A stretch of 64,000 nt of DNA from Chryseobacterium suipulveris (GTDB lineage Bacteria > Bacteroidota > Bacteroidia > Flavobacteriales > Weeksellaceae): positions 1,947,501-2,011,500 of the forward strand of contig NZ_CP094532.1 in NCBI RefSeq assembly GCF_022811685.1. Reading direction: 5' to 3'. Shown in pieces: positions 1 to 64,000 of this stretch. The notes beneath the pieces were generated by a model, which was not told the DNA's origin, made no database searches, and saw only the letters and a program-made list of their open reading frames with translations. Position 1 is the first letter of the stretch; each line of letters starts with the position of its first letter. The position numbers and the translations under genes were made by a program.

Positions 1-88
1 AAGAAATTCACTCGAAGAAATTCACCGCGCAGCGAATTCACCATTTACATTTTTCACTCTCCAACTCACCCACTCACCCACACAAAAC

Positions 89-1087
89 CTACTCCACCTT
101 CACCGTATGCGAATCGCTGTTTTCTTCCATATCGGGAAGGATTTTGGGGTTGAAGTTTTCTGCGGAAGCCGCGATTTCATCAGCCATCATTTTTTCGACG
201 CGCACTTTCTTGATGGCAATATTGAGTTCATTACCCAAAAGAATGAGGATAATGTTGATATTCACCCAAACCATTACCAGAATAATCGAGCCGATCGAAC
301 CATAAAGTACGTTGTAGCGGGCAAAATCCTTTACATAAATCGCAAAAAAATACGTTACCAAGACGAACAGTAAAGTGGTGAGAATTGCTCCGGGAATCGC
401 CTGTTTGAAGGTCGTAATTTTCAGGCAACCCACCCAATAGAAAAGCGTGAGCAGGATGAAGTAAAAAACAGGAAACGAAATAAACCCGATAATCGCCGAC
501 ATATTGTTGACTAACCACGAAATATTGATTTCCGGGGTGAAGAGTTTCAGCACGACCTCGCTGTAATACACTCCTAAAAGTGAAGCGATAATCAACAGCA
601 CGAACGCAATGGTAATCACAAATGCGACAAGATATTCCTTCACTACTCCGCGTTGCAGGTTGGTATTGAGGTTGAAACCGTTGATCAGGGAATGGGTTCC
701 GTTCACCGCAAAAATCATCGCAAAAACTATCGTGAGATTGCTGATGTTTTTCATATTCGGAATAATGAAATTGGTGATGTAGCCCGAAACGTCTTTCTGG
801 ATGTGCGCAGGAAAAATATTTGGCATCAGCACCTCAAAAATATAGAACTGAAGCTTGTCGTAGTGCGGAAGATAAGGCAACAGCGAAAGCAAAAAGAGGA
901 TGAACGGGAACAAGCTAAGAAAAAAGCTCCACGAGATGCTTGCCGCGATTCGCCCAATCTGCATCCTGAAAACTCCCTGTCCGTAAACCTCGAACATTTT
1001 CCATAGAGAAATGCCCAAAAAAGGAATATGGATGCCGTCCAGAAAATCGCGGATTTTGATCAGGAACTGCGGGGTTTTAATGCTCAT
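89..1087 (-). CDS. YihY/BrkB family inner-membrane protein
   Basis: This 332-aa polytopic membrane protein has about six hydrophobic segments between residues 45 and 300 and a charged C-terminal tail (about 295-332). The family signature is visible near the C-terminal end: YGSIGSI, then a W in a helix, then LLGNELN. Members of the YihY/BrkB (UPF0761) family are inner-membrane proteins whose transported substrate, if any, is not established; the old label ribonuclease BN is a misannotation. The gene diverges from rlmH. A TATCTTTG box on the minus strand lies 19 bp before its ATG, supporting this start. Family assignment is secure, function unknown. Confidence 0.88.
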   Translation of the reverse strand: MSIKTPQFLIKIRDFLDGIHIPFLGISLWKMFEVYGQGVFRMQIGRIAASISWSFFLSLFPFILFLLSLLPYLPHYDKLQFYIFEVLMPNIFPAHIQKDVSGYITNFIIPNMKNISNLTIVFAMIFAVNGTHSLINGFNLNTNLQRGVVKEYLVAFVITIAFVLLIIASLLGVYYSEVVLKLFTPEINISWLVNNMSAIIGFISFPVFYFILLTLFYWVGCLKITTFKQAIPGAILTTLLFVLVTYFFAIYVKDFARYNVLYGSIGSIILVMVWVNINIILILLGNELNIAIKKVRVEKMMADEIAASAENFNPKILPDMEENSDSHTVKVE

Positions 1088-1092
1088 TCATC

Positions 1093-1113
1093 TATATTTG
1101 CAGAACAAAGATA
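1093..1113. promoter_or_regulatory. Back-to-back Bacteroidota promoters (brkB-like / rlmH)
   Basis: Two -7 boxes of the Bacteroidota consensus TAnnTTTG lie almost on top of each other: TATATTTG on the plus strand (1093-1100) for rlmH and TATCTTTG on the minus strand (1106-1113) for the membrane protein gene. Both are within 20 bp of their start codons. The two promoters probably compete for polymerase. Confidence 0.6.
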
Positions 1114-1117
1114 ATAA

Positions 1118-1591
1118 ATGCGAATCAATTTAATCTGCATCGGAAAGACCGACGACAAGGAAATTTCACGGCTGATCCAGTATTACCAAAACCGCTTGCC
1201 AAAGCACTGGAATTTCGAGGTCACGGAGATTCCCGATGTGAAAAACGCCAAAAACCTTTCGCCCGAACTTCTGAAAAAAGAGGAAGGAAAACTCTTCCTG
1301 ATGCTTACCGAAAATTCAGACCACGTCGTACTTCTCGACGAAAAAGGAAAACAGTTTACCAGCAGAGAATTCGCCGCCAAGATCGACAACTGGATGAATT
1401 CCTCCCTCAAGAAAATTTCGTTTTTCATCGGCGGAGCGTATGGATTTTCAGAAGAAATTTATCAAAGAGCCAACGAGAAAATGTCGCTTTCAAAGATGAC
1501 TTTCACCCACCAGATGATCCGCTTATTTTTTGTGGAACAGATTTACCGAGCCGACCAGATTTTGCAGGGAAAACCGTATCACAACGACTGA
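1118..1591 (+). CDS. rlmH: 23S rRNA (pseudouridine1915-N3)-methyltransferase RlmH
   Basis: The 157-aa product has the normal length for RlmH, a SPOUT-fold SAM-dependent methyltransferase that methylates pseudouridine 1915 in helix 69 of 23S rRNA on assembled 70S ribosomes. The C-terminal half carries the SAM-binding knot: FIGGAYGF near residue 104, then SLSKMTFTHQMIR, and the terminal GKPYHND that resembles the usual KPYHH end. The ATG sits 17 bp after a TATATTTG promoter box. It stands alone, followed by a repeat-rich spacer. Confidence 0.96.
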   Translation: MRINLICIGKTDDKEISRLIQYYQNRLPKHWNFEVTEIPDVKNAKNLSPELLKKEEGKLFLMLTENSDHVVLLDEKGKQFTSREFAAKIDNWMNSSLKKISFFIGGAYGFSEEIYQRANEKMSLSKMTFTHQMIRLFFVEQIYRADQILQGKPYHND

Positions 1592-1616
1592 GAGAAATTT
1601 GAGGGTTTCTTGCCTG

Positions 1617-1712
1617 CTGCAAGCAGGGAGGTTTGGAGTTTGAGGTTTGAGGTTTGATATTGTTTCAAGTTTCAGGTTTCATCCCGCATTCGCGGGACAG
1701 GAGTTTCAAGTT
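1617..1712 (+). repeat. TTTGAGG low-complexity tract with 32-bp hairpin repeat, copy 1
   Basis: Runs of TTTGAGG/TTTGGAG-type heptads are followed at 1675-1706 by a 32-bp segment repeated without mismatch at 2606-2637. Its core TCCCGC-ATTC-GCGGGA is a 6-bp stem with a 4-base loop. The two copies flank the HigBA-like pair. Confidence 0.85.
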
Positions 1713-1849
1713 TGATTACGCCGAAATTTGTTGTATCAAATGATTGCGATGATGTTTTTAAATTGGTGTGGCAGGAAAAGATGTGTAAATTTACGTGTTG
1801 TCTGTAACGTAATGCCAAAAATAATTCCGTCAAAAAAATCAAATTAATG

Positions 1850-1881
1850 TTCCCAATTTGGGAATTTTTGCGTTATATTTG
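1850..1881 (+). promoter_or_regulatory. higBA promoter with palindromic operator candidate
   Basis: A perfect 7+1+7 palindrome TTCCCAATTTGGGAA (1850-1864) lies just upstream of a TATATTTG -7 box (1874-1881), so a bound protein would cover the space between the -33 and -7 elements. HigA-type antitoxins commonly repress their own operon through such sites. Binding by this HigA is inferred. Confidence 0.6.
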
Positions 1882-1896
1882 CTTAAAATTAATTGA

Positions 1897-2190
1897 GTGA
1901 GAGTTATAGCAAAGAAAATATTGCGAGAATTTTGGGAAAAACATTCAGATTGTGAGCAACAACTTAAATCTTGGTATAAGGAAGCGAGTAAAGCGGAATG
2001 GAATAATCCTAATGAAATTAAAGCGGAATATCCGAGCGCAAGTATTTTGGAAGATAATCGGATTTGTTTCAATATAAAAGGAAACCATTATCGATTAATT
2101 GTGAAGATAAATTATGATTATCAAATGGTTTGGATACGATTTATTGGAACGCATAGTGAATATGACAAAATTGATGCAAACGAAATTTAG
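1897..2190 (+). CDS. higB: HigB-family mRNA-interferase toxin
   Basis: The 97-aa protein matches the HigB_toxin family of RelE-fold, ribosome-dependent mRNA interferases. Visible features are a basic N-terminal helix (KKILREFWEKH), the stretch RICFNIKGNHYRLIVKI typical of the central strands, and a C-terminal IGTHSEYDKID motif. The start is GTG at 1897, 15 bp after the -7 box; no better ATG is in frame. The antitoxin gene begins 5 bp after its stop. Toxin-first order is typical of higBA. It appears intact, unlike the second toxin gene near 31.9 kb. Confidence 0.9.
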   Translation: MRVIAKKILREFWEKHSDCEQQLKSWYKEASKAEWNNPNEIKAEYPSASILEDNRICFNIKGNHYRLIVKINYDYQMVWIRFIGTHSEYDKIDANEI

Positions 2191-2195
2191 AAAAA

Positions 2196-2552
2196 ATGAA
2201 AATTAAACCTATAAAAACAGAGAAAGATTACAATCAAGCATTGGAAAGACTTGAGGAAATCTTTGACGCAAAAAAAGGAACTGAGGAAGGCGATGAATTA
2301 GAAATTTTAGGAATTTTGCTTGAAAGATACGAGGAAGAACACTTCCCGATTGATTTGCCAGATCCAATAGAAGCAATAAAATTTAGAATGGAGCAATTAA
2401 ACTATTCCCAAAATGATCTTGCGAATGTGATCGGCCTTAAAAGCAGAGCGAGTGAAATTCTAAATAAAAAAAGAAAACTTTCTTTGGAAATGATTAGAAA
2501 TCTTCACGAAAGACTAAAAATTCCAACCGAGGTCCTAATACAAGCATATTAA
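2196..2552 (+). CDS. higA: HigA-like antitoxin with XRE-type HTH
   Basis: This 118-aa protein is the partner of the preceding toxin. Residues 1-60 are acidic and presumably wrap the toxin. Residues 62-115 form a helix-turn-helix: AIKFRMEQLNYSQNDLANVIG, then SRASEILNKKR as recognition helix, then LSLEMIRNLHERLKIP. The fold neutralises HigB and represses the operon. It starts at an ATG 5 bp after higB, so the genes are co-transcribed and probably coupled. The GC-poor pair sits alone between core genes. Confidence 0.9.
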   Translation: MKIKPIKTEKDYNQALERLEEIFDAKKGTEEGDELEILGILLERYEEEHFPIDLPDPIEAIKFRMEQLNYSQNDLANVIGLKSRASEILNKKRKLSLEMIRNLHERLKIPTEVLIQAY

Positions 2553-2562
2553 ATGCACTGCA

Positions 2563-2645
2563 AATGTTTGAGGGTTTGAAGGTTTGAGGTTTGAGGTTTG
2601 TTTCGGGTTTCATCCCGCATTCGCGGGACAGGAGTTTAAAGTTTG
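2563..2645 (+). repeat. TTTGAGG low-complexity tract with 32-bp hairpin repeat, copy 2
   Basis: This is the second copy of the tract seen at 1617-1712. The 32 bases at 2606-2637 are identical to 1675-1706 and include the TCCCGC/GCGGGA hairpin. Copies lie 931 bp apart in the same orientation and enclose higBA. Confidence 0.85.
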
Positions 2646-2757
2646 GATTGTTTAGAAAATTATGTGATTAAATTATTGAGGTGGTATTTTGTCAATTTGT
2701 GTGGTTGGAAAAGTTGCATATATTTGGGGGTATCAGCAAATGCTCCCAAACCCCACT

Positions 2758-3349
2758 ATGAAAATCAAATATCTAATACTAATTTTACTGACAATAACCT
2801 TAAATAGTTGTCAAGGCCAAAAACCTGATAAGAAAATCCATATTTTTGATAGAAATACTGGATTAACTATGAATTTACCAGAAGGATTTGAGGAATTAAA
2901 CGAAAACGAATCTGAAAAAATTTTGAGTAAGGGTAAAAAAGTATTGATAAAATTTATGATGCAAATATTAATATTAGCGACTTAAAACCGAAACTATTCA
3001 AAATTGATGAAACAATTATTTTCTTATAAATATTCGAGAATATGATCCAAAAATTGATGGAGATTATGATCATGCTGTAAATCAATCAAATGGATTACTT
3101 TACAGAACAAATCTAAAAAGTTTTGCAAACACACAAATAGATACTCTTAACCAACAAAAAATAATTGACAATACCGAATTCACTAAATATTTGATTTCTG
3201 TAAAAGTTTCACCCAATACGGAAATGAAAGTTATAAATTACACAAGTTTTGTGAAGAATAATGATTTAAGAATTGCTGTTGTTTATATAGATGATAATAT
3301 TGGGAATAAGGTTATACAAGAAATCGAAAACGCAAAATTTGAAAAATAG
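2758..3349 (+). pseudogene. Frameshifted lipoprotein gene
   Basis: The ATG at 2758 opens a lipoprotein-type signal (MKIKYLILILLTITLNSCQG, lipobox Cys about residue 17). The frame ends prematurely after an A6 run near 2935-2945. The downstream frame (DKIYDANINISDLKPK...) stays open to about 3030. A third frame (INIREYDPKIDGDYDH... to QEIENAKFEK) then runs to a TAG at 3347-3349. Joined, the frames give about 195 residues of a coherent periplasmic lipoprotein. The total of 592 bp is not a multiple of three, so at least two indels separate it from a working gene. Function not recognised. Confidence 0.75.
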
Positions 3350-3477
3350 CACAGCAGATAAAGAAATTCTACGTAACAAGGTGCCTTTTTAATCAATCAA
3401 AGTATCGCAAACTTTCACCCACAAAAAGACATTTCCTGCTCTCTTCCTTCTTTTGTCTTTTGCCTTTTCTCTTTTCT

Positions 3478-5136
3478 CTAAAACGAATTCCTGTCCTTAA
3501 ACAAAATATTGTACACCAAGAAAAGTCCCAATCCAATCGCGATCAGCAGAAAGATGGAGGGTAGAATTCCGTAGCCGAGAAAAGTGTAGGTGGTCGGAAT
3601 CCGCATCAGAAGCGACGCGCCGATAATCATTGCCGCAATGATGAGTCCCGAAGTGATTCGGTTTGCTACTTTCTGGAAACCGTCGGTGAGGCGGTCTTCA
3701 TCAATTGCGTTGATCTTGAGTTCGAGTTCGTTGTTGGCAAGGTTTTCGGTGATTTTGTTAAGGCGTGACGGAAGGTTTTCCACCAGTTTCTTATTGTCGA
3801 GCAAAAATCCGTAAGCATTTTCGGGTTTCAGTTCCTGCTTCATTTTTTTGCTCACCATTTCGTCCATAAACCTGCGGATTGCTTGCTGCAGATCGTATTT
3901 CGGAGTAAGCACCGCGACAATCTGATCGAGGTTGAGTAGGATTTTTCCGAGGATATTGAGTTCCACCGCGAGTTTGATGCCTTCTTCGGCGGCGATGCGG
4001 TTCATCTGCAGAAGCACTTTTCCCGTTTCCATATCTTCGGCATTGGTGCTTGTGCTGTTCATCACCAATCGGTTGATGTTTCGGCGGAAACTTTTCAGGT
4101 CGGTTTTGTGTGGATCGTAATCGCTTATTTCAAGGAGTGCCTCGGTAATTTCGTCGCTGTCTTTTTTGCTCATTCCGATCAGGAGCATCATGATTTTTTC
4201 CTGAAGTTTCGGACTGAACTTCGCGACCATTCCCAAATCCATCAATGCGATTTTGTCGTCGGAAGTAAGGTGGATATTTCCCGGATGCGGATCGGCGTGC
4301 GCGAAACCATCGACAATAATCTGCTTCATATACGATTCCACCAACTCGTCGATCACGGGATTGAAATCGGTCTCGATCTTTTTGAGTTTTCCCAACGAGG
4401 TGATTTTTTTGCCCTCGATGAAATCCATCGTCAGAACTTTGGAGGAAGAGTATTCCGCAACAGGCGACGGAATTTCCAGCAGCTTGTATTTCTTAAGGTT
4501 TTCCTTTAAAGTCAGGAGGTTTTGCTGCTCTTTCTGATAATCCAGTTCGTTGAGAAGGATGTAGCGCAGTTCCTCGATGATTTGGTCTAAAGAATAATTC
4601 TTTGCGGCGGTAGAATGTTTCACCGCGAGTTCCGCCATTTTCTTCAGAGTATCCAAATCTTCGATGATCGCTTTGCGGATTCCCGGGCGCTGGATTTTTA
4701 CGGCAACAACTCTTCCTGAATGCAGTAACGCTTTGTGAACCTGCCCAATCGAAGCATTTGCTAACGGAGTTCTGTCGAATTCTACGAACGCTTTTTTCAC
4801 GGGTACACCGATTTCTTCCTCGAAAATCCTACTGACTTCCTCATAAGGAATCGCTTCCACATCATCCTGGAGGTTCGCGAGTGCATGCAGATAATTTTCT
4901 GGCAAAAGGTCGGGTCTCGTCGAGAGAAGCTGCCCAAGTTTGATATAGGCAGGACCCATCTTTTTCAGGTCTTCCACCAGTTCTTCGGGTTTCTGATTGT
5001 AGGTATCGTCGCTGGTTTCTTCGTTTTCAAGGTCGCTGAAAGCAGAACCGGTTGTACTTTTTACCACTTCACTGTTGTAATATTTCAGGATGAACCCGAA
5101 AAATTTCGCGTAATTGTTGAGTTGATCTAATGCCAT
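3478..5136 (-). CDS. UbiB/ABC1 (AarF) family atypical kinase
   Basis: The 552-aa protein has the conserved UbiB core: the N-terminal KxGQ region (GPAYIKLGQLLSTRPDLLP, about residues 57-75), the Ala-rich loop ANASIGQVH, the lysine motif VAVKIQRPG, the catalytic HADPHPGNI (about 280) and the metal-binding LMDLGM. Two hydrophobic segments at the C-terminus (about 490-545) anchor it. UbiB proteins are membrane-associated atypical kinases/ATPases needed for isoprenoid quinone synthesis. This lineage makes menaquinone, so the exact role here is inferred. Monocistronic. Confidence 0.9.
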   Translation of the reverse strand: MALDQLNNYAKFFGFILKYYNSEVVKSTTGSAFSDLENEETSDDTYNQKPEELVEDLKKMGPAYIKLGQLLSTRPDLLPENYLHALANLQDDVEAIPYEEVSRIFEEEIGVPVKKAFVEFDRTPLANASIGQVHKALLHSGRVVAVKIQRPGIRKAIIEDLDTLKKMAELAVKHSTAAKNYSLDQIIEELRYILLNELDYQKEQQNLLTLKENLKKYKLLEIPSPVAEYSSSKVLTMDFIEGKKITSLGKLKKIETDFNPVIDELVESYMKQIIVDGFAHADPHPGNIHLTSDDKIALMDLGMVAKFSPKLQEKIMMLLIGMSKKDSDEITEALLEISDYDPHKTDLKSFRRNINRLVMNSTSTNAEDMETGKVLLQMNRIAAEEGIKLAVELNILGKILLNLDQIVAVLTPKYDLQQAIRRFMDEMVSKKMKQELKPENAYGFLLDNKKLVENLPSRLNKITENLANNELELKINAIDEDRLTDGFQKVANRITSGLIIAAMIIGASLLMRIPTTYTFLGYGILPSIFLLIAIGLGLFLVYNILFKDRNSF

Positions 5137-5185
5137 AATTTTTTCCTAAGAAAATAGCATACCAAATTCAATTTAGAAATCGTGA

Positions 5186-5259
5186 AACAACTTCAAACTT
5201 CAAACCTTCAAACTCCCAAACCTTCAAACTTCAAACCCTCAAACCCTCAAACTCTCAAG
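5186..5259 (-). repeat. CTTCAAA/CCTCAAA low-complexity tract
   Basis: Ten or so heptad-like units (CTTCAAA, CCTCAAA, CTCCCAAA) fill the spacer between the UbiB-type gene and the HipA-like gene. This is the reverse complement of the TTTGAGG tracts at 1617 and 2563. No gene signal is seen in it. Confidence 0.75.
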
Positions 5260-5279
5260 AAAAGTCGTATTTTTGAACA

Positions 5280-6056
5280 ATGGATCTCTCACTCCGCACT
5301 GTGACCGTTATGCGATATATTCTGCCTTTGAGGGAAGGTGGAAGTTTGCCTGCATTGGCGGAAGCGGACGACGATTTTAAGTATGTCCTAAAATTCCGTG
5401 GCGGTGGTCACGGCGTAAAGATGCTGATTTCTGAACTGTTGGGCGGGAAAATCGCTCAGGTTTTAGGATTGAAAATTCCCGAACTGGTTTTTGCCAATTT
5501 GGATGTGGATTTCGGCAGAACTGAAGCCGATGAGGAAATCCAGGATCTGCTGAAGTTTTCCGAAGGGTTGAATATGGGTTTGCATTTTCTGTCGGGCGCG
5601 ATTGCGTATGATCCTTCGGTGAAAATTGATCCGCTCCTGGCTTCAAAGATTGTTTGGCTCGATGCGTTTATTACCAATATCGACCGTACTTTCAAGAATA
5701 CCAATCTTTTGATGTGGCACAAGGAACTTTGGGTGATTGATAATGGCGCTTCATTTTACTTCCACCACAACTGGCAGAATTTTGATGCTGCGGCAAAGAC
5801 ACCCTTTAAATATGTAAAAGACCACGTGCTGCTGAAACAGGCGTCCAAGCTCGATGAAGCCGACGCTTTTGCGAAAACGGTTCTGAACGATGAAGTCTTC
5901 CGCCAAATTGTGGAACTGATTCCTTTGGAATGGCTGGACTGGAACGATACGGAAATGTCTCCCGATGAAATCAGGGATGTATATTTCAATTTTATGAAAA
6001 CCCGTTTCGCGAATACCGAAATCTTTGTAAACGAAGCAAAAAATGCAAGAGGATAA
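5280..6056 (+). CDS. HipA-like kinase family protein
   Basis: The 258-aa product resembles the short HipA_2/HipA-family kinases: a glycine-rich segment FRGGGHGVKML (about 38-48), ELLGGKIAQVLGLKIPE, WLDAFITNIDRTFKNTNLLMW (catalytic-loop-like D-x-x-N, about 128-146) and LWVIDNGASFYF (DNG metal-binding position, about 150). It is much shorter than HipA of E. coli and has no HipB partner beside it. Instead it overlaps a DUF3037 gene by 14 bp, a conserved pairing. Substrate and role are unknown; I infer a phosphotransferase fold from the motifs only. Confidence 0.75.
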   Translation: MDLSLRTVTVMRYILPLREGGSLPALAEADDDFKYVLKFRGGGHGVKMLISELLGGKIAQVLGLKIPELVFANLDVDFGRTEADEEIQDLLKFSEGLNMGLHFLSGAIAYDPSVKIDPLLASKIVWLDAFITNIDRTFKNTNLLMWHKELWVIDNGASFYFHHNWQNFDAAAKTPFKYVKDHVLLKQASKLDEADAFAKTVLNDEVFRQIVELIPLEWLDWNDTEMSPDEIRDVYFNFMKTRFANTEIFVNEAKNARG

Positions 6057-6426
6057 ACTGTACGAATACGCCGTGATCCGTTTGGTGCCGAAGGTTGAAA
6101 GAGAAGAGTTTTTCAACATCGGGCTCGTTTTGTTTTCGAAGAAGGAAAAGTATATCCGCGTGGAATTCCACCTGTGTCCCGACAAGTTCGCTTTCATGCA
6201 TTCCAAACTAGATTACGAGGACATCCAACAGAATTTGGAGAATTTCAAAGCTGTTGCCAACGGTGAGAACTCAGGCGGCGAAATCGCCAAGCTCGATATT
6301 CCCGAAAGATTCCGCTGGTTGACCGCGGTGAGAAGTTCTGTGGTGCAGACTTCGCGACCTCATCCCGGGAAAACAAAGGATCTCGACAAAACTTTTGAGC
6401 GGCTGTTTGAGGAGTTGGTGAAATAA
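6043..6426 (+). CDS. DUF3037 domain-containing protein
   Basis: This 127-aa soluble protein matches DUF3037: an N-terminal YEYAVIRLVPKVEREEFFNI, a central IGLVLFSKKEKYIRVEF strand pair, and a C-terminal LDKTFERLFEELV helix. It starts inside the 3' end of the HipA-like gene (ATG at 6043, 14-bp overlap), so the two are translationally coupled and probably function together. Function of the family is not established. Confidence 0.85.
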   Translation: MQEDKLYEYAVIRLVPKVEREEFFNIGLVLFSKKEKYIRVEFHLCPDKFAFMHSKLDYEDIQQNLENFKAVANGENSGGEIAKLDIPERFRWLTAVRSSVVQTSRPHPGKTKDLDKTFERLFEELVK

Positions 6427-6746
6427 CCTCATCCGATTTGCTTTTCATTACACAGGGAAATCAGGTTCCCTAAATATTCATTTATTATACGACCAAGAAT
6501 GCGGTAAAGTCAAAAGAGCTTTACCCATCATTTTCTTCTTTATAAAATCAGAATTGTTAACAATTGTTCGATGTTGAATCTTGGCTATGATATAGTTTTG
6601 TAGTGTATTTACAACAACTGTGAAGATATTCACAAATGATGAGAAAAAGCTTAAAAACATAAAGATTACAGGTTTATCAGATGAATAATCCTGTAATCTG
6701 TTTTTCATTTTCGCAATCGATTCAATACCTATAAAATAACACAGAG
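6427..6746 (+). other. AT-rich gap with a terminator-like hairpin
   Basis: I see no convincing gene here. At 6663-6699 the arms AGATTACAGG and CCTGTAATCT form a 10-bp perfect stem with a 17-base loop followed by GTTTTT, a possible plus-strand terminator or 5' leader structure for the small signal-peptide gene at 6747. A minus-strand open frame across the region has no recognisable features. Confidence 0.5.
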
Positions 6747-6938
6747 ATGAAAAAAACAATCCTTTTTGCGTGTTTACTATTCTTCCACTTAGGATTCTCG
6801 CAATATCTCGGTGTAAACACTACCACTCCCAAAAGCACACTGGATATCACCGCAAAAGACCCCACATATTTACACAAATTTAAACTAAAGGAGAAAAAAA
6901 GCCACGAACAAATGTTAGTAAAAAGGTCATTTTTCTAA
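6747..6938 (+). pseudogene. Truncated surface-protein gene (signal peptide only)
   Basis: The 63-residue frame begins with a clear signal peptide (MKKTILFACLLFFHLGFSQ) followed by YLGVNTTTPKSTLDITAKDP. This is the usual mature N-terminus of a large family of flavobacterial secreted proteins that normally continue for several hundred residues. After DPT the sequence turns into an unrelated lysine-rich tail and stops. It looks like the 5' stump of a larger gene. Confidence 0.6.
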
Positions 6939-6950
6939 CATTAGTTTGTT
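6907..6950. repeat. Long imperfect stem-loop
   Basis: AACAAATGTTAG (6907-6918) pairs with CTAACA and TTTGTT (6935-6950) around an inner AAAAA/TTTTT stem, with a 4-base bulge. It lies 25 bp beyond the helicase stop codon and at the end of the truncated gene, so it may act as a shared terminator. Confidence 0.45.
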
Positions 6951-6974
6951 AAAATCGAAATTCAAAAGCAAGCG

Positions 6975-9308
6975 CTAAATCTTCGTCAGTTTCGCAAACT
7001 TCAGGATCAAATTTTTCTCACCTTCGTGCTGGAATTTTACTTTTGCCTTGATGTTCTGCGGATCGGTTCCGTCGAGGAAGATGACTTCGCCGACACCGAA
7101 ACGGTCATGGCGCACTTTGTCGCCCACTTCAATGTCCTGAGAGCTTTCGCCACTCGGATTGATGATTCTTGCGGTGGAAACTGGTTTGAGGTTTTTCCTG
7201 ATTTTTGGTTCAGAATCGGTGCGCTCGATTTTCTTTTTGGGGTCGAGTTTTCTGAAGCTTCGCGCTTCAATCGGTGCATCGTCAAAAATATTTGACTTCA
7301 AACCGGAATGATTCACGAAACGGCTTTCTACAGCGGGATTGATGAACTCCAGATATTCTGCATCGACTTCGCTTAAGAATCTTGACGGTTCTGCATCGGT
7401 GATTTTGCCCCACTGAAAACGGGAAACGGCGTAAGTGAAAAAGGCCTGTTTTTCGGCTCTCGTCAAAGCCACGTAAAACAAGCGCCGTTCTTCTTCTAAT
7501 TCTTCGCGGGTAGAAGAACTCATAAAACTTGGAAAAAGATTTTCTTCAAGTCCCACCAAATGCACAACAGGAAATTCCAAACCTTTAGAAAGGTGAATGG
7601 TCATTAATGAAACTTTGTCGGTTCCGTCATCTTCTTTATCCTTTTGCGTATCGGCAGAAAGCGCGATGTTCTCCAGGAAATTACTCAAACTCGGATCGCC
7701 TTCCTCCAACTGGTGCTGTTCCTCGATAAAACCCTGCATCGAGTTCATGAGTTCCTGCACGTTTTCCACGCGTGAGATTCCTTCGGGAGTTTGGTCGTCT
7801 TTCAGGAATTTAATCAGTCCGCTTCGTTTGGCGACTTCCATTGCGACTTGATAAACATTTTCAGTTTTCAGTAAAATCTGAAACGCCTTGATCATCGACC
7901 AGAAATCGGAAAGCTTGGTCAAAATCCCATTGTTCAGACCCAATTGCGGAGCATAAAAACCGAGATTGTTCAGAACCTGCGAAACAGAAATATTCTGCGA
8001 ATCGGCAAAGACGATCAGTTTGTTTTGCGTGGTTTCGCCAATTCCACGAGCTGGATAATTGATGACTCTGAACAGCGCCTCACTATCGTTTTCATTGACT
8101 AAAAGCCGAAGATAGGCGATCAGATCCTTTACTTCTTTTCTTTGGTAAAACGACAGTCCGCCGTAAACTCGGTAAGGAATATTTTTCCGGCGGAGTGCGT
8201 CTTCAAAAGCTCTGGTTTGGGAATTGGTTCGGTAAAGAATTGCAAAATCAGTAAATTTTCTCTGTTGCGAATGGTGGAGTTCCCAGATATTTCCTGCCAC
8301 GAAATTCGCCTCATCCGCATCGGACAATGCGCGGTAAACTTTGAGCTTCTCCCCTTCCTCATTATCGGAAAATACATTCTTCTTGAACTGCTGCACGTTT
8401 TTAGAAATAACCACATTTGCAGCATTCACGATGTTTTGGGTGGAACGGTAATTCTGTTCCAAAGAAACCGTTTTCGCGTCGGGATAATCTTTTTTGAAGT
8501 TAAGGATATTATAAATATTCGCACCACGGAAGGAATAAATCGACTGCGCATCATCACCTACGACACAAATATTTTCGAATTTCGAAGCCAAAGCTTTCAC
8601 GATCAGGTATTGTGAATGGTTCGTATCCTGATACTCATCCACCAAAATATATCTGAAGCGATCTTGGTATTTTGCGAGAACCTCAGGAAATCGAGTCAGC
8701 AATTCATTGGTTTTCAATAATAAATCATCAAAATCCATCGCGCCGTTTCGGTAGCATTGCTCCACATATTTTTGGTAAATAATCCCTATGTGTTTCATAT
8801 TCGTCCTTTCGTCCGCCTCGATGAGTTCGGGATTGTTGAAGTAGGCCTTTACGGTAATCAGATTATTTTTGTAGGTCGAAATTCTAGCTTGAACTTTCTT
8901 AGGTTTGTAAAGGTCAGAGTCGATGTTCAGCTCCTTCATCACCTTTTTGATGACGTTCAGCGAATCCTGGGAATCGTAAATCGTGAAGTTGGACGGGAAT
9001 CCCAGATAATGTGCTTCCGCCCTCAGAATTCTCGCAAACACCGAGTGGAAAGTCCCCATCCAAAGTGATTTCGCCTCACTCTCTCCCACAACTTTTGCGA
9101 TACGCTCCTTCATTTCCTTTGCTGCTTTATTGGTAAAAGTGAGCGCAAGAATATTGAACGGATCCACCAGATTGGTAATCAAATGAGCGATTCGCATCGT
9201 GAGAACGCGGGTTTTGCCGGAACCTGCCCCTGCAAGAACCATCAAAGGTCCTTCGAGAGTGGTTACGGCATCGTATTGGGCGTCATTGAGTCCTTTCAGG
9301 TAATCCAT
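6975..9308 (-). CDS. UvrD/PcrA-type ATP-dependent DNA helicase
   Basis: This 777-aa superfamily 1A helicase has all core motifs in order: LAGAGSGKT (Walker A, about 26-34), ALTFTNKAAKEM (Ia), LVDEYQDTN (Walker B, about 222), VGDDAQSIYSFRGA (III), NYRSTQNI (IV), VSLMTIHLSKGLEF (V, about 560) and FYVALTRAEK (VI). A Tudor-like C-terminal domain typical of PcrA follows (VGDKVRHDRFGVGEVIF, about 725-777). PcrA/UvrD unwinds 3'-5' and acts in nucleotide excision and mismatch repair and in clearing RecA or stalled RNA polymerase. Confidence 0.93.
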   Translation of the reverse strand: MDYLKGLNDAQYDAVTTLEGPLMVLAGAGSGKTRVLTMRIAHLITNLVDPFNILALTFTNKAAKEMKERIAKVVGESEAKSLWMGTFHSVFARILRAEAHYLGFPSNFTIYDSQDSLNVIKKVMKELNIDSDLYKPKKVQARISTYKNNLITVKAYFNNPELIEADERTNMKHIGIIYQKYVEQCYRNGAMDFDDLLLKTNELLTRFPEVLAKYQDRFRYILVDEYQDTNHSQYLIVKALASKFENICVVGDDAQSIYSFRGANIYNILNFKKDYPDAKTVSLEQNYRSTQNIVNAANVVISKNVQQFKKNVFSDNEEGEKLKVYRALSDADEANFVAGNIWELHHSQQRKFTDFAILYRTNSQTRAFEDALRRKNIPYRVYGGLSFYQRKEVKDLIAYLRLLVNENDSEALFRVINYPARGIGETTQNKLIVFADSQNISVSQVLNNLGFYAPQLGLNNGILTKLSDFWSMIKAFQILLKTENVYQVAMEVAKRSGLIKFLKDDQTPEGISRVENVQELMNSMQGFIEEQHQLEEGDPSLSNFLENIALSADTQKDKEDDGTDKVSLMTIHLSKGLEFPVVHLVGLEENLFPSFMSSSTREELEEERRLFYVALTRAEKQAFFTYAVSRFQWGKITDAEPSRFLSEVDAEYLEFINPAVESRFVNHSGLKSNIFDDAPIEARSFRKLDPKKKIERTDSEPKIRKNLKPVSTARIINPSGESSQDIEVGDKVRHDRFGVGEVIFLDGTDPQNIKAKVKFQHEGEKNLILKFAKLTKI

Positions 9309-9398
9309 CTGTAATTTCGAATAAGCTACAAATTTAGGAAATTATACTGCGAACTCAAAGCAGCATATTTAGGGATGATGGATTTTGGCAAGAGTAAT

Positions 9399-9764
9399 TT
9401 ATGCAGTCAAATGCTGGATTTTGCTTACGATATCGTCGATATTGAAAGGTTTCGACACAAAAGCGTTCGCTCCCGAATCGATCGCCGTTTTTTCCAGACC
9501 GCGGCTTGCAGACATGATGATTACAGGAATATTTTTTGTGGCTTCTTTATTTTTAAGGGCTTTACAGATTTCGCGGCCGTCTTCATTATTCAGCCACATA
9601 TCAAGGATAATCGCATCAGGTTTTGCGTCTTTCTCAACCCAGCTGAAAATTTCGGATCCCCTTTCGAAAGCCGTAACCTCAAATCCCTCAATATCGAGCA
9701 TCAATCCCAAAGAATCGAGAATTGCCACATCGTCATCTACTATGATTATTTTCTTTGATTTCAT
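9399..9764 (-). CDS. Single-domain response regulator (CheY-like)
   Basis: The 121-aa protein is a stand-alone receiver domain with all expected residues: acidic pocket DDD at 10-12, phospho-acceptor Asp55 in IILDMW, Ser85 in IIMSAS and Lys105 in VSKPF. It has no output domain, so it signals by protein interaction or passes phosphate on. It lies 6 bp downstream of the PAS-histidine kinase gene on the same strand and is presumably its cognate partner. Confidence 0.92.
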   Translation of the reverse strand: MKSKKIIIVDDDVAILDSLGLMLDIEGFEVTAFERGSEIFSWVEKDAKPDAIILDMWLNNEDGREICKALKNKEATKNIPVIIMSASRGLEKTAIDSGANAFVSKPFNIDDIVSKIQHLTA

Positions 9765-9770
9765 TTTTTT

Positions 9771-11645
9771 CTAATTTTCCCTTTCACTTAACGGAAGTGA
9801 GAAAAAGAATGTTGAACCTTTACCTAATGTACTTTCTACCCAGATTTTTCCGTTGGATCGCTCGATAATCTGGGCGGCGATGAAAAGTCCCAATCCCAAA
9901 CCGGGAATCGTGCTTTGTTCTTCTCCGCTTACTCGGTAATACTGTTCAAATACTTTGTCTTTTTTGTTGTCGGGGATTCCCAATCCGAAATCTCGAACGC
10001 TGAAAATCATGTTGGCTCCATCGTTTTCTGAACGTACAATGACTTCATCCGCATTTGGCGAATATTTCACCGCATTGGTTAAAAAGTTGGTAATCACCTG
10101 ACTTACACGATGTTTGTCTGCATAAACCGTTCCAACGGAATTTTTTTCCACGGTAATTTTGTGTCGACTTGTGAGTTGCTGCTCTTCGACAATCTCATCT
10201 ACGAGTTCAGCGATATTGAAATTATCCTCATTGAGCTGTATTTTTCCGCTGTTGATTTTGGTCACATCGAGAAGGTCGCCGATCAGCGAAGTGAGTTTCA
10301 CCACCTGTTCATCCATTTTTTTCGCGTATTCGGCAGTTTTCGAATCGCCTTGCTTTGTCAACATGCGGTCGAGAACCTGAGCGTAAAGTTTAATACTGGT
10401 GAGTGGTGTTTTCAGTTCGTGGCTTGCAATTCCCAGGAAGGTGTCTTTTTGTGCCTGTAGAATTTTCAGTTCGTTGATATCGATACTGGTTCCGATCCAC
10501 TGGTTCACGTTTCCATCCTCGTCGAGATCCGGAACAGCACGGGTCAGAAGCCAAATGTATTCGCCGCTTTTGTTTTTCGCGCGGTATTCAATTTCATAGT
10601 GGCTTTTTTTCTTTACGGCTTTTTTCCAAACTTTTTCAACTTTAGGCAAATCCTCGGGATGGATGAATATGCTGAAATTCTTAGCGCCGATAAAATCATC
10701 GGTAATATCGAAATACTCTTTCGCTCTTTCATTAAGGTAACTGAAGTTCCCGTTTGCAGCGGAAGTCCACACAATCTGTGGCATCGCTTCGGAGAGTCCT
10801 TTATATTTTGCTTCCGACAACCTTAGCTTCTCAGATTTTTCCTGAAGTTTCTTCCGCGAGTTCACCATGTCGGTTACGTTTACTGCCATATTCAGGATGG
10901 CATAAACTTCATTCCTATTGTTGCGGATGGGTTTATACGAAAAGTTATAAAAATAGGTTTGCAACTTCCCGTCAACTATCAAATCTGCTCGGTCTTCGGT
11001 TGCAGAATAGGTTTCACCTGTCGTGTAAACTTTTCGAAGCAAATCTATAAAAGGTTGTCCTTCCAGTTCGGGCACTGCTTTTTCGAGCGGCATTCCGATT
11101 ACGGATCTGTCTTTACCCCAAGTTCGAAGCATTTTGTCGTTGGCAAGCTCCACGATCATATCTAACCCGCGATAGATCGCGATGGAATAATCGGCATTAA
11201 GAATGAGGTTTTTGAAACGGAGCTCACTGTCGGCAAGTTGTTCTTCAGACTTCACCTGCGACGTCACTTCGGTTGCTACAACACTTACTCCAATAATTTG
11301 ATTTGCGTTATCATACACTGGCGAATAGACAAAATCGAAAAAATATTCCCCTAAAACCCCTTTTCTTTCAAGAAAGCAGGACACTTTATAGCCACGAAAT
11401 GGTTTGCCTGTTTCGTACACTTCCAGCAAAATATCCGGAAACGCCTGATCTTTAATTTCGGGAAGTGCTTCAACCAAAGGAAGCCCAATAACCGAATCGT
11501 CTTTTCCCCAAATCTGGAGTATTTGCTCATTGGCAGACTCGATGACAAAATCTTTGCCCATCAACATCGCCAACGCAACAGGTGCCTGAGAAAACAGATT
11601 GATCAGCGATTCGGGTTTAATCTTTTCGTAATATTGATTATCCAT
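9771..11645 (-). CDS. PAS-domain sensor histidine kinase
   Basis: I place the start at 11645 (MDNQYYEK), because the 44 residues upstream in frame are low-complexity and overlap a promoter-like region. The 624-aa protein has three PAS domains (about 10-130, 140-265, 285-395; the third ends with a PAC motif), a HisKA dimerisation domain with SHELKTPL (phospho-His about 405), and a HATPase_c domain with N box NFLTNAVKYS, DFGLGIP (G1) and PGLGLGLFI (G2). There are no membrane segments, so it probably senses a cytosolic cue. Operon with the receiver gene downstream. Confidence 0.9.
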   Translation of the reverse strand: MDNQYYEKIKPESLINLFSQAPVALAMLMGKDFVIESANEQILQIWGKDDSVIGLPLVEALPEIKDQAFPDILLEVYETGKPFRGYKVSCFLERKGVLGEYFFDFVYSPVYDNANQIIGVSVVATEVTSQVKSEEQLADSELRFKNLILNADYSIAIYRGLDMIVELANDKMLRTWGKDRSVIGMPLEKAVPELEGQPFIDLLRKVYTTGETYSATEDRADLIVDGKLQTYFYNFSYKPIRNNRNEVYAILNMAVNVTDMVNSRKKLQEKSEKLRLSEAKYKGLSEAMPQIVWTSAANGNFSYLNERAKEYFDITDDFIGAKNFSIFIHPEDLPKVEKVWKKAVKKKSHYEIEYRAKNKSGEYIWLLTRAVPDLDEDGNVNQWIGTSIDINELKILQAQKDTFLGIASHELKTPLTSIKLYAQVLDRMLTKQGDSKTAEYAKKMDEQVVKLTSLIGDLLDVTKINSGKIQLNEDNFNIAELVDEIVEEQQLTSRHKITVEKNSVGTVYADKHRVSQVITNFLTNAVKYSPNADEVIVRSENDGANMIFSVRDFGLGIPDNKKDKVFEQYYRVSGEEQSTIPGLGLGLFIAAQIIERSNGKIWVESTLGKGSTFFFSLPLSEREN

Positions 11646-11855
11646 ATCCTTTTCTGCAAAAACAACCAAAAATACTAAAAAATTAATTTTATGAGAAGTT
11701 TTGTAGACAATATTACGTTGAAAAAATACGATTATCAGAACCGTGAACGATGAATTTACTGTTTCCTTATCAAACAATATAGAAATTTACCAACAACCAG
11801 CAAAAAAGGCACAGAAATTGTAAAAACAATTAGCATAACGCAAAAACACTTCCTT

Positions 11856-12110
11856 ATGTCTGAAAATATACTTTCTGTAGAAGATCTAAGATTTTTAGAG
11901 AACCTGCATTCCCGCTTTGGTTTGGAATTTTTGAGATATGACGATTCCGGAATCCGCATCAACAATGATGAAATAATCGCAGACGATCTTTCAAAAGCAG
12001 ACCATTATAACTTGTTAACAGAGATTTCTAAGAAACTGAAGTACCGCCTGAACTCGAATTTCCAAATGAATTTCTCAAGCGGTTTCCATTTCGATGTGGT
12101 TAGAGTTTAA
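11856..12110 (+). CDS. Small hypothetical protein
   Basis: An 84-aa acidic, soluble protein starting MSENILSVEDLRFLENL; I do not recognise the family. It has no signal peptide or membrane segment. It is followed 20 bp later by a strong terminator hairpin (12131-12167), and the codon use matches the surroundings, which supports it as a real single-gene unit. It diverges from the sensor kinase gene. Confidence 0.6.
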   Translation: MSENILSVEDLRFLENLHSRFGLEFLRYDDSGIRINNDEIIADDLSKADHYNLLTEISKKLKYRLNSNFQMNFSSGFHFDVVRV

Positions 12111-12130
12111 TGCTACAAAATTTCAAAACA

Positions 12131-12167
12131 AATGCCTTTTCAAACTTTGAAATCAGGCATTTTTTCG
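12131..12167 (+). terminator. Rho-independent terminator after the 84-aa gene
   Basis: AATGCCT pairs with AGGCATT, enclosing an inner TTTCAAA-c-TTTGAAA palindrome, and the stem runs directly into a T6 tract. Confidence 0.8.
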
Positions 12168-12350
12168 TTCTTGTTGTCATCAATAAGAATGCATTCAGAA
12201 ATTGCCACGAAAAAACATTAGGCAAATAGGACTACTTGCCGGCATAACAAGTTTTCATTTAAGTAAGGATTATTTCCGTCTCTGAAATTTACGCAACATC
12301 ATCAAGACTCAAAATTTTGTAGCGAGTAAAGAAATTCCGAAAAAATAACC

Positions 12351-12358
12351 TATATTTG
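12351..12358 (+). promoter_or_regulatory. -7 promoter box for secG
   Basis: TATATTTG matches the Bacteroidota -7 consensus and lies 23 bp before the secG ATG. I could not place a well-spaced -33 element. Confidence 0.5.
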
Positions 12359-12381
12359 CAAACTAAATTTCAGACTATACA

Positions 12382-12741
12382 ATGAGTACAATATTTACAC
12401 TGTTCATGGTTTTGATCATGATTGCGAGTATCCTACTAATTATCATCATTATGGCTCAAAACCCAAAAGGAGGTGGACTTTCCGGAACTTTTGGCGGAAC
12501 TTCCTCTGCACAGTTTGGGGTACAGCGAACCAATGACTTCATGGAAAAAGCAACGTGGACTTTGGGAATCGTGATCGTAGCATTAATTTTGCTAAGCGTA
12601 ATTTTGACTGCAAAACCAGTTCATACTTTCCAGCAAACAGCGCCCGCTAAAAAGGAAGCACCAGCTCCTCAAACAGCTCCTGCGACAAACAGCACAACAA
12701 CTGCTCCCGCAAAAGAAGCTCCTGCAGCACCAGCAAAGTAA
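12382..12741 (+). CDS. secG: Preprotein translocase subunit SecG
   Basis: The 119-aa protein has the SecG pattern: a first membrane helix (about 3-22), the conserved cytoplasmic loop MAQNPKGGGLSGTFGG (about 24-39), a second helix (about 57-75), and then the Ala/Pro/Thr-rich C-terminal extension common in Bacteroidota (about 80-119). SecG is the third subunit of SecYEG and promotes SecA-driven export. Monocistronic, with its own promoter box and terminator. Confidence 0.94.
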   Translation: MSTIFTLFMVLIMIASILLIIIIMAQNPKGGGLSGTFGGTSSAQFGVQRTNDFMEKATWTLGIVIVALILLSVILTAKPVHTFQQTAPAKKEAPAPQTAPATNSTTTAPAKEAPAAPAK

Positions 12742-12764
12742 ACACAACACCTATACATACAAAG

Positions 12765-12790
12765 AAGGCCTGATTTTTCAGGTCTTTTTT
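12765..12790 (+). terminator. secG terminator
   Basis: GGCCTGA and TCAGGTC form a short stem (one G-T pair) followed by T6. It lies 25 bp after the secG stop and just before the 3' end of a convergent glycosyltransferase gene. Confidence 0.7.
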
Positions 12791-12798
12791 GTTGAAGG

Positions 12799-13830
12799 TT
12801 ACTTATGTATCGTGGATTTGATTTTCCAGAATTCGTCCTGCTCTTTCAGAAAAAGACATTCAATCCAGGAATCAAGCGTCATCATTTCAAGGATTTCCGG
12901 TGAAATATTTACAAAGCCAGTTTCGAAAAACGCTTTCGGAATATTGATTTGATCCCTGTCTATAACCAAAATATTCTGGTCAGAATAAAACGGATAGTTT
13001 ACAATATCATTATTAGTAGTAATGAGTTTTTTTCCGGAAGCCAATGCCTCAAAGGTCCTCATTGTCAAACCGTTTTGAAATGGCTTATTGACGTCCAGAA
13101 CTGCAAAAGAGTCTCTATAAATTTCTGCAATTTCCTTGTGAGCAAGCTTTTTGAACTGTAATTTATTTACATCAAACTTCTTCAAATTCTTATCAAAAAT
13201 CTTTTTTAACAGGAAAGCTGTTTTTCCCGGTGCGTAATAATAAAAGAATGTTTTCAGCCCCAACTTCTCACAAAAACGATTTACCTTTTCACCGATAAGG
13301 TAACGGTCTGTATGTGCGCTTCCAATAAAAGATAAATCAAATTTCGGTTTACCTGCCGGTTGCATTTTACCATAATCAGGTATGAAAAAAAGCGGTCTGA
13401 AATGGAGACCGTACTTTACCGCATCCTTTGGCTCGAAAGTGAAGTTTCTGTCGAAATAGGGATAAAGCTTCAATAATTTTGGGTATTCTTCAGCGGCATC
13501 ATACGAATAAAAAATCTTGACGGCATTTGAATTCTGTCTCGAGAATTCATCCAGAAAGAAAAAAGGCACGGTCTCTCCTTTGATCAGGAGTAAAAAATCG
13601 TAATCCTTATTCCTGATCCGCTTCAGAATATTTTGGTAATAGGACTTGATTTTCGTATGGTACAAACTGCTTTTTACACGGATGATTCCTTTCGTGAAAA
13701 CAGAATCCGACGGACGTTCGTTAAAGAAATCGACTTCCGCACCGAGTTCCTTCAAACGTTTTATCACGGCAATTTCGTAACTGAAAAAATTTGCCGTCAA
13801 AAAAAGTATTTTTTTCCCTTGAAGATTCAT
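12799..13830 (-). CDS. Glycosyltransferase, CgeB-like (GT-B fold)
   Basis: The 343-aa protein begins with a Rossmann-like start (GKKILFLTANFFSYEIAVIKRLKELGAEV) and ends with the donor-binding region seen in CgeB/Glyco_trans_1_2 proteins: NGLTMRTFEALASGKKLITTNND (about 255-280). The middle has FEPKDAVKYGLHFRPLFFIPDY. Likely transfers a sugar in cell-surface polysaccharide synthesis; donor and acceptor are unknown. It is followed 100 bp upstream by another glycosyltransferase gene on the same strand, which suggests a shared pathway. Confidence 0.75.
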   Translation of the reverse strand: MNLQGKKILFLTANFFSYEIAVIKRLKELGAEVDFFNERPSDSVFTKGIIRVKSSLYHTKIKSYYQNILKRIRNKDYDFLLLIKGETVPFFFLDEFSRQNSNAVKIFYSYDAAEEYPKLLKLYPYFDRNFTFEPKDAVKYGLHFRPLFFIPDYGKMQPAGKPKFDLSFIGSAHTDRYLIGEKVNRFCEKLGLKTFFYYYAPGKTAFLLKKIFDKNLKKFDVNKLQFKKLAHKEIAEIYRDSFAVLDVNKPFQNGLTMRTFEALASGKKLITTNNDIVNYPFYSDQNILVIDRDQINIPKAFFETGFVNISPEILEMMTLDSWIECLFLKEQDEFWKIKSTIHK

Positions 13831-13930
13831 GATTTCCGAAAACGCTAATTTACCGGCAACGAAAGATTGCTTATGAAAACCCTATTCTTCCGGTAATAAG
13901 TATTCATTTTATTAAAGATTTATTTTGATT

Positions 13931-14749
13931 TTATTTCCCCAAAAATCTCAGGTAAGCATTTCTAATCAATCTTCCTATATATTTTGCACGGTAAAAAAGC
14001 CGATACAGCAAATATTCGACGGAGCTGATTCTTTGTTGCAAATACATTTCTTTTAGGTTTTTGATGAAACCTTTTTCCATTTCAGGAAGATTTGCAGAAA
14101 GTCCCGAAACCCCAAATGTTCTTTTTCCGCCTCCTGCAACGATCAATTCTTCATCTAAGATAAACATTTTATTGTGCCGGGAAACTTTCAGCCAGTAATT
14201 GATGTCTTCCGCATACCTTTGATTTCCATCAAAAAAGCCGGTATTTTCAAGCACATTTCTTTTGAACATAACAGTTGACGGTTGTGCTTCATTTCTGATC
14301 ATCAGCTTCCTGAACGTAATTTCCGCCAATCCATTTTCGTTTACTTTATATGGGTAAAGGATTTTGTGTTTGCCTCGTTTTACCGCCAGGAAATCAATTC
14401 CCAATTTTTCATCCTCAAGAAAATAAATTTGTCTCTCCACCTTTTTCGGAAGCCATTCATCATCAGAATCCAGGAGCGCAATATAATCACCAGTTGCAAC
14501 TTGGAGCGCAGTATTTCTTGCAGCTGAAACTCCTTTGTTTACCTGATTCTTGATTACAATATTTAGCTCCGGGTGATTCTTCTGGTAATCGGAAATCAGG
14601 ACTTCACTCCCATCCGAAGATCCGTCATTAATAATAATGATTTCGAAATTCTCCGCACCATAGGTTTGATTGCGGACACTTTCTATCGCCTTGATAATTG
14701 TAGATTCCGCATTGTACACCGGGAGAATTACAGACACCAACTTCTTCAT
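13931..14749 (-). CDS. Family 2 glycosyltransferase
   Basis: A 272-aa GT-A enzyme with the N-terminal nucleotide-sugar fold SVILPVYNAESTIIKAIESV (about 5-24), INDGSSDGS (about 41), and the metal-binding D-x-D in ALLDSDDEW (about 93). A later EDINYWLK (about 182) fits the catalytic-base position. No membrane helix is obvious. It sits 3 bp downstream of recR on the same strand, though no functional link with recR is implied. Confidence 0.88.
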   Translation of the reverse strand: MKKLVSVILPVYNAESTIIKAIESVRNQTYGAENFEIIIINDGSSDGSEVLISDYQKNHPELNIVIKNQVNKGVSAARNTALQVATGDYIALLDSDDEWLPKKVERQIYFLEDEKLGIDFLAVKRGKHKILYPYKVNENGLAEITFRKLMIRNEAQPSTVMFKRNVLENTGFFDGNQRYAEDINYWLKVSRHNKMFILDEELIVAGGGKRTFGVSGLSANLPEMEKGFIKNLKEMYLQQRISSVEYLLYRLFYRAKYIGRLIRNAYLRFLGK

Positions 14750-14752
14750 ACC

Positions 14753-15364
14753 TTATCCTGCTTCATTATACGGCAACCTGTTCTGGATCGATCTTCCCAG
14801 GGAAATCTCATCTGCATACTCTAGCTCATCACCCACCGAAATTCCTCTCGCTATAGTTGAAAAAACCACATCGAAATTCTTGAACTTTTTATAAAGATAA
14901 TAAGCAGTGGTATCTCCTTCCATCGTCGCGCTCAAGGCAAAAATCAGTTCTTTCACTACTCCTTCCTGCAGTTTTCTTTCAATGGACGAAATATTCAGTT
15001 GGTTGGGCCCGATTCCTTCCATCGGCGAAATTTTTCCACCGAGCACCAAATATTTGCCGCTGAATTTATTGGTATTTTCAATTGCCATGACATCGCGAAC
15101 ATCTTCTACAATACAAAGTATTTCATCAGTCCTTCTCGGGTTGCTGCAGATCTCGCACACTTCAGAATCGGAAAAATTATGACATTCTATGCAATAATTA
15201 ATTTCCGTAACCAGCTTCACCAAAGAATTTCCCAAAGCAATCGCCTGGCTTTCCGGCTGTTTTAGAAGATGTAGCGCCAAACGCAGCGCAGATTTCCTGC
15301 CGATTCCCGGCAAACCGGAAATTTCCTCAACAGCTTTCGCCAAAACCTTACTCGGATAGTCCAT
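14753..15364 (-). CDS. recR: Recombination protein RecR
   Basis: The 203-aa product has the normal length and layout: N-terminal helix-hairpin-helix (EISGLPGIGRKSALRLALHL, about 12-31), the C4 zinc finger CIECHNFSDSEVCEICSNP (about 57-75) and a Toprim domain (ILCIVEDVRDVMAIE, about 81-95, and MEGDTTAYYL). RecR works with RecO and RecF to load RecA on gapped DNA. Confidence 0.96.
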   Translation of the reverse strand: MDYPSKVLAKAVEEISGLPGIGRKSALRLALHLLKQPESQAIALGNSLVKLVTEINYCIECHNFSDSEVCEICSNPRRTDEILCIVEDVRDVMAIENTNKFSGKYLVLGGKISPMEGIGPNQLNISSIERKLQEGVVKELIFALSATMEGDTTAYYLYKKFKNFDVVFSTIARGISVGDELEYADEISLGRSIQNRLPYNEAG

Positions 15365-15491
15365 CCTACAAAGGTAAAGATTTTCGCCAAGTCCAAAAAA
15401 ATCTCACCACTCTGTTTTCATTAACGAAGAAATTTCCCAAAGATTTTTCAACCGTATTTTTTATTCTTAAATTTGAGGAAATAATTTAGAA

Positions 15492-16937
15492 ATGGACATT
15501 ACACAACTCGAACCCCAAATAATCTGGAAAAATTTTTCGGCATTAAACGCTGTTCCCAGACCTTCAAAAAAAGAAGAAAAAGTGATCGAATTCATCAAAA
15601 ATTTTGGCGAGAATCTCGGACTCGAAACCCGTGTTGACGAAGTCGGGAACGTAATCATCAAGAAACCGGCGACTGCAGGAATGGAAAGCAGAAAACCGGT
15701 CGTGATGCAGTCGCACCTCGATATGGTTTGCCAAAAGAATAGCGATGTGAATTTTGATTTTGAAACCCAGGGAATTGAAATGGAAGTTGAGGGAGATTGG
15801 GTGAAAGCAAAAGGAACCACTTTGGGAGCAGACAACGGTTTGGGAGTTGCCGCAATTATGTCGGTTTTAGAAAGCAGCGATATTCCGCATCCCGCTTTGG
15901 AAGCACTTTTCACCATTGATGAAGAAACCGGAATGACCGGCGCGATGGGTTTGAAAGCAGGTGAACTACATGGTGAAATCCTGCTGAACCTCGATACCGA
16001 AGAAGATGACGAAATCGATATCGGTTGTGCAGGCGGAATCGACGTTACAGCCAGTCAAAACTATCCGCTGGAAGACGTAAAGGGAATGGTGGTGAGAATC
16101 GACATCAAAGGTTTGCAGGGAGGTCACTCCGGAATGGACATCCACAAAGGTTTCGGAAATGCCAATGTGATTTTGGGAAGACTGCTTTTCACCGGAGTGT
16201 ACAACCAAAATATCCAGATGATTTCTATTGATGGAGGTGGTTTGCGAAACGCGATTCCGAGGGAAGCCAACGCAGTTCTTTCCGTAAGAAATTCCGTGGA
16301 GTTTATTGAGACTGCCAATGTTCTGAGAAAGGCAATACTGGAAGAATTTGCCGAAATTGAAAAGGATCTGCAGATCAATATCGAAACATTTTCGACTCCC
16401 GAAAAAGCAATTTCCGAAGAAGATTCAAAGAAAATTATTTTTGCGTTGAAAGCCGCACACAACGGAGTTTATCGAATGTCGCCCGATGTTGCCGATTTGG
16501 TGGAAGCATCGAACAATGTTGCTAGAGTTGAGCTGCAACACGGCGAATTGAAAATCCTCAACCTTTCCCGCTCATCGGTGGAATCTACGAAATTTGCAGT
16601 TGCGGAACAGTTGAAATCCGTTTTTGAATTGGCGGGAATGAACGTTGAATTCAGCGGTTCCTATCCGGGATGGAAACCAAGACCAGGTTCCGAAATCGTA
16701 AAATTAATGGAGAAAATCTACGAAAAAGATTTCGGCGCAAAACCTCATGTAGTCGCTTGTCACGCCGGACTGGAGTGCGGAATTATCGGCGCCAATTATC
16801 CTGAAATGGAAATGGTGAGTTTCGGACCGACCATTCGCGGAGCACACTCACCGGATGAAAAAGCGAATATTCCTTCCGTACAGAAGTTCTGGGGATTTTT
16901 GAAAGAGATTTTAGCAGATATTCCTTCGAAGAATTAA
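15492..16937 (+). CDS. pepD: Aminoacyl-histidine dipeptidase (M20 metallopeptidase)
   Basis: The 481-aa enzyme carries the M20C layout: first metal ligand in VVMQSHLDMV (about 74-83), bridging Asp in TTLGADNGLGVAA (about 117), catalytic Glu in FTIDEETGMTGAM (about 146), a lid/dimerisation domain (about 205-380) and the final His in GAHSPDE (about 456). PepD cleaves Xaa-His dipeptides such as carnosine in the cytosol. It ends with a strong terminator. Confidence 0.92.
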   Translation: MDITQLEPQIIWKNFSALNAVPRPSKKEEKVIEFIKNFGENLGLETRVDEVGNVIIKKPATAGMESRKPVVMQSHLDMVCQKNSDVNFDFETQGIEMEVEGDWVKAKGTTLGADNGLGVAAIMSVLESSDIPHPALEALFTIDEETGMTGAMGLKAGELHGEILLNLDTEEDDEIDIGCAGGIDVTASQNYPLEDVKGMVVRIDIKGLQGGHSGMDIHKGFGNANVILGRLLFTGVYNQNIQMISIDGGGLRNAIPREANAVLSVRNSVEFIETANVLRKAILEEFAEIEKDLQINIETFSTPEKAISEEDSKKIIFALKAAHNGVYRMSPDVADLVEASNNVARVELQHGELKILNLSRSSVESTKFAVAEQLKSVFELAGMNVEFSGSYPGWKPRPGSEIVKLMEKIYEKDFGAKPHVVACHAGLECGIIGANYPEMEMVSFGPTIRGAHSPDEKANIPSVQKFWGFLKEILADIPSKN

Positions 16938-16956
16938 TAATGAAAAATTAACAATG

Positions 16957-16998
16957 AAAAATGCAGTTGAAATTTAGTTTTGAACTGCATTTTTTTTA
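16957..16998 (+). terminator. pepD terminator
   Basis: AAATGCAGTT pairs with AACTGCATTT across a 14-base loop and is followed by T8. The T run leads straight into the DUF4256 gene leader. Confidence 0.8.
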
Positions 16999-17009
16999 AC
17001 AAGATAATT

Positions 17010-17549
17010 ATGAAAACGTTAAACGAATTGCTTTCTATCCTAAAATCCCGTTTCGAGAACAACATGAACCGCCACCCAAAAATTAAATGGGAAGATGTCC
17101 AAAAGAAACTGGAACAAAACCCAAAAAAGTTGGAATCCCTTCAGCAAATGGAGGAAACCGGCGGCGAACCAGATGTTGTGGATTTTGACGAAAAATCGGG
17201 ATCATTCATCTTTTTCGACTGTTCGGCTGAAAGTCCGAAAGAAAGAAGGAGTTGGTGCTATGACCGCGAAGCACTCGACAAAAGAAAGGAACACAAACCT
17301 AAGAATAACGCGGCGGATGCTGCAAAATCAATGGGAATCGAAATTCTGGATGAGCAAGATTACCGTTTTCTTCAAACTTTGGGCGCGTTCGACCAGAAGA
17401 CTTCAAGCTGGCTGAAAACGCCGGAAAACATTAGAAAATTGGGAGGTGCGATTTTTGGAGATTACCGTTACGGAACCGTTTTCATTTACCACAACGGTGC
17501 GGATTCCTATTATGCGGCAAGAGGTTTTAGGGGAAAATTGTTGGTTTGA
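17010..17549 (+). CDS. DUF4256 domain-containing protein
   Basis: I choose the ATG at 17010 (MKTLNELLSILKSRF) over a TTG 30 bp upstream that lies in the terminator. The 179-aa protein matches DUF4256: RFENNMNRHPKIKWEDVQ, GGEPDVVDF, SGSFIFFDCSAESPKERRSW, and a C-terminal GGAIFGDYRYGTVFIYHNGA. No catalytic motif or export signal is evident, and the function is unknown. Confidence 0.85.
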   Translation: MKTLNELLSILKSRFENNMNRHPKIKWEDVQKKLEQNPKKLESLQQMEETGGEPDVVDFDEKSGSFIFFDCSAESPKERRSWCYDREALDKRKEHKPKNNAADAAKSMGIEILDEQDYRFLQTLGAFDQKTSSWLKTPENIRKLGGAIFGDYRYGTVFIYHNGADSYYAARGFRGKLLV

Positions 17550-17558
17550 GAAACCATA

Positions 17559-17637
17559 GGAATAAATTCCAATGTAATAATATCTGTCGTTGCGTTTTGG
17601 AATGAATTCCAAAGCTATAATATCGGTCGTTGCTCCG
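17559..17637 (+). repeat. Two tandem 40-bp repeat units
   Basis: GGAATAAATTCC (17559-17570) and GGAATGAATTCC (17599-17610) open two units with a 40-bp period; both continue with an ATAATATC(t/g)GTCGTTGC segment. The units differ at a few positions. They fill the gap between convergent genes. Confidence 0.75.
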
Positions 17638-17643
17638 CAACTG

Positions 17644-17979
17644 TTATGGATAGGGAGCGATTTCCACTTCGAGTCCGTCGAGTTCTTCGCTGATGTGGAT
17701 TTGGCAACCGAGTCGGGAATTGTCCTGAACATGGAATGCTTCCGCCAACATTGCGTCTTCCTCCGCTCCCATTTCGGTTAGTTTTTCGCCACCATTCACT
17801 ACATAAACCTGACACGAAGCACACATCGCCATTCCGCCGCAAACTCCAATGGTTCCTTCTTCCGCCAATTCGTAGGAACGAATGACTTCCATTAAGTTCA
17901 TCGACATATCGGTCGGCGCGACAACTTCGTGCAGTTCGCCGTTTCGGTCAATGATTTTGAGATTGATATCTAAAGACAT
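17644..17979 (-). CDS. 2Fe-2S ferredoxin (adrenodoxin type)
   Basis: The start is set at 17979 (MSLDINLKIIDRNG); the in-frame upstream residues translate a repeat tract. The 111-aa protein has the cluster ligands CGGMAMCASC (three Cys within about 40-50) and a distal Cys in RLGCQIHISEE (about 88). It ends with the typical LEVEIAP. It probably passes electrons from the reductase encoded 100 bp upstream on the same strand. Confidence 0.92.
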   Translation of the reverse strand: MSLDINLKIIDRNGELHEVVAPTDMSMNLMEVIRSYELAEEGTIGVCGGMAMCASCQVYVVNGGEKLTEMGAEEDAMLAEAFHVQDNSRLGCQIHISEELDGLEVEIAPYP

Positions 17980-17983
17980 TTTT

Positions 17984-18075
17984 TTTAGGTTTGATGTTTG
18001 ATGTTTGGTGTTTGAAGTTGAATACTCACAAAAATTCACCCGAAGGAATTCTCTCGAAGGAAATTCACTTATTCA
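17984..18075. repeat. Low-complexity spacer (TTTGATG and AAATTCAC units)
   Basis: TTTGATGTTTGATGTTTGG units are followed by AATTCACCCGAAGGAATTC-type repeats with a CGAAGG core. Similar AAATTCACTCGAAG units occur at bases 3-45 of the window. No gene is seen here. Confidence 0.6.
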
Positions 18076-18081
18076 CATGTA

Positions 18082-19134
18082 TTAATCAATTTTCATCACC
18101 ACAGCTTTCTCGGCTTCTTTTCTGCTGCCGTCGAAACCGTCAACTCCGCTTACCGTGGTATATTTCAACACATATTTTTTACCCGGATTCAGCATGTTGT
18201 ACACACTTTGACACATCAAAGTCGCTTCGTGAAAACCGCATAAAATCAGTTTCAGTTTTCCAGGGTAGGTATTTACGTCGCCGATTGCGTAAACTCCCGG
18301 AATATTGGTTTGGTAATCCAGTGCATTATTAACTACGATCGCGTTCTTTTCAATTTCCAGACCCCAGTTTGCAATATCGCCCAATTTTGGAGTAAGCCCG
18401 AAAAGTGGAATGAAGTAGTCGGTTTCTACATCGAAAGTTTCGCCTTCTTTTTCTACGGTAATGGCGGTAAGTTTTCCTTCACCTTTTAAACCAGTCACTT
18501 CAGCCGGAGTAATCAAATTGATTTTCCCCTGATTCTTCAGTTCCTGTACTTTTTCTACAGAGTCCAAAGCACCACGAAATTCATTTCTACGGTGGATTAA
18601 AGTTACTTCATCAGCAACATTGGCCAGGAAAATACTCCAGTCGAGTGCGGAATCTCCTCCTCCTGCGATTACCACCTTCTTTCCACGGAAATTCTCGGGT
18701 TCCTTCACGAAATACTCTACCCCATTTTCTTCGTAATCACCAATGTTTTCGATCGTCGGTTTTCTTGGCTCAAAAGTTCCGAGTCCTCCTGCGATTGCGA
18801 CGGCTTTTGCACGGTGAACTGTTCCTTTGTTGGTCACCACCTCGAAAGTTCCGTCTTCCAGTTTGGTTAAAGTTTGGGCAGTTTCCGCCAAAGTAAACCC
18901 GGGTTGGAACTGCTTGATCTGCTCCATTAGATTATCGATCAATTCACCCGCATTAATTGAAGGATAACCGGGAATATCGAAGATAGGTTTCTTGGGATAA
19001 AGTTCGGTAAGCTGACCTCCAGGTTGTGGAAGTGCGTCGATAATATGGCACTTCATCTTCAGTAAACCCGCTTCAAAAACGGCGAAAAGTCCGGTTGGAC
19101 CGGCTCCTATAATCAATATATCTGTGGAAATCAT
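18082..19134 (-). CDS. Ferredoxin--NADP+ reductase, thioredoxin-reductase type
   Basis: The 350-aa flavoprotein has two Rossmann motifs: FAD-binding IIGAGPTGLFAVFEAG (about 7-22) and NADPH-binding VVIAGGGDSALDW (about 155-167), plus the FAD-contacting GVYAIGDVNTYPGK (about 280). It lacks a CxxC redox motif, which separates it from thioredoxin reductase and places it with the dimeric FNR2 (YumC-like) enzymes. It lies just upstream of a 2Fe-2S ferredoxin gene, its likely electron partner. Confidence 0.9.
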   Translation of the reverse strand: MISTDILIIGAGPTGLFAVFEAGLLKMKCHIIDALPQPGGQLTELYPKKPIFDIPGYPSINAGELIDNLMEQIKQFQPGFTLAETAQTLTKLEDGTFEVVTNKGTVHRAKAVAIAGGLGTFEPRKPTIENIGDYEENGVEYFVKEPENFRGKKVVIAGGGDSALDWSIFLANVADEVTLIHRRNEFRGALDSVEKVQELKNQGKINLITPAEVTGLKGEGKLTAITVEKEGETFDVETDYFIPLFGLTPKLGDIANWGLEIEKNAIVVNNALDYQTNIPGVYAIGDVNTYPGKLKLILCGFHEATLMCQSVYNMLNPGKKYVLKYTTVSGVDGFDGSRKEAEKAVVMKID

Positions 19135-19244
19135 TTAATGGTTCTTTAGCAAAAATTAATCGTGCAAATTTAATAAAAATAAAAGAACGGCGGACTGCAT
19201 AACACTGACAATTCTCAATATGAAGACCAATGTGGTGAATGATT

Positions 19245-19252
19245 TATATTTG
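19245..19252 (+). promoter_or_regulatory. -7 box that fixes the DUF3108 gene start
   Basis: TATATTTG lies 21 bp before the ATG at 19274 and inside a longer in-frame extension. This argues that translation starts at 19274 rather than 19220. Confidence 0.55.
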
Positions 19253-19273
19253 TGGCAAATTTTTTGCAAAACT

Positions 19274-20047
19274 ATGACCATGAGAAAGATTTTAAGTGTT
19301 TTAGCGGCTTTGTTTTTCGCTTTGGGATTTTCCCAGAAACTCGACAATATCCAATCCGGTGAAGAGTTAAATTACCGGATTCATTATGGTTTGCTTAATG
19401 CAGGTACGGCGACTTTGACCACTTTGCAGACGACTTACAAAGGACAGCCGCATTTTTATGTTCGCGGTTATGGCAAGACAACGGGTGCAGTCCGTGCTTT
19501 TTTCAAAGTTGAAGATGTTTATGAAAGTTTCATCAACACCAATACCGGTTTACCGAGCTTTTATGTGAGAAATGTAAAAGAAGGCGGTTACACCCAACAT
19601 TTGGAAACGGTTTTTAACCACAACAACCAAACCTTGATTCTGACAGATAAGGAAACTAATGTCTCTAAAAATTTAAACTCTGTAAAAGGAGTCCAGGATA
19701 TGCTTTCTGCATTTTATTACCTGCGAAGTTTGGACAGGAGTGACCTGAAAGTGGGAAGTGTAAAAAAACTGAATGTTTGGATTGACGACGAGATGTTCCC
19801 GTTTCAGCTGCGGGTTGCAGGAGTTGAAAACGTGCGAACCAAATTTGGCACAATCAGCGCTTTGAAAATCGTGCCGCAAGTAATCAGCGGGAGGGTTTTT
19901 AAAGATAAAGAAGGCGTAACATTATGGGTGACCAACGACCGGAATTATGTGCCGGTTCTTATCCAGGCGCAATTGGCGGTCGGTTCCCTTAAAGCGAGCA
20001 TTGATTCCTACAAGAATGTGAAATATCCTCTAAATTTTTCGAGATAG
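19274..20047 (+). CDS. Secreted DUF3108 protein
   Basis: From the ATG at 19274 the 257-aa product begins with a signal peptide (MTMRKILSVLAALFFALGFS) and continues as DUF3108: GEELNYRIHYGLLNAGTA (about 31-48), TTGAVRAFFKVEDVYESFI (about 73-91), and GVTLWVTNDRNYVPVLIQA near the C-terminus. The family is predicted periplasmic or outer-membrane-linked beta-rich protein of unknown function, common in Bacteroidota. A terminator follows 11 bp after the stop. Confidence 0.86.
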   Translation: MTMRKILSVLAALFFALGFSQKLDNIQSGEELNYRIHYGLLNAGTATLTTLQTTYKGQPHFYVRGYGKTTGAVRAFFKVEDVYESFINTNTGLPSFYVRNVKEGGYTQHLETVFNHNNQTLILTDKETNVSKNLNSVKGVQDMLSAFYYLRSLDRSDLKVGSVKKLNVWIDDEMFPFQLRVAGVENVRTKFGTISALKIVPQVISGRVFKDKEGVTLWVTNDRNYVPVLIQAQLAVGSLKASIDSYKNVKYPLNFSR

Positions 20048-20058
20048 TTAAAATAACA

Positions 20059-20093
20059 AAAATCCGTTTCAGTTTAAGAAACGGATTTTTTTA
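20059..20093 (+). terminator. Terminator after the DUF3108 gene
   Basis: AAAATCCGTTTC and GAAACGGATTTT form a perfect 12-bp stem with a 7-base loop and a T tract. Confidence 0.85.
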
Positions 20094-20369
20094 TTTAAGG
20101 ACTGGTCTTTTAAAAAAATTACAGAATAGAACTCTGTAATTTTCGTTTAAATGACCGTTTGTGTTTTTAGAATCTTTTAGTGATTTCTTTGGTACAAAGT
20201 AACGGCGGATTTATCAGTTAACAATACAAATTCTCTGGAAATACTTCGCTATCCTTGTAGAGATTTGTCTACAAGAACTAAGCGTACACGAAATAAAATG
20301 ATACGGCACAATGCTGAATAGTGGTTGTTTACCGTATTTACAATACTGTCTATTTCTTTTTTAAACAAA
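20094..20369. other. Gap with one hairpin, no gene
   Basis: AAAATTACAGA and TCTGTAATTTT (20116-20146) form an 11-bp stem with a 7-base loop and a short T tail. It directly follows the DUF3108 terminator. The rest, up to the 3' end of the minus-strand gene at 20370, shows no coding signal. Confidence 0.5.
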
Positions 20370-20999
20370 TCAGGAGTGATGGTTCTCCCGTGTTTTTACA
20401 ATAATTACGGTGCTGTCTTTCACTGCTTCTTTTCCCTTGATCGCATCACCAATTCTCCCAAACAGCCCTTTCTTTTTTACGAAATCAGTATAAACCATAG
20501 TTTCTACCTTAAACGGCTCAATACTTGGAACAAAATCATACTTTGTCAAGGTTGGAAGCTTTTCACGGATTTTGAAATCAGACTTTGTTGAAACCTGTTG
20601 AGTGGAATCAATCTGAACTTTCAGTTGTTCAAATTGTGCTGAGTCTCTCTTGATCTTCGTAACAACATTTTTCAGCCGAGGGTTCTTGTTTTTTAGAATT
20701 TCAATGCTGTCTAAGTTTTTGGTAAACTGGTTTACCGACTGAAAAAATAATTCCAGGTTTTTCTTGTCTTTGCTTTCAAGATATTTCTGATAATGGCCGT
20801 GAGAATGAAGAAGCTCTTTTTGGGAATTGTCGGTCAGTTTCTGCAGCAATTGCAGGTTATTGAGTTGGCTATGGATAAAGGAAAGGTTTTTCTTACCGAG
20901 ATACTCGTTATAAAACAAGCCCGCTAAGACAATCTGAATGAGCAAGATACAAACGATTAAGGAATAATGTACTACCCTCCTGTACTTAAAACTCTGCAT
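20370..20999 (-). CDS. Membrane protein resembling the sensor half of a hybrid histidine kinase
   Basis: The 209-aa protein has one N-terminal membrane helix (YSLIVCILLIQIVLAGLFY, about 12-30) and then a helical region (about 35-145) that reads like the extracytoplasmic sensor of flavobacterial hybrid histidine kinases. It ends in GRIGDAIKGKEAVKDSTVIIV with no second membrane helix and no kinase domain, and no downstream frame continues it. I infer either a severed sensor module or a free-standing relative. The function is unknown. Confidence 0.6.
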   Translation of the reverse strand: MQSFKYRRVVHYSLIVCILLIQIVLAGLFYNEYLGKKNLSFIHSQLNNLQLLQKLTDNSQKELLHSHGHYQKYLESKDKKNLELFFQSVNQFTKNLDSIEILKNKNPRLKNVVTKIKRDSAQFEQLKVQIDSTQQVSTKSDFKIREKLPTLTKYDFVPSIEPFKVETMVYTDFVKKKGLFGRIGDAIKGKEAVKDSTVIIVKTRENHHS

Positions 21000-21067
21000 T
21001 TATTAAAACAGCAATTTTGAACCTCTTTCTACAAATTAAAGAAAAAAAACAATTAATAAAGTAAAAA

Positions 21068-21104
21068 TAAAAAAAATCCTGCATGTTTTTTATTTGCAGG
21101 ATTG
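21068..21104 (-). terminator. pheS terminator
   Basis: Read on the minus strand, AATCCTGCA and TGCAGGATT form a 9-bp stem followed by T8. It lies about 20 bp after the pheS stop. Confidence 0.85.
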
Positions 21105-21124
21105 TAATTATTATGAAAATCATT

Positions 21125-22132
21125 CTAAAAGTTAAACTGTTCCAGCATCCGCTTGTCGTTTTCGAAGAACATTCGGATGTCGCTCATTTGGTAAAGAAGC
21201 ATTACGATTCGCTCGATTCCCATTCCGAAAGCGTAACCCGAATATTTATCGGCATCGATGTTGACATTTTTCAAAACAGCGGGATCCACCATTCCGCATC
21301 CCATAATTTCAAGCCAACCCGTTCCTTTGGTGATTCGGTAATCGGTTTCGGAATTCAGTCCCCAATACACATCGACTTCCGCACTTGGTTCTGTGAATGG
21401 GAAATAAGAAGGCCGCATTCTGATTTTTGACTTCCCAAAAAGTTCGGTGGTAAAAAACTGTATGGTCTGCTTCAAATCTGCAAAACTCACCTTCTCATCG
21501 ATATAAAGTCCCTCAATTTGATGGAAGATGCAGTGTGACCTTGAAGAAATTGCCTCGTTTCGGAAAACCCTTCCCGGGGAAAGAATCCTGATCGGCGGTT
21601 GGTTTTCTTCCATATAACGAATCTGCACCGAAGAAGTGTGCGTCCTGAGCAAAATATCGGGATTCGTTTCGATAAAGAACGTGTCCTGCATATCTCTCGC
21701 CGGATGATATTCCGGAAGATTCAGCGCGGTAAAATTATGCCAGTCGTCTTCGATTTCGGGTCCGTCAGCAACTGCGAAACCAATGGATTTAAAGATTTCG
21801 ATGATTCGGTTCTTCACCAAATTGATGGGATGCCTTGTTCCTAATTCCGACGGAAATCCAGGTCTCGTTAAATCCTCTTTTTCAACGATAATGTTAGAAG
21901 CGGTCGCGTTTTTAAGCTCGTCGAGTTTGGATTCCACTGCCTGTTTCAGCGTATTGATTTTCTGACCGAATTCCTTTTTCTGGTCATTCGGAACCTCTTT
22001 GAACTTGGCAAAAATATCGTTAAGGATTCCTTTTTTTCCATTGAACTTAATGCGGAACTGCTCAATCTCCTCTTTATTCGAAGAAGTAAAGTTGGCTACC
22101 TCAACCAATAATTCGTCAATCTTTTCTAACAT
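21125..22132 (-). CDS. pheS: Phenylalanine--tRNA ligase alpha subunit
   Basis: The 335-aa class II synthetase subunit has an N-terminal coiled coil (about 1-85), motif 2 in [14 protein letters not shown] and [14 protein letters not shown] (about 165-200), and motif 3 in [20 protein letters not shown] (written [11 protein letters not shown] here, about 308-322). It forms the alpha2-beta2 enzyme with PheT, which is not in the window. Length is normal for Bacteroidota. Confidence 0.95.
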
Positions 22133-22178
22133 TTCTTTAAATAATTGAATGGCAAAAGTACAATTTTTCGCACGAAAT

Positions 22179-22751
22179 TTAGTGCTTGATAAAGTCTAAA
22201 AATTGGTCGATCGCATTTTTCCTATGACTTATTTTGTTTTTTTCTTCCGGCTTCATTTCCGCAAAAGTGATCTCGTGATCTTCGGGTACAAAGATCGGAT
22301 CGTAGCCGAAACCTTTTTCACCACGGATGTTTTCGGTGAGGTTGCCGTAAACTCTCCCCTCGAAATAATGTGTTCCGGATTCGTCAACAAGACACATCAC
22401 CGTTACAAAATATGCTTTTCGGTTATTTTCGTCTTTAAGCTCATCCAGAACTTTTGCCATATTTTTTCCGAAATCGTGATTTCCTGCGTAACGGGCAGAA
22501 TAAATCCCTGGTCTTCCATCAAGAGCTTCCACCACCAAACCTGAGTCGTCGCCGAGTGAGGGTTTCCCTGTTTTTTCGAAACAGTATTTCGCCTTGATCA
22601 AAGCATTTTCGTGAAAAGTAGAACCGTCTTCAACAATCTCGTCGTGAATATCGTAATCCGTGAGCGAAGTAACCTTGAATTCATTTCCCAGAATCTGCTG
22701 GATTTCTTCTTTCTTGTGTTCGTTGTGGGTAGCGATGAGAATTTCCTTCAT
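22179..22751 (-). CDS. rdgB: XTP/dITP diphosphatase (RdgB/HAM1)
   Basis: The 190-aa protein has the HAM1 signature: [15 protein letters not shown] (about 7-21), [18 protein letters not shown] (about 65-82, with the catalytic Asp) and [13 protein letters not shown] (about 145-157). It hydrolyses non-canonical purine nucleotides such as dITP and XTP to monophosphates, keeping deaminated bases out of DNA. It lies 46 bp upstream of pheS on the same strand. Confidence 0.95.
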
Positions 22752-22817
22752 TTATAGTGAATAATTAAGAATTAAAAATGAATAATTTGGGGATCGGTAG
22801 TTTCGATTTTGGCAACA

Positions 22818-23651
22818 TCAACTTTCGGAATAATGAACGCGGTATTTCTTCATAAAGAGATAGCAGAAAAAGGAAAATAGCACAATTCCAATTGCTAAAA
22901 TCGCATACTGTGAAATGTGGAAAGTCTCGGAAAAACTCTCAGTATTTCCATAGAAAATCAAAATTGATGAACAGAGGTTATTGAAAGCGTGCAGCAAAAT
23001 CGGCATCAGTAGAGATTTAGTCTTATAATAAACCAATCCCAAGACGCAGCCCAGAAAAACCGCGCCCACAAATTGCCAAGGATTTCCGTGCACAATCCCG
23101 AAAACGACAGACGAAATCAAAATTGCAGACATCGGTTTCATCCCTTTGTTAATGAGCCCTTTCTGGATAATTCCCCTGAAAACGATCTCTTCAAAAACTG
23201 GCGCCATAATCACTGCAAGCACAATCATTGTGGCTTTGTCTTTCGTCATCTGTTCCATCATCCTCGAGAAAAAATCGTAGTACGGACCGAAGAATGAACC
23301 TGTTACTGGAATCTGCGAGGTAATGAATTCCGCGATAAACATCATTCCGAGCATCATCGGAAAAATAAGCAGATAGGTGACGAAATTGGTTGATGATAAA
23401 TTAAAGTTCAGCTTCCTACCCGTTTGCGGACGGTACACAAAATAATCAAAAGCGAAGATCGCCCCCAAGAATCCGGCGGCGTTCGCAATCATTAAATATA
23501 AATCCTGGTACTGAAAATTCTCTTTAAATACAAACATCGCGAAAACGTTGAAAGTCGCAACAATCACGCTTCCCACGATCATTCCGCCGATTAAAGCCAT
23601 TGCACCTTTCCAGTCGAAGATGAATTTTTTGTTTGGAGAAACCTCTGGCAT
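22818..23651 (-). CDS. CPBP family intramembrane glutamic protease
   Basis: The start is set at 23651 (MPEVSPNKKFIFDW), because a TATATTTG box lies 17 bp upstream and the longer frame runs into the prfC promoter region. The 277-aa protein has about eight hydrophobic segments and the CPBP/Rce1-type motifs: EEIVFRGI (catalytic Glu pair, about 155), GIVHGNPWQ (about 190) and LLHAFNNL (about 230). The family cleaves within membranes; the substrates here are unknown. Confidence 0.86.
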   Translation of the reverse strand: MPEVSPNKKFIFDWKGAMALIGGMIVGSVIVATFNVFAMFVFKENFQYQDLYLMIANAAGFLGAIFAFDYFVYRPQTGRKLNFNLSSTNFVTYLLIFPMMLGMMFIAEFITSQIPVTGSFFGPYYDFFSRMMEQMTKDKATMIVLAVIMAPVFEEIVFRGIIQKGLINKGMKPMSAILISSVVFGIVHGNPWQFVGAVFLGCVLGLVYYKTKSLLMPILLHAFNNLCSSILIFYGNTESFSETFHISQYAILAIGIVLFSFFCYLFMKKYRVHYSES

Positions 23652-23667
23652 TGAAAATAATTTCCCA

Positions 23668-23675
23668 CAAATATA
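23668..23675 (-). promoter_or_regulatory. -7 box for the CPBP protease gene
   Basis: On the minus strand this reads TATATTTG. It supports the start at 23651 rather than 23750 and leaves about 140 bp of shared divergent promoter region with prfC. Confidence 0.5.
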
Positions 23676-23792
23676 ATTTTTTTTAACCACCCCGTCAATT
23701 CCTTCGTCATTGACACCCCTCGAATGGAAGGGAATGAAACCCGCTTTCAAATCTCACAAAAAAACACGATTTTTGCACCCATAAAAATCAGT

Positions 23793-25388
23793 ATGTCAGA
23801 TTTAATCAAAGAAATAGAGAAAAGGAAAACTTTCGGAATCATCGCGCACCCCGATGCTGGAAAAACCACTTTAACCGAAAAATTGTTGCTCTTCGGAGGA
23901 GCGATTCAGGAAGCGGGCGCAGTGAAATCCAACAAAATAAAAAAGGGGGCGACTTCCGACTTTATGGAAATCGAGCGACAGCGCGGAATTTCTGTGGCAA
24001 CCTCGGTTTTGGCGTTTGAATATAAAGGAAGAAAAATCAACATCCTCGATACTCCCGGTCACAAGGATTTTGCGGAGGATACCTACAGAACTTTAACTGC
24101 GGTAGATTCCGTAATCGTCGTGGTGGACGTTGCCAAAGGTGTGGAGGAACAAACCGAAAAACTCGTACAGGTTTGCCGGATGAGGAATATCCCGATGATC
24201 GTCTTCATCAACAAACTCGACCGTGAAGGAAAAGATGCTTTCGATTTATTGGATGAGGTTGAACAGAAATTAGGTTTGACAGTGGTTCCGCTTTCTCTGC
24301 CGATTGGGATGGGAAGCGACTTTCAGGGAATTTACAATATTTGGGAAAACAACATCCAACTCTTCCTGGAAGAGAAGAAACAAAAAGTTGGTGAATCCAT
24401 CAAGTTTGACGATCTCAATGATCCGAAAATTGACGAACTGATTGGCGAAAAAGCCGCTTCAACTTTAAGAGAAGAACTGGAGCTGATCCATTCCGTGTAT
24501 CCAGAATTTAACCGCGAAGATTATATGAACGGTGATTTGCAGCCCGTATTTTTTGGTTCGGCGCTGAATAATTTTGGAGTAAGAGAATTGCTTGATGCCT
24601 TCATCGAAATCGCACCAATGCCGCAACCAAAGGAAAGCGACGCCAGAATTGTGAAACCAGAGGAAAAAAACTTCAGCGGTTTTGTGTTTAAAATCCACGC
24701 GAATATGGATCCGAAACACCGTGACCGTCTCGCTTTCGTGAAGATTGTTTCGGGAACCTTCAAGAGAAATGAAAATTATCTTTTGGTAAGGGAAGGCAAA
24801 AAAATGAAGTTCTCCTCTCCTAACGCTTTTTTCGCGGACAAAAAAGAAATTGTTGACGAAAGTTTTCCGGGAGATATTGTGGGACTTCACGACACCGGGA
24901 ATTTCAGGATCGGCGATACATTGACAGCTGGAGAAAAAATCCAGTTCAAGGGAATCCCGAGTTTCTCGCCTGAACATTTCAGATACATTAACAACGATGA
25001 TCCACTAAAGGCGAAACAGCTTGCGAAAGGAATCGACCAGTTGATGGATGAAGGTGTGGCACAGCTTTTCACACTGGAAATGAACGGCAGAAAAGTGATC
25101 GGAACAGTTGGCGCGCTACAGTTTGAGGTGATCCAATACCGACTCGAACACGAGTACGGAGCGAAATGTACGTATGAACCGCTCTCCATCCACAAAGCGT
25201 GTTGGATCGAGGCGGACGAAAAATCGGAAGAGTTCAAAGAATTTGCCCGCTTGAAACAGCGATTCATGGCAAGAGATAAATATGGACAACTGGTTTTCCT
25301 CGCGGATTCGTCATTTACCATTCACATGACCCAGGAGAAGTTTCCGAATGTGAAGCTGCATTTCATCAGCGAATTCAGTTATGAGTGA
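23793..25388 (+). CDS. prfC: Peptide chain release factor 3
   Basis: The start is MSDLIKEIEKRKTFG at 23793; the in-frame extension upstream overlaps the divergent promoter. The 531-aa GTPase has G1 AHPDAGKTTL (about 18-27), switch I RGISVATSV, G3 DTPGHKDFAED (about 87), G4 FINKLDREG (about 141) and a C-terminal domain with VGALQFEVIQYRLEHEYG. RF3 removes RF1/RF2 from the ribosome after peptide release. Confidence 0.95.
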   Translation: MSDLIKEIEKRKTFGIIAHPDAGKTTLTEKLLLFGGAIQEAGAVKSNKIKKGATSDFMEIERQRGISVATSVLAFEYKGRKINILDTPGHKDFAEDTYRTLTAVDSVIVVVDVAKGVEEQTEKLVQVCRMRNIPMIVFINKLDREGKDAFDLLDEVEQKLGLTVVPLSLPIGMGSDFQGIYNIWENNIQLFLEEKKQKVGESIKFDDLNDPKIDELIGEKAASTLREELELIHSVYPEFNREDYMNGDLQPVFFGSALNNFGVRELLDAFIEIAPMPQPKESDARIVKPEEKNFSGFVFKIHANMDPKHRDRLAFVKIVSGTFKRNENYLLVREGKKMKFSSPNAFFADKKEIVDESFPGDIVGLHDTGNFRIGDTLTAGEKIQFKGIPSFSPEHFRYINNDDPLKAKQLAKGIDQLMDEGVAQLFTLEMNGRKVIGTVGALQFEVIQYRLEHEYGAKCTYEPLSIHKACWIEADEKSEEFKEFARLKQRFMARDKYGQLVFLADSSFTIHMTQEKFPNVKLHFISEFSYE

Positions 25389-25420
25389 TTTGATGGGTGA
25401 TGAGCGATATTAAATAAATG

Positions 25421-25451
25421 AAATCTTCAAAGTCTTTTGGAGATTTTTTTT
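25421..25451 (+). terminator. prfC terminator
   Basis: AAATCTTCAAA pairs imperfectly with TTTTGGAGATTT and runs into T8. Confidence 0.65.
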
Positions 25452-25578
25452 GTAAACTTCAGGCAAAACAATTTCCAAAACGCTGCTTTCCTGAACATTG
25501 AAATCAAAGGATTTACTTTTCATGATGGATGGGAATACATTTTGATTCCTTAATTTAGTTTTAACATTAAACCAAAAA

Positions 25579-26748
25579 ATGAAGAATTTTTTTCTAATAC
25601 CCGTCGTTGCTCTTGCAGCGGTTTCTTGCGACAAAACCACGATTCAGCAAACGACCGACAATATTAAAAGAGCCGATTCCCTTTTTACCAAAGCCAATGA
25701 CGGGCTGAAAACATTGGACTCCATCTCGAAAACCATCAACAAATCGGATGGAATCACCAGAAAAGTTATCATCCCAGAAATCGAAAAGCAGAAAAAAGCG
25801 ATCGATTCCACAATCAAATCAGGGGGCTGGAAAATTGATTCCATTAATAAAGAAATCGAGAAAATCACCAAAAACGTAAAAACCGGAACCGCGGTGGTAA
25901 AAACTTTGGACTCTGCGAAAAATGCTTTGAACAAGGGAGAAAATCCGCTCGTCGTACTGACAAAAACTGCCGACAAGATTCTAAAACAGACGAAGACTAC
26001 AGAGCAAACTCCTCAACCTCAACCTCAACCTCAACCTCAACCTCAATCTCAACCTCAATCTCAACCTCAACCTCAAGTTCAACCGCAGGTTCAACCGGAG
26101 AAAAATCCTTTGGTAAAAAATGCGAAACTGGAAGTTCAGATAGAAAATCTCTCGGACTCGAAAGCGATTTTAAGACAGAGAATCCGTGACAACAATGCTG
26201 ATTTGGTTTCTGAAAATTTCAGCCAGAACGAGGGAATCCAGAAAGAATTCATTACCGTGAAAGTTCCGCTTCAGAATTTTGAAAACCTGGTGAGCGGAAT
26301 TTCGGGATTGGGCGAAGTTCGGATGAAAAATACCTCCACCGAAGGAACAGACTATGTTTACGGACAAATGTGCGATGTGGAAATCACCTTGACTCAGAAC
26401 GAAAAAATCGCAGACATTCCTCCTGCGAAAGAAGAAAAAACCGAAACTTTCGGCGACAAATCTTCGGGCGCGTTCATGAGCGGCTTCAAAGTACTCGGCG
26501 ACGGATTACTCTTTCTGCTCCCTTTTTGGCCGCTGTTCCTCATCGTCGGACTCATCTGGTTTTTCATCAATAGAAATAGAAGGAAAAGGGAACAGAGGGA
26601 ATTGGAAAGGCAGCAAAAACTGCGTCGCGATCACTCTTTTGACACAGCTGTAAAGAACGATTCACCCGAAACAACTTCGGAAAACACGACGGAAAATAAA
26701 GGAGAAAACGACGAACCCGACTACTCGAAATATCTGCCGAAAAAATAA
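25579..26748 (+). CDS. DUF4349 lipoprotein with Pro-Gln repeat
   Basis: The 389-aa protein has a lipoprotein signal (FFLIPVVALAAVSC, lipobox Cys about 17). A helical, Lys/Asp-rich region follows (about 20-135), then a Pro-Gln/Pro-Ser-Gln repeat (about 145-172). A DUF4349 domain comes next (KLEVQIENLSDSKAILRQRI onward, about 185-275). Near the C-terminus are a membrane helix (LLFLLPFWPLFLIVGLIWFF, about 312-331) and a charged tail. A lipid anchor plus a C-terminal helix is unusual. Function unknown. Confidence 0.8.
   Translation: MKNFFLIPVVALAAVSCDKTTIQQTTDNIKRADSLFTKANDGLKTLDSISKTINKSDGITRKVIIPEIEKQKKAIDSTIKSGGWKIDSINKEIEKITKNVKTGTAVVKTLDSAKNALNKGENPLVVLTKTADKILKQTKTTEQTPQPQPQPQPQPQSQPQSQPQPQVQPQVQPEKNPLVKNAKLEVQIENLSDSKAILRQRIRDNNADLVSENFSQNEGIQKEFITVKVPLQNFENLVSGISGLGEVRMKNTSTEGTDYVYGQMCDVEITLTQNEKIADIPPAKEEKTETFGDKSSGAFMSGFKVLGDGLLFLLPFWPLFLIVGLIWFFINRNRRKREQRELERQQKLRRDHSFDTAVKNDSPETTSENTTENKGENDEPDYSKYLPKK
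26011..26080 (+). repeat. CCTCAA hexanucleotide repeat inside the DUF4349 gene
   Basis: About eleven CCTCAA/TCTCAA units encode the Pro-Gln track. The unit is a multiple of three, so copy-number change would lengthen or shorten the linker without a frameshift. Confidence 0.9.
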
Positions 26749-26753
26749 ACATT

Positions 26754-26784
26754 ATGGCTTTCCAAAAAAGGAAAGCCATTTTTG
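26754..26784 (+). terminator. Terminator after the DUF4349 gene
   Basis: ATGGCTTTCC and GGAAAGCCAT form a 10-bp perfect stem with a short A-rich loop, then T5. Confidence 0.88.
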
Positions 26785-26895
26785 TTGAAATTGGGAAATA
26801 AATTTTTCATTTCATATCTTCGTTACTGATTTTGCCGAACGTCGCAATTGGCTCGAAATATAATTCGGAAAAATATTCGTCCGGAAAAGACCTTT

Positions 26896-27753
26896 ATGAA
26901 AATAGATCTGTACACCGTCATTGCAATTATTGCCTTTATCACCCTTTTTATTGGGTTGGTTATCTATTTTTTTCAGCATAAATTTTTCTTTCATCCCGAA
27001 AAACTTCCTCCCGATTTTAAATTTGCATACGACCACCTTAAAGCCGAAGAAGTCACTGTCGAACCAGAACCGGGAGCGAAAATCAATTATCTTCACTTTA
27101 TTGTTGACCATCCGAAAGGGGTCGTTATTTACCTGAAAGGCAATACCAAAAGCATCAAAGGTTGGGGAAAATTTGCCATCGATTTTACACGGCTCGGTTA
27201 CGAAGTGATTATGATGGATTACCGCGGATTCGGGAAAAGCACCGGCAAACGTACTGTTGAAGCCATGAAGCGAGACTCGCAGTTTATTTACGACCTTGCC
27301 AAGAAAGAATACTCAGAAGAAAAAATAATCGTTTATGGGCGAAGTCTTGGTTCTGGTTTTGCTGCACGACTCGCTTCCAGGAACAATCCGCGAATGTTGA
27401 TTCTCACCTCACCACTTTATTCACTGTTGAGGACAATTCATCGCTATCTTCCATTTATGCCTGCAAAACCGTTCCTTAGATACAATATTCCGACCTTTCA
27501 GTATTTGAAAAGTGTTCGCTGCCCTATCAAAATCATTCACGGAAGCGACGACAATCTGGTTCCTCTCAGTACTGCAGCAGATTTGTCAGAAATCAATCCC
27601 GAACTGACGCGACTTTACGTCATTCTACGTGCGGGACATATCAACATTCATCAGTTTGAGGAATACCATCGGGTGATGGAGGAAATTTTCGAGGAGCGAA
27701 AAGTAATCATCGATGCAGAAAAAACGAGTCTGGGTTATTCGCACCGAAAATAA
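26896..27753 (+). CDS. Membrane-anchored alpha/beta hydrolase
   Basis: The start is ATG at 26896 (MKIDLYTVIAI); an upstream TTG in frame is less likely. The 285-aa protein has one N-terminal membrane helix (about 5-25) and then a serine-hydrolase fold: YLKGNTKSIKGWG, MMDYRGFGKSTG (about 114), nucleophile elbow YGRSLGSGFA (Ser about 156), acid in HGSDDNLVP (about 219) and His in AGHINIHQF (about 252). It is a paralogue of the gene at 29820. Substrate unknown. Confidence 0.86.
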   Translation: MKIDLYTVIAIIAFITLFIGLVIYFFQHKFFFHPEKLPPDFKFAYDHLKAEEVTVEPEPGAKINYLHFIVDHPKGVVIYLKGNTKSIKGWGKFAIDFTRLGYEVIMMDYRGFGKSTGKRTVEAMKRDSQFIYDLAKKEYSEEKIIVYGRSLGSGFAARLASRNNPRMLILTSPLYSLLRTIHRYLPFMPAKPFLRYNIPTFQYLKSVRCPIKIIHGSDDNLVPLSTAADLSEINPELTRLYVILRAGHINIHQFEEYHRVMEEIFEERKVIIDAEKTSLGYSHRK

Positions 27754-28050
27754 GCTGGAAAACCATAATTAATTTTGTTCTTTCGTAGGTACTATTTCTT
27801 ATTACAGGTACTTATTTCTATTTTTTTGGTACTTGAGATTACGCTCTCAATAACCTCATTCAAGAATATATTAAAATTATTCAGAAATCAATAGAAATTT
27901 TCAATATTAAATTTTCACAATACCTTACTTCGTATTATAATTTATTGTACTTTTATCATTAATTCTCAGAAAAAAATATTCTTTTTTAAACAATCAAGGG
28001 AAGATGCCGAAAATCCCGAAAAGAGTAGGTAAAACCAAATTACTTGTTTT

Positions 28051-29730
28051 ATGAAAAATTTTTTACTTTCGATGAAGTCGTTACTTCTCATGGTCTGCAT
28101 TTCAATCTTTGCAGCCAATTCTGTAAATGGGCAGGTCCTGCTACATGACAATGGACCTGTATTCAATGTACCCGGCCCACCGCAATTAAGTGTCTTACAG
28201 ACAAACATCGGACTATCTGTTTACGGGCCAAATGCATCAAAAACTGCTGGATATACTGTAGCAGATGATTTCGTTCTGACCGCCGCGACGGACATTGGTC
28301 ATTTTGAGTTTTACTCTTATCAAACTGGCGCAACCTCTGCAACAATTAATGCGGTTTATCTCCGAATTTACAATGGAAGTCCGGCAAGTGGAGGAACAGT
28401 AGTTTGGGGCGATCTTACGACCAATAGACTTTCATCTGCTGTATTAACTGGTGGATACAGAGTTCTGGACACCAACCAAACTGACACAACAAGACAGCTT
28501 CAACTGATCAAAGCAAACACTCCCGGACTAAACTTGGCAGCTGGAACTTATTGGGTGGAAGTACAATTTGGGGGATCAGCAACCAGTGGTCCATGGGCAC
28601 CGCCAATCACCATCACAGGACAAACTACCACCGGAAACGGACTGCAATACGATCCGGCTGCAGCCACTTTTAATCCGTTAAATGACGGCACTTTCCAACA
28701 AGGGTTACCATTTAGAGTTTATGGACCTATGACAGCATGTACAGGTGTTCCAAATGGTGGTACTGCAGTTGTGACTCCAACTGAAGGAATGCCTGGCTCT
28801 GCCTACGTCGTTTCTGCGACCGGATATTCAGAAAATCCCGGACTTTCTTACCAATGGCAGTCCAATACCAACAATGCCGGTTGGATTAATGAAGGATCGG
28901 CAACCAGCTCTTATGCTGCTTATAATGCTACCGCACCTGCAAACATGGGCGATGCAGTGCAATGGAGATTGCAGGTAACCTGTACCGCAACCAGTGATGT
29001 TGCCTACTCTACAGTAGCAAATTTCACTGTTGCCCTCGTTTATTGTACACCAACCGCGACTACTAATGACGCAACAGGTTTGACCAATGTGACGTTCAAT
29101 ACTATCAATAACACTACTGCTTCTACAGCAGCTTATTCCAATTATTCGGCAATGACCACTACGGTAATGCCTGGATCTACCCATAATTTAAGTGTCCTGG
29201 TAAATACCGCGGGTAATTACACTGTAAAGACAAAAGCATGGATAGACTGGAGCGGAAATGATCAAAACTTCACCAGTGCAACTGCTTATGATTTAGGAAC
29301 CATTGTAAATAATGCTAATGGAGCTCCGAGTTTGAGTCCGGTTGCCATAACAATTCCTGCGGGACAAGCTGCCGGTTCGTACAGAATGAGAATCCGTGCT
29401 GTATATGGTTCAACCGCTGTTCCTGTTCCTTGTGGAAATCAAAACTGGAGTGAAGCGGAAGACTACACCATCATCGTTGGTTCACTTGCAGTGAATGACA
29501 GTGGACTAAATCAAGCCGTTCAAATTTATCCTAACCCAGTTGTCGATGTGCTCAACGTGAAAGGATTTAATTTGAAAACTGTTCAGATATTTGACATCAG
29601 TGGTAAAAAAGTTGATGTAAAAATTGACGGAAACGTGATTAACACTAGTAAACTTCAAACCGGAGCATATGTGATTCAAATGACAGATGCTAACGGAAAT
29701 GTAGTTACCAGAAGGTTTAACAAAAAATAA
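28051..29730 (+). CDS. Secreted GEVED-domain protein with T9SS sorting tail
   Basis: The 559-aa protein begins with a signal peptide (SLLLMVCISIFAANSVNG, cleavage about 27). A Thr/Ala-rich region (about 30-225) and an Ig-like segment (about 230-325) follow. Residues about 330-475 form a GEVED domain (AWIDWSGNDQNF and NWSEAEDYTIIV). The last about 75 residues are a type IX secretion type A sorting domain (IYPNPVVDVLNVKG, TGAYVIQM, RRFNKK). It should be exported through the Sec and T9SS pathways and anchored or released at the cell surface. A strong terminator follows. Confidence 0.9.
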   Translation: MKNFLLSMKSLLLMVCISIFAANSVNGQVLLHDNGPVFNVPGPPQLSVLQTNIGLSVYGPNASKTAGYTVADDFVLTAATDIGHFEFYSYQTGATSATINAVYLRIYNGSPASGGTVVWGDLTTNRLSSAVLTGGYRVLDTNQTDTTRQLQLIKANTPGLNLAAGTYWVEVQFGGSATSGPWAPPITITGQTTTGNGLQYDPAAATFNPLNDGTFQQGLPFRVYGPMTACTGVPNGGTAVVTPTEGMPGSAYVVSATGYSENPGLSYQWQSNTNNAGWINEGSATSSYAAYNATAPANMGDAVQWRLQVTCTATSDVAYSTVANFTVALVYCTPTATTNDATGLTNVTFNTINNTTASTAAYSNYSAMTTTVMPGSTHNLSVLVNTAGNYTVKTKAWIDWSGNDQNFTSATAYDLGTIVNNANGAPSLSPVAITIPAGQAAGSYRMRIRAVYGSTAVPVPCGNQNWSEAEDYTIIVGSLAVNDSGLNQAVQIYPNPVVDVLNVKGFNLKTVQIFDISGKKVDVKIDGNVINTSKLQTGAYVIQMTDANGNVVTRRFNKK

Positions 29731-29753
29731 ATTTCTTTCAATTATCAATTCTC

Positions 29754-29783
29754 AACATGCGGCTTTGTGCCGCATGTTTTTTA
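29754..29783 (+). terminator. Terminator after the T9SS cargo gene
   Basis: AACATGCGGC and GCCGCATGTT form a 10-bp stem with a 5-base loop and T6. Confidence 0.9.
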
Positions 29784-29819
29784 TTCCCATATTTCTCAAT
29801 TCTTCCGTAAATTTGTCAA

Positions 29820-30584
29820 ATGTCCGAACTCATCAAATATTTTCAAGAGAAGGTGGTTTTTTTACCGGTAGTTTTGCCGGATCACCACACTTTCGATTTT
29901 GATGAAAACTTCGAAGAACATCTTCTCGAAACCCCCTTTGACGGAAAAATAAACATCCTTCATTTTAAGATTAATGAGCCAAAAGGTGTGATTCTCTATT
30001 TCCACGGAAATGCAGATAACCTCCACCGTTGGGGAAGAATCGCAGTAGAGTTCACCAAGTTTGGCTACGATGTTCTCGTGATGGATTACCGTGGCTACGG
30101 AAAAAGCACCGGTCCCAGAAATGAAAAATTCCTGTATTCCGACGCACAGTTTTTCTATGATTTTGGTAAAGAAAAATATGGCGAAGAAAACATCGTTGTG
30201 TACGGAAGAAGTTTAGGTGGTGCATTTGCTACAAAAGTTGCTGGTGAAAACTACCCGAAAATGGTGATTCTCGAAGCAACTTTCTACAATCTTCAAGACA
30301 TTGTAAACCGATGGTTACCCGGAAAAGTAACGGACCGAGTTTCGCCGAAAATGACTTACCATTTCCTTTCAAATGAAAATATCCTTAAAGTAAAAGTTCC
30401 TCTATATCATTTTCACGGAACGAAGGATTTCACCGTACCACTGAAATCGGGCAGAAAACTTTTTGAAGCTTTTAAAAACAGACATCCAAAAATCCCCAAA
30501 AAATTTATCGAAATCAAAGGTGGAACCCACGATGATTTAATTAAATTTGAAGAATTTAAAACGGAACTGGGAAAAATCCTTTAG
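29820..30584 (+). CDS. Alpha/beta hydrolase
   Basis: The 254-aa soluble hydrolase shares its core with the gene at 26896 but lacks the membrane anchor: YFHGNADNLHRWG (oxyanion region, about 60), VMDYRGYGKSTG (about 87), nucleophile YGRSLGGAFA (Ser about 129), acid in HGTKDFTVP (about 201) and His in GGTHDDL (about 240). It has the length of the YqkD/BEM46-type family. Substrate is not deducible. Confidence 0.86.
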   Translation: MSELIKYFQEKVVFLPVVLPDHHTFDFDENFEEHLLETPFDGKINILHFKINEPKGVILYFHGNADNLHRWGRIAVEFTKFGYDVLVMDYRGYGKSTGPRNEKFLYSDAQFFYDFGKEKYGEENIVVYGRSLGGAFATKVAGENYPKMVILEATFYNLQDIVNRWLPGKVTDRVSPKMTYHFLSNENILKVKVPLYHFHGTKDFTVPLKSGRKLFEAFKNRHPKIPKKFIEIKGGTHDDLIKFEEFKTELGKIL

Positions 30585-30636
30585 AAGTACGAATTACGGA
30601 ATACGAATAACGAAATAGAAAATACGAGGTACGAAC

Positions 30637-30806
30637 TTGAAACCTGAAACCTGAAATGCGAAGCATTCACGAACTCAAATAAAAAAAATAAGAAAATTGT
30701 GAGTAAACTCGAAACTCGAAACAAACTTCAAACAACTTCAAACAATTTCAAATATTATCAAATATTATCAAACAATCTCAAATAACCTCAAATAACCTCA
30801 AACCCC
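30637..30806. repeat. CTTCAAAC/CCTCAAAT low-complexity tract
   Basis: About 170 bp of CTGAAAC, CTTCAAAC, TATCAAA and CCTCAAA units fill the space between the hydrolase and exonuclease genes. It is the longest member of the family seen at 1617, 2563 and 5186, and ends 5 bp before the exonuclease ATG. Confidence 0.8.
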
Positions 30807-30811
30807 CTCGA

Positions 30812-31369
30812 ATGCTCGATTTCTGCGCCATCGATTTTGAAACCGCCACTCAAGAACGGAATTCCGCCTGTGAAATGGGAATCTGCGTCGTGGAAAACGG
30901 CGAGATTGTGAAGACAGAAACCTGGCTGATCAAACCGCCGAGTTTCCCTTACTTTCACCCACGAAACATCGAGGTGCACGGAATTACTCCAGAAGATGTT
31001 GTGGATGCACCGACTTTTGAAGACATTTGGCACGAAGCCGAAAATTTGATGTACGGAAATTTGATGATTGCGCACAATGCCGCATTTGATGCGGGGGTTT
31101 TGCGTGGGTGTCTCGATTATTACGGTTTCTTCAAACCGAAACTCAATTACCTTTGCTCTATTTCTTTGGCGAAAAAATCCTGGAAAAACCTACCAAGATA
31201 TGGACTGAAAACTTTAGCAGATCACCATCACATTTCCTTTAACCACCATCGTGCAGGAGCCGACGCCGAAGTCTGTGCAAAAATCTCACTTCTGGCGTTC
31301 CAAAATTTAATGGTTACCAGAAATGAGGAAGTTCAGGAAGTGATGAAGAAAAGCGTGAAGTTACTTTAG
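30812..31369 (+). CDS. DnaQ-like 3'-5' exonuclease (DEDDh)
   Basis: The 185-aa protein has the three exonuclease motifs: FCAIDFETA with Asp and Glu (about 4-12), MIAHNAAFDAGVL (about 84-96) and HHRAGADAEVCAKI with His and Asp (about 146-159). It is an exonuclease domain without BRCT or polymerase parts, so the role is in trimming or proofreading DNA or RNA ends; the exact substrate is unknown. Its stop codon overlaps the 3' end of a polyphosphate kinase remnant on the other strand. Confidence 0.9.
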   Translation: MLDFCAIDFETATQERNSACEMGICVVENGEIVKTETWLIKPPSFPYFHPRNIEVHGITPEDVVDAPTFEDIWHEAENLMYGNLMIAHNAAFDAGVLRGCLDYYGFFKPKLNYLCSISLAKKSWKNLPRYGLKTLADHHHISFNHHRAGADAEVCAKISLLAFQNLMVTRNEEVQEVMKKSVKLL

Positions 31370-31657
31370 TCCAAATTGTTATATTCAATATTTTCCGGCT
31401 GAAGCACCTCTTCGTTTTTCACCTGGTAAGGAATATTTTGCAGGATGTATTCCAGCTATAATGGCCACTTTTTTTCCGGTGCACTGGATTCAGTTCTGCA
31501 GATTCACGAGTTCGCCCTGAAGCAATTTCAGCTCTTCCTCGTAATAATACTTTTCGAGTGCCGCGTCGTATTCTGGATTACTTTCGCGATTTCTTTCCAG
31601 AAAATCCAACAGTTCCGTCTTCGAGCTGATGTTTTGAAAATCTACTTTTCCTGTCAT
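31366..31657 (-). pseudogene. ppk2: Polyphosphate kinase 2 remnant, middle deleted
   Basis: From an ATG at 31657 the minus strand reads MTGKVDFQNISSKTELLDFL, then YYYEEELKLLQGELVNLQN, the N-terminal helix of PPK2 proteins. A TGA then takes the place of the conserved Trp codon, and IQ-C-TGKKVAII follows in frame. After that the frame jumps by one base to LEYILQNIPYQVKNEEV and IEYNNLD before TAA, which looks like the PPK2 C-terminus. About 200 codons including the Walker motifs are missing. The family match is from memory of PPK2 sequences. Confidence 0.65.
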
Positions 31658-31905
31658 TTGTATTTCTTTTTTACCTATTTAAAGTTAGTCAGAAATCAAA
31701 AAAAATCGGAAACAGAAGGAGATGATTTTTGGCATTTTTCAAGAGAAAAAAGTGGATAGGAAAGTTTTGCGCAATTCTTAATTTCGGAATTTTAATTAAA
31801 TAGCTGATTGCTTTTGAAACACCTTCTATAAAATAGATTTACCTGTTAGCAGAAATCGCATCCAAGAACAACGCTAAAAAATCTCAAAAAAAAATTGTAT
31901 TCAGA

Positions 31906-31925
31906 TAACTTTTAAGTTAACTTTG
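31906..31925 (+). promoter_or_regulatory. Promoter and palindrome of the second toxin-antitoxin pair
   Basis: TAACTT-TT-AAGTTA (31906-31919) is a perfect 6-bp-arm palindrome that overlaps a TAACTTTG -7 box (31918-31925). The ATG follows immediately, so the transcript would be nearly leaderless. The layout fits autorepression by the antitoxin. Confidence 0.5.
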
Positions 31926-31926
31926 C

Positions 31927-32267
31927 ATGATGAATTTTGAGAGGCAAATAATTTTCCATAAACAGTATTTTGTTGAGTTTTATTTGGAACAAGACGAAAA
32001 AGTGCAGGAGAAAATTGAATTTGTTTTCAAAATTGTTCGAACAGTTCAAAATGTTCCAAAGAAGTTTTTACTATGGCTGAAACTGACGGACTTTATGAAA
32101 TAAAGGTTGAATTCAAAAGCAACATTTACCGAATTTTTTGTTGTTTTGACAAAGGTAATTTAGTCGTTTTGTTCAATGCTTTTCAAAAGAAAACTCAAAA
32201 GACACCAAAAAAAGAAATTGCTTTGGCTCTTAAACTGAAAGATGAATATTTTAATTCAAAAAATTAG
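31927..32267 (+). pseudogene. Frameshifted RelE/HigB-type toxin gene
   Basis: The frame from 31927 reads MMNFERQIIFHKQYFVEFYL, then KIEFVFKIVRTVQNVPKKF, and is lost at a T5 run near 32065-32070. The next frame continues with the expected toxin C-terminus: TDGLYEIKVEFKSNIYRIFC, then LVVLFNAFQKKTQKTPK, to the stop at 32267. Restoring one T would rejoin them into a normal RelE-fold toxin of about 113 aa. The antitoxin gene downstream is intact. The toxin is probably inactive unless ribosomes slip at this site. Confidence 0.75.
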
Positions 32268-32271
32268 AAAA

Positions 32272-32574
32272 ATGGAAAATAAGATAAAACAAGCGAAAAG
32301 TTTTGATGAATTATTGGACATCAAATACGGCAAAATTGGAACTGAAAAGCGTGATCATTTTGAGGAAAAAGCACAATATTTTGTGATTAGCGAAATGCTT
32401 AAAGAATCTCGCAGGGAATCAAAAATGACTCAAGAACAACTCGCTGAGAAAGTGGGAACCAAAAAAAGTTACATTTCAAGATTAGAAAACGGAAAATGCG
32501 ACATTCAACTTTCTACGCTTTACAGAATTTTTGAGTTTGGACTTGGAAAAAAAATCAATTTGCTAATTAGCTAA
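32272..32574 (+). CDS. XRE-family antitoxin
   Basis: The start is ATG at 32272 (MENKIKQAKSFDELLD), 4 bp after the toxin stop. The 100-aa protein has a toxin-binding N-terminus (about 1-40) and a classical helix-turn-helix (SKMTQEQLAEKVGTKKSYIS, about 52-71, then RLENGKCDIQLSTLYRIFE). It represses its operon and neutralises the partner toxin. With the toxin gene frameshifted it may now be an orphan antitoxin. Confidence 0.87.
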   Translation: MENKIKQAKSFDELLDIKYGKIGTEKRDHFEEKAQYFVISEMLKESRRESKMTQEQLAEKVGTKKSYISRLENGKCDIQLSTLYRIFEFGLGKKINLLIS

Positions 32575-32621
32575 AAAAAGGACTTCTGCAAATATCGTAA
32601 CTGTTGCCGACGCTCCTCCCC

Positions 32622-32655
32622 TCTCCGAAGTTTGCAACTTCGGAGGTTTAGTTTA
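32622..32655 (+). terminator. Terminator after the second antitoxin
   Basis: CTCCGAAGTT and AACTTCGGAG form a 10-bp perfect stem with a 3-base loop, followed by a T-rich GTTTAGTTT. Confidence 0.75.
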
Positions 32656-32711
32656 GTATTTGACAATTTTCGCACGTGGGAGTTGGGAAACTTGTGTATA
32701 TTTACATATAG

Positions 32712-33242
32712 ATGGCAATCATGTACAGATCAATTACCAAATATCAATTGAATAGCTTAGCGCTCCTCGCCATAATAATTTCTTGCAGCCCATTAGTGAA
32801 ACAAGAAAAGAAATTTTACGTAACAGAAATTTATGAACAAGGATTTTTACTTACAAAAGATGATTCAATACAGATCGAGAACATAAAATTCAAAACAAGA
32901 AAATTGCTGATAGCTGCGAGCTTCATAAATTAAGTTGCATTATAGACGGAGGATATCAAAATGCAGAATTTAGGAACGGAATAAATAATTTTCGAAATAT
33001 TATTTTCAATAATTTCAATCTTCCAAAAAACAGCAAGGAAAGTTCAAATAAATTACATATAATCATTGGAAAAAATGACAAAATAGTCATATGCCATTGA
33101 AAACACGAAAGATGAAAGAGTCAGAAATGAGCTCGAAAGAATCCTTAATCTGCCTGAAACAAAGCAATGGCAATCGGCAAGTTTTAACCGTAAGAATTTA
33201 GAATATAATCTTAAACTAAGCGTAGAAATAACTAATAAATAA
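32712..33242 (+). pseudogene. Frameshifted lipoprotein gene
   Basis: The ATG at 32712 opens a lipoprotein-like signal (LNSLALLAIIISC) and QGFLLTKDDSIQIENIKFK. The frame breaks near 32900. The next frame gives IADSCELHKLSCIIDGGYQN and continues to IIIGKNDKIVICH. The third gives ENTKDERVRNELERILNLPE and ends SVEITNK at the TAA at 33240-33242. The two shifts cancel, so the original was about 176 aa. Unrelated by eye to the lipoprotein at 2758. Function unknown. Confidence 0.65.
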
Positions 33243-33351
33243 CCTTATAGCAACATGGAGTTACAAGAGTGGACAAAATCATACGAATATATTATTTTGC
33301 TACCTTCAAGTTCGAGGTGAGAAGATAAAGTAATAAAAATGCTAAAAAAAC

Positions 33352-33390
33352 AACCTCCCCAGAATCACTTCCGAGGAGGTTTATATTTTT
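33352..33390. terminator. Bidirectional terminator before apaG 3' end
   Basis: AACCTCC (33352-33358) and GGAGGTT (33375-33381) form a stem flanked by A7 on one side and a T-rich tail on the other, so it can act on both strands. It lies 38 bp after the apaG stop on the minus strand. Confidence 0.75.
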
Positions 33391-33427
33391 TTGGCCAATA
33401 GTTTTATGGAGCAACGAATTCCAACCA

Positions 33428-33814
33428 TCAATTACTCAAAACCTCCGCAACCAAATTGAATTTCGGGATTTCGATTTCCAGATCTTCGTTGGTTAGAAGG
33501 TTTTTGCAGTAGTAGGTTCCGCTCATGCTTCCGACGCCGGAACGCAGCATCACGTTTGAGAAATACCGGAACTTGTCACGGGGTCTGATTTCGGGAGTCA
33601 TGCCGATTACGCCTTCACCGGTAACTTCGGTAAAGCCGAAACCAACATCGTAAATGAGCCACTTTCTCCTAAGAAGTCGGATCGGTGTGTCGCCCAAATT
33701 TTCGATCGTCACATTATAACGAAAAACGAATCGGTTTTCTGCCGGAAAACTGTTTTTAAAATCATACTCGGGAATCACGGAAACTCTGATGTCGAAAGTA
33801 GTGGTTGAGAACAT
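33428..33814 (-). CDS. apaG: ApaG family protein
   Basis: The 128-aa protein is a single FnIII-like ApaG domain: FRYNVTIENLGDTPIRLLRR (about 27-46), RKWLIYDVGFGFTEVTGEGVIG, and SGVGSMSGTYYC (about 93-104). Mutants in enterobacteria link ApaG to Co2+ resistance and Mg2+ efflux, but the biochemistry is unclear. Length is normal. A paired inverted-repeat element lies between it and sucB. Confidence 0.93.
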   Translation of the reverse strand: MFSTTTFDIRVSVIPEYDFKNSFPAENRFVFRYNVTIENLGDTPIRLLRRKWLIYDVGFGFTEVTGEGVIGMTPEIRPRDKFRYFSNVMLRSGVGSMSGTYYCKNLLTNEDLEIEIPKFNLVAEVLSN

Positions 33815-33909
33815 GTCTTTGCGTTTTCAGGTATCAATACAAAAATCCCGCCTTTTTGGAGCGGGATTCAAAATATTTAAAAAAATCTTAGAGCCAGTTT
33901 AAATTTTCT

Positions 33910-34010
33910 AAATAAACCTAAATTTGATTACCCCGACCCTAAAAGGCGCAAATTTAGGTTTATTTTGCATGAAATTTTCCCTCCCTTTAGGGATGGGGTA
34001 AAGGAAATTT
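33910..34010. repeat. Paired inverted-repeat element, copy 1
   Basis: AAATAAACCTAAATTTG (33910-33926) and its exact reverse complement (33949-33965) enclose ACCCCGACCCTAAAAGG (33930-33946). The partner of that inner segment, CCTTTAGGGATGGGGT (33984-33999), lies outside. The order A-B-A'-B' is interleaved rather than nested. The element starts 46 bp after the sucB stop on the minus strand. Confidence 0.85.
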
Positions 34011-34055
34011 CCAAAATAATATTCTAAACTAAATTTAGACTGGACTTAATTTTTG

Positions 34056-35315
34056 TTAAAGTTCGAGCGCTTTTCTTTCGTCGCCACCCATCAAAATCTC
34101 AACCGGATTGTCGATTCCTTCTTTCACTGCAACCAGGAAACCTACGGATTCTCTGCCGTCGATAATTCTGTGGTCATAAGACATTGCAACGTACATCATT
34201 GGTCGGATCACCACTTGTCCGTCCACTGCAACCGGTCTTTGGATAATGTTGTGCATTCCCAAAATCGCAGATTGCGGCGGATTGATAATCGGCGTTGAAA
34301 GCATGGATCCGAAAACGCCACCGTTGGTCACGGTGAAAGTTCCGCCGGTCATTTCGTCCACCGTGATTTTTCCGTCTCTCACTCTTTCCGCAAGTTCTTT
34401 GATATTAGCTTCTACCCCTCTGAAAGACATTGTTTCGGCGTTTCTCAAAACGGGAACCATCAAACCTTTCGGCCCGGAAACCGCGATGGAGATATCGCAG
34501 AAATCATAATTGATTTTGAAGTCGCCGTCGATCGAAGCGTTTACATCTGGATACATTTGGAGCGCTCTTGTCACCGCTTTGGTGAAGAATGACATGAATC
34601 CCAAACCAACTCCATGTTTAGCGGCGAATTCGTCTTTATATTGTTTTCTGATTCTGAAGATTTCAGACATATCCACTTCGTTGAACGTTGTCAGCATCGC
34701 AGTTTCGTTTTTCACGGAAACTAATCTTGCTGCCAATTTTCTTCTCAGAACTGAAAGTTTGGTCGTGGTAGAAGCTCTGGAACCCGAAGTTGCAGAAACC
34801 GCTCCCATTGCAGGAACTGCCGCAGTTTGAGCATCTTCCTTAGTGATTCTACCATCTCTTCCCGAACCAGAAACCTGTGCTGGATCGATGCCTTTTTCAT
34901 CCAAGATTTTCTTAGCTGCAGGTGAAGGGGTTCCCGTTGCATATGTCGCCGGTTTCTCTTCTTTCTTAGCTTCCTGCACGATGGCTGGTTTTTCCACCAC
35001 TTTCGCTTCCGCTTTCGGAGCTTCCGAATTTTCAGTTTTCGGAGCTTCCTTGGTTTCTGCTGTCGTAGGTTTTGCAGCGTCCATATCGATCAGGCAAACA
35101 ACCTGACCTACCTGCACCACTTCGCCTTCTTCGGCTTTCAATGTGATTACACCGCTTTGTTCTGCCGGAAGTTCGAGGGTTGCCTTGTCGGAATCAACTT
35201 CTGCAATTGGCTGGTCCTTTTCAACGTAATCGCCGTCTTTAACCAACCATGATGCGATTTCAACTTCTGTGATGGATTCTCCCGGTGAAGGGACTTTCAT
35301 TTCTAATATTGACAT
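34056..35315 (-). CDS. sucB: 2-oxoglutarate dehydrogenase E2 (dihydrolipoyllysine succinyltransferase)
   Basis: The 419-aa protein has one lipoyl domain ([11 protein letters not shown], lipoyl-Lys about 44, domain 1-78), an Ala/Glu/Lys linker, a peripheral subunit-binding domain ([20 protein letters not shown], about 130-165) and a catalytic domain (about 190-419) with the active-site [11 protein letters not shown] near 390. It transfers succinyl groups to CoA in the oxoglutarate dehydrogenase complex of the TCA cycle. The gene follows sucA by 32 bp on the same strand. Confidence 0.95.
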
Positions 35316-35347
35316 CGTGAATATTTTTGTTTAAAATTTAATGTTTA

Positions 35348-38155
35348 TTAAGCTGTTACCGGTCTTTTTGCGGGAGCATCGTTTGTGTCGAAAACTCTGT
35401 TGATGATCGCGTTTTGGTTTCTTTCGAACATCTTGTGGCTTCCCGGAGCTGGAGATCCGCTCGGAACCGGTGCGATTACCTGGATATCGGTATTTCTGAA
35501 ATTCTTCAGGATATAGGTCCAAGCTCCCATATTTTCCGGCTCTTCCTGAACCCAAAGCAACTGTTTGCGATTACCGTATTTTGCAAGGACTTCCTCAATC
35601 TTATCCATCTGAAGCGGATACAGCTGTTCAAATCTTACAAGTGCGATCGTATCGCAGTTCAGCTCCTCTCTTTTCGCGAGAAGTTCGTAATAGATTTTAC
35701 CCGAACAAAGCACCAGTTTTTCAACTTTATCCGGATTTACTGCGGTATCGTCGAGGATTGGCTGGAATTGTCCGTTTGCAAAATCTTCCAATGGAGAAAC
35801 CACTTTCGGATGACGAAGCAACGATTTCGGAGTCATCACCACCAAAGGTTTTCTGAAATTCCACTTCATCTGTCTTCTCAACAAATGGAAATAGTTTGCA
35901 GGAGTGGTCGCATTTGCCACGGTCATATTCTCGTTCGCACAAAGCGTAAGGAATCTTTCCAAACGTGCAGAAGAGTGTTCCGCTCCCTGTCCTTCAAATC
36001 CGTGCGGAAGTAGCATTACCAAACCATTCTGGATTTTCCATTTTTCTTCTGCGGCAACCAAATACTGGTCAACAATAATCTGAGCGCCGTTCATAAAGTC
36101 ACCGAACTGCGCTTCCCAAATCGTCAAAGTGTTTGGTGAAGCCATCGCGTAACCGTAATCAAAACCAAGCACACCGTATTCTGAAAGGTGCGAGTTGAAG
36201 ATATTGAAACGGCTTTCGGAAACGTGTTGCAGAGGAACATATTCTTCCTCCGTATCTTCAGTTTTCACCACTGCATGACGGTGAGAGAACGTACCTCTTT
36301 CCACATCTTCCCCGGAAATACGAACGTTGTTTCCTTCGTTTAATAAAGTTGCATAAGCCAACCATTCTCCTAAAGCCCAATCCAAAGCATTGGTTTCGAT
36401 AGCTTTCAATCTTGCTTCGAAAAGACGGGTGATTTTGCTGATGAATTTTTTATCTTTTGGTAAAGTTGACATCTGTACCGCCAACTCTTTCAGTTTGTTC
36501 AGATCGAAACCTGTGTTGACAGGATTCAGCATTTCTCCTTTCGGACACATCGGGAAATCCTTCCAGTTGTCTGCCATGAAGATATCCATCGTGTTTTTCT
36601 CGATTTCTTTGGAAGCATCGAAATCCGCATCCAGCAAATGCTTGAACTTGGTTTCCATTTCCCTCAGAATTTCATCGGAAACTACGCCTTCCTTAATCAG
36701 TGCAGTTTTATAGATTTCCCGTGGATTCGGGTGTTTTGAGATTACTTTGTAAAGGTTCGGCTGGGTAAATCTCGGTTCGTCACCTTCGTTGTGGCCATAT
36801 TTTCTGTAGCCCAACAAATCGATATACACATCCTTACCAAAAGTCGCACGGAAATCCGCAGCAAATCTGATCGCGTGTACCACCGCTTCCACATCATCCG
36901 CATTCACGTGCATCACAGGAGATTCGGTTACTTTCGCGATGTCGGTACAATAGTTTGACGAACGTGCATCTAAATAATTGGTGGTGAAAGAAACTTGGTT
37001 ATTCACCACGATATGAACAGTTCCACCAGTTTTGTAACCGTCGAGCGTCATCATCTGTGCCACTTCGTAAACGATTCCCTGTCCAGCAATCGCACCGTCT
37101 CCGTGGATAACGATCGGAAGAACTTTTTTGTAGTCTTTGTATTTGTCGTCAACTTTTGCACGGCAAATTCCCTCAACCAAAGCCGCAACCGTTTCCAGGT
37201 GCGATGGATTCGGAGTCAGGTTAATTGCAACCTGTTCGCCGTTTTCGGTGGTAATGATTTTTGATGAACCCAAATGGTATTTCACGTCCCCAGAAAATAC
37301 ATCTTCCTCGAATTCCTTTCCTTCGAATTCAGAGAAAATCTGCTTGTAGGATTTCCCGAAAATATTGGTCAGAACGTTCAATCGACCTCTGTGCGCCATT
37401 CCGAGTACGACCTCATCAACTCCCAATTGCGAAGATCTGGTGATCAACTGATCCAATGCAGGGATTAATGATTCATTCCCTTCAAGTGAAAATCTCTTCT
37501 GCCCAACAAATTTGGTATGAAGATAATTTTCGAAAGCTACCGCCTGATTAAGTTTTTCAAGGATTTCGGTTTTTTCTGTAGCACTTAGCTGTGGTCGGTT
37601 TTCATTGACCTGAAGCCATTTTCTGATGTAGAGTTTTTCCTCCACATTGTTAATGTGCATGTATTCCGTACCAATGGATTTGCAATAGATTTTTTCCAGT
37701 CGGTTTACAATTTCCTGCAAAGTTGCTGCAGCAGGCATTCCGATTTCTGTGGCGGAATTAAATTTGGTGTTTAAGTCAGCTTTGCTGAGCCCGAAATTTT
37801 CAATAGCCAAAGTCGGTTCATAATGTCTTCGCTCACGAACAGGATTGGTGTTGGTGAAAAGGTGACCGCGGTGTCTGTATGCCTGAATCAGGTTCAGAAT
37901 ATTGAATTCCTTCTGGATATCGTTTGGAATTTGTCCGCTTGCAGCTTGTTGGTTGGCAAACTGAACTGCATTTTGCGGGGCAGAAACGGTTTTGTTTTCC
38001 CCAATTTCGTCACCGTAGCTCTCTAAAGCAAAATCAAATCCCTGGAAAAATGCTTTCCAGGAAGGCTCTAAAGAATCGGGATATTTTTGGTATTGTTGGT
38101 ATAAGTCCTCTATTAACTGCGAGTGAGCAGCATTCAGAAACGAAAATTTGTCCAT
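35348..38155 (-). CDS. sucA: 2-oxoglutarate dehydrogenase E1
   Basis: The 935-aa thiamine-diphosphate enzyme has the full SucA layout: the N-terminal E2-binding helix (NAAHSQLIEDLYQQY, about 8-22), GMAHRGRLNVLTN (about 250), the cofactor motif IHGDGAIAGQG (about 345) and a C-terminal transketolase-like domain with EGQGAEHSSARLERFL (about 720). It decarboxylates 2-oxoglutarate and passes the succinyl unit to SucB. A TAAATTTG -7 box lies at 38192-38199 on the minus strand, 37 bp before the ATG. Confidence 0.96.
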   Translation of the reverse strand: MDKFSFLNAAHSQLIEDLYQQYQKYPDSLEPSWKAFFQGFDFALESYGDEIGENKTVSAPQNAVQFANQQAASGQIPNDIQKEFNILNLIQAYRHRGHLFTNTNPVRERRHYEPTLAIENFGLSKADLNTKFNSATEIGMPAAATLQEIVNRLEKIYCKSIGTEYMHINNVEEKLYIRKWLQVNENRPQLSATEKTEILEKLNQAVAFENYLHTKFVGQKRFSLEGNESLIPALDQLITRSSQLGVDEVVLGMAHRGRLNVLTNIFGKSYKQIFSEFEGKEFEEDVFSGDVKYHLGSSKIITTENGEQVAINLTPNPSHLETVAALVEGICRAKVDDKYKDYKKVLPIVIHGDGAIAGQGIVYEVAQMMTLDGYKTGGTVHIVVNNQVSFTTNYLDARSSNYCTDIAKVTESPVMHVNADDVEAVVHAIRFAADFRATFGKDVYIDLLGYRKYGHNEGDEPRFTQPNLYKVISKHPNPREIYKTALIKEGVVSDEILREMETKFKHLLDADFDASKEIEKNTMDIFMADNWKDFPMCPKGEMLNPVNTGFDLNKLKELAVQMSTLPKDKKFISKITRLFEARLKAIETNALDWALGEWLAYATLLNEGNNVRISGEDVERGTFSHRHAVVKTEDTEEEYVPLQHVSESRFNIFNSHLSEYGVLGFDYGYAMASPNTLTIWEAQFGDFMNGAQIIVDQYLVAAEEKWKIQNGLVMLLPHGFEGQGAEHSSARLERFLTLCANENMTVANATTPANYFHLLRRQMKWNFRKPLVVMTPKSLLRHPKVVSPLEDFANGQFQPILDDTAVNPDKVEKLVLCSGKIYYELLAKREELNCDTIALVRFEQLYPLQMDKIEEVLAKYGNRKQLLWVQEEPENMGAWTYILKNFRNTDIQVIAPVPSGSPAPGSHKMFERNQNAIINRVFDTNDAPAKRPVTA

Positions 38156-38427
38156 TACATTCTGGTTAACCGTTGAATTTTATTTAAAACACAAATTTAA
38201 CAAAAAAAAGTGAAGTACTAAAGCCGAAAACGGGCTAAATAATTGGGATAGATTTTAGGTATGAAATCGAGGAAAATTGTTTCTTCAAAATTGGATGCTT
38301 CGGAATTTTTCATCGCAACGACGCAAAGAAAATTTTATTATAAACTTCATACTTTAAAGGAACGCAAAGACACTTCGTTTAGCAATAGTTCATTTCTTTT
38401 CTATTTAAAGAGATTCGTTTAATCTTA
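38156..38427. other. Gap upstream of sucA, no gene
   Basis: It holds the sucA -7 box (38192-38199, minus strand) and otherwise AT-rich sequence without a coding or RNA signal. Short ACGACGCAAAGA-like pieces recur but do not form a clear repeat. Confidence 0.4.
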
Positions 38428-38528
38428 AAATAAACCTGAATTTGATCACCCCGACCCTAAAAGGAGCAAATTCAGGTTTATTTTGAAGGTAATTTTCCGC
38501 CCTTTAGGGTTGGGGTAAAGAAAATTTC
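38428..38528. repeat. Paired inverted-repeat element, copy 2
   Basis: AAATAAACCTGAATTTG (38428-38444) and its exact reverse complement (38467-38483) enclose CACCCCGACCCTAAAAGG (38447-38464). The outer partner CCCTTTAGGGTTGGGGT follows at 38500-38516. The order is the same as in copy 1. It starts 26 bp after the stop of the SRPBCC gene. Confidence 0.88.
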
Positions 38529-38553
38529 CGACATAATTACAATTATTGAAATT

Positions 38554-39597
38554 CTATTTGAAAACAGGGAGCGACAGTTTCATTACGGTTTGATTTTCAG
38601 TGTCTGGTTCTTCGAGGAAGGTCTGCTGCAAATCGCCAGTTCTCATCGTATCTCTTTTTGCTTTGAGAAGGAGTTGCTGGATGGATTTTATTCTTCCTGC
38701 GTAGTTTCCACGGTAATAAAGGACGTAGTTTTTGGAGCCATTCAAAGTTCGGAAACTGAAACTGTTGTCGGAAACGCCCTCTCTTTTCGAAAGCGGAATT
38801 CCGTAGAAATATGACACCTCTTTGTCCTTGAAATTGTCGGCATCGGTGATCAGCACGGGTTCTCCGTATTCGTCGTCGCGTTTTCCCAAATCCATCGTCA
38901 CATAGTTTTTCACCTTATTGTGGCTCATCACGATATTTTTGAAGAGGGCATCTTTGGCGTTTTTGGTGGTGACATTAATTCCGAGCAGCAACTGGCTGTC
39001 CTGGTTTTCGACCATCAAACTGTCGAATTTCAGGTTTTGTCGCTGCTCCTCTTTATCGACTTTATTTCCTAAAAGAAGATAGAGGTTCTTCATACTTTTC
39101 CCGATGTTGTCGGCAAGATAATCTTCGGTAAGCAAATTCAGCGACCTTTTCAGAAGCGGTTGTTTCGGAGTGTGGATGAACCAAATCACCCTGGTTTTGT
39201 TGTTTTCTGGTTTGAATTTTACATCAATTAGATAAGGTGTGTTTTTCCCGCCCTCGAAAAGCTGATAACGGATGGTCTGAAGCGGATTCTCGTATCTCAG
39301 GAAAAAATCGCCGAAACGGTCGTTATCTTTCCGGTCCTTATAACTTAGCGAACTCCCCTTTCCTTCATAAGGTGAAAAATACTGGATCGACAAATCGGGA
39401 TTATCGGAAAAAAAAGTGTTCCATCGTGTAAAATTCTGCAGATTGCTGAACTGCGGAAAAACCTTCTCCACAGGATAAGCGATTTCTTTCTCGACGGTAA
39501 AGTTCTTACTTTCATCGACAAAAGTCATGGAAACCGTGTAAGCAGCCGCAAGTAAAAGGAGAATGAGCACCCCAAATTTGATCCAACGCATGCGCAA
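38554..39597 (-). CDS. SRPBCC-fold membrane-anchored protein
   Basis: The 347-aa protein has one N-terminal membrane helix (FGVLILLLLAAAYTVSMTF, about 8-26) followed by an SRPBCC (Bet v1/polyketide-cyclase) domain: FTVEKEIAYPVEKVFPQFSN (about 33-52), WNTFFSDNPD, and a C-terminal half (about 200-347) that I cannot assign firmly but that resembles effector-binding domains. Ligand and role are unknown. It lies between glgC and sucA, each gap carrying an inverted-repeat element. Confidence 0.7.
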   Translation of the reverse strand: MRMRWIKFGVLILLLLAAAYTVSMTFVDESKNFTVEKEIAYPVEKVFPQFSNLQNFTRWNTFFSDNPDLSIQYFSPYEGKGSSLSYKDRKDNDRFGDFFLRYENPLQTIRYQLFEGGKNTPYLIDVKFKPENNKTRVIWFIHTPKQPLLKRSLNLLTEDYLADNIGKSMKNLYLLLGNKVDKEEQRQNLKFDSLMVENQDSQLLLGINVTTKNAKDALFKNIVMSHNKVKNYVTMDLGKRDDEYGEPVLITDADNFKDKEVSYFYGIPLSKREGVSDNSFSFRTLNGSKNYVLYYRGNYAGRIKSIQQLLLKAKRDTMRTGDLQQTFLEEPDTENQTVMKLSLPVFK

Positions 39598-39680
39598 AAA
39601 TAAGCAAAACTGAGCGAAAAAAAGTATAAAGTAGGAAGACCGAAGACGGAAGATGGAAGACGAAAGCGTATAAAACGAAA

Positions 39681-39733
39681 AAATAAACCTGAATTTGTCA
39701 CCCCGTCTAAAGCGAGCAAATTCAGGTTTAATT
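39681..39733. repeat. Paired inverted-repeat element, copy 3 (short)
   Basis: AAATAAACCTGAATTTG (39681-39697) and CAAATTCAGGTTTA (39717-39730) enclose a shortened CACCCCGTCTAAAG. The outer partner segment is absent. It starts 19 bp after the glgC stop. Confidence 0.85.
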
Positions 39734-39751
39734 AGTTGATGCCTCTTAGAT

Positions 39752-41020
39752 TTACGGAATAATCGTTCCAGGTGTGATGACTGCGTTTTTCTTTACGACC
39801 ACGATGCCGTCCTTGATGGAGTGGGTTTCGAAATCACCGTCGGGAATATGTTTTCCACCGATGATACGCACATTATCGCCAATGCGGCAGTTTTTGTCGA
39901 GGATGGCTTTTTCGATATAGCAGTATTTGCCGACACCGAGATTCGGTTTCCCTTCTTTGTCGTTTTCGATAATCTCATTGGTGTCTTGATAATAATCGGC
40001 ACCCATCATATAAGAATTGATGATGGTACTTCCACGATCTACCCTGCTTCGGTTTCCAACGATGGAGTTTTCGATTTTGTCGGCCATCACGATGCAGCCG
40101 TCGCCGAAAATGGCCTTGCTCACGTACGAACCCAAAATTTTCGATGGCGGAAGCATTCTCGCTCTCGTGTAAACAGGCGCTTTCGTGAAAAGGTTGAATT
40201 TCGGAAAATCCCTTGTCAGATCAAGATTGGCGTCGAAGAAAGATTGGATGGTTCCAATGTCCGTCCAATAACCGTCGTATTGAAAGCTGAGTGTTTTGTA
40301 TTTCCCGATTCCGTTTGGAATGAGTTCGCCACCGAAATCGTCGCCCGGATCTTCGGCAAACATTTTCTTCAAAACGTTCTTGCTAAAAACGTAGATTCCC
40401 ATTGAAGCAAGGAATTCCTTCCCTTCGTTTCGGCTTTTTTCAGAAACTTCAGATTTCCAGTCGCCCAACAAATCGGCTGAAGGTTTTTCGATAAAGGAAG
40501 TGATATTTCCCTCGTCGTCGGATTTCAGGATTCCGAAACCGGTCGCGTCGTGTGCGTTCACAGGAATCGTCGCGATGGTAATGTCGCCATCGTTTTTACA
40601 GTGGAAATCGATCATTTCGCGGAAATCCATCTGGTAAAGCTGGTCTCCCGAAAGAATCAAAATATAGTCGTAATCGTACTTGTCGAGGTGTTTCATCGAC
40701 TGTCTCACAGCATCCGCAGTTCCTTGGTACCACTGATCGTTTTCCACGTTTTGTTCAGCTGCCAAAATATCCACAAAACCTTTACTAAAGATATCGAAGT
40801 GAAACGAATTCTTAATATGCGAATTCAAAGAAGCCGAGTTAAACTGAGTTAAAACCAAAATCCTGTTGTACCCCGAATTGAGGCAGTTGGAAATCGGAAT
40901 ATCGACCAACCTGTATTTTCCCGCAATCGGAACGGCTGGTTTGGAACGTGAATAAGTAAGTGGAAAAAGACGAGTACCTCTTCCACCGCCGAGAACTATT
41001 GAGATTACGCTGGGTTTCAT
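39752..41020 (-). CDS. glgC: Glucose-1-phosphate adenylyltransferase
   Basis: I choose ATG at 41020 (MKPSVISIVLGGGRGTRLFP); nine upstream residues in frame lack support. The 422-aa enzyme has the nucleotidyltransferase signature GGGRGTRLFPLT, the activator/ATP region SKPAVPIAGKYRLVDIPISN (about 27-46), LSGDQLYQMD (about 134) and a C-terminal left-handed beta-helix (about 300-422). It makes ADP-glucose for glycogen synthesis. No other glg gene is in the window. Confidence 0.93.
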   Translation of the reverse strand: MKPSVISIVLGGGRGTRLFPLTYSRSKPAVPIAGKYRLVDIPISNCLNSGYNRILVLTQFNSASLNSHIKNSFHFDIFSKGFVDILAAEQNVENDQWYQGTADAVRQSMKHLDKYDYDYILILSGDQLYQMDFREMIDFHCKNDGDITIATIPVNAHDATGFGILKSDDEGNITSFIEKPSADLLGDWKSEVSEKSRNEGKEFLASMGIYVFSKNVLKKMFAEDPGDDFGGELIPNGIGKYKTLSFQYDGYWTDIGTIQSFFDANLDLTRDFPKFNLFTKAPVYTRARMLPPSKILGSYVSKAIFGDGCIVMADKIENSIVGNRSRVDRGSTIINSYMMGADYYQDTNEIIENDKEGKPNLGVGKYCYIEKAILDKNCRIGDNVRIIGGKHIPDGDFETHSIKDGIVVVKKNAVITPGTIIP

Positions 41021-41206
41021 AAAAGTTTCTTTGTGTTTAGCGTGCAATTTTTACGCATAACAATATTACTGAATTTTACGTCGCAATCAAAATATATTGT
41101 CTCATAAAATTGGAATAAGTGGGAAGATTAAGGAAAGTTAATGTGAGAGTGGAAAGGTTGAGCTTGAGGTTGAGCTTGAGCTTGAGGTTAAGCTTTAATA
41201 GAAGCA

Positions 41207-41477
41207 CTAAAACAAAGCTTGATAGTTTTTCTTTTCCAAAATATTTCTAAGTACGATCACAAAATCAGAATTGGCTTCGGTACGTTGTTCCCAAGACATT
41301 TCGGGGTCTAAAAGAATTTCTTTTACCATTACAATCATCTCGGGCGCATTATCATATTTCCCAGAAAAAAAGTGTACAGCATTTACTTTTCTAAATCCAT
41401 GAAAAGAGCCATCTTCTTTCTTAATGGTCAACCGATCCACATAATAATCTTTGAATGATCAGTTTTGTTCTACTCAT
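41207..41477 (-). pseudogene. Small hypothetical gene, probably frameshifted
   Basis: A 77-residue frame (MDRLTIKKEDGSFHGFRKVN, then EMSWEQRTEANSDFVIVLRN) opens at a GTG (41440). A better start, ATG at 41477 (MSRTKLIIQ), is in another frame and has a TATTTTTG box 13 bp upstream. Joining the two needs one indel near 41450-41455. I do not recognise the family. It is the last gene before the tRNA fragment that marks the element edge. Confidence 0.45.
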
Positions 41478-41539
41478 GTTGCATTCGACCAAAAATAAGA
41501 AGACACCTACATCGCTGCAAGTGTCTGATTTAGAGAGCG

Positions 41540-41584
41540 TGGCCCAGCTTGGGCTCGAACCAAGGACTTACTGATTATGAGTCA
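41540..41584 (-). other. 3' half of a CAU-anticodon tRNA gene (attachment site)
   Basis: Read on the minus strand, the sequence runs TGA-CTCATAA-TCAGT (anticodon loop with CAT), then CTTGG-TTCGAGC-CCAAG (T arm), then CTGGGCC plus discriminator A (acceptor 3' strand). The 5' half (acceptor 5' strand, D arm) is missing, and pairing in the anticodon stem fails at its outer part. Anticodon CAU means tRNA-Met or lysidine tRNA-Ile2. With the integrase beginning 160 bp away, this is the left attachment site of the integrated element. Confidence 0.82.
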
Positions 41585-41595
41585 TTTAATTTATT

Positions 41596-41630
41596 TTTTA
41601 TTATACTTTACATTGTTTTATTATACTTTA
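41596..41630 (+). repeat. Direct repeats next to the attachment site
   Basis: TTTTATTATACTTTA occurs at 41596-41610 and again at 41616-41630, 20 bp apart, that is, two helical turns. This is where arm-type integrase or excisionase binding sites are expected. A second tandem, AAATGTTCGTC twice, lies at 41705-41726. Confidence 0.7.
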
Positions 41631-41690
41631 TTTTTAACTGATTTTCAATACTTTACAAGATATTGTTTCTTATTCTAATTTACTTTTCTT

Positions 41691-41698
41691 TATATTTG
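41691..41698 (+). promoter_or_regulatory. -7 box of the integrase gene
   Basis: TATATTTG matches the Bacteroidota consensus. The AAATGTTCGTC tandem lies between it and the ATG at 41744. Confidence 0.5.
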
Positions 41699-41743
41699 CA
41701 GTGCAAATGTTCGTCAAATGTTCGTCAAAAAAAAGTATAAATA

Positions 41744-42955
41744 ATGACCACTTTTCAGTTTACTTTAAAGAATAATGCTAAATCAAATGGTGAAAAAAGT
41801 ATCATTATCTCCATCATCAAAGACCGAAAAAACACAAGTTTGTCCATCAGACATTCCTGTAAAGAAGAACAGTGGAGTTATGAAACGGAACGCGTCAAAA
41901 AAAATCATCCAAATTCTGAGAAAATTAACAAGTTTATTGACAAGTATAAGGTCATCATTTCAAATGCAATTGACAATCTTGAAGATGAAAACATCCCATA
42001 CACTTTGCAGGATGTGATCTATGAAATCAAAAACTACAAAGGCGATGTAAAAGCGGTTTCTTATACCGATTTTCAGGAAAACATTATTGAAAATTTGAAA
42101 AAATCGGACAAGATTGGAACTGCGAGAGTAGAAAGAGATACGCTTAATTCTCTGCAAAATTTCTTTGGTAAAGATCAAATCGGATTTAATGAAATACGAT
42201 ATCTGTCACTTAAAAATTACGAAGCCCATTGCATTGCTAAAGGCAACAAGCCAGCAACTATTGGAATCAGAATGCGAACTATCCGAAATGTGTTCAATCA
42301 GGCAATCAAAGGAAAAGTAATCAAAGAAAAGCAATACCCTTTCAAAGATTACAAAATCTCTCAAATAAAAAGCACGAGCAAGAAAGAATTTCTCACCAAA
42401 ACGGAAATCAAATCATTGAACGCCTATGAACCAGCAGATCAATATGAAGAGTTCGCAAAAGATATGTTCCTTTTCAGTTATTATTCAAGAGGAATAAATT
42501 TTATCGATTTGATACAGCTTGAAAAAAACTCTGTAGCAAACAAAATCATATCATATTACAGAGAGAAGACTGGCGTTGCGGTAAAATTCAAGTTAAATGA
42601 TACGACAGAAAAAATTATTGAAAAATACATGTCTGAACAGGAGTCAAAATATATTTTCAACATCCTGAAAACCAATAATCCTTCAAAGACCTATTTGAAA
42701 AATAAATCACAGAAATACCTCACTGTTTACGTCAATAAATATCTGAAAAATATAATGACGAAGTTAGAAATTAATAAGAACATCACCTATTACTGCGCCA
42801 GACATTCGTTTGCCACAGCCCTAAAGTTTGAGAATGTTTCAATTGAAATCATCCGGGAAGCACTTGGACATAAAGACATTAATTCAACTATGTCTTACTT
42901 AAATTCTTTACCGGATGCGAAACTGGATAAGATTATTGAAGATGTTATCAAGTAG
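41744..42955 (+). CDS. int: Tyrosine integrase of the element
   Basis: The 403-aa protein has the layout of Bacteroidota element integrases: an arm-binding N-terminal domain (about 1-95), a SAM-like core-binding domain (about 105-195), and a catalytic domain (about 210-403). Visible catalytic residues are Arg in SYYSRGINFIDL (about 250), the His/Arg box YYCARHSFATA (about 350), LGHKD, and the nucleophile Tyr in STMSYLN (about 387). It should recombine the element with the 3' end of the CAU tRNA gene. It is the first gene inside the element. Confidence 0.92.
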   Translation: MTTFQFTLKNNAKSNGEKSIIISIIKDRKNTSLSIRHSCKEEQWSYETERVKKNHPNSEKINKFIDKYKVIISNAIDNLEDENIPYTLQDVIYEIKNYKGDVKAVSYTDFQENIIENLKKSDKIGTARVERDTLNSLQNFFGKDQIGFNEIRYLSLKNYEAHCIAKGNKPATIGIRMRTIRNVFNQAIKGKVIKEKQYPFKDYKISQIKSTSKKEFLTKTEIKSLNAYEPADQYEEFAKDMFLFSYYSRGINFIDLIQLEKNSVANKIISYYREKTGVAVKFKLNDTTEKIIEKYMSEQESKYIFNILKTNNPSKTYLKNKSQKYLTVYVNKYLKNIMTKLEINKNITYYCARHSFATALKFENVSIEIIREALGHKDINSTMSYLNSLPDAKLDKIIEDVIK

Positions 42956-43016
42956 AAAATTAAATTATCTTTTGCGAAATTTACTCTTGAAATTTCGTGA
43001 AGCTTCCTCAAGAATT

Positions 43017-43298
43017 TCAACCATTGTTTTTAGAACGGTAATTATTTAACCAATTGTCAATATCTTTTCGGCTAAACAATAGCATTTTTCCTATTTTTAT
43101 GAAAGGCATATCGAGTGTTGATTTCATTTTGTAAACGGTGGATCTACTGACACCAAAATACATAGCTAATTCTCCAGTTGCCATCAATTGATCAGTGTAA
43201 TTTTCTTCAATCGCTGTCTGTGTTTGTTGAAGTAATTGTTGAAGCAAGACTTCGATTTTTTGTAATCGTTCGTTTATTAACTCAAAAGAATTTTCCAT
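43017..43298 (-). CDS. Helix-turn-helix protein, excisionase-like
   Basis: The 93-aa protein has an N-terminal coiled coil (FELINERLQKIEVLLQQLL) and a winged MerR/excisionase-type HTH: LMATGELAMYFGVSRSTVYK (about 38-57) then MPFIKIGKMLLFSRKDIDNW. Such HTH_17 proteins often sit next to the integrase of Bacteroidota mobile elements and act as directionality factors or regulators. Convergent with int, and its role is inferred from position. Confidence 0.82.
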   Translation of the reverse strand: MENSFELINERLQKIEVLLQQLLQQTQTAIEENYTDQLMATGELAMYFGVSRSTVYKMKSTLDMPFIKIGKMLLFSRKDIDNWLNNYRSKNNG

Positions 43299-43468
43299 AA
43301 TTTATTTGATTTAGATTGATTAATTATAATGACTACTCCATTCTGTACCATACTGCCGTCATTGGTTCTCATAACAAAATTAGCAGATATTTGCGACAAA
43401 AAGCATTTGTAATAATGTTCTTTAATCCAGAACGCTTACATTTGATTTTTCTTCTTTATTTTAGACCT

Positions 43469-44104
43469 ATGAAGTTCCTTTTTATCTCCGATACGCACTC
43501 AAGACACAGAAGACTAACCAGTTTGCCTGAAGCTGATGTAATTATTCATGCCGGAGATATTTCGAAAGTTGGCAAAGAATACGAAGTGGAAGATTTTGTG
43601 GACTGGTTTTCTAATCTGAATTATCAGCACAAAATTCTCATTGCCGGGAATCATGATTTCTTTTTTGAAAGGGAAACGAACGAGAATATTCAGCATATTC
43701 TGAATGACAATATCATTTACTTGCACAATTCGCAGGTTGAAATTGAAGGAATAAGAATTTGGGGATCTCCCTATACTCCAAGATTTTTCAACTGGGCTTT
43801 TAATCTCCACCGGGGAACTGATCTTGAAAAGAATTGGCAACAGATTCCAATTGATACGGATATTTTAGTAACGCATGGTCCACCATTTGGAATTTTAGAC
43901 CGAACAGTTTCCGGGTTGAATGTCGGTTGTAAAGAGCTGATGAAAAAAGTTAAAGAAGTTCAACCAAAATATCATTTATTCGGGCATATTCACGAAGGCT
44001 ACGGAATGCTACAAAGTGAAAAAACCACTTTTATCAATGGCAGCGTTTTGAATGAGCGATATGAATTGGTAAACTCACCGATACTGTTTGAATTGGAGAA
44101 ATAA
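43469..44104 (+). CDS. Calcineurin-like metallophosphoesterase
   Basis: The start is ATG at 43469 (MKFLFISDTHSRH), 24 bp after a TACATTTG box (43437-43444). The 211-aa enzyme has the metal-site motifs: FISDTH (about 4-9), IHAGDIS (about 27), IAGNHDFFF (about 56), VTHGPP (about 137) and FGHIHEG (about 172). The family includes small phosphodiesterases and nucleases. No defence role is established. Its position inside the element is noted. Confidence 0.85.
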   Translation: MKFLFISDTHSRHRRLTSLPEADVIIHAGDISKVGKEYEVEDFVDWFSNLNYQHKILIAGNHDFFFERETNENIQHILNDNIIYLHNSQVEIEGIRIWGSPYTPRFFNWAFNLHRGTDLEKNWQQIPIDTDILVTHGPPFGILDRTVSGLNVGCKELMKKVKEVQPKYHLFGHIHEGYGMLQSEKTTFINGSVLNERYELVNSPILFELEK

Positions 44105-44206
44105 AGCGGTTTTCAAAATTTTCCAGTTTTTCACTACTTGACAAGTTCTGTTCAAAAAATTTGGGCGTTCAATGACAATGAACAGGTAAAAATATTGAAC
44201 ATTAGT

Positions 44207-45211
44207 TTAATTTTTATGGTTATTCAGTTTGTCATTAATTTCATTCATCGTTTCAATTAAAACTTGAAAACTGGGGCTTTCGCCGACAATCATATTGACT
44301 TGCATGATTCTGTAATCATTTTCCCAATCAGCAATTACATCATCAGGTGGAATAGTGTTGATAAATCCTTTTTTGTGGTTTTCATAATTAATCCATTTGG
44401 AGCGATTCATTTTCTCTCTGAAAACAACTATCTTTTCAAAAAGTTCATCATCCTCTAAAGCGTTTTTTCCAAATTCGGTGTGATATAACTGAAATAAGTC
44501 GAATAAATGACGGCTCATTCTTTCAGTTCTTATTTTTTCAGTTGGTTTTGAAAACTCCTCGTGAAGCAAAAGAATTTTTTCTAAAAATGTTTTTGTCGGG
44601 ACAGTAACTAAAACTTCAAATGGTGGTAATAAAAACGGAGCATCTTTATAATAGTTTTCGATAAATGATTGCACTACTTTTTTCTCGGAAGGTTCGGTCA
44701 ATGCTCTCGCCCCCATTTCAATCAGGACTTTCTGTTGAACATAACTTTCTTGGGGAATTACACTTTTATAGACCAATTCTAAATGATTGGGATCACTGAG
44801 ATCATCCACTATTTCTGAAAATTTGATTTCGTAATCCGAGTCGTTAATACCCAATTTTTCAAGTTGGTGAATCAGTTCTTCTCGAAAATCTGAGATTACA
44901 AATTTTCCTGCCGTTTTACGCAGTTTCTTCATTTGCGTTTTTGTTTCGGGATCATCTGTAAATCCTAACAGATTTTTATCTATAATCAAATCGACATCTT
45001 CAGAAAATCGCTCAATAATCTGATATGCCTTGCTTAACGATGTTCCCCCTTTGAAAATAATTTGGTCTTTATATTTCGACTGAAAAACTGCGCGTAAAAC
45101 CATACAAACCCACCAATCTTTCTCTATCGCAAATGGCGCATAACCTGTATATAAAGCCAATTGGTTTAGCGTTTCAATCCTTTGTTCTTTGGTAAGTTGC
45201 TGATGCCACAT
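44207..45211 (-). CDS. abiEii: AbiEii-type nucleotidyltransferase toxin
   Basis: The 334-aa protein has the AbiEii/AbiGii features: IEKDWWVCMVLRAVF (about 29-43), the nucleotidyltransferase GGTSLSKAYQIIERFSEDVD with G-T-S and D-x-D (about 56-75), and a basic central motif MSRHLFDL (about 240). AbiEii homologues such as MenT modify tRNA 3' ends with nucleotides. The gene lies 1 bp downstream of its antitoxin partner in the same operon. Confidence 0.9.
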   Translation of the reverse strand: MWHQQLTKEQRIETLNQLALYTGYAPFAIEKDWWVCMVLRAVFQSKYKDQIIFKGGTSLSKAYQIIERFSEDVDLIIDKNLLGFTDDPETKTQMKKLRKTAGKFVISDFREELIHQLEKLGINDSDYEIKFSEIVDDLSDPNHLELVYKSVIPQESYVQQKVLIEMGARALTEPSEKKVVQSFIENYYKDAPFLLPPFEVLVTVPTKTFLEKILLLHEEFSKPTEKIRTERMSRHLFDLFQLYHTEFGKNALEDDELFEKIVVFREKMNRSKWINYENHKKGFINTIPPDDVIADWENDYRIMQVNMIVGESPSFQVLIETMNEINDKLNNHKN

Positions 45212-45212
45212 T

Positions 45213-45824
45213 TTATGATTGATATATATTCTTTATTCTTTTTTGAATCCAAACGGGTGCGTATTTTAATTGAGAAAGCAGGACTTTTTCATCTAATTTC
45301 TTAATATAAACAGTGAGTTTTTCTTCAAAATCGTCCGAAATATTTTTTTCACCCGTAATTTTGTATGCCTGAATAATAAGTTGAAGTAAATCATCCTTAA
45401 CTGCCAAATTCCTTGGCGCTGTTTTTTTGAATTTTATGATACTTTTACCGATCTTTATCTCTCTTTGAGCACCGTCTGTAAGATAAACTGCGTGAAGCGG
45501 AATTTGGGTAGAAAGTCCCAATAAGTACATCGCCATAATTCCTGTAGGTGCAATTCTGGCCTTATCTCTTTTGGCGATTTCTTTGGCAATTTCTTCAATA
45601 CTTGGATATATTACTCCCAAAAGTTTGTCCACCTTCGGAACCAAATAAATTCCGTGCGCCAAACGTTGCAATTTTCCCTGCTCCTCCAAACGACGAAGAA
45701 TCTGCCGAATATTTTCAGCAGAACCAAATTTTTGAAAATCTTCTGCGAAATATATTTTTCCCTTTGAAGATTTTCTTATCTTATTTTCTATTTGATTATG
45801 AGTGTTTTGTATCACTTTCTTCAA
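45213..45824 (-). CDS. abiEi: AbiEi-type (DUF6088) antitoxin
   Basis: The 203-aa protein has a winged-helix N-terminus (GKIYFAEDFQKFGSAENIRQ, about 22-41, then LEEQGKLQRLAHGIYLVPK) and a DUF6088 C-terminal domain (about 95-200). AbiEi antitoxins represses their operon and neutralise AbiEii as type IV systems. An inverted repeat overlapping the promoter sits 8 bp before the ATG. Confidence 0.88.
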   Translation of the reverse strand: MKKVIQNTHNQIENKIRKSSKGKIYFAEDFQKFGSAENIRQILRRLEEQGKLQRLAHGIYLVPKVDKLLGVIYPSIEEIAKEIAKRDKARIAPTGIMAMYLLGLSTQIPLHAVYLTDGAQREIKIGKSIIKFKKTAPRNLAVKDDLLQLIIQAYKITGEKNISDDFEEKLTVYIKKLDEKVLLSQLKYAPVWIQKRIKNIYQS

Positions 45825-45831
45825 AATTATC

Positions 45832-45860
45832 TGTCACAAATTTAGTAAATATTAGTGACA
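45832..45860 (-). promoter_or_regulatory. abiE operator/promoter
   Basis: TGTCACAAAT (45832-45841) and ATTAGTGACA (45851-45860) form a 10-bp inverted repeat with one mismatch and a 9-bp spacer. A minus-strand TAAATTTG box (45837-45844) lies inside it. AbiEi homologues autoregulate through inverted repeats at this position. Binding here is inferred. Confidence 0.65.
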
Positions 45861-46037
45861 AAACATGAAGGTTATTTAGTGTAATTTACCATACAATTAA
45901 TCTAAAATGGAAAATCCAGGAAAAAGATTTCCCAAAGGATAAAGATGTAATGAACTCGCCTGACATAGCACTGAAAATAACAATCTATAAATGGTCATAA
46001 CCAATCATTTTTTTTTGATAGACTACAATAAATTCTA

Positions 46038-46664
46038 CTAAAATTCTTTTTTGAGTTCCCGTAATTGGTTTAACAAAATACCTCGAAGTTCCCTATCCTC
46101 CTCTTTTTTAAGCAATTTCTGAATCTCGATAAATTTTTGACTTCCATTCTTGAATTTTTCCGAATTTACAAATTCTTCCAACCAACAGGAAAAATCAGAA
46201 AGATTTGCATTATTACTTCTATACTTGAAATCTACCAAGTACTCCGGTATATCAATATTTGAGTTTTCATATTTTTCAATGGGAATGAGTGCTTTATCAA
46301 AAAACTTATCAAGAATGTAAGTGTTGGAGCAAAATGATCTAAAAATCATTTGTTCTGCTTGTTTGATTTTTCCAGATTTTAAGAGAATGATTGCCAGTTC
46401 AAACAGGAAATCAGGAAAACCAGCATCATCCGGAAAATTCTTGTGGAACCAGTTCAAATATCTAAGACCGCCTGACCAATCCTGAAGCTTAATATAATAT
46501 TGTGGCGGCAAATACCGAAGACCACGACTGTCATCATAGAAACCTCCCCATCTTCTTTTGTCTGCCGACAATTCTGATTTTATTTTTTTAATTTTTAGCT
46601 TTATTTTTTCTGCTTGTTTTTCTGTCATGCTGTAAAAACTTTTTATTGATAAATGCTTTGCCAA
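46038..46664 (-). CDS. Hypothetical protein, helical repeat type
   Basis: A 208-aa soluble protein that I do not recognise. The N-terminus is a Lys-rich helix (EKQAEKIKLKIKKIKSEL, about 15-32). A conserved-looking Trp/Tyr-rich segment follows (RRWGGFYDDSRGLRYLPPQY, about 38-57). The remainder looks like TPR-type helix pairs (FPDFLFELAIILLKSGKIKQ, about 89-108). A second start (MTEKQ) lies 12 codons in. It sits 28 bp upstream of mcrC on the same strand, so it belongs to the defence operon region. Confidence 0.6.
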   Translation of the reverse strand: MAKHLSIKSFYSMTEKQAEKIKLKIKKIKSELSADKRRWGGFYDDSRGLRYLPPQYYIKLQDWSGGLRYLNWFHKNFPDDAGFPDFLFELAIILLKSGKIKQAEQMIFRSFCSNTYILDKFFDKALIPIEKYENSNIDIPEYLVDFKYRSNNANLSDFSCWLEEFVNSEKFKNGSQKFIEIQKLLKKEEDRELRGILLNQLRELKKEF

Positions 46665-46692
46665 GTAATACTGCTTTCTAAAGAAAAATTTA

Positions 46693-47940
46693 TTACGGAC
46701 AATTCAAAAAAGCATCTACCGTTGAGTGAATTTTGTTTTGCCAATCAGTAACTTTCTGAATTGGTTCAATAAATATTAAACTACAGTTCTTTTCTGACAT
46801 TAAATCTTCCTCTTGACTGCTGACATAATTGCCACTTTTGATTGTTGTAGAATGTCCTGGATAAATCAAACCAGTTTTCGATCCATTGTAGTAGCGGTGG
46901 TAAACATACATTTGTCTTAAATCATTTGGGGAAGGATTGAAATCGCCTAAATTCTTCCATTTCGTATCTAAAATTGCCACCTCTTCCGTCACTTTATTCT
47001 TAATTATTATGTCCGCCTGCATTTTACTGTAATATCCATCTGATGGTTTCCAGAATTTTCGTGATTTTTGGGCTGAGACAGAACAGTTTTTTAATCTTCT
47101 TTTTAATGTAATAAAAACGAATTGCTCCCAAAGCACATTCATATTAAACATTAGGGCTATTACATCATTTCTGCCTTTGCTTATATCCGGATGCCAATTC
47201 AACAGGAGAAGCTGAGCTATTTTTACAGCAGTTTTATAATCTGCATTTTTTCTGTCGAATCTAATTCTCTCGAATGTAATTTCAGTAACCTTTATATCAT
47301 CCAACTCAGGAAAATTCAGAAATAATGAACCAATTCTACTTTGCAAAGCCACATTCGAATTGAGTTTAGAAATAAGTTTTAATCCCTTATACAGAATTTT
47401 TAGGATAAGGTGGTCATTACTGTAATGAGTATGTTTAGTGTAAAACCTTTCTTGATGTGAAAGATTATGACTGATATTTTTCGCAAAATGAATCTGACCT
47501 TTTAACGCTCTAATATTGCCTTCAGTATGGACATATTTTTTTATCAATCCTTTTTGCAACAGTCTTTCAAGCTCATTTACGAACAATTCAAAATACAAAT
47601 CCAAAATAGAATTTTTTCTTACTGACAATGTTGAGCTACCGCTTTGTTTTACTTCAAATCCCCAAATGGTTTGAATCATTCCGATCAGAATTGCTCTCCA
47701 TTCTTCTTCACCGTCTTTATCAGCTTTAGGTAAAACTTCAATTGAATATTTTCCGACCTGCAAAACACCAACATATTCATTAAACTGCACACCATCCCTG
47801 ATCAGAGAAAAGAACGGGCTATAGCTTCCGTAATATTTCTCTAACTGCAAATGAACATTTTTCGGCAATCGGTTTGCACCTGAATGAACGAAAATTTTCT
47901 CATGTTCAAAAACCGTTATTCTATTGATATCGCTAATCAA
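46693..47940 (-). CDS. mcrC: McrC-type restriction nuclease subunit
   Basis: The 415-aa protein fits McrC: an N-terminal domain that docks on the McrB ring (about 1-200), then a PD-(D/E)xK nuclease core with QADIIIKN and VAILDTKWK (catalytic Asp, Asp and Lys, about 325-350). With McrB it cleaves DNA carrying modified cytosines. Its start overlaps the 3' end of mcrB by 8 bp, so the pair is translationally coupled. Confidence 0.9.
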   Translation of the reverse strand: MISDINRITVFEHEKIFVHSGANRLPKNVHLQLEKYYGSYSPFFSLIRDGVQFNEYVGVLQVGKYSIEVLPKADKDGEEEWRAILIGMIQTIWGFEVKQSGSSTLSVRKNSILDLYFELFVNELERLLQKGLIKKYVHTEGNIRALKGQIHFAKNISHNLSHQERFYTKHTHYSNDHLILKILYKGLKLISKLNSNVALQSRIGSLFLNFPELDDIKVTEITFERIRFDRKNADYKTAVKIAQLLLLNWHPDISKGRNDVIALMFNMNVLWEQFVFITLKRRLKNCSVSAQKSRKFWKPSDGYYSKMQADIIIKNKVTEEVAILDTKWKNLGDFNPSPNDLRQMYVYHRYYNGSKTGLIYPGHSTTIKSGNYVSSQEEDLMSEKNCSLIFIEPIQKVTDWQNKIHSTVDAFLNCP

Positions 47941-50014
47941 TGTCTTGTTTCATTAACAGTTTAATTGCCTTCTCAAAATCCATTATTACCCGGTTACCTT
48001 TCCACATTATTTCATAATCTGGATTAATACGGTAATCCACTATTTCAAAACTTTCTTTTTCAGCATAGTTCTGAAAATCCGCATAATCGAAATCCGCAAA
48101 TTCGGATACTTCTTTGTCACTTCTAACAAATCCCTGTCCTAAAATTAATCCGATTTTTCCGTAATCACCAAAAAAATACTCCTGTAACAAAGGAATTATA
48201 TTTTTGTAGAATGACTCCAACAATGTTTCTTCATTTTTGTTTAGAAAATAAGCATGACCAATGCTGTGATCCCTGTCAATCAATTTTTCAATCCTATTAT
48301 TGATGGTGTGCATGATTCTGTACAATTCAAACCCATGAACAACATCCTGCAACCCCGCTAAATCATATTTTGGAGGCATTTCTTCAAATGAAAATCTTCG
48401 TCTCAATGCAGTATCAAGGGCTTCAACACTTCTATCTGCTGTATTCATTGTTCCAATAATGTAAAGATTGCCCGGAACACCAAATTTGGACTTACTATAC
48501 GGCAAAGTAACCTGCAGGGCTTCTGTATTTCCAGCTCTTTTATCTTCCTCAATCAAAGTTATTAATTCTCCAAATATCTGGGATACATTTCCTCTGTTAA
48601 TCTCATCAATAATCAAGACAAATAATGGCACACTTTCGACAGATGCGCTTTGATTGCTTTGATTGTTTTTTAGTTTGTTATTTATATAATTTAAAACTGC
48701 CCAATATGCCGTGGAATTGGAACCACCAATAGCTCCCCTGAATTCTTTATCAATATTTTTTACTGCAGACAAATCAGGTAATGCCAGATATAATTTCTTT
48801 ACGCGATTGTAGGATACAGTATAATCCCTGCTATTTGATTTAGAAGGTTGGACTTTTAGATTTCCGTTTGCTGTAACATCTAACATTTTCATACCCATTC
48901 CTGCGGTTTGTATTGGGAGGACAAGAACTTTATCTTTTGAAAGCATCGCTGTTGTTTCAGAAATTAGCTCTGCCCAAGCATCATCAAACCCATATTCGGC
49001 TGTTTGAGCTCCTGAGTCCGGTTTTGCTTCGGCTGCTTTCTGTGCGAGCTTCTTGAAAATACCGTCCTGTATTTCATACACAATACTGCGTTTTCCATCT
49101 TCATCTTCCTCTATTTCCGGTTTTATTCCTTCTATAAAATCTTCATAACTCATACTCTGGTGAAAGGTTGTAAAAACTATTTTACCTTCTTTCACCAATC
49201 GGTCGTATTCTTGCTTTACCGCTCTTCTTTCTTGTGAAAAATCAAAATCAGGTGATATGATTTGGATTGCTTTATTAATGCTATTGTACGTTTTACCAGT
49301 TCCGGGTGGTCCAAAAAGAATTTGATTCAGCGGTTGCTTTTCAATAATTCCCTCTTCAATTTCTTCTGGTTTTACATCCTCTTCTTCTTCCAGGTCTTCT
49401 TCAAGTTTTTCTAGCGGTTTGTATTTTTCGAAGCGCTCATACATTTTCTTAATCATCTGCTCCTGTTCATGCAGTGTGAAACGTCTTGCAACAAAATCCG
49501 GATACTTCTCTTTCATCTTGTCAATTGCAGATTCTACGATTGGAAAAATCTTTTCTAAAGTCGCACTCATATCATCTTTGAACTCATCAAATTCAGAGTA
49601 TTTTGCACCGGAATAAACTCCAAAGAATTCCATTTTATTAGTATCCGGTCCAATATAGACTAAAGGAAAAGTGTCTTTTACCTCTGCTTTAATGCTTCTT
49701 ATCAGTTCAAGTGCATATTCGTTTTGCTTATCATGCGGTTTCTTCGTTTGGTTAAACTGCACATAAAACTCAATCTTTTTAGGACGCATATCAATAACAA
49801 GATTGATGAGATCACCCGAAGAACCGGGATATGCAACAGGAATAAACCAAAAAGTAGTGGAAAAATATTTTGATTTTTCGGTACCAATGAAATAGTTCAG
49901 CTCCGCTCCTTTAGTTGCTTTCTGTCTGACTGAAAAGGTGAAATTTGGATCTGCTTCATTTTTACTTTTCAGATAATTAAAAAACTGTAGCTGAAGGTCT
50001 TTGTATTTGCTCAT
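47933..50014 (-). CDS. mcrB: McrB-type AAA+ GTPase
   Basis: The 693-aa protein has an N-terminal region (about 1-200) that should contain the modified-base reader but looks unlike the short domain of E. coli McrB. An acidic linker (EKLEEDLEEEEDVKPEEIEE, about 203-222) leads to the AAA+ motor: Walker A FGPPGTGKTY (about 237), Walker B LIIDEINRGNVSQIF (about 475), the GTP-sensing NTADRSVEALD (about 530) and arginine RRRFSF. McrB rings translocate DNA and activate McrC. Confidence 0.92.
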   Translation of the reverse strand: MSKYKDLQLQFFNYLKSKNEADPNFTFSVRQKATKGAELNYFIGTEKSKYFSTTFWFIPVAYPGSSGDLINLVIDMRPKKIEFYVQFNQTKKPHDKQNEYALELIRSIKAEVKDTFPLVYIGPDTNKMEFFGVYSGAKYSEFDEFKDDMSATLEKIFPIVESAIDKMKEKYPDFVARRFTLHEQEQMIKKMYERFEKYKPLEKLEEDLEEEEDVKPEEIEEGIIEKQPLNQILFGPPGTGKTYNSINKAIQIISPDFDFSQERRAVKQEYDRLVKEGKIVFTTFHQSMSYEDFIEGIKPEIEEDEDGKRSIVYEIQDGIFKKLAQKAAEAKPDSGAQTAEYGFDDAWAELISETTAMLSKDKVLVLPIQTAGMGMKMLDVTANGNLKVQPSKSNSRDYTVSYNRVKKLYLALPDLSAVKNIDKEFRGAIGGSNSTAYWAVLNYINNKLKNNQSNQSASVESVPLFVLIIDEINRGNVSQIFGELITLIEEDKRAGNTEALQVTLPYSKSKFGVPGNLYIIGTMNTADRSVEALDTALRRRFSFEEMPPKYDLAGLQDVVHGFELYRIMHTINNRIEKLIDRDHSIGHAYFLNKNEETLLESFYKNIIPLLQEYFFGDYGKIGLILGQGFVRSDKEVSEFADFDYADFQNYAEKESFEIVDYRINPDYEIMWKGNRVIMDFEKAIKLLMKQDID

Positions 50015-50035
50015 TTTTGTAATTTCAATTATTGC

Positions 50036-50322
50036 TTATTTCTTGATTAGGATACCGATAGTTAATAACAAACCTAAAGCAGGAGAGTGAGTAATGTGAA
50101 CATATGCTCTAAAACTTTTAGTTGCAAAATTATTCAATTCAACATTCGCATTGTAAACCTGCTTTAAATCCATTTCCCATTCTTTATTAGTTGAACTTCT
50201 AATAAACCAAATAATGATTTTACGACATATTCATAACCTGCCAGACTGTAAAAATTGGCAACAGGTGATACAAGTTGTATAAAATCTAAAAAATTGATTT
50301 GGGGCTTAGTTTTTTTGTACAT
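50036..50322 (-). pseudogene. Frameshifted small third gene of the ATPase/HNH operon
   Basis: The ATG at 50322 is 3 bp after the HNH gene stop. The frame gives MYKKTKPQINFLDFIQLVSP and YEYVVKSLFGLLE, then is lost near 50185. The next frame continues RSSTNKEWEMDLKQVYNANV to a hydrophobic end LGLLLTIGILIKK and TAA at 50036-50038. Total length 287 bp is one base off a multiple of three. The intact product would be about 95 aa with a C-terminal membrane-like segment. No known family is recognised. Confidence 0.6.
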
Positions 50323-50325
50323 ATA

Positions 50326-51261
50326 TTAAATGATTCCTAATTCAGTAAGTATATCTTTTTTCATTTTACTTAAAGGTCTTCTGTCAAAATTAGCTTCGTC
50401 AACATAAGTTCCAAAAGCTAACCTATAAATTTCTTCTCGATCTACCTTTCTATTCAGTATTTGGTTGTAAAGGATTTCTAAATATTTATCAGAATAAATG
50501 TCCTTCAATTTCTTAAGATCTTTGATTTCATCTTCATGAGCTTTATAAACTTCTTCTATTTTAAATGCTTCTATACTTTTTTCTGTTAACGGATTATTAG
50601 CGATTACCTTGAAGGAAAAGTTAATTAGATCTTTATAATCATAACTAAATCTGAAATCTAATTTCTCTATTTGAGGATTATTTAAATATGGATGAAAATG
50701 CTCCGAAATATTAAACTCTTTATTTCCCTTTATTCCACTATTACAAACATTACAACTGGGTATTAAATTAAAAAACGATACAGCAAAGAGTGGAAAATCA
50801 GATTGAGAGAACCAATGATCAAAAGTAGGCCTTGTTATTTGTTCATGATTAGTACCCAAAACGGTCTTAGTATACATACGATTACAATAAGGACATGTTG
50901 GAATGTCTAAATTTTTAGCTAAATCATAACGATTATAAAAAGAATAATTATCCCAGCTTTCATAATCACAGATCTTCCTAATAGAGTCTTTCTGTTTCTT
51001 AGATTTAAACAAATATTTAAGCGAGTCTAATTCTGCTGGATTCCCAATCAAAACCTTTCTTAAATTATCTTCATTGTTGAGAAAAGCCTTAACAACACTA
51101 TGGATACCATCGACATGTTTTACGAACGTAATGTTTGAAAATGGTTTGGTATCGGTAAACCATCTCCCATTTAATTTTCTTTTAATTATATAACGCCAAT
51201 ATTTATAATGTATCTCTTTTGCATACTCTATTTTGGCTAAACTGACATCAATATAATTCAT
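50326..51261 (-). CDS. HNH endonuclease of a Septu-like system
   Basis: The 311-aa protein has a zinc-bound HNH nuclease: CPYCNRMYT (first Cys pair, about 128), FDHWFSQSDFPLFAVSFFNL with the catalytic Asp-His (about 149-168), and SCNVCNSGIKGN with the second Cys pair and Asn (about 170-181). It overlaps the ATPase gene by 4 bp. A RecF-like ATPase plus HNH nuclease is the PtuA-PtuB arrangement of Septu, also found as a retron effector. No reverse transcriptase is nearby, so a stand-alone Septu-type system is likely. Confidence 0.78.
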   Translation of the reverse strand: MNYIDVSLAKIEYAKEIHYKYWRYIIKRKLNGRWFTDTKPFSNITFVKHVDGIHSVVKAFLNNEDNLRKVLIGNPAELDSLKYLFKSKKQKDSIRKICDYESWDNYSFYNRYDLAKNLDIPTCPYCNRMYTKTVLGTNHEQITRPTFDHWFSQSDFPLFAVSFFNLIPSCNVCNSGIKGNKEFNISEHFHPYLNNPQIEKLDFRFSYDYKDLINFSFKVIANNPLTEKSIEAFKIEEVYKAHEDEIKDLKKLKDIYSDKYLEILYNQILNRKVDREEIYRLAFGTYVDEANFDRRPLSKMKKDILTELGII

Positions 51262-53081
51262 AAATTCTCTAACTTGTTGTTGAGCAAATTAATTTCATTG
51301 CTTATTATTCTCTTTTGGAATTCGGAATCACCTTCGAGTTCGGAAATCATCTCTGATAACTTGATTTTCAAAATTCTTTCATCAATGATTTCAATAATTT
51401 TTTTATAAAAACTAAGTTTTTCATAATAATCTTCATTTCTCCTTTTTGTTTTCTTATTAACGTTTATCCAGGCAATAATTTCCTCTATTTTATTCTTTGC
51501 AAAATCTCCCATTAATCCGTCATGAATAAAGAAAGACTCTGCAAGCAATTCTGAAATATTTGCCCCAAAAGTATTCTTATTAAAATTCGTTGATAATTCT
51601 GTAAATCCATCTGAATTTTTATCAAGAAAAATAATATTATCCGCTGGCAAGTCTGACAAAGCTAATGGATCATGTGTAGTAAATATTATTTGAAGATTCT
51701 TATCTTGAAAAATTTCTGGAATAATTTCAATTAAAAGGTTAACATATTTTTTCTTCCATGTTGGGTGAAAAGCAATATCAGCTTCATCTAATAGTATAAT
51801 ATAATCGTTTATTTCGTTGAATTTATTTCTCCCTTGGTAATCAACATATATATTGTTTCCGATGTTAAAAGCGATTTGATTCAACTGCGAAAATAATTCA
51901 AACATTGTTTGTTCGCCAGTGCTTAATTGAATGTTCGTACTCAATTCTAAAATTGGATAATCTTCGTAAGTAAAATATTTTCTAAAGGAAAAAATAAAAT
52001 TTTGAAAAAGATCAAGAAACTCAATAGCATTCTCTCTTGGAATATAAAATTCTGTCCAATTTTTGTAATTTTCTTGTTTGTCAATAATACCAATCAAGGA
52101 TTCTGTAAAACTTTTTATTTCATCAACTGGTAACAAGATAGGATCTGAATTCGATGTCGGTTTTATATATGCATTGTCTAAAAACCAATAAAAAGCTTCT
52201 TTGTACGATTCTTGCTCAATCATTTCAGAAACATTTCCGTTTACATAACCTTCACTTAAATATTTATTACCAGAATAATCTAGTATTTGTTTGATTTTTA
52301 AAATCACACAATTAATTATTTCAGCTTTTAACCTAATTCTATATTTAAGGAGATTGAATTCATCATTTGTTCTAATTTCATCAACCTCTGTTAAATTAAG
52401 TCTGTCTAATTCTAATTGTTCAAGAGTTTGAACTTCTTTATTTTTTATATTATCAAGTTCTCTAAAAAATTGTAAAAAAGCCCTTGAAATATTCCAATCG
52501 TCATCTTTCAGTTTAAGTAATTTTACTTTAACAAAATTTAGATCAGGCAATCCTAATTCAATTAATCGATAATAAAGGGACTCTCTCTTATGCAGTTTGA
52601 ATAGATTTTTTAAAAATTCTGAATGATGAATTTCAAGCATTTCATTAAGCCCAACTTGATCATGTCTTAATTCCTCGCTGATCTGTGAATATTTAGATAT
52701 ATTTAAGACTGTATCTTTAATATTATTTTCTGGATCATAACTTAAAAAAGGTGTATAATATATTTTAAGATAGTTTGTTGTGGATACTTCTTTTCCATCG
52801 TTATCAATTCCATTAAGATCACTATCTCTAATGGTTTTCAATAAGGTAGTCTTTCCTGCACCATTTTTACCGACGATTGCAGAAACCAAATGAATTTTTC
52901 CAAACAGGTTTTCAATATAGTTTTCATTGATTTCAAGTGTTGCCGAATAATCATAAGGATCACTCTCATTATATTCAATTTGTGAAAAATATTGTCCGCC
53001 AAAATTCAAATTTATTTCGGTATGATTCTCTCCGAAAATGTATGGAAGGCTGTTTGGATAAATTGAAATTGAGGAAATCAT
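51258..53081 (-). CDS. RecF/ABC-type ATPase of a Septu-like system
   Basis: I place the start at 53081 (MISSISIYPNSLPYIFG); 17 further upstream codons look like leader. The 607-aa ATPase has Walker A IVGKNGAGKTTLLK (about 72-85), a long insertion (about 110-385) of helical character, the ABC signature LSTGEQTMFE (about 392), Walker B YIILLDEADIAFHP (about 435) and a switch His in FTTHDPLALSD (about 475). No TOPRIM nuclease is fused, so the cutting is done by the HNH partner. Strikingly AT-rich. Confidence 0.8.
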   Translation of the reverse strand: MISSISIYPNSLPYIFGENHTEINLNFGGQYFSQIEYNESDPYDYSATLEINENYIENLFGKIHLVSAIVGKNGAGKTTLLKTIRDSDLNGIDNDGKEVSTTNYLKIYYTPFLSYDPENNIKDTVLNISKYSQISEELRHDQVGLNEMLEIHHSEFLKNLFKLHKRESLYYRLIELGLPDLNFVKVKLLKLKDDDWNISRAFLQFFRELDNIKNKEVQTLEQLELDRLNLTEVDEIRTNDEFNLLKYRIRLKAEIINCVILKIKQILDYSGNKYLSEGYVNGNVSEMIEQESYKEAFYWFLDNAYIKPTSNSDPILLPVDEIKSFTESLIGIIDKQENYKNWTEFYIPRENAIEFLDLFQNFIFSFRKYFTYEDYPILELSTNIQLSTGEQTMFELFSQLNQIAFNIGNNIYVDYQGRNKFNEINDYIILLDEADIAFHPTWKKKYVNLLIEIIPEIFQDKNLQIIFTTHDPLALSDLPADNIIFLDKNSDGFTELSTNFNKNTFGANISELLAESFFIHDGLMGDFAKNKIEEIIAWINVNKKTKRRNEDYYEKLSFYKKIIEIIDERILKIKLSEMISELEGDSEFQKRIISNEINLLNNKLENL

Positions 53082-53158
53082 TATTTTTATTATTTGCAGC
53101 GTGAATTCGAAAATAAGAAAAACAAGCAACATTTTTAAGTTTTAGTTCAAGAATCGTG

Positions 53159-53172
53159 TAAATGATAATTTA
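53159..53172 (+). repeat. hsdS inversion site 1
   Basis: TAAATGATAATTTA, plus orientation. The last 12 bases are in-frame codons Asn-Asp-Asn-Leu opening silent cassette C1. Identical in all four sites. Confidence 0.85.
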
Positions 53173-53904
53173 GAAGCTCTGGCGAAAACCATTTACGATT
53201 ATTGGTTTGTTCAGTTCGATTTTCCTGATGAAAATGGAAAACCATACAAATCGTCTGAAGGAAAAATGGTTTATAATAAGGTTTTGAAAAGAGAGATTCC
53301 TGAAGGATGGGAGGTTAAGACAATTGGAGATTATTGCAAATCTACTGGTGGATTTGCCTTTAAATCCAGCTGGTGGACAGATCAAGGTTATCCTGTCATT
53401 AAAATTAAAGATATTCAAGAAAATTACAAAATCAATCTGGAGGATTTAGCGTATGTTAATTTAACAGATAAGCGTATTGATGATAAATTTAAAGCTAAAC
53501 CTGGTGACATCCTTATTGCAATGACTGGAGCAACCGTAGGAAAGTATGCTATGGTTCCTTTCACCGAAATGCCATTGTATGTTAATCAGCGAGTTGGTTA
53601 TTTTAATTTGGGTGATAAGCCAGAAGAAAACCTACCGTTTTTAATTAATTCCTTAAATCAAAGATACTTTAGAGAAGCGGTTTTTATGTTAGCAAAGGGA
53701 GCAGCACAGCCAAATATCAGTAATGAACAAATCAATAATATTCAATTAATACTTCCAAAAGCGGATATTATTAAATCATATAATAAAATATTTGAGTCTT
53801 ACTACTTAAAAAATCTGCTCAATCAGCAACAAAACCAACAACTTACGCAACTTCGAGACTGGCTTCTCCCAATGCTGATGAATGGTCAAGTTTCAGTGAA
53901 GTAA
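53161..53904 (+). CDS. Silent hsdS 3' cassette C1
   Basis: This 247-residue open segment has no start codon or promoter at its 5' end. It opens with NDNLEALAKTIYDYWFVQFD, the central conserved region of HsdS, then IPEGWEVKTIG and a DNA-recognition domain (about 55-215), and ends with the HsdS C-terminal helix QLTQLRDWLLPMLMNGQ. An internal ATG at 53266 would give only 212 aa. It is oriented against the hsdS half A at 54373, and inversion through sites 1 and 2 would fuse A to C1 as a 394-aa HsdS. Confidence 0.85.
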   Translation, partial: NDNLEALAKTIYDYWFVQFDFPDENGKPYKSSEGKMVYNKVLKREIPEGWEVKTIGDYCKSTGGFAFKSSWWTDQGYPVIKIKDIQENYKINLEDLAYVNLTDKRIDDKFKAKPGDILIAMTGATVGKYAMVPFTEMPLYVNQRVGYFNLGDKPEENLPFLINSLNQRYFREAVFMLAKGAAQPNISNEQINNIQLILPKADIIKSYNKIFESYYLKNLLNQQQNQQLTQLRDWLLPMLMNGQVSVK

Positions 53905-54373
53905 AAGTTTTTCTTTGTGGTAAATTATCATTTAGCTGGTTGTTTGCAGAAATTTTCTTGTCAATTTTCTCTAAAATATCTGAAATGAGTTTTTGTATCT
54001 TAATTTCTGGCAGTTGTAATTCGAGATCGTAATAACTGTTGAAAGTCATACTTGGAACGCCAGTTCCTGTATTTAGATTTTCCAAGTTAAGACCTTTTAA
54101 ATAGTAATACAAAAAATAGGGAGCAACTAATTCTTCGTTGATTTCAGTATAATAAAGAGTATCAACGGTCCAAAAAGGTTTGTTTGTATATTGTATGTTA
54201 TGCAATGACCCCTTTCTTGGAAGTAGAATACTTGGCTTATCATAAACATATTCATCAACATACCGCATTAATCCACCGCTACCATAAACAGGAATTTTTC
54301 CGTCAGCTAATGATTTGTGGTCTTTGCCGTTTTTTATTTTTAGCAATTGGCTAAGTTTATATTTTTTCATCAT
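53843..54373 (-). CDS. hsdS: hsdS half A (single recognition domain)
   Basis: The 176-aa product begins MMKKYKLSQLLKIKNGKDHK and contains one target-recognition domain (about 10-125) and a coiled coil up to ANNQLNDNL (residue 151). After that codon it leaves HsdS sequence and reads 25 residues antisense to the end of cassette C1. Its ATG overlaps the recombinase stop (TAATG), so it is translationally coupled to that gene. As it stands it is a half-size specificity subunit. Half-size HsdS proteins can dimerise in some type I systems. Confidence 0.85.
   Translation of the reverse strand: MMKKYKLSQLLKIKNGKDHKSLADGKIPVYGSGGLMRYVDEYVYDKPSILLPRKGSLHNIQYTNKPFWTVDTLYYTEINEELVAPYFLYYYLKGLNLENLNTGTGVPSMTFNSYYDLELQLPEIKIQKLISDILEKIDKKISANNQLNDNLPQRKTFTSLKLDHSSALGEASLEVA
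53921..53934 (-). repeat. hsdS inversion site 2
   Basis: TAAATGATAATTTA read on the minus strand. It lies at the Asn-Asp-Asn-Leu codons ending the HsdS part of half A, and is inverted relative to sites 1 and 3. Confidence 0.85.
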
Positions 54374-55365
54374 TAGCCAATAAATTTACGATGAGCAATT
54401 TTTACATTTCCCTGATTTACCATTGCGTAATGCAATGTGGTGTCAATCTTCATATGCCCAAGCAACTTTTGCACTTGTTCAATGGGCATTCCTTTATCAA
54501 TAGCTAATGTCGCAAGTGTTCTTCTGAATTTGTGGGGATGAACTTTCTCAATATTACATTTAATTCCGAGCTTTTTAAGCCGGGTTTCAATAGCACCAAT
54601 TGTAAGTCTGGTGTGTGGTTTTGCAAGTGATACAAAAAGTGCATTATTACTGTCAGCACGACTTTCAAGATATTTTTTGAGATGGATTTTGGTGCGAGCG
54701 TCAAAATAAACAATTCTTTGGCAATTTCCTTTTCCTAAAACAATACATTCTCGCTCATGGAAATCAATGTCGGTAATATTCAGTCTTACCAGTTCGCCAA
54801 CACGCATTCCTGTTGAACTGAGTAATTCTATCAATGCCAAATCCCTTATTTCTGTACAATTATCGCGGAGCGTTTCTATTTGCTCGTCAGACAAAATTTC
54901 CTTTACCTGTCTTCCGCTTTTTACTTTGTGAATCCTTCGTACAGGGCTTTTTACGATGTAATTTTCATCCTCAAGCCATGAGAAAAAAGAAGAAAATATC
55001 CTTCGTATATTATCAATGGTAACTTTGCTTGAATTTTTAAGTTCCTGATAATTTGCAAGATAGAATCTCAAATCATTGGTTGAAATCTCAACCACATTTT
55101 TCTTGATTTCATTGAATAGATGCCCAATAGTCGAAGTATAATATTTTAATGATTTTTCAGAACATCCTTCAACTTTTTTTGAAGAAATAAAAAGTGATAG
55201 AAGTTTTGGATTGTCGAGGATTTTGTTATCGTATTCAGGATGATAATTACTGATTGTTTTATTTTGAAGTATCGAGCAAAGTACCTGATTAAGAATTTCC
55301 ATTTGTTGTTCGTTGATAATCATTTGCATCGCATTCTTAATCTCGTTGATAAAATTGTTGTTCAT
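54373..55365 (-). CDS. Tyrosine recombinase of the hsdS inversion system
   Basis: The 330-aa recombinase lies between the two hsdS modules. It has a SAM-like core-binding domain (about 45-145) and a catalytic domain with Arg in SSTGMRVGEL (about 188), Lys in LGKGNCQRIV (about 213), HPHKFRRTLAT (about 278), LGHMKID and nucleophile Tyr in TLHYAMV (about 313). It is shorter than the element integrase at 41744 and XerC/D-like, as expected of Tsr-type enzymes that invert hsdS in Bacteroides. The gene itself would be flipped in a site 2-site 3 inversion. Confidence 0.88.
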   Translation of the reverse strand: MNNNFINEIKNAMQMIINEQQMEILNQVLCSILQNKTISNYHPEYDNKILDNPKLLSLFISSKKVEGCSEKSLKYYTSTIGHLFNEIKKNVVEISTNDLRFYLANYQELKNSSKVTIDNIRRIFSSFFSWLEDENYIVKSPVRRIHKVKSGRQVKEILSDEQIETLRDNCTEIRDLALIELLSSTGMRVGELVRLNITDIDFHERECIVLGKGNCQRIVYFDARTKIHLKKYLESRADSNNALFVSLAKPHTRLTIGAIETRLKKLGIKCNIEKVHPHKFRRTLATLAIDKGMPIEQVQKLLGHMKIDTTLHYAMVNQGNVKIAHRKFIG

Positions 55366-55448
55366 AAAGTTGGGTTAAAATCCCGCAAATTGCATGAACG
55401 CTTATAATATTTTGTCTGTTTTTGGATATAGTTATCAACAAAGATAGA

Positions 55449-55462
55449 TAAATGATAATTTA
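55449..55462 (+). repeat. hsdS inversion site 3
   Basis: TAAATGATAATTTA, plus orientation, at the start of cassette C2. It is preceded by AAAGATAGA, partly shared with site 4 on the opposite strand. Confidence 0.85.
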
Positions 55463-56122
55463 GAAGCCTTGGCAAAGACTATTTATGATTATTGGTTCGT
55501 CCAGTTCGATTTTCCCGATGAAAACGGAAAGCCTTACAAGTCTTCGGGTGGAAAAATGGTTTATAATAATGTTTTGAAAAGAGAAATTCCCGAAGGTTGG
55601 GAAGTTAACACAGTTGGTGAATTTTCAAATGTAAAAAAAGGAACCCTGATTACGGAAAAAAACGCAAAAACAAATGGTAGTGTAAAAGTCGTTTCAGCAG
55701 GGATTGGTTTTTCTTATTTCCACGATAAAAGTAATTTTCCGGCAAATACAATTACTGTCAGTGCTTCAGGAGCAAATGCGGGTTTTGTAAATTTTTGGAG
55801 AGAGCCAATTTTCGCATGCGATTGCACAACTATCAGAGGGGAGAATGATTATGCAACCTTTTATATTTTACAATTTTTAAAATCAGTGCAGGAGTTTATT
55901 TATTCGCAAGCGCATGGCTCAGCACAACCACATGTTTATCCAAAAGATATTGAGAATTTGGAAATTGTTTTGCCGACAAAAAAAATATTGGAGCAATTTG
56001 GAAAAGCCATTATTCAAATGAATGACAAAATAACAAATGACCAGCAACAAAACCAGCAACTTACGCAGCTTCGAGACTGGCTCCTTCCAATGCTGATGAA
56101 CGGACAGGTAACAGTGAAGTAA
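55451..56122 (+). CDS. Silent hsdS 3' cassette C2
   Basis: This 223-residue segment opens with the same NDNLEALAKTIYDYWFVQFD as C1 and keeps about 54 nearly identical residues, then carries a different recognition domain (TVGEFSNVKKGTLITEKNAK, about 57-190). It ends with QLTQLRDWLLPMLMNGQ. The shared parts differ mostly at synonymous positions. It lacks its own start and promoter; fusion to half B by inversion through sites 3 and 4 would give a 406-aa HsdS. Confidence 0.85.
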   Translation, partial: NDNLEALAKTIYDYWFVQFDFPDENGKPYKSSGGKMVYNNVLKREIPEGWEVNTVGEFSNVKKGTLITEKNAKTNGSVKVVSAGIGFSYFHDKSNFPANTITVSASGANAGFVNFWREPIFACDCTTIRGENDYATFYILQFLKSVQEFIYSQAHGSAQPHVYPKDIENLEIVLPTKKILEQFGKAIIQMNDKITNDQQQNQQLTQLRDWLLPMLMNGQVTVK

Positions 56123-56711
56123 AAGCAGAATTTGTCTTTTTCATTTGCGATAAATTATCATTTATCTTATTATTTACTTCAATTTTTTTCTCTAAAACTG
56201 ATAAAATAGAGCTGATTTTCTTTTGAGTAGAGAGGGCTGGCAAATGAAGTGGAAAAGCTTTAATAATATCAATTGGCAAAGTGCATCTTTGTCCACTACC
56301 ACCTGCATTGTTCTCAAAATATTCTTTTGCTTGCTTCGTTTTAAACCAATAATGAAGAAATCTACCGTCCAGTACATCTTCAAAAGGTGTAATTAATGAA
56401 AGATGATAGCCTAAAACAACATCGTCAAAATCTTGTGAAATAAAAGTTGAAATACCAATATCATCTCTTTTTTCACTATCCTTTGTTATTGCAACTTGTC
56501 CTTTCCTTAAAATAAACTTTTCAAATTCGTTTTCGTTGCACGAAGCAATCATAAAGTTTTCAGCTTTGTCCGCATCAATGAACGAATTTTTGTAAACATC
56601 GGTATAATTGCAGAGACGAACGGAAATTTCGTCTGCTTTCGTTTTCTTATCAACATTGCTTAATTTGACATCTGCAACTTCACCGAGTTTAACCGCTCTC
56701 CATCTATTCAT
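56061..56711 (-). CDS. hsdS: hsdS half B (single recognition domain)
   Basis: The 216-aa product begins MNRWRAVKLGEVADVKLSNV, a normal HsdS N-terminus, and has one recognition domain (about 15-150) and a coiled coil ending KINDNL (residue 187). The last 29 residues read antisense to the end of cassette C2. The antisense overlap is 62 bp, exactly as for half A and C1. It is the first hsdS part downstream of hsdR-hsdM and the likeliest to be expressed with them. Confidence 0.85.
   Translation of the reverse strand: MNRWRAVKLGEVADVKLSNVDKKTKADEISVRLCNYTDVYKNSFIDADKAENFMIASCNENEFEKFILRKGQVAITKDSEKRDDIGISTFISQDFDDVVLGYHLSLITPFEDVLDGRFLHYWFKTKQAKEYFENNAGGSGQRCTLPIDIIKAFPLHLPALSTQKKISSILSVLEKKIEVNNKINDNLSQMKKTNSAFTSLLPVRSSALEGASLEAA
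56151..56164 (-). repeat. hsdS inversion site 4
   Basis: TAAATGATAATTTA on the minus strand at the Asn-Asp-Asn-Leu codons of half B. It completes the alternating set of sites 1 to 4. Confidence 0.85.
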
Positions 56712-56779
56712 AATTACACTAATATTGTTTTTAATGCTGATAACTTGAATGTTATATAATTAATTAAATGTTAAAGTTA

Positions 56780-56809
56780 TTGTTTTTGCACAAAGTTTGC
56801 ATATATTTG
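56780..56809 (+). promoter_or_regulatory. Strong plus-strand promoter inside the type I locus
   Basis: TTG (56780-56782), a 19-bp spacer and TATATTTG (56802-56809) match the flavobacterial -33/-7 consensus in sequence and spacing. It points away from hsdS half B and into a short region with no gene on that strand. Confidence 0.6.
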
Positions 56810-56814
56810 CAGTG

Positions 56815-56881
56815 TTCTTTACCCTTGGTCTGGAACCTACAAAGGTCTTAAACGTTGAACCAGTTAATCAACGTTTTTTTT
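56815..56881 (+). ncRNA. Candidate small RNA, about 65 nt
   Basis: Downstream of the promoter at 56780-56809 there is room for about 65 nt before a terminator: AACGTTGA (56851-56858) pairs with TCAACGTT (56868-56875), followed by T7-8. A first hairpin (CCTTGGT with ACAAAGG, 56823-56845) precedes it. Both hairpins have 9-base loops, and these contain complementary CTGG and CCAG. No plausible peptide is encoded. The T run overlaps the stop codon of the convergent small gene. The start point is inferred. Confidence 0.5.
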
Positions 56882-57317
56882 ATTTTCGATAATCAGGACT
56901 TGCCAAAATCTTTTCAAGATTCTCGTCATTGTTTACTTCATAAGCCGTTACAAATCTCGCTTTCAAAGGATTAAAAATAATAATTACCACAATGTAATTA
57001 TTCTTTACCAATGCTACTCTTCTGCTGCTTTCATAACTTCCCGTTTTGCTGTTCCAGCCTTCCTTTAGTATGGCGTCGGGATCTTGCAAGGTGTCTTTTA
57101 TCCAAAAAATTTTTTCCAAACGGTTTAGCGACAGAATAGATTTGTCTTTCTTCCTCCTATTGTCACTTTCGAAAAAGCAATGATCAAACATTTGGTCAAA
57201 AAACTGAACCAAAATCCCATCAAATGTCATAATCTTTTTTTGACAGTATTCTGTCTTCCAAATCTCGCGCAGTTCTTCTTCAGAGAAATTCTGAGGTTTA
57301 ATTTTTTTGTATTTCAT
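56880..57317 (-). CDS. Small protein resembling barnase/ColicinE5/RelE-type nucleases
   Basis: The start is ATG at 57317, which overlaps the DUF3800 stop as TGATG, so the two are coupled. The 145-aa protein has ILVQFFDQMFDHCFFES (about 33-49), RLEKIFWIKDTLQDPDAILK (about 65-84), SRRVALVKNNYIVVIIIFNP (about 95-114) and a closing KARFVTAYEV. This strand pattern resembles the phage barnase-EndoU-ColicinE5/D-RelE-like nuclease group. I give that as a family resemblance only. It may be a nuclease effector or toxin tied to the type I system. Confidence 0.5.
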   Translation of the reverse strand: MKYKKIKPQNFSEEELREIWKTEYCQKKIMTFDGILVQFFDQMFDHCFFESDNRRKKDKSILSLNRLEKIFWIKDTLQDPDAILKEGWNSKTGSYESSRRVALVKNNYIVVIIIFNPLKARFVTAYEVNNDENLEKILASPDYRK

Positions 57318-58009
57318 CACCAACCGCCCTGCAAATTAATCTTAAACACATTAAATTTCTCTTCATTTTTTGGTGTATGCTGTATTGTATATCTTAAATG
57401 AGATTCTACATACTGAATCAGGGCATTTTTCGCCTCGCTTTGTGTTTTTTGGTTCACTTTCGCTGTCGCAATCCCAGTCAATAAATCAGCGAGCTGAATA
57501 CCCAAGCTTTGATTGGAAGGCAATCCCTGAACCAATCTCACATCGGAAAAGAAATTGGCTTTGTCCAGAAATCTTTCAAGTTCTTTTAGTCTGCCTTTAT
57601 TACGATTCTTTTTTAGGTCTAAATAGACATCATATAAGTTGAAATCATAAATCCATGTCTTAATCATCTGATAATAAAACTTGTAAAAACTCAATTCAGC
57701 ATCGCTATTATGAAACTTTATTAAATCCACTTTATCAGATTGTACAAGGATTACACGAAATCGGAGATATTTTGAATCAAAAAAATAATCGATAATTTCT
57801 TTGTAAAGCGGTAAATATTTTGGTGTCACCTTATTCCATTTCAGTTCTCCCTTTACACCGTATTTTCTTTTTATAGAGTTTACGTCTTCTTTAAACTTTG
57901 TCCTCATTTCCGATGGAAGCCAAACACCACCAATACCGATAAATGAATGTTCATCTTTTTTATTTAGTGCCTCAAGACAACTTTCGTCACAATAAATTTC
58001 GAAATTCAT
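57317..58009 (-). CDS. DUF3800 protein in the hsd operon
   Basis: The 230-aa protein has the DUF3800 hallmarks: an N-terminal EIYCDESC (about 4-11), GIGGVWLP (about 25), an acidic central strand and a C-terminal SLGIQLADLLTGIA (about 170-183). DUF3800 proteins have a predicted RNase H-like fold and unknown activity, and are often seen in defence neighbourhoods. It begins 2 bp after the hsdM stop and overlaps the next gene, so it is part of the type I operon. Confidence 0.82.
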   Translation of the reverse strand: MNFEIYCDESCLEALNKKDEHSFIGIGGVWLPSEMRTKFKEDVNSIKRKYGVKGELKWNKVTPKYLPLYKEIIDYFFDSKYLRFRVILVQSDKVDLIKFHNSDAELSFYKFYYQMIKTWIYDFNLYDVYLDLKKNRNKGRLKELERFLDKANFFSDVRLVQGLPSNQSLGIQLADLLTGIATAKVNQKTQSEAKNALIQYVESHLRYTIQHTPKNEEKFNVFKINLQGGW

Positions 58010-58011
58010 AT

Positions 58012-59646
58012 CTACTTATTGAATTTGATGTTCTGTAAATTTTTTTTAATCTCCAAATCCAACGCATTACCTTCCGCAAAGAGTTCGTTCAGTTTGGTTT
58101 CAAAACCATTCAGTTTTTCTGCGAATTCTTCGGCGGTAATTTCGATATACTCAATCTTTACTTCAAAATATTGTCCTGCGGAAAAACTGTAGTTTTTAGC
58201 TTTTATTTCTTCTACAGAAACCACAACGCTTAAATCTTCTACCGCTTCTTTTGCATGGAAAGTTTCTACAATTTTTCTTTCTTCTTCACGGGTAAGAACG
58301 GTACGCTGGTTTTTTCCGTCTTTAACAGTTTCGCCCAACTTACTGGCATCCATCAAAACAACTTGGTCTTTACCAGCTTCCTTGTCAATAAAAAGAACAG
58401 ATACATTGGTTCCTGTACTTGCGAAAATATTACTCGGCATACTTACGACACCGCGCAACCAACCTTTATCAATCAATCTCTCGCGGATTTTCTTTTCTAT
58501 GCCACTTTGCGCAGTAATAAATCCTGTAGGAACTACAATCGCCGCTTTTCCCTGATCATTCAGGCTGTACATAATGTGCTGAATAAAGAGAAGATAAATC
58601 GCCATAGATTCTTTCTTAGTCTTTGGCACATTGGGAATTCCCGCAAAAAAACGCTCTTTGAAACGGTCGGTATCCAAATCTTCCCTGAAATCTGAAAAAT
58701 CTAATTTAAACGGAGGATTTGAAACAATATAATCGAACTTATGTTTTTCCAGATAATAAGGTTCTGCTATAGTGTTGGTCTTGATTACATTGGGAATACT
58801 ATGCGTAAGGTTGTTCAAAATGAGGTTTAGACGCAACATCGTGCTCGATTTTTGCGAAATATCTTCAGAGTAAATTGTACAACGATCTTCGCCAATGTTG
58901 TGCGCCAAAGACATTAATAGCGAACCTGAGCCAACACTCGGATCGTAACACTTTACTTTTTTCACATCGCCTTCCACCAAAATATCTGCAATAATTCTGG
59001 AAACAGCATTTGGCGTATAATATTCGGCATATTTTCCACCAGAATCCGAGTTGTAATCTTTGATTAGGTATTCGAAAATATCTTTGAAGAAATCATACTT
59101 TTCCGTGAAATAATTTTCAAAACTTTCTTCAAAACTAAATTCAAATAATTTATTGATTAATGCTTTGCAGAATCCATCTCGTTGTGAAGAATCGGTAATG
59201 TAATTACTCAGCTCATCAAAAAGTTTGTCTTTCGCTCCTGAAAATGACTTAATGGAGAATACATCTGCATTCTCTATACTGATGTCTCGCAAAGTATCAT
59301 CAAAGGTTTTTGCAAAATCTTCGCTGTTTTGACTGTTGTACAGATGCGAAATGAGTTGATGAGGCTTCAATCGTGGCACATTTTCATCCAGCAAATCCAT
59401 TAATAAGTCGTAATGTTTCGCTTGGATTGCCTTTAGGTTTTCATAAAATGAATTGTTATCGCCGAGTTCAGGTTTTAGTTTCTTTACCTCAAAGCGGAAT
59501 TTGTCATTCAAGAATTTATATAAAAAAACTTGTGTAATAATTTTGAATTCGTTTCCATCGTTACCCAAACCATAGTTTGCACAAACACTTTTCAGGCTGT
59601 CGATTAGCTGTTTGGTTTTGGTAGTATATGTAATATCCTGTGTCAT
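58012..59646 (-). CDS. hsdM: Type I restriction-modification methyltransferase subunit HsdM
   Basis: The 544-aa protein has the N-terminal HsdM domain (about 5-150) and an N6-adenine methyltransferase core: motif X-like GGKYAEYYTP (about 202), SAM motif YDPSVGSGSLL (about 235) and the catalytic VSNPPFKLDF (about 310), followed by VVPTGFITAQSGIEKKIRER. It modifies adenines in the site chosen by HsdS. Its ATG abuts the hsdR stop with no gap. Confidence 0.93.
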   Translation of the reverse strand: MTQDITYTTKTKQLIDSLKSVCANYGLGNDGNEFKIITQVFLYKFLNDKFRFEVKKLKPELGDNNSFYENLKAIQAKHYDLLMDLLDENVPRLKPHQLISHLYNSQNSEDFAKTFDDTLRDISIENADVFSIKSFSGAKDKLFDELSNYITDSSQRDGFCKALINKLFEFSFEESFENYFTEKYDFFKDIFEYLIKDYNSDSGGKYAEYYTPNAVSRIIADILVEGDVKKVKCYDPSVGSGSLLMSLAHNIGEDRCTIYSEDISQKSSTMLRLNLILNNLTHSIPNVIKTNTIAEPYYLEKHKFDYIVSNPPFKLDFSDFREDLDTDRFKERFFAGIPNVPKTKKESMAIYLLFIQHIMYSLNDQGKAAIVVPTGFITAQSGIEKKIRERLIDKGWLRGVVSMPSNIFASTGTNVSVLFIDKEAGKDQVVLMDASKLGETVKDGKNQRTVLTREEERKIVETFHAKEAVEDLSVVVSVEEIKAKNYSFSAGQYFEVKIEYIEITAEEFAEKLNGFETKLNELFAEGNALDLEIKKNLQNIKFNK

Positions 59647-62600
59647 TTATCTATTTCCGTAAAGTTGAAAGTATTCCCTTCCAATTAAATTGCTAATATT
59701 TTGTCTGGTTGTTGCATCAATATCCAGTTTTTCTTTTACAACAAACTGTTCTGCAACCAATCTTACAAGGTATCTGTCGAACCAGGCTTCATTATCAATA
59801 ATATTTTCCTGTCCATCCAGTTTTTCTTCAATTTCCTGTCGCACTTGCATCAACGCTCGGTGCAATTGCATTTCTTTGATGCTGAGATTCCCTTTTTCCG
59901 TAAGGCGTTTATGAATACGCACATACTTGTCATCATTTTGGTATTTTGCCTTTAGCAGGCTATTTTTACGATTAAGTTCTTTTGCTTCGTCATAAATCTT
60001 ACGAAGCAACTGCATATTTTCTACCATGTCTTCCTGATTGGTTTCAGAAAGGTTTTTCTTTTTGAAAATTCTTTCGAGCTCTTCCTTCAGATTAATGAAG
60101 TGTGGATCTGCTGTGTCTATATTCTGCACCAAAGCTTCGCGTGTTTTCCTTAGTTGGTCTTTATATTCATCAGCAAGTTTAAGTTCCTCTTCTCCAACTT
60201 TTATGAATTGAAATACAATGTCTTCTAAAGCCGTGTTCAGCAAGTTTTGAGTTTCATTGCCGCTGTCAAGATTTTCGATCAGGTTCATGTTGTCCAAACG
60301 ATTCTGAGCTTCAATCAATAAACTGTTCAGAATTTGGAAATCAACAAGTTCGCCGAAACCCTCAAATCCATTAATTGCGATTAGATTTTTAAGTTCTTTT
60401 GCAGTTCGAAGAGCTTTTACTAACGCCAAAAGTTCCTTCTTATCGGTAATTTGCTCTATCTGTTGTGAGAAAATTTCGCGATTTTCCGTTTCATAGTGAA
60501 AAAGCGTTTCTTTAATTTCATTGATTTCTGCCCGTATTTCATCTTCCGATTTGAAGAGAAACGAATACATTTCCATTTCATCTCCCAACTGTTCCTGTAA
60601 TTCTTGGAAATACAGATGGTTTGTACGGTCAAAAGCTTTTGAAATATCCGCAAAATCTACCACATAACCATATTGATAGTTTTTGTAAGGCCTGTTTACT
60701 CGTGTTAAAGTTTGCAACAAATTATGATCCTGAATTACTCTTGCCAAATACAACTTTTTTAAGCGCTTTGCATCAAAACCTGTGAGCAACATATTGTAAA
60801 CAAAAAGCAAATCGATCTTTCCGCTTTTATATGCTTCAATAAGGTCTTTTCTTATTTGTTTATCATTTTCATCATGTAGAATTAGCGCAGCTGTAAGTTT
60901 TTCTTTTTTTCGTTTTCCATAAGGTTCTCTCTCATCTGCAACCATTGGCAGCTTATCTGCTTCAATTTCCTGTACTCCGTATTTTTCCTCAAAAAGTTGA
61001 AACAACATTTTCGCCTGTTTTGAAGAATCACAAACCACCATTCCTCCCAAAGTTTCATCTTGCCAATAATCTCTGAAAGAAGTCAGATCATCCGTAATAT
61101 AATCCAATAAACCTTGGGCGAAGCGACGGTCGGCATAAACATCTGACGCTTTTACATCACCTTTCAAAACTTTAATTTGCTCCATTACGGCTTTCATTTC
61201 CATTTTGAAAGTTCCTTCAATTTCCTCCCGAATTAACCGCAAAGTATATCCATCGGCAATTGACCTGTTGTAATAGTATTTATGAAAATAGTTACCAAAA
61301 AGTAATTTTGAATCATATTCTTTCGCAACTTCCCTCAGCAATGGTGTTCCAGTAAGAGCAATCTTAACAGCTTTCTTATCTGAATTAATAAGGTTTGCGA
61401 GATAGTTTCCTTTTGGATTGTAACTTCGGTGTGCCTCATCTAAAAAGAAAACTCGCTGTATATTAATGTCATAACCGATTGCTTCTGCAACAGTTGCGTC
61501 CTCACTAAATTTCTGAATATTTACAACCGTAATTTCAGACTGACCACTATCATTATGAATAGCGCCAACTACTTTTAAATCTGCAATAAACTCCTGACGT
61601 GAATTTACCTTATTTACCTTTAAACCACGTTTTATAAATTCATTTGAAGCCTGAATCAGCAAATCCAAACGGTCAACAATAAAATAAAATTTGGGAATTA
61701 TATTTTGCTTCTGATAATAGTCTGTAAGATGTTTTACATTATAATAAGCAAGTGCGGTTTTACCCGAACCTTGTGTATGCCAAATGATTCCTTTTGTTTT
61801 CCCTTCATCTAATTTTGAAGCTATTGCCATCGTTGCAAATACCTGCGGATAACGCATAATATGCTTTTGCAGTCCACTTTCTTCACGGACGTAAGCAATA
61901 GAATAACGCAACATAAAAGCAAAACGTTCACGGCTGAACAGAGAAGTTAGAATGCGGTTTGTCGGAGAATGCGGTTCTTTGTTAATCTTAAACTCAGGGC
62001 TATGCTTGATTACCAGTAAGTTATTATCTTTTAGAACATGAGTTTCCTGTTCATCAGAAATATCTTTCAATGGTTGCTTTACAGGATATTCAGGATCTTC
62101 CCTGAAATAATTGAAATGAAGATCTGAGTACGTAGAAGTTGCATAGAAAGCTCCAAAAACAGGTTCTACAATACCATCTTCGTAATTCATGTTGTTGGAA
62201 AACACCATTAACTGTGTGATGTTGGCAAACTTCCTGAAATGCTTTCTCTTAAACCGAGAGTTTATTCGGCTTCGTTCTGCTAAAACTCCTTCTTTATTAT
62301 GGGGTTTCTTGACTTCCACAAAAGCTAAAGGCAAGCCGTTTATCAGAATGGTAATATCTGGGCGAAATTCTTCATCTCCATTTTTGCAAGTCAGTTCAGT
62401 TGTGACATGAAAACTATTATTATTGAAATTCTTGAAATCGATAAGCTTTATTCCCGAAGTTGCAGTTAATCGCTGATAAAATTTTTCGCCGATGTCTTCA
62501 TAATCCAGTTCAAGGCTGATTTCATCAAGCAACCTCTTTAATTCTTCTACAGAAGCATTTGGATTGATTCTCGAAACACTCTCAATAAAAATTTCTTCAA

Positions 62601-62715
62601 AAATATTGGTATCTTCTCTTCTGATCTGTTTGGAAAACGGAATATATTTGTATCCCAACTTTAGCAGATGAAGCAAAGCAGGAATTTTTACGCGTGAATT
62701 TTCGTTGAAAGACAT
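59647..62715 (-). CDS. hsdR: Type I restriction endonuclease subunit HsdR
   Basis: The 1022-aa motor-nuclease has the N-terminal nuclease domain (EFRPDITILINGLPLAFVEVKK, Asp and Glu-x-Lys, about 117-138 in total), Walker A HTQGSGKTALAY (about 308), DEAH-box VFFLDEAHRSYNPKG (about 420), motif III ALTGTPLL (about 447) and the second RecA domain with LLTGFDAKRLKKLY and QTLTRVNRPYKNYQYGYVVDF (about 640-690). The C-terminal helical region contacts HsdM/S. It starts the operon; a 230-bp gap separates it from the Shedu-like gene upstream. Confidence 0.93.
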   Translation of the reverse strand: MSFNENSRVKIPALLHLLKLGYKYIPFSKQIRREDTNIFEEIFIESVSRINPNASVEELKRLLDEISLELDYEDIGEKFYQRLTATSGIKLIDFKNFNNNSFHVTTELTCKNGDEEFRPDITILINGLPLAFVEVKKPHNKEGVLAERSRINSRFKRKHFRKFANITQLMVFSNNMNYEDGIVEPVFGAFYATSTYSDLHFNYFREDPEYPVKQPLKDISDEQETHVLKDNNLLVIKHSPEFKINKEPHSPTNRILTSLFSRERFAFMLRYSIAYVREESGLQKHIMRYPQVFATMAIASKLDEGKTKGIIWHTQGSGKTALAYYNVKHLTDYYQKQNIIPKFYFIVDRLDLLIQASNEFIKRGLKVNKVNSRQEFIADLKVVGAIHNDSGQSEITVVNIQKFSEDATVAEAIGYDINIQRVFFLDEAHRSYNPKGNYLANLINSDKKAVKIALTGTPLLREVAKEYDSKLLFGNYFHKYYYNRSIADGYTLRLIREEIEGTFKMEMKAVMEQIKVLKGDVKASDVYADRRFAQGLLDYITDDLTSFRDYWQDETLGGMVVCDSSKQAKMLFQLFEEKYGVQEIEADKLPMVADEREPYGKRKKEKLTAALILHDENDKQIRKDLIEAYKSGKIDLLFVYNMLLTGFDAKRLKKLYLARVIQDHNLLQTLTRVNRPYKNYQYGYVVDFADISKAFDRTNHLYFQELQEQLGDEMEMYSFLFKSEDEIRAEINEIKETLFHYETENREIFSQQIEQITDKKELLALVKALRTAKELKNLIAINGFEGFGELVDFQILNSLLIEAQNRLDNMNLIENLDSGNETQNLLNTALEDIVFQFIKVGEEELKLADEYKDQLRKTREALVQNIDTADPHFINLKEELERIFKKKNLSETNQEDMVENMQLLRKIYDEAKELNRKNSLLKAKYQNDDKYVRIHKRLTEKGNLSIKEMQLHRALMQVRQEIEEKLDGQENIIDNEAWFDRYLVRLVAEQFVVKEKLDIDATTRQNISNLIGREYFQLYGNR

Positions 62716-62925
62716 CCGTTTTTCTAATGATTAAAACGATAAAGATAAGAAATTCTAAGAATTCTTTTGCAAAGCTCGTTAAGGGAAAATTACTATTGAA
62801 AAGTAGGTATTTCTTCTTGTTTAAATACCTCCCATCATTGTAATAAAAAAACCTAATAAATAACTATAAAAGAGATTGAATATTGTGGTTTTTTACAAAC
62901 ATTTCATAGAAATCGAGGGTTCTGC

Positions 62926-62957
62926 AACGGCTAATGTTACCAGCCGTTTTATTTTTC
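62926..62957 (+). terminator. Terminator-like hairpin facing the Shedu-like gene
   Basis: AACGGCT (62926-62932) and AGCCGTT (62942-62948) form a stem followed on the plus strand by TTATTTTT. No plus-strand gene or clear promoter precedes it. On the minus strand it lies just after the stop of the Shedu-like gene. Confidence 0.45.
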
Positions 62958-64000
62958 AATTTTTATTGTGTCTAATAGGTTTTTCAATCTTTCAAGCAAT
63001 TCGTCATATAAAACAAATTCAATATCCTTAAGACTTTCTCTTAGATTTTTAAATTGATTTCGCTTCTTGTTGGTGTCAAGTTGGTTAGTGTGCCCAATTA
63101 CTATTATGGCTCTTGGATTAATAATATTCACATTCAGCCCCTCTTAAGTTTCTGTTTCTGTTTCGATTTTTATCGCTTTGGCATAACTCAACGCATTTTC
63201 CTTTGATTTTTGTAAGTAATCAGATACTTGCGATATAACCATAGAAACTTCTTTGCTCCAAAACCAGGTTTTGTGACTATTGTCATGTTGTATTAGGGGT
63301 GTACCACTTTTCTTAAGTTCATAAAAGTCAATATAACCATAAATGTCAACTAACACCAAGTCTGGATATTTTGTAATTCCAGTTGCAATATTTTTATAGT
63401 CAATTTTGTGAACATATCTAGTGTCAAATAAAGTAATGTAATCATCAAAGAATTTTTGCCATTCACTTTCGGCAGGATTGTCGTTTAATAGTTTTTCGTA
63501 TTTCTGAATTATCTCTTGCAAGCTCAAGATTTGTGCATTTTTCAACAAACCTGCAGTCATTTTTTTTACTATATGACTTGCCTTAAACTTTCTGGTCGCC
63601 TTTACGTAAAAATTGCCTATTAGTTCAATTTCAGTTGATGTAAGCTTTTCAATCAGCTTGTCATTAAGATTTCTAAGAATTAAATCTTTGTTATTGTTAG
63701 TTTCTGTGAAATCAAAATTTATTGCAGGAAAAATTTCAACGATTAAATTTTTTATTAAAATCTTTTTAGTGTCATTGCAAGCTCGTTGTTCCTGGTTAAT
63801 GCTTGTCAGTAGTTGTTCTAAATCAGCATAATTAATAACTAATGTTTTATTCTTTTTTTCAGACTTTTTATCTTTTGATAAAAGCAGGGCATCTATTTCT
63901 TTATTTTTAAAATTATACTTAAAAAAGTTGTTTAAACTATTTTCTGAAAACCCATAACCAAAAGGACTTATAAAGTTTGGAAAATCGTTAATATTGTCAA
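62949..64000 (-). pseudogene. Shedu-like (SduA, DUF4263) nuclease gene with in-frame stop; 5' end outside window
   Basis: One minus-strand frame stays open from the window edge to 63147, is closed by TAA at 63144-63146, and continues in the same frame to a second TAA at 62949. The joined protein has a helical N-terminal part (from DNINDFPNFISPFGYGFSEN) and then the DUF4263 nuclease. The latter includes SEWQKFFDDYITLFDTRYVH, KYPDLVLVDI, DFYELKKSG (catalytic Asp and Glu-x-Lys), ISQVSDYLQKS, and, beyond the stop, RAIIVIGHTNQL and FVLYDELLERLKNLL. About 350 residues are visible. A GTG (63131) could restart only the last 60. Confidence 0.72.

What the first reader, a model, noticed from the sequence alone, without database searches (positions are those of the whole stretch)
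53159..56164. Recombinase-driven hsdS shufflon: two 5' halves, two silent 3' cassettes, four identical 14-bp sites
Seen: TAAATGATAATTTA at 53159(+), 53921(-), 55449(+) and 56151(-), alternating in orientation, with a tyrosine recombinase gene in the centre. Each site lies on the codons Asn-Asp-Asn-Leu, in phase with two minus-strand hsdS halves (A: 151 residues to the site; B: 187) and two plus-strand 3' cassettes (C1: 243 after it; C2: 219). Predicted products: sites 1/2 give A-C1 (394 aa), 3/4 give B-C2 (406), 2/3 give A-C2 on the plus strand (370) and 1/4 give B-C1 (430). All are normal HsdS lengths. Known: Tsr-type recombinases invert hsdS in Bacteroides. The exact four-site layout, with the recombinase inside an invertible segment and coupled to half A (TAATG), is the new part. 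Cells could switch among four DNA specificities.
Basis: partly seen in the sequence, partly recalled or inferred. Interest (0 to 1): 0.95.

Follow-up and report, generated by a model that had tools for sequence, protein, structure and literature searches.

The report
Self-flipping restriction gene, caught off
In this bacterium a DNA-defence gene lies in four separate halves around a recombinase gene and four identical 14-base sites; the recombinase likely flips the halves into any of four targeting proteins, and the genome as assembled holds an arrangement in which none is complete.

Summary
Four exact 14-bp sites alternate +-+- and are the only four in the 3.04 Mb chromosome. The predicted fusion lengths (394, 406, 370, 430 aa) are reproduced. 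Two of the four fusions exist elsewhere: one protein is letter-identical to B-C1, another is A-C1 with three substitutions. In one relative's assembly (G061) the redundant contig ends carry the locus in two states, with breakpoints at the sites. Three Lactococcus plasmids with matching outer flanks show three arrangements.

The claim that the layout is new fails: Streptococcus suis SsuCC20p (2016, 2023) has the same plan and xerD-dependent switching. Of 80 recombinase loci fetched, 39 have four or more such sites, in several phyla.

Geometry explains it. With the recombinase opposite to hsdM, both 5' halves face one cassette and exactly one HsdS is complete (15 of 15 loci). With it parallel, none, one or two can be (3, 17 and 3 of 23). 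Verdict: a new member of a known kind, with a testable geometric rule.

The parts
53159..53172 (+). Recombination site 1, TAAATGATAATTTA; precedes cassette C1
   Evidence: exact match; only four in genome
53161..53904 (+). 3' cassette C1 (247 codons from the site, second TRD, no 5' half attached as assembled)
   Evidence: Methylase_S PF01420 E 4.5e-16
53921..53934 (-). Recombination site 2, at the end of 5' half A
   Evidence: exact match
53921..54373 (-). 5' half A of hsdS (151 codons to the site; reads on to 53843 as a 176-aa truncated product)
   Evidence: PF01420 E 2.9e-18
54373..55365 (-). Tyrosine recombinase, 330 aa; Arg188, Lys212, His278-x-x-Arg281, His304 and Tyr313 read from the sequence as the likely catalytic set
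   Evidence: PF00589 E 3.1e-36; NF040815 XerA type above cut-off; aligned to solved XerC-like/XerA chains 4a8e and 5hxy; motif positions
55439..55446 (-). TATCTTTG, a match to the Bacteroidota -7 promoter box (consensus recalled), between site 3 and the recombinase
   Evidence: weak, consensus match only
55449..55462 (+). Recombination site 3; precedes cassette C2, upstream of the recombinase
   Evidence: exact match
55451..56122 (+). 3' cassette C2 (223 codons from the site, second TRD, no 5' half attached as assembled)
   Evidence: PF01420 E 3.3e-16
56151..56164 (-). Recombination site 4, at the end of 5' half B
   Evidence: exact match
56151..56711 (-). 5' half B of hsdS (187 codons to the site; reads on to 56061 as a 216-aa truncated product)
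   Evidence: PF01420 E 2.3e-15
58012..59646 (-). hsdM, 544 aa, same strand as the recombinase
   Evidence: N6_Mtase PF02384 E 5.8e-67; MTase_I PDLC03033 E 5.6e-255
59647..62715 (-). hsdR, 1022 aa
   Evidence: HSDR_N and SWI2_SNF2
56880..58009 (-). Two accessory genes between hsdM and half B: DUF3800 protein (57317-58009) and a small protein (56880-57323), PADLOC candidate pair PDC-M04A/B
   Evidence: no relatives of either among the other loci scanned at E <= 1e-4

Best explanation
[quoted passage not shown] Each site lies on the codons Asn-Asp-Asn-Leu, predicted to sit inside the long helix that joins the two recognition domains, so every exchange keeps the reading frame. Four HsdS proteins can form: A-C1, A-C2, B-C1 and B-C2. 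The sequence shows that in the assembled chromosome neither 5' half is joined to a cassette start, so HsdM and HsdR lack a complete HsdS. The system would then be off until a cassette flips (inferred). Sixteen arrangements are reachable. When the recombinase segment is parallel to hsdM, as here, each 5' half has its own cassette and none, one or two HsdS proteins can be complete. When it is opposite, both halves face one cassette and exactly one is complete. It works like S. suis SsuCC20p and shares its parts, layout and site type; it differs in the states seen.
For: Sites exact, alternating and unique in the genome. Recombinase, hsdM, hsdR and all four half-reading-frames are open. In-silico inversions give the four products and 16 states. 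Natural protein P0010 equals B-C1 letter for letter and P0001 equals A-C1 with 3 substitutions. Same-genus G006 (recombinase 71% identical) has the same four sites and the same parts; 8 of the 10 family genomes with the recombinase have four or more exact sites, and in the other two (G254, G269) the set seen is incomplete. G061: the first 20,430 and last 20,385 bases of the contig are the same sequence (0 mismatches, 40 small gaps over the two flanking alignments) but differ in cassette order and orientation, with breakpoints at the 14-bp sites. Lactococcus plasmids L122, L123 and L124: outer flanks 100% identical, different states, breakpoints at the sites. xerD dependence shown by others in S. 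suis (PMC10790761). AlphaFold2 model of P0010 (mean pLDDT 85) puts residues 184-187 in helix 160-200.
Against: No reads or methylation data for this genome, so switching here is not observed directly. B-C2 and A-C2 have no natural match among the 228 proteins listed in the two searches; those lists show the best 120 each. The source of P0001 and P0010 is not shown by the tool. S. suis reads and assemblies always had exactly one complete hsdS (PMC10790761), so coordination there is stricter than independent inversions predict; in my survey exactly-one states are also in excess, 17 of 23 parallel loci against half expected, one-sided p 0.017. Of the 80 loci fetched, 41 gave no set of four or more sites, some because contig ends cut them, some for reasons not resolved.
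Confidence: 0.9

Rival explanations
1. As in S. suis, recombination is coordinated so that exactly one hsdS is always complete, and the zero-hsdS arrangement in this assembly is an assembler's mixture of reads from different states.
For: S. suis assemblies and long reads showed only one-complete states (PMC10790761). Exactly-one states are in excess in the survey, 17 of 23 parallel loci. G061's two copies and L122/L123 differ by a double exchange that keeps one cassette start joined to a 5' half.
Against: Zero-complete loci occur in independent records (window, L057, L089; also L131 by its annotation, which shows two short hsdS genes each facing a cassette) and two-complete loci in L021, L024, L041. 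In the parallel geometry one single cassette flip separates these from one-complete states.
Confidence: 0.2
2. General homologous recombination between the duplicated conserved parts of hsdS, not the recombinase, makes the rearrangements.
For: Cassette starts share 85% over 177 bp and cassette ends 89% over 84 bp. Larger repeats recombine without CreX in S. pneumoniae (as stated in PMC10790761).
Against: Oppositely oriented site pairs share only 14-17 identical bases. Breakpoints in G061 and Lactococcus fall at the 14-bp sites. Deleting xerD froze S. suis.
Confidence: 0.04
3. The locus is a relic: the recombinase is inactive and the R-M system has been lost by freezing without an hsdS.
For: No complete hsdS as assembled.
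Against: All parts are open and the sites perfect. The likely catalytic residues are present. The same halves are found joined elsewhere.
Confidence: 0.06

Closest known systems
SsuCC20p, phase-variable type I R-M system of Streptococcus suis (PMC10790761, PMC5198162)
   Same: hsdM, hsdR, four TRDs, xerD-type recombinase between two half-pairs, four 14-bp repeats (TAAATCATCATTTA/TAAATGATGATTTA against TAAATGATAATTTA here), four possible HsdS, second 5' half downstream of the recombinase. An S. suis locus (L025, isolate 10581, which the paper lists as a variant copy) came up with a 64% identical recombinase and four sites.
   Different: In S. suis exactly one hsdS was always complete and xerD was not found inverted. 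In the same paper five S. agalactiae strains had xerD inverted but had lost the repeats, and one S. agalactiae strain lacked a functional hsdS. The window keeps all four sites and has no complete hsdS; among 15 clean Bacteroidota loci the recombinase is opposite to hsdM in 13. The authors found SsuCC20p restricted to streptococci.
SpnIII / cod locus of Streptococcus pneumoniae (CreX/PsrA)
   Same: Tyrosine recombinase inside a type I locus, inversion of hsdS pieces at short repeats.
   Different: Three unlike repeat classes (15, 85 and 33 bp in PMC7394358; 15, 85 and 333 bp in PMC10790761) and one expressed hsdS; here four identical 14-bp sites and two translatable 5' halves.
Bacteroides fragilis NCTC 9343 hsdS shufflon BB (PMC3090145)
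   Same: Bacteroidota, tyrosine integrase next to hsdS, several inverted repeats, multiple specificities.
   Different: Four sets of repeats, one quoted at 38 bp, eight combinations, integrase beside the last hsdS rather than between two pairs (passages read).
Duplicated-hsdS systems of the REBASE survey (PMC7394358)
   Same: Inverting type I systems with duplicated hsdS parts.
   Different: The survey required perfect repeats of at least 20 bp and says shorter ones are missed; inverted pairs here share 14-17 bp.

Membership tests
SsuCC20p-type invertible type I R-M | hsdR, hsdM and four TRD pieces in one locus | tested here: met
SsuCC20p-type invertible type I R-M | Four identical 14-bp sites, alternating, flanking the two 3' cassettes | tested here: met
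   the core differs from that of S. suis, and cores differ among the other loci too (sets there were collected as identical copies)
SsuCC20p-type invertible type I R-M | Tyrosine recombinase between the two half-pairs, 5' half directly downstream of it | tested here: met
SsuCC20p-type invertible type I R-M | Reported behaviour, not a part of the locus: exactly one complete hsdS in every state seen in S. suis | tested here: not met
   window has none complete; other loci have none or two. I therefore say that it shares the layout and works like SsuCC20p, and file it only under the wider kind, recombinase-inverted type I R-M
SsuCC20p-type invertible type I R-M | Recombinase required for switching | not testable with these tools
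   needs a deletion strain; shown in S. suis only
Type I R-M system | HsdS with two TRDs joined by long conserved helices | tested here: met
   met by the joined product P0010: PDB relatives 1yf2 and 7vru, helices 160-200 and 384-423 in the model; not present in the assembled state
Tyrosine recombinase (XerA/Phage_integrase) | Catalytic domain with R-K-HxxR-H-Y | tested here: met
   residue roles recalled from the family
SpnIII/cod type | Several unlike repeat classes, one expressed hsdS | tested here: not met
   one repeat class of four identical copies
B. fragilis shufflon BB type | Four repeat sets with long repeats | tested here: not met
   longest identical stretch between opposite sites is 17 bp

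The most novel reading that the evidence does not exclude
Because the recombinase sits in its own invertible segment, flipping that segment changes the mode of the whole system: opposite to hsdM it is an obligate toggle that always yields one HsdS, parallel it becomes two independent switches that can yield none, one or two. The window would be a genome caught in a heritable restriction-null state that lets foreign DNA in and can revert.
Probability: 0.4. Interest if true: 0.7.

Novelty: new member of a known kind. Interest (0 to 1): 0.5.

Why it matters
It extends a layout studied in streptococci to Bacteroidota and, by record titles, to Clostridia, Treponema and others, with a short site that surveys requiring 20-bp repeats miss. 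The geometric rule (parallel recombinase: 0, 1 or 2 HsdS; opposite: always 1) makes the open question of the S. suis authors, whether the exchanges are coordinated, directly testable by counting states in long reads. A reversible state without HsdS would let a population open and close its restriction barrier.

Tried and rejected
Reading the layout as new: rejected after SsuCC20p was found. Treating 'always one complete hsdS' as a rule of the family: rejected by 6 of 23 parallel loci. First automatic labels of complete genes mis-scored some loci (for example L042); they were replaced by open-frame labels. Of 52 rows with four or more sites, 11 were left out for frame errors, five or six sites, cut ends or (L114) being the same record as L015, leaving 41; L048, L123 and L125 were then dropped as near-duplicates, leaving 38. 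G061's two copies are among the rows left out of the tally, for frame errors. The DUF3800/PDC-M04B genes as a part of the machine: not supported, no relatives in the other loci scanned; a DUF3800 gene next to hsdR in Lactococcus is annotated but did not match. A Bacteroidota -7 box upstream of the recombinase occurs in the window and in 14 other rows, some of them the same record, but not in L030, L033, L035, L042, L061 and L092, also Bacteroidota, so I draw no regulation from it. Methanosphaera plasmid versions were fetched to look for alternative states; no hsdS is annotated beside the recombinase. No fold search was run; PDB sequence hits sufficed.
Full report
OBSERVATION. The genome is a single 3,037,983-bp contig and holds no other copy of the 14-mer. 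Chance would give about 0.2 copies per genome, and the rest of the genus fits that: 7 scattered copies in 34 genomes without a recombinase match at E <= 1e-40. Opposite sites share 14 to 17 identical bases.

ANATOMY. On the minus strand run hsdR, hsdM, two accessory genes, half B, inverted cassette C2, recombinase, half A, inverted cassette C1. The 5' halves and 3' cassettes each carry one Methylase_S domain. As assembled, A ends after 176 aa and B after 216 aa, both in antisense of a cassette tail, and the cassettes have no 5' half. So no complete HsdS is encoded here: this follows from the sequence directly.

STATES. An exhaustive in-silico search of inversions between opposite sites gives 16 arrangements; the sites always stay +-+-. 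Eight have the recombinase parallel to hsdM: two with no complete hsdS, four with one, two with two. Eight have it opposite, and each of these has exactly one, because both 5' halves then flank a single cassette. Deletions between directly repeated sites were not enumerated.

NATURAL PRODUCTS. A search with A-C1 returned P0001 (394 aa; V43I, A143V, D299A against the prediction) and P0010 (430 aa), which equals B-C1 at every residue although B-C1 was never a query. The longest contig given is 6,193 bp for P0010 and 199,621 bp for P0001, neither of them the window's chromosome. The tool shows no source for either. Of four predicted fusions two were found; A-C2 and B-C2 were not, among the 228 proteins listed. 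P0036 joins a close relative of half A to another 3' half.

RELATIVES. In the family 10 of 320 genomes have the recombinase at E <= 1e-90. Seven of the ten, the window's included, have exactly four exact sites at the locus, one has six (G154), and two have incomplete sets: G254 at a contig edge with two, G269 with one.

SWITCHING SEEN. The G061 contig is redundant at its ends: its first 20,430 and last 20,385 bases align with no mismatch in the two flanking blocks, only small gaps. Inside, the two cassettes have changed places and orientation while the recombinase segment has not. Flanking blocks and swapped blocks end at the 14-bp sites, within about three bases. I read this as one locus sequenced in two states; I cannot exclude a true duplication at the contig ends. 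Lactococcus cremoris plasmid pJM2A, pUCCL627F (recorded as Lactococcus sp.) and pJM1A loci are 100% identical in the outer flanks. pJM2A and pUCCL627F have the cassettes swapped. pJM1A has the first cassette inverted in place, while its second cassette is a near-copy of the first.

BREADTH. Of 80 genome loci with a related recombinase, 39 have four or more sites of the form TAAA-n6-TTTA and 41 do not. The 80 came from a capped list, many are cut by contig ends, and MAG labels can be wrong. The central bases differ between loci (TAAATGATAATTTA, TAAACAATAATTTA, TAAACGATAATTTA, TAAATCATCATTTA and others), while identity within a locus was required by the search. In the 38 clean, de-duplicated loci the recombinase is opposite to hsdM in 13 of 15 Bacteroidota and 2 of 23 others (Fisher p 1.7e-6; phylum assigned by me from record titles). 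The 15 opposite loci have one complete hsdS each, as geometry demands. Of 23 parallel loci 3 have none (window, L057, L089), 17 have one, 3 have two (L021, L024, L041). The excess of one-complete loci (one-sided p 0.017) may mean selection or partial coordination; the loci are not fully independent.

PRIOR ART. S. suis SsuCC20p has the same plan with 14-bp repeats; deleting xerD freezes it; the hsdS downstream of xerD is transcribed and active; S. suis assemblies and reads always had one complete hsdS and no inverted xerD. In the same paper five S. agalactiae strains had xerD inverted but had lost the repeats, and one lacked a functional hsdS. [quoted passage not shown]). The 2016 paper gives a 17-nt conserved stretch holding the site and the inversions (PMC5198162, passages). 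A full-text search for six site words found only these two relevant papers; a search with Chryseobacterium terms listed 20 of 87 papers, none holding that genus name. I saw no paper describing a four-site locus of this plan outside streptococci, or the geometric rule, in the listings; only open-licence papers are held. The REBASE survey excluded repeats under 20 bp (PMC7394358, sections 6 and 10). B. fragilis shufflon BB differs in repeat sets (PMC3090145, passages).

MECHANISM. Shown: anatomy, uniqueness of sites, zero complete hsdS in the assembly, natural fusions, different states in relatives with breakpoints at sites. Inferred: that this recombinase acts on these sites here, that half A is translated from the recombinase transcript, that the assembled state is restriction-null, and that the truncated halves are inactive. 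In the model of P0010 the site codons lie inside helix 160-200, so a truncated half keeps only part of that helix.

VERDICT. Real, and by all its parts functional in outline; a new member of a known kind. The null state and the geometric rule are the parts worth testing.

Noticed in passing
50326-53132: A two-gene unit beside site 1, an AAA ATPase and an HNH-like protein, matches PADLOC candidate PDC-M62A/B and more weakly Septu PtuA/PtuB. Its start lies within about 30-80 bp of site 1, so cassette flips change what lies upstream of it.
   Followed up: partly
44207-50014: Other defence genes nearby: AbiE-type pair (44207-45824) and McrBC-type pair (46693-50014), so the switch sits among defence genes.
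   Followed up: partly
41744-42955: A phage-type integrase with arm-binding domain at the left of these genes may mark the border of an island.
   Followed up: no
L119 (G154), 5242-8673: Six exact sites instead of four, with an extra short piece near each cassette end, as if the array had grown.
   Followed up: no
S. suis isolates in PMC10790761: Two isolates lacking xerD, TRD2 and TRD3 fit a deletion between two directly repeated sites, which would freeze the locus (my inference from the text).
   Followed up: no
window 53159-56164 and relatives: Recombinase orientation relative to hsdM differs by phylum: opposite in 13 of 15 Bacteroidota, parallel in 21 of 23 others; the window is one of the two Bacteroidota exceptions.
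   Followed up: partly
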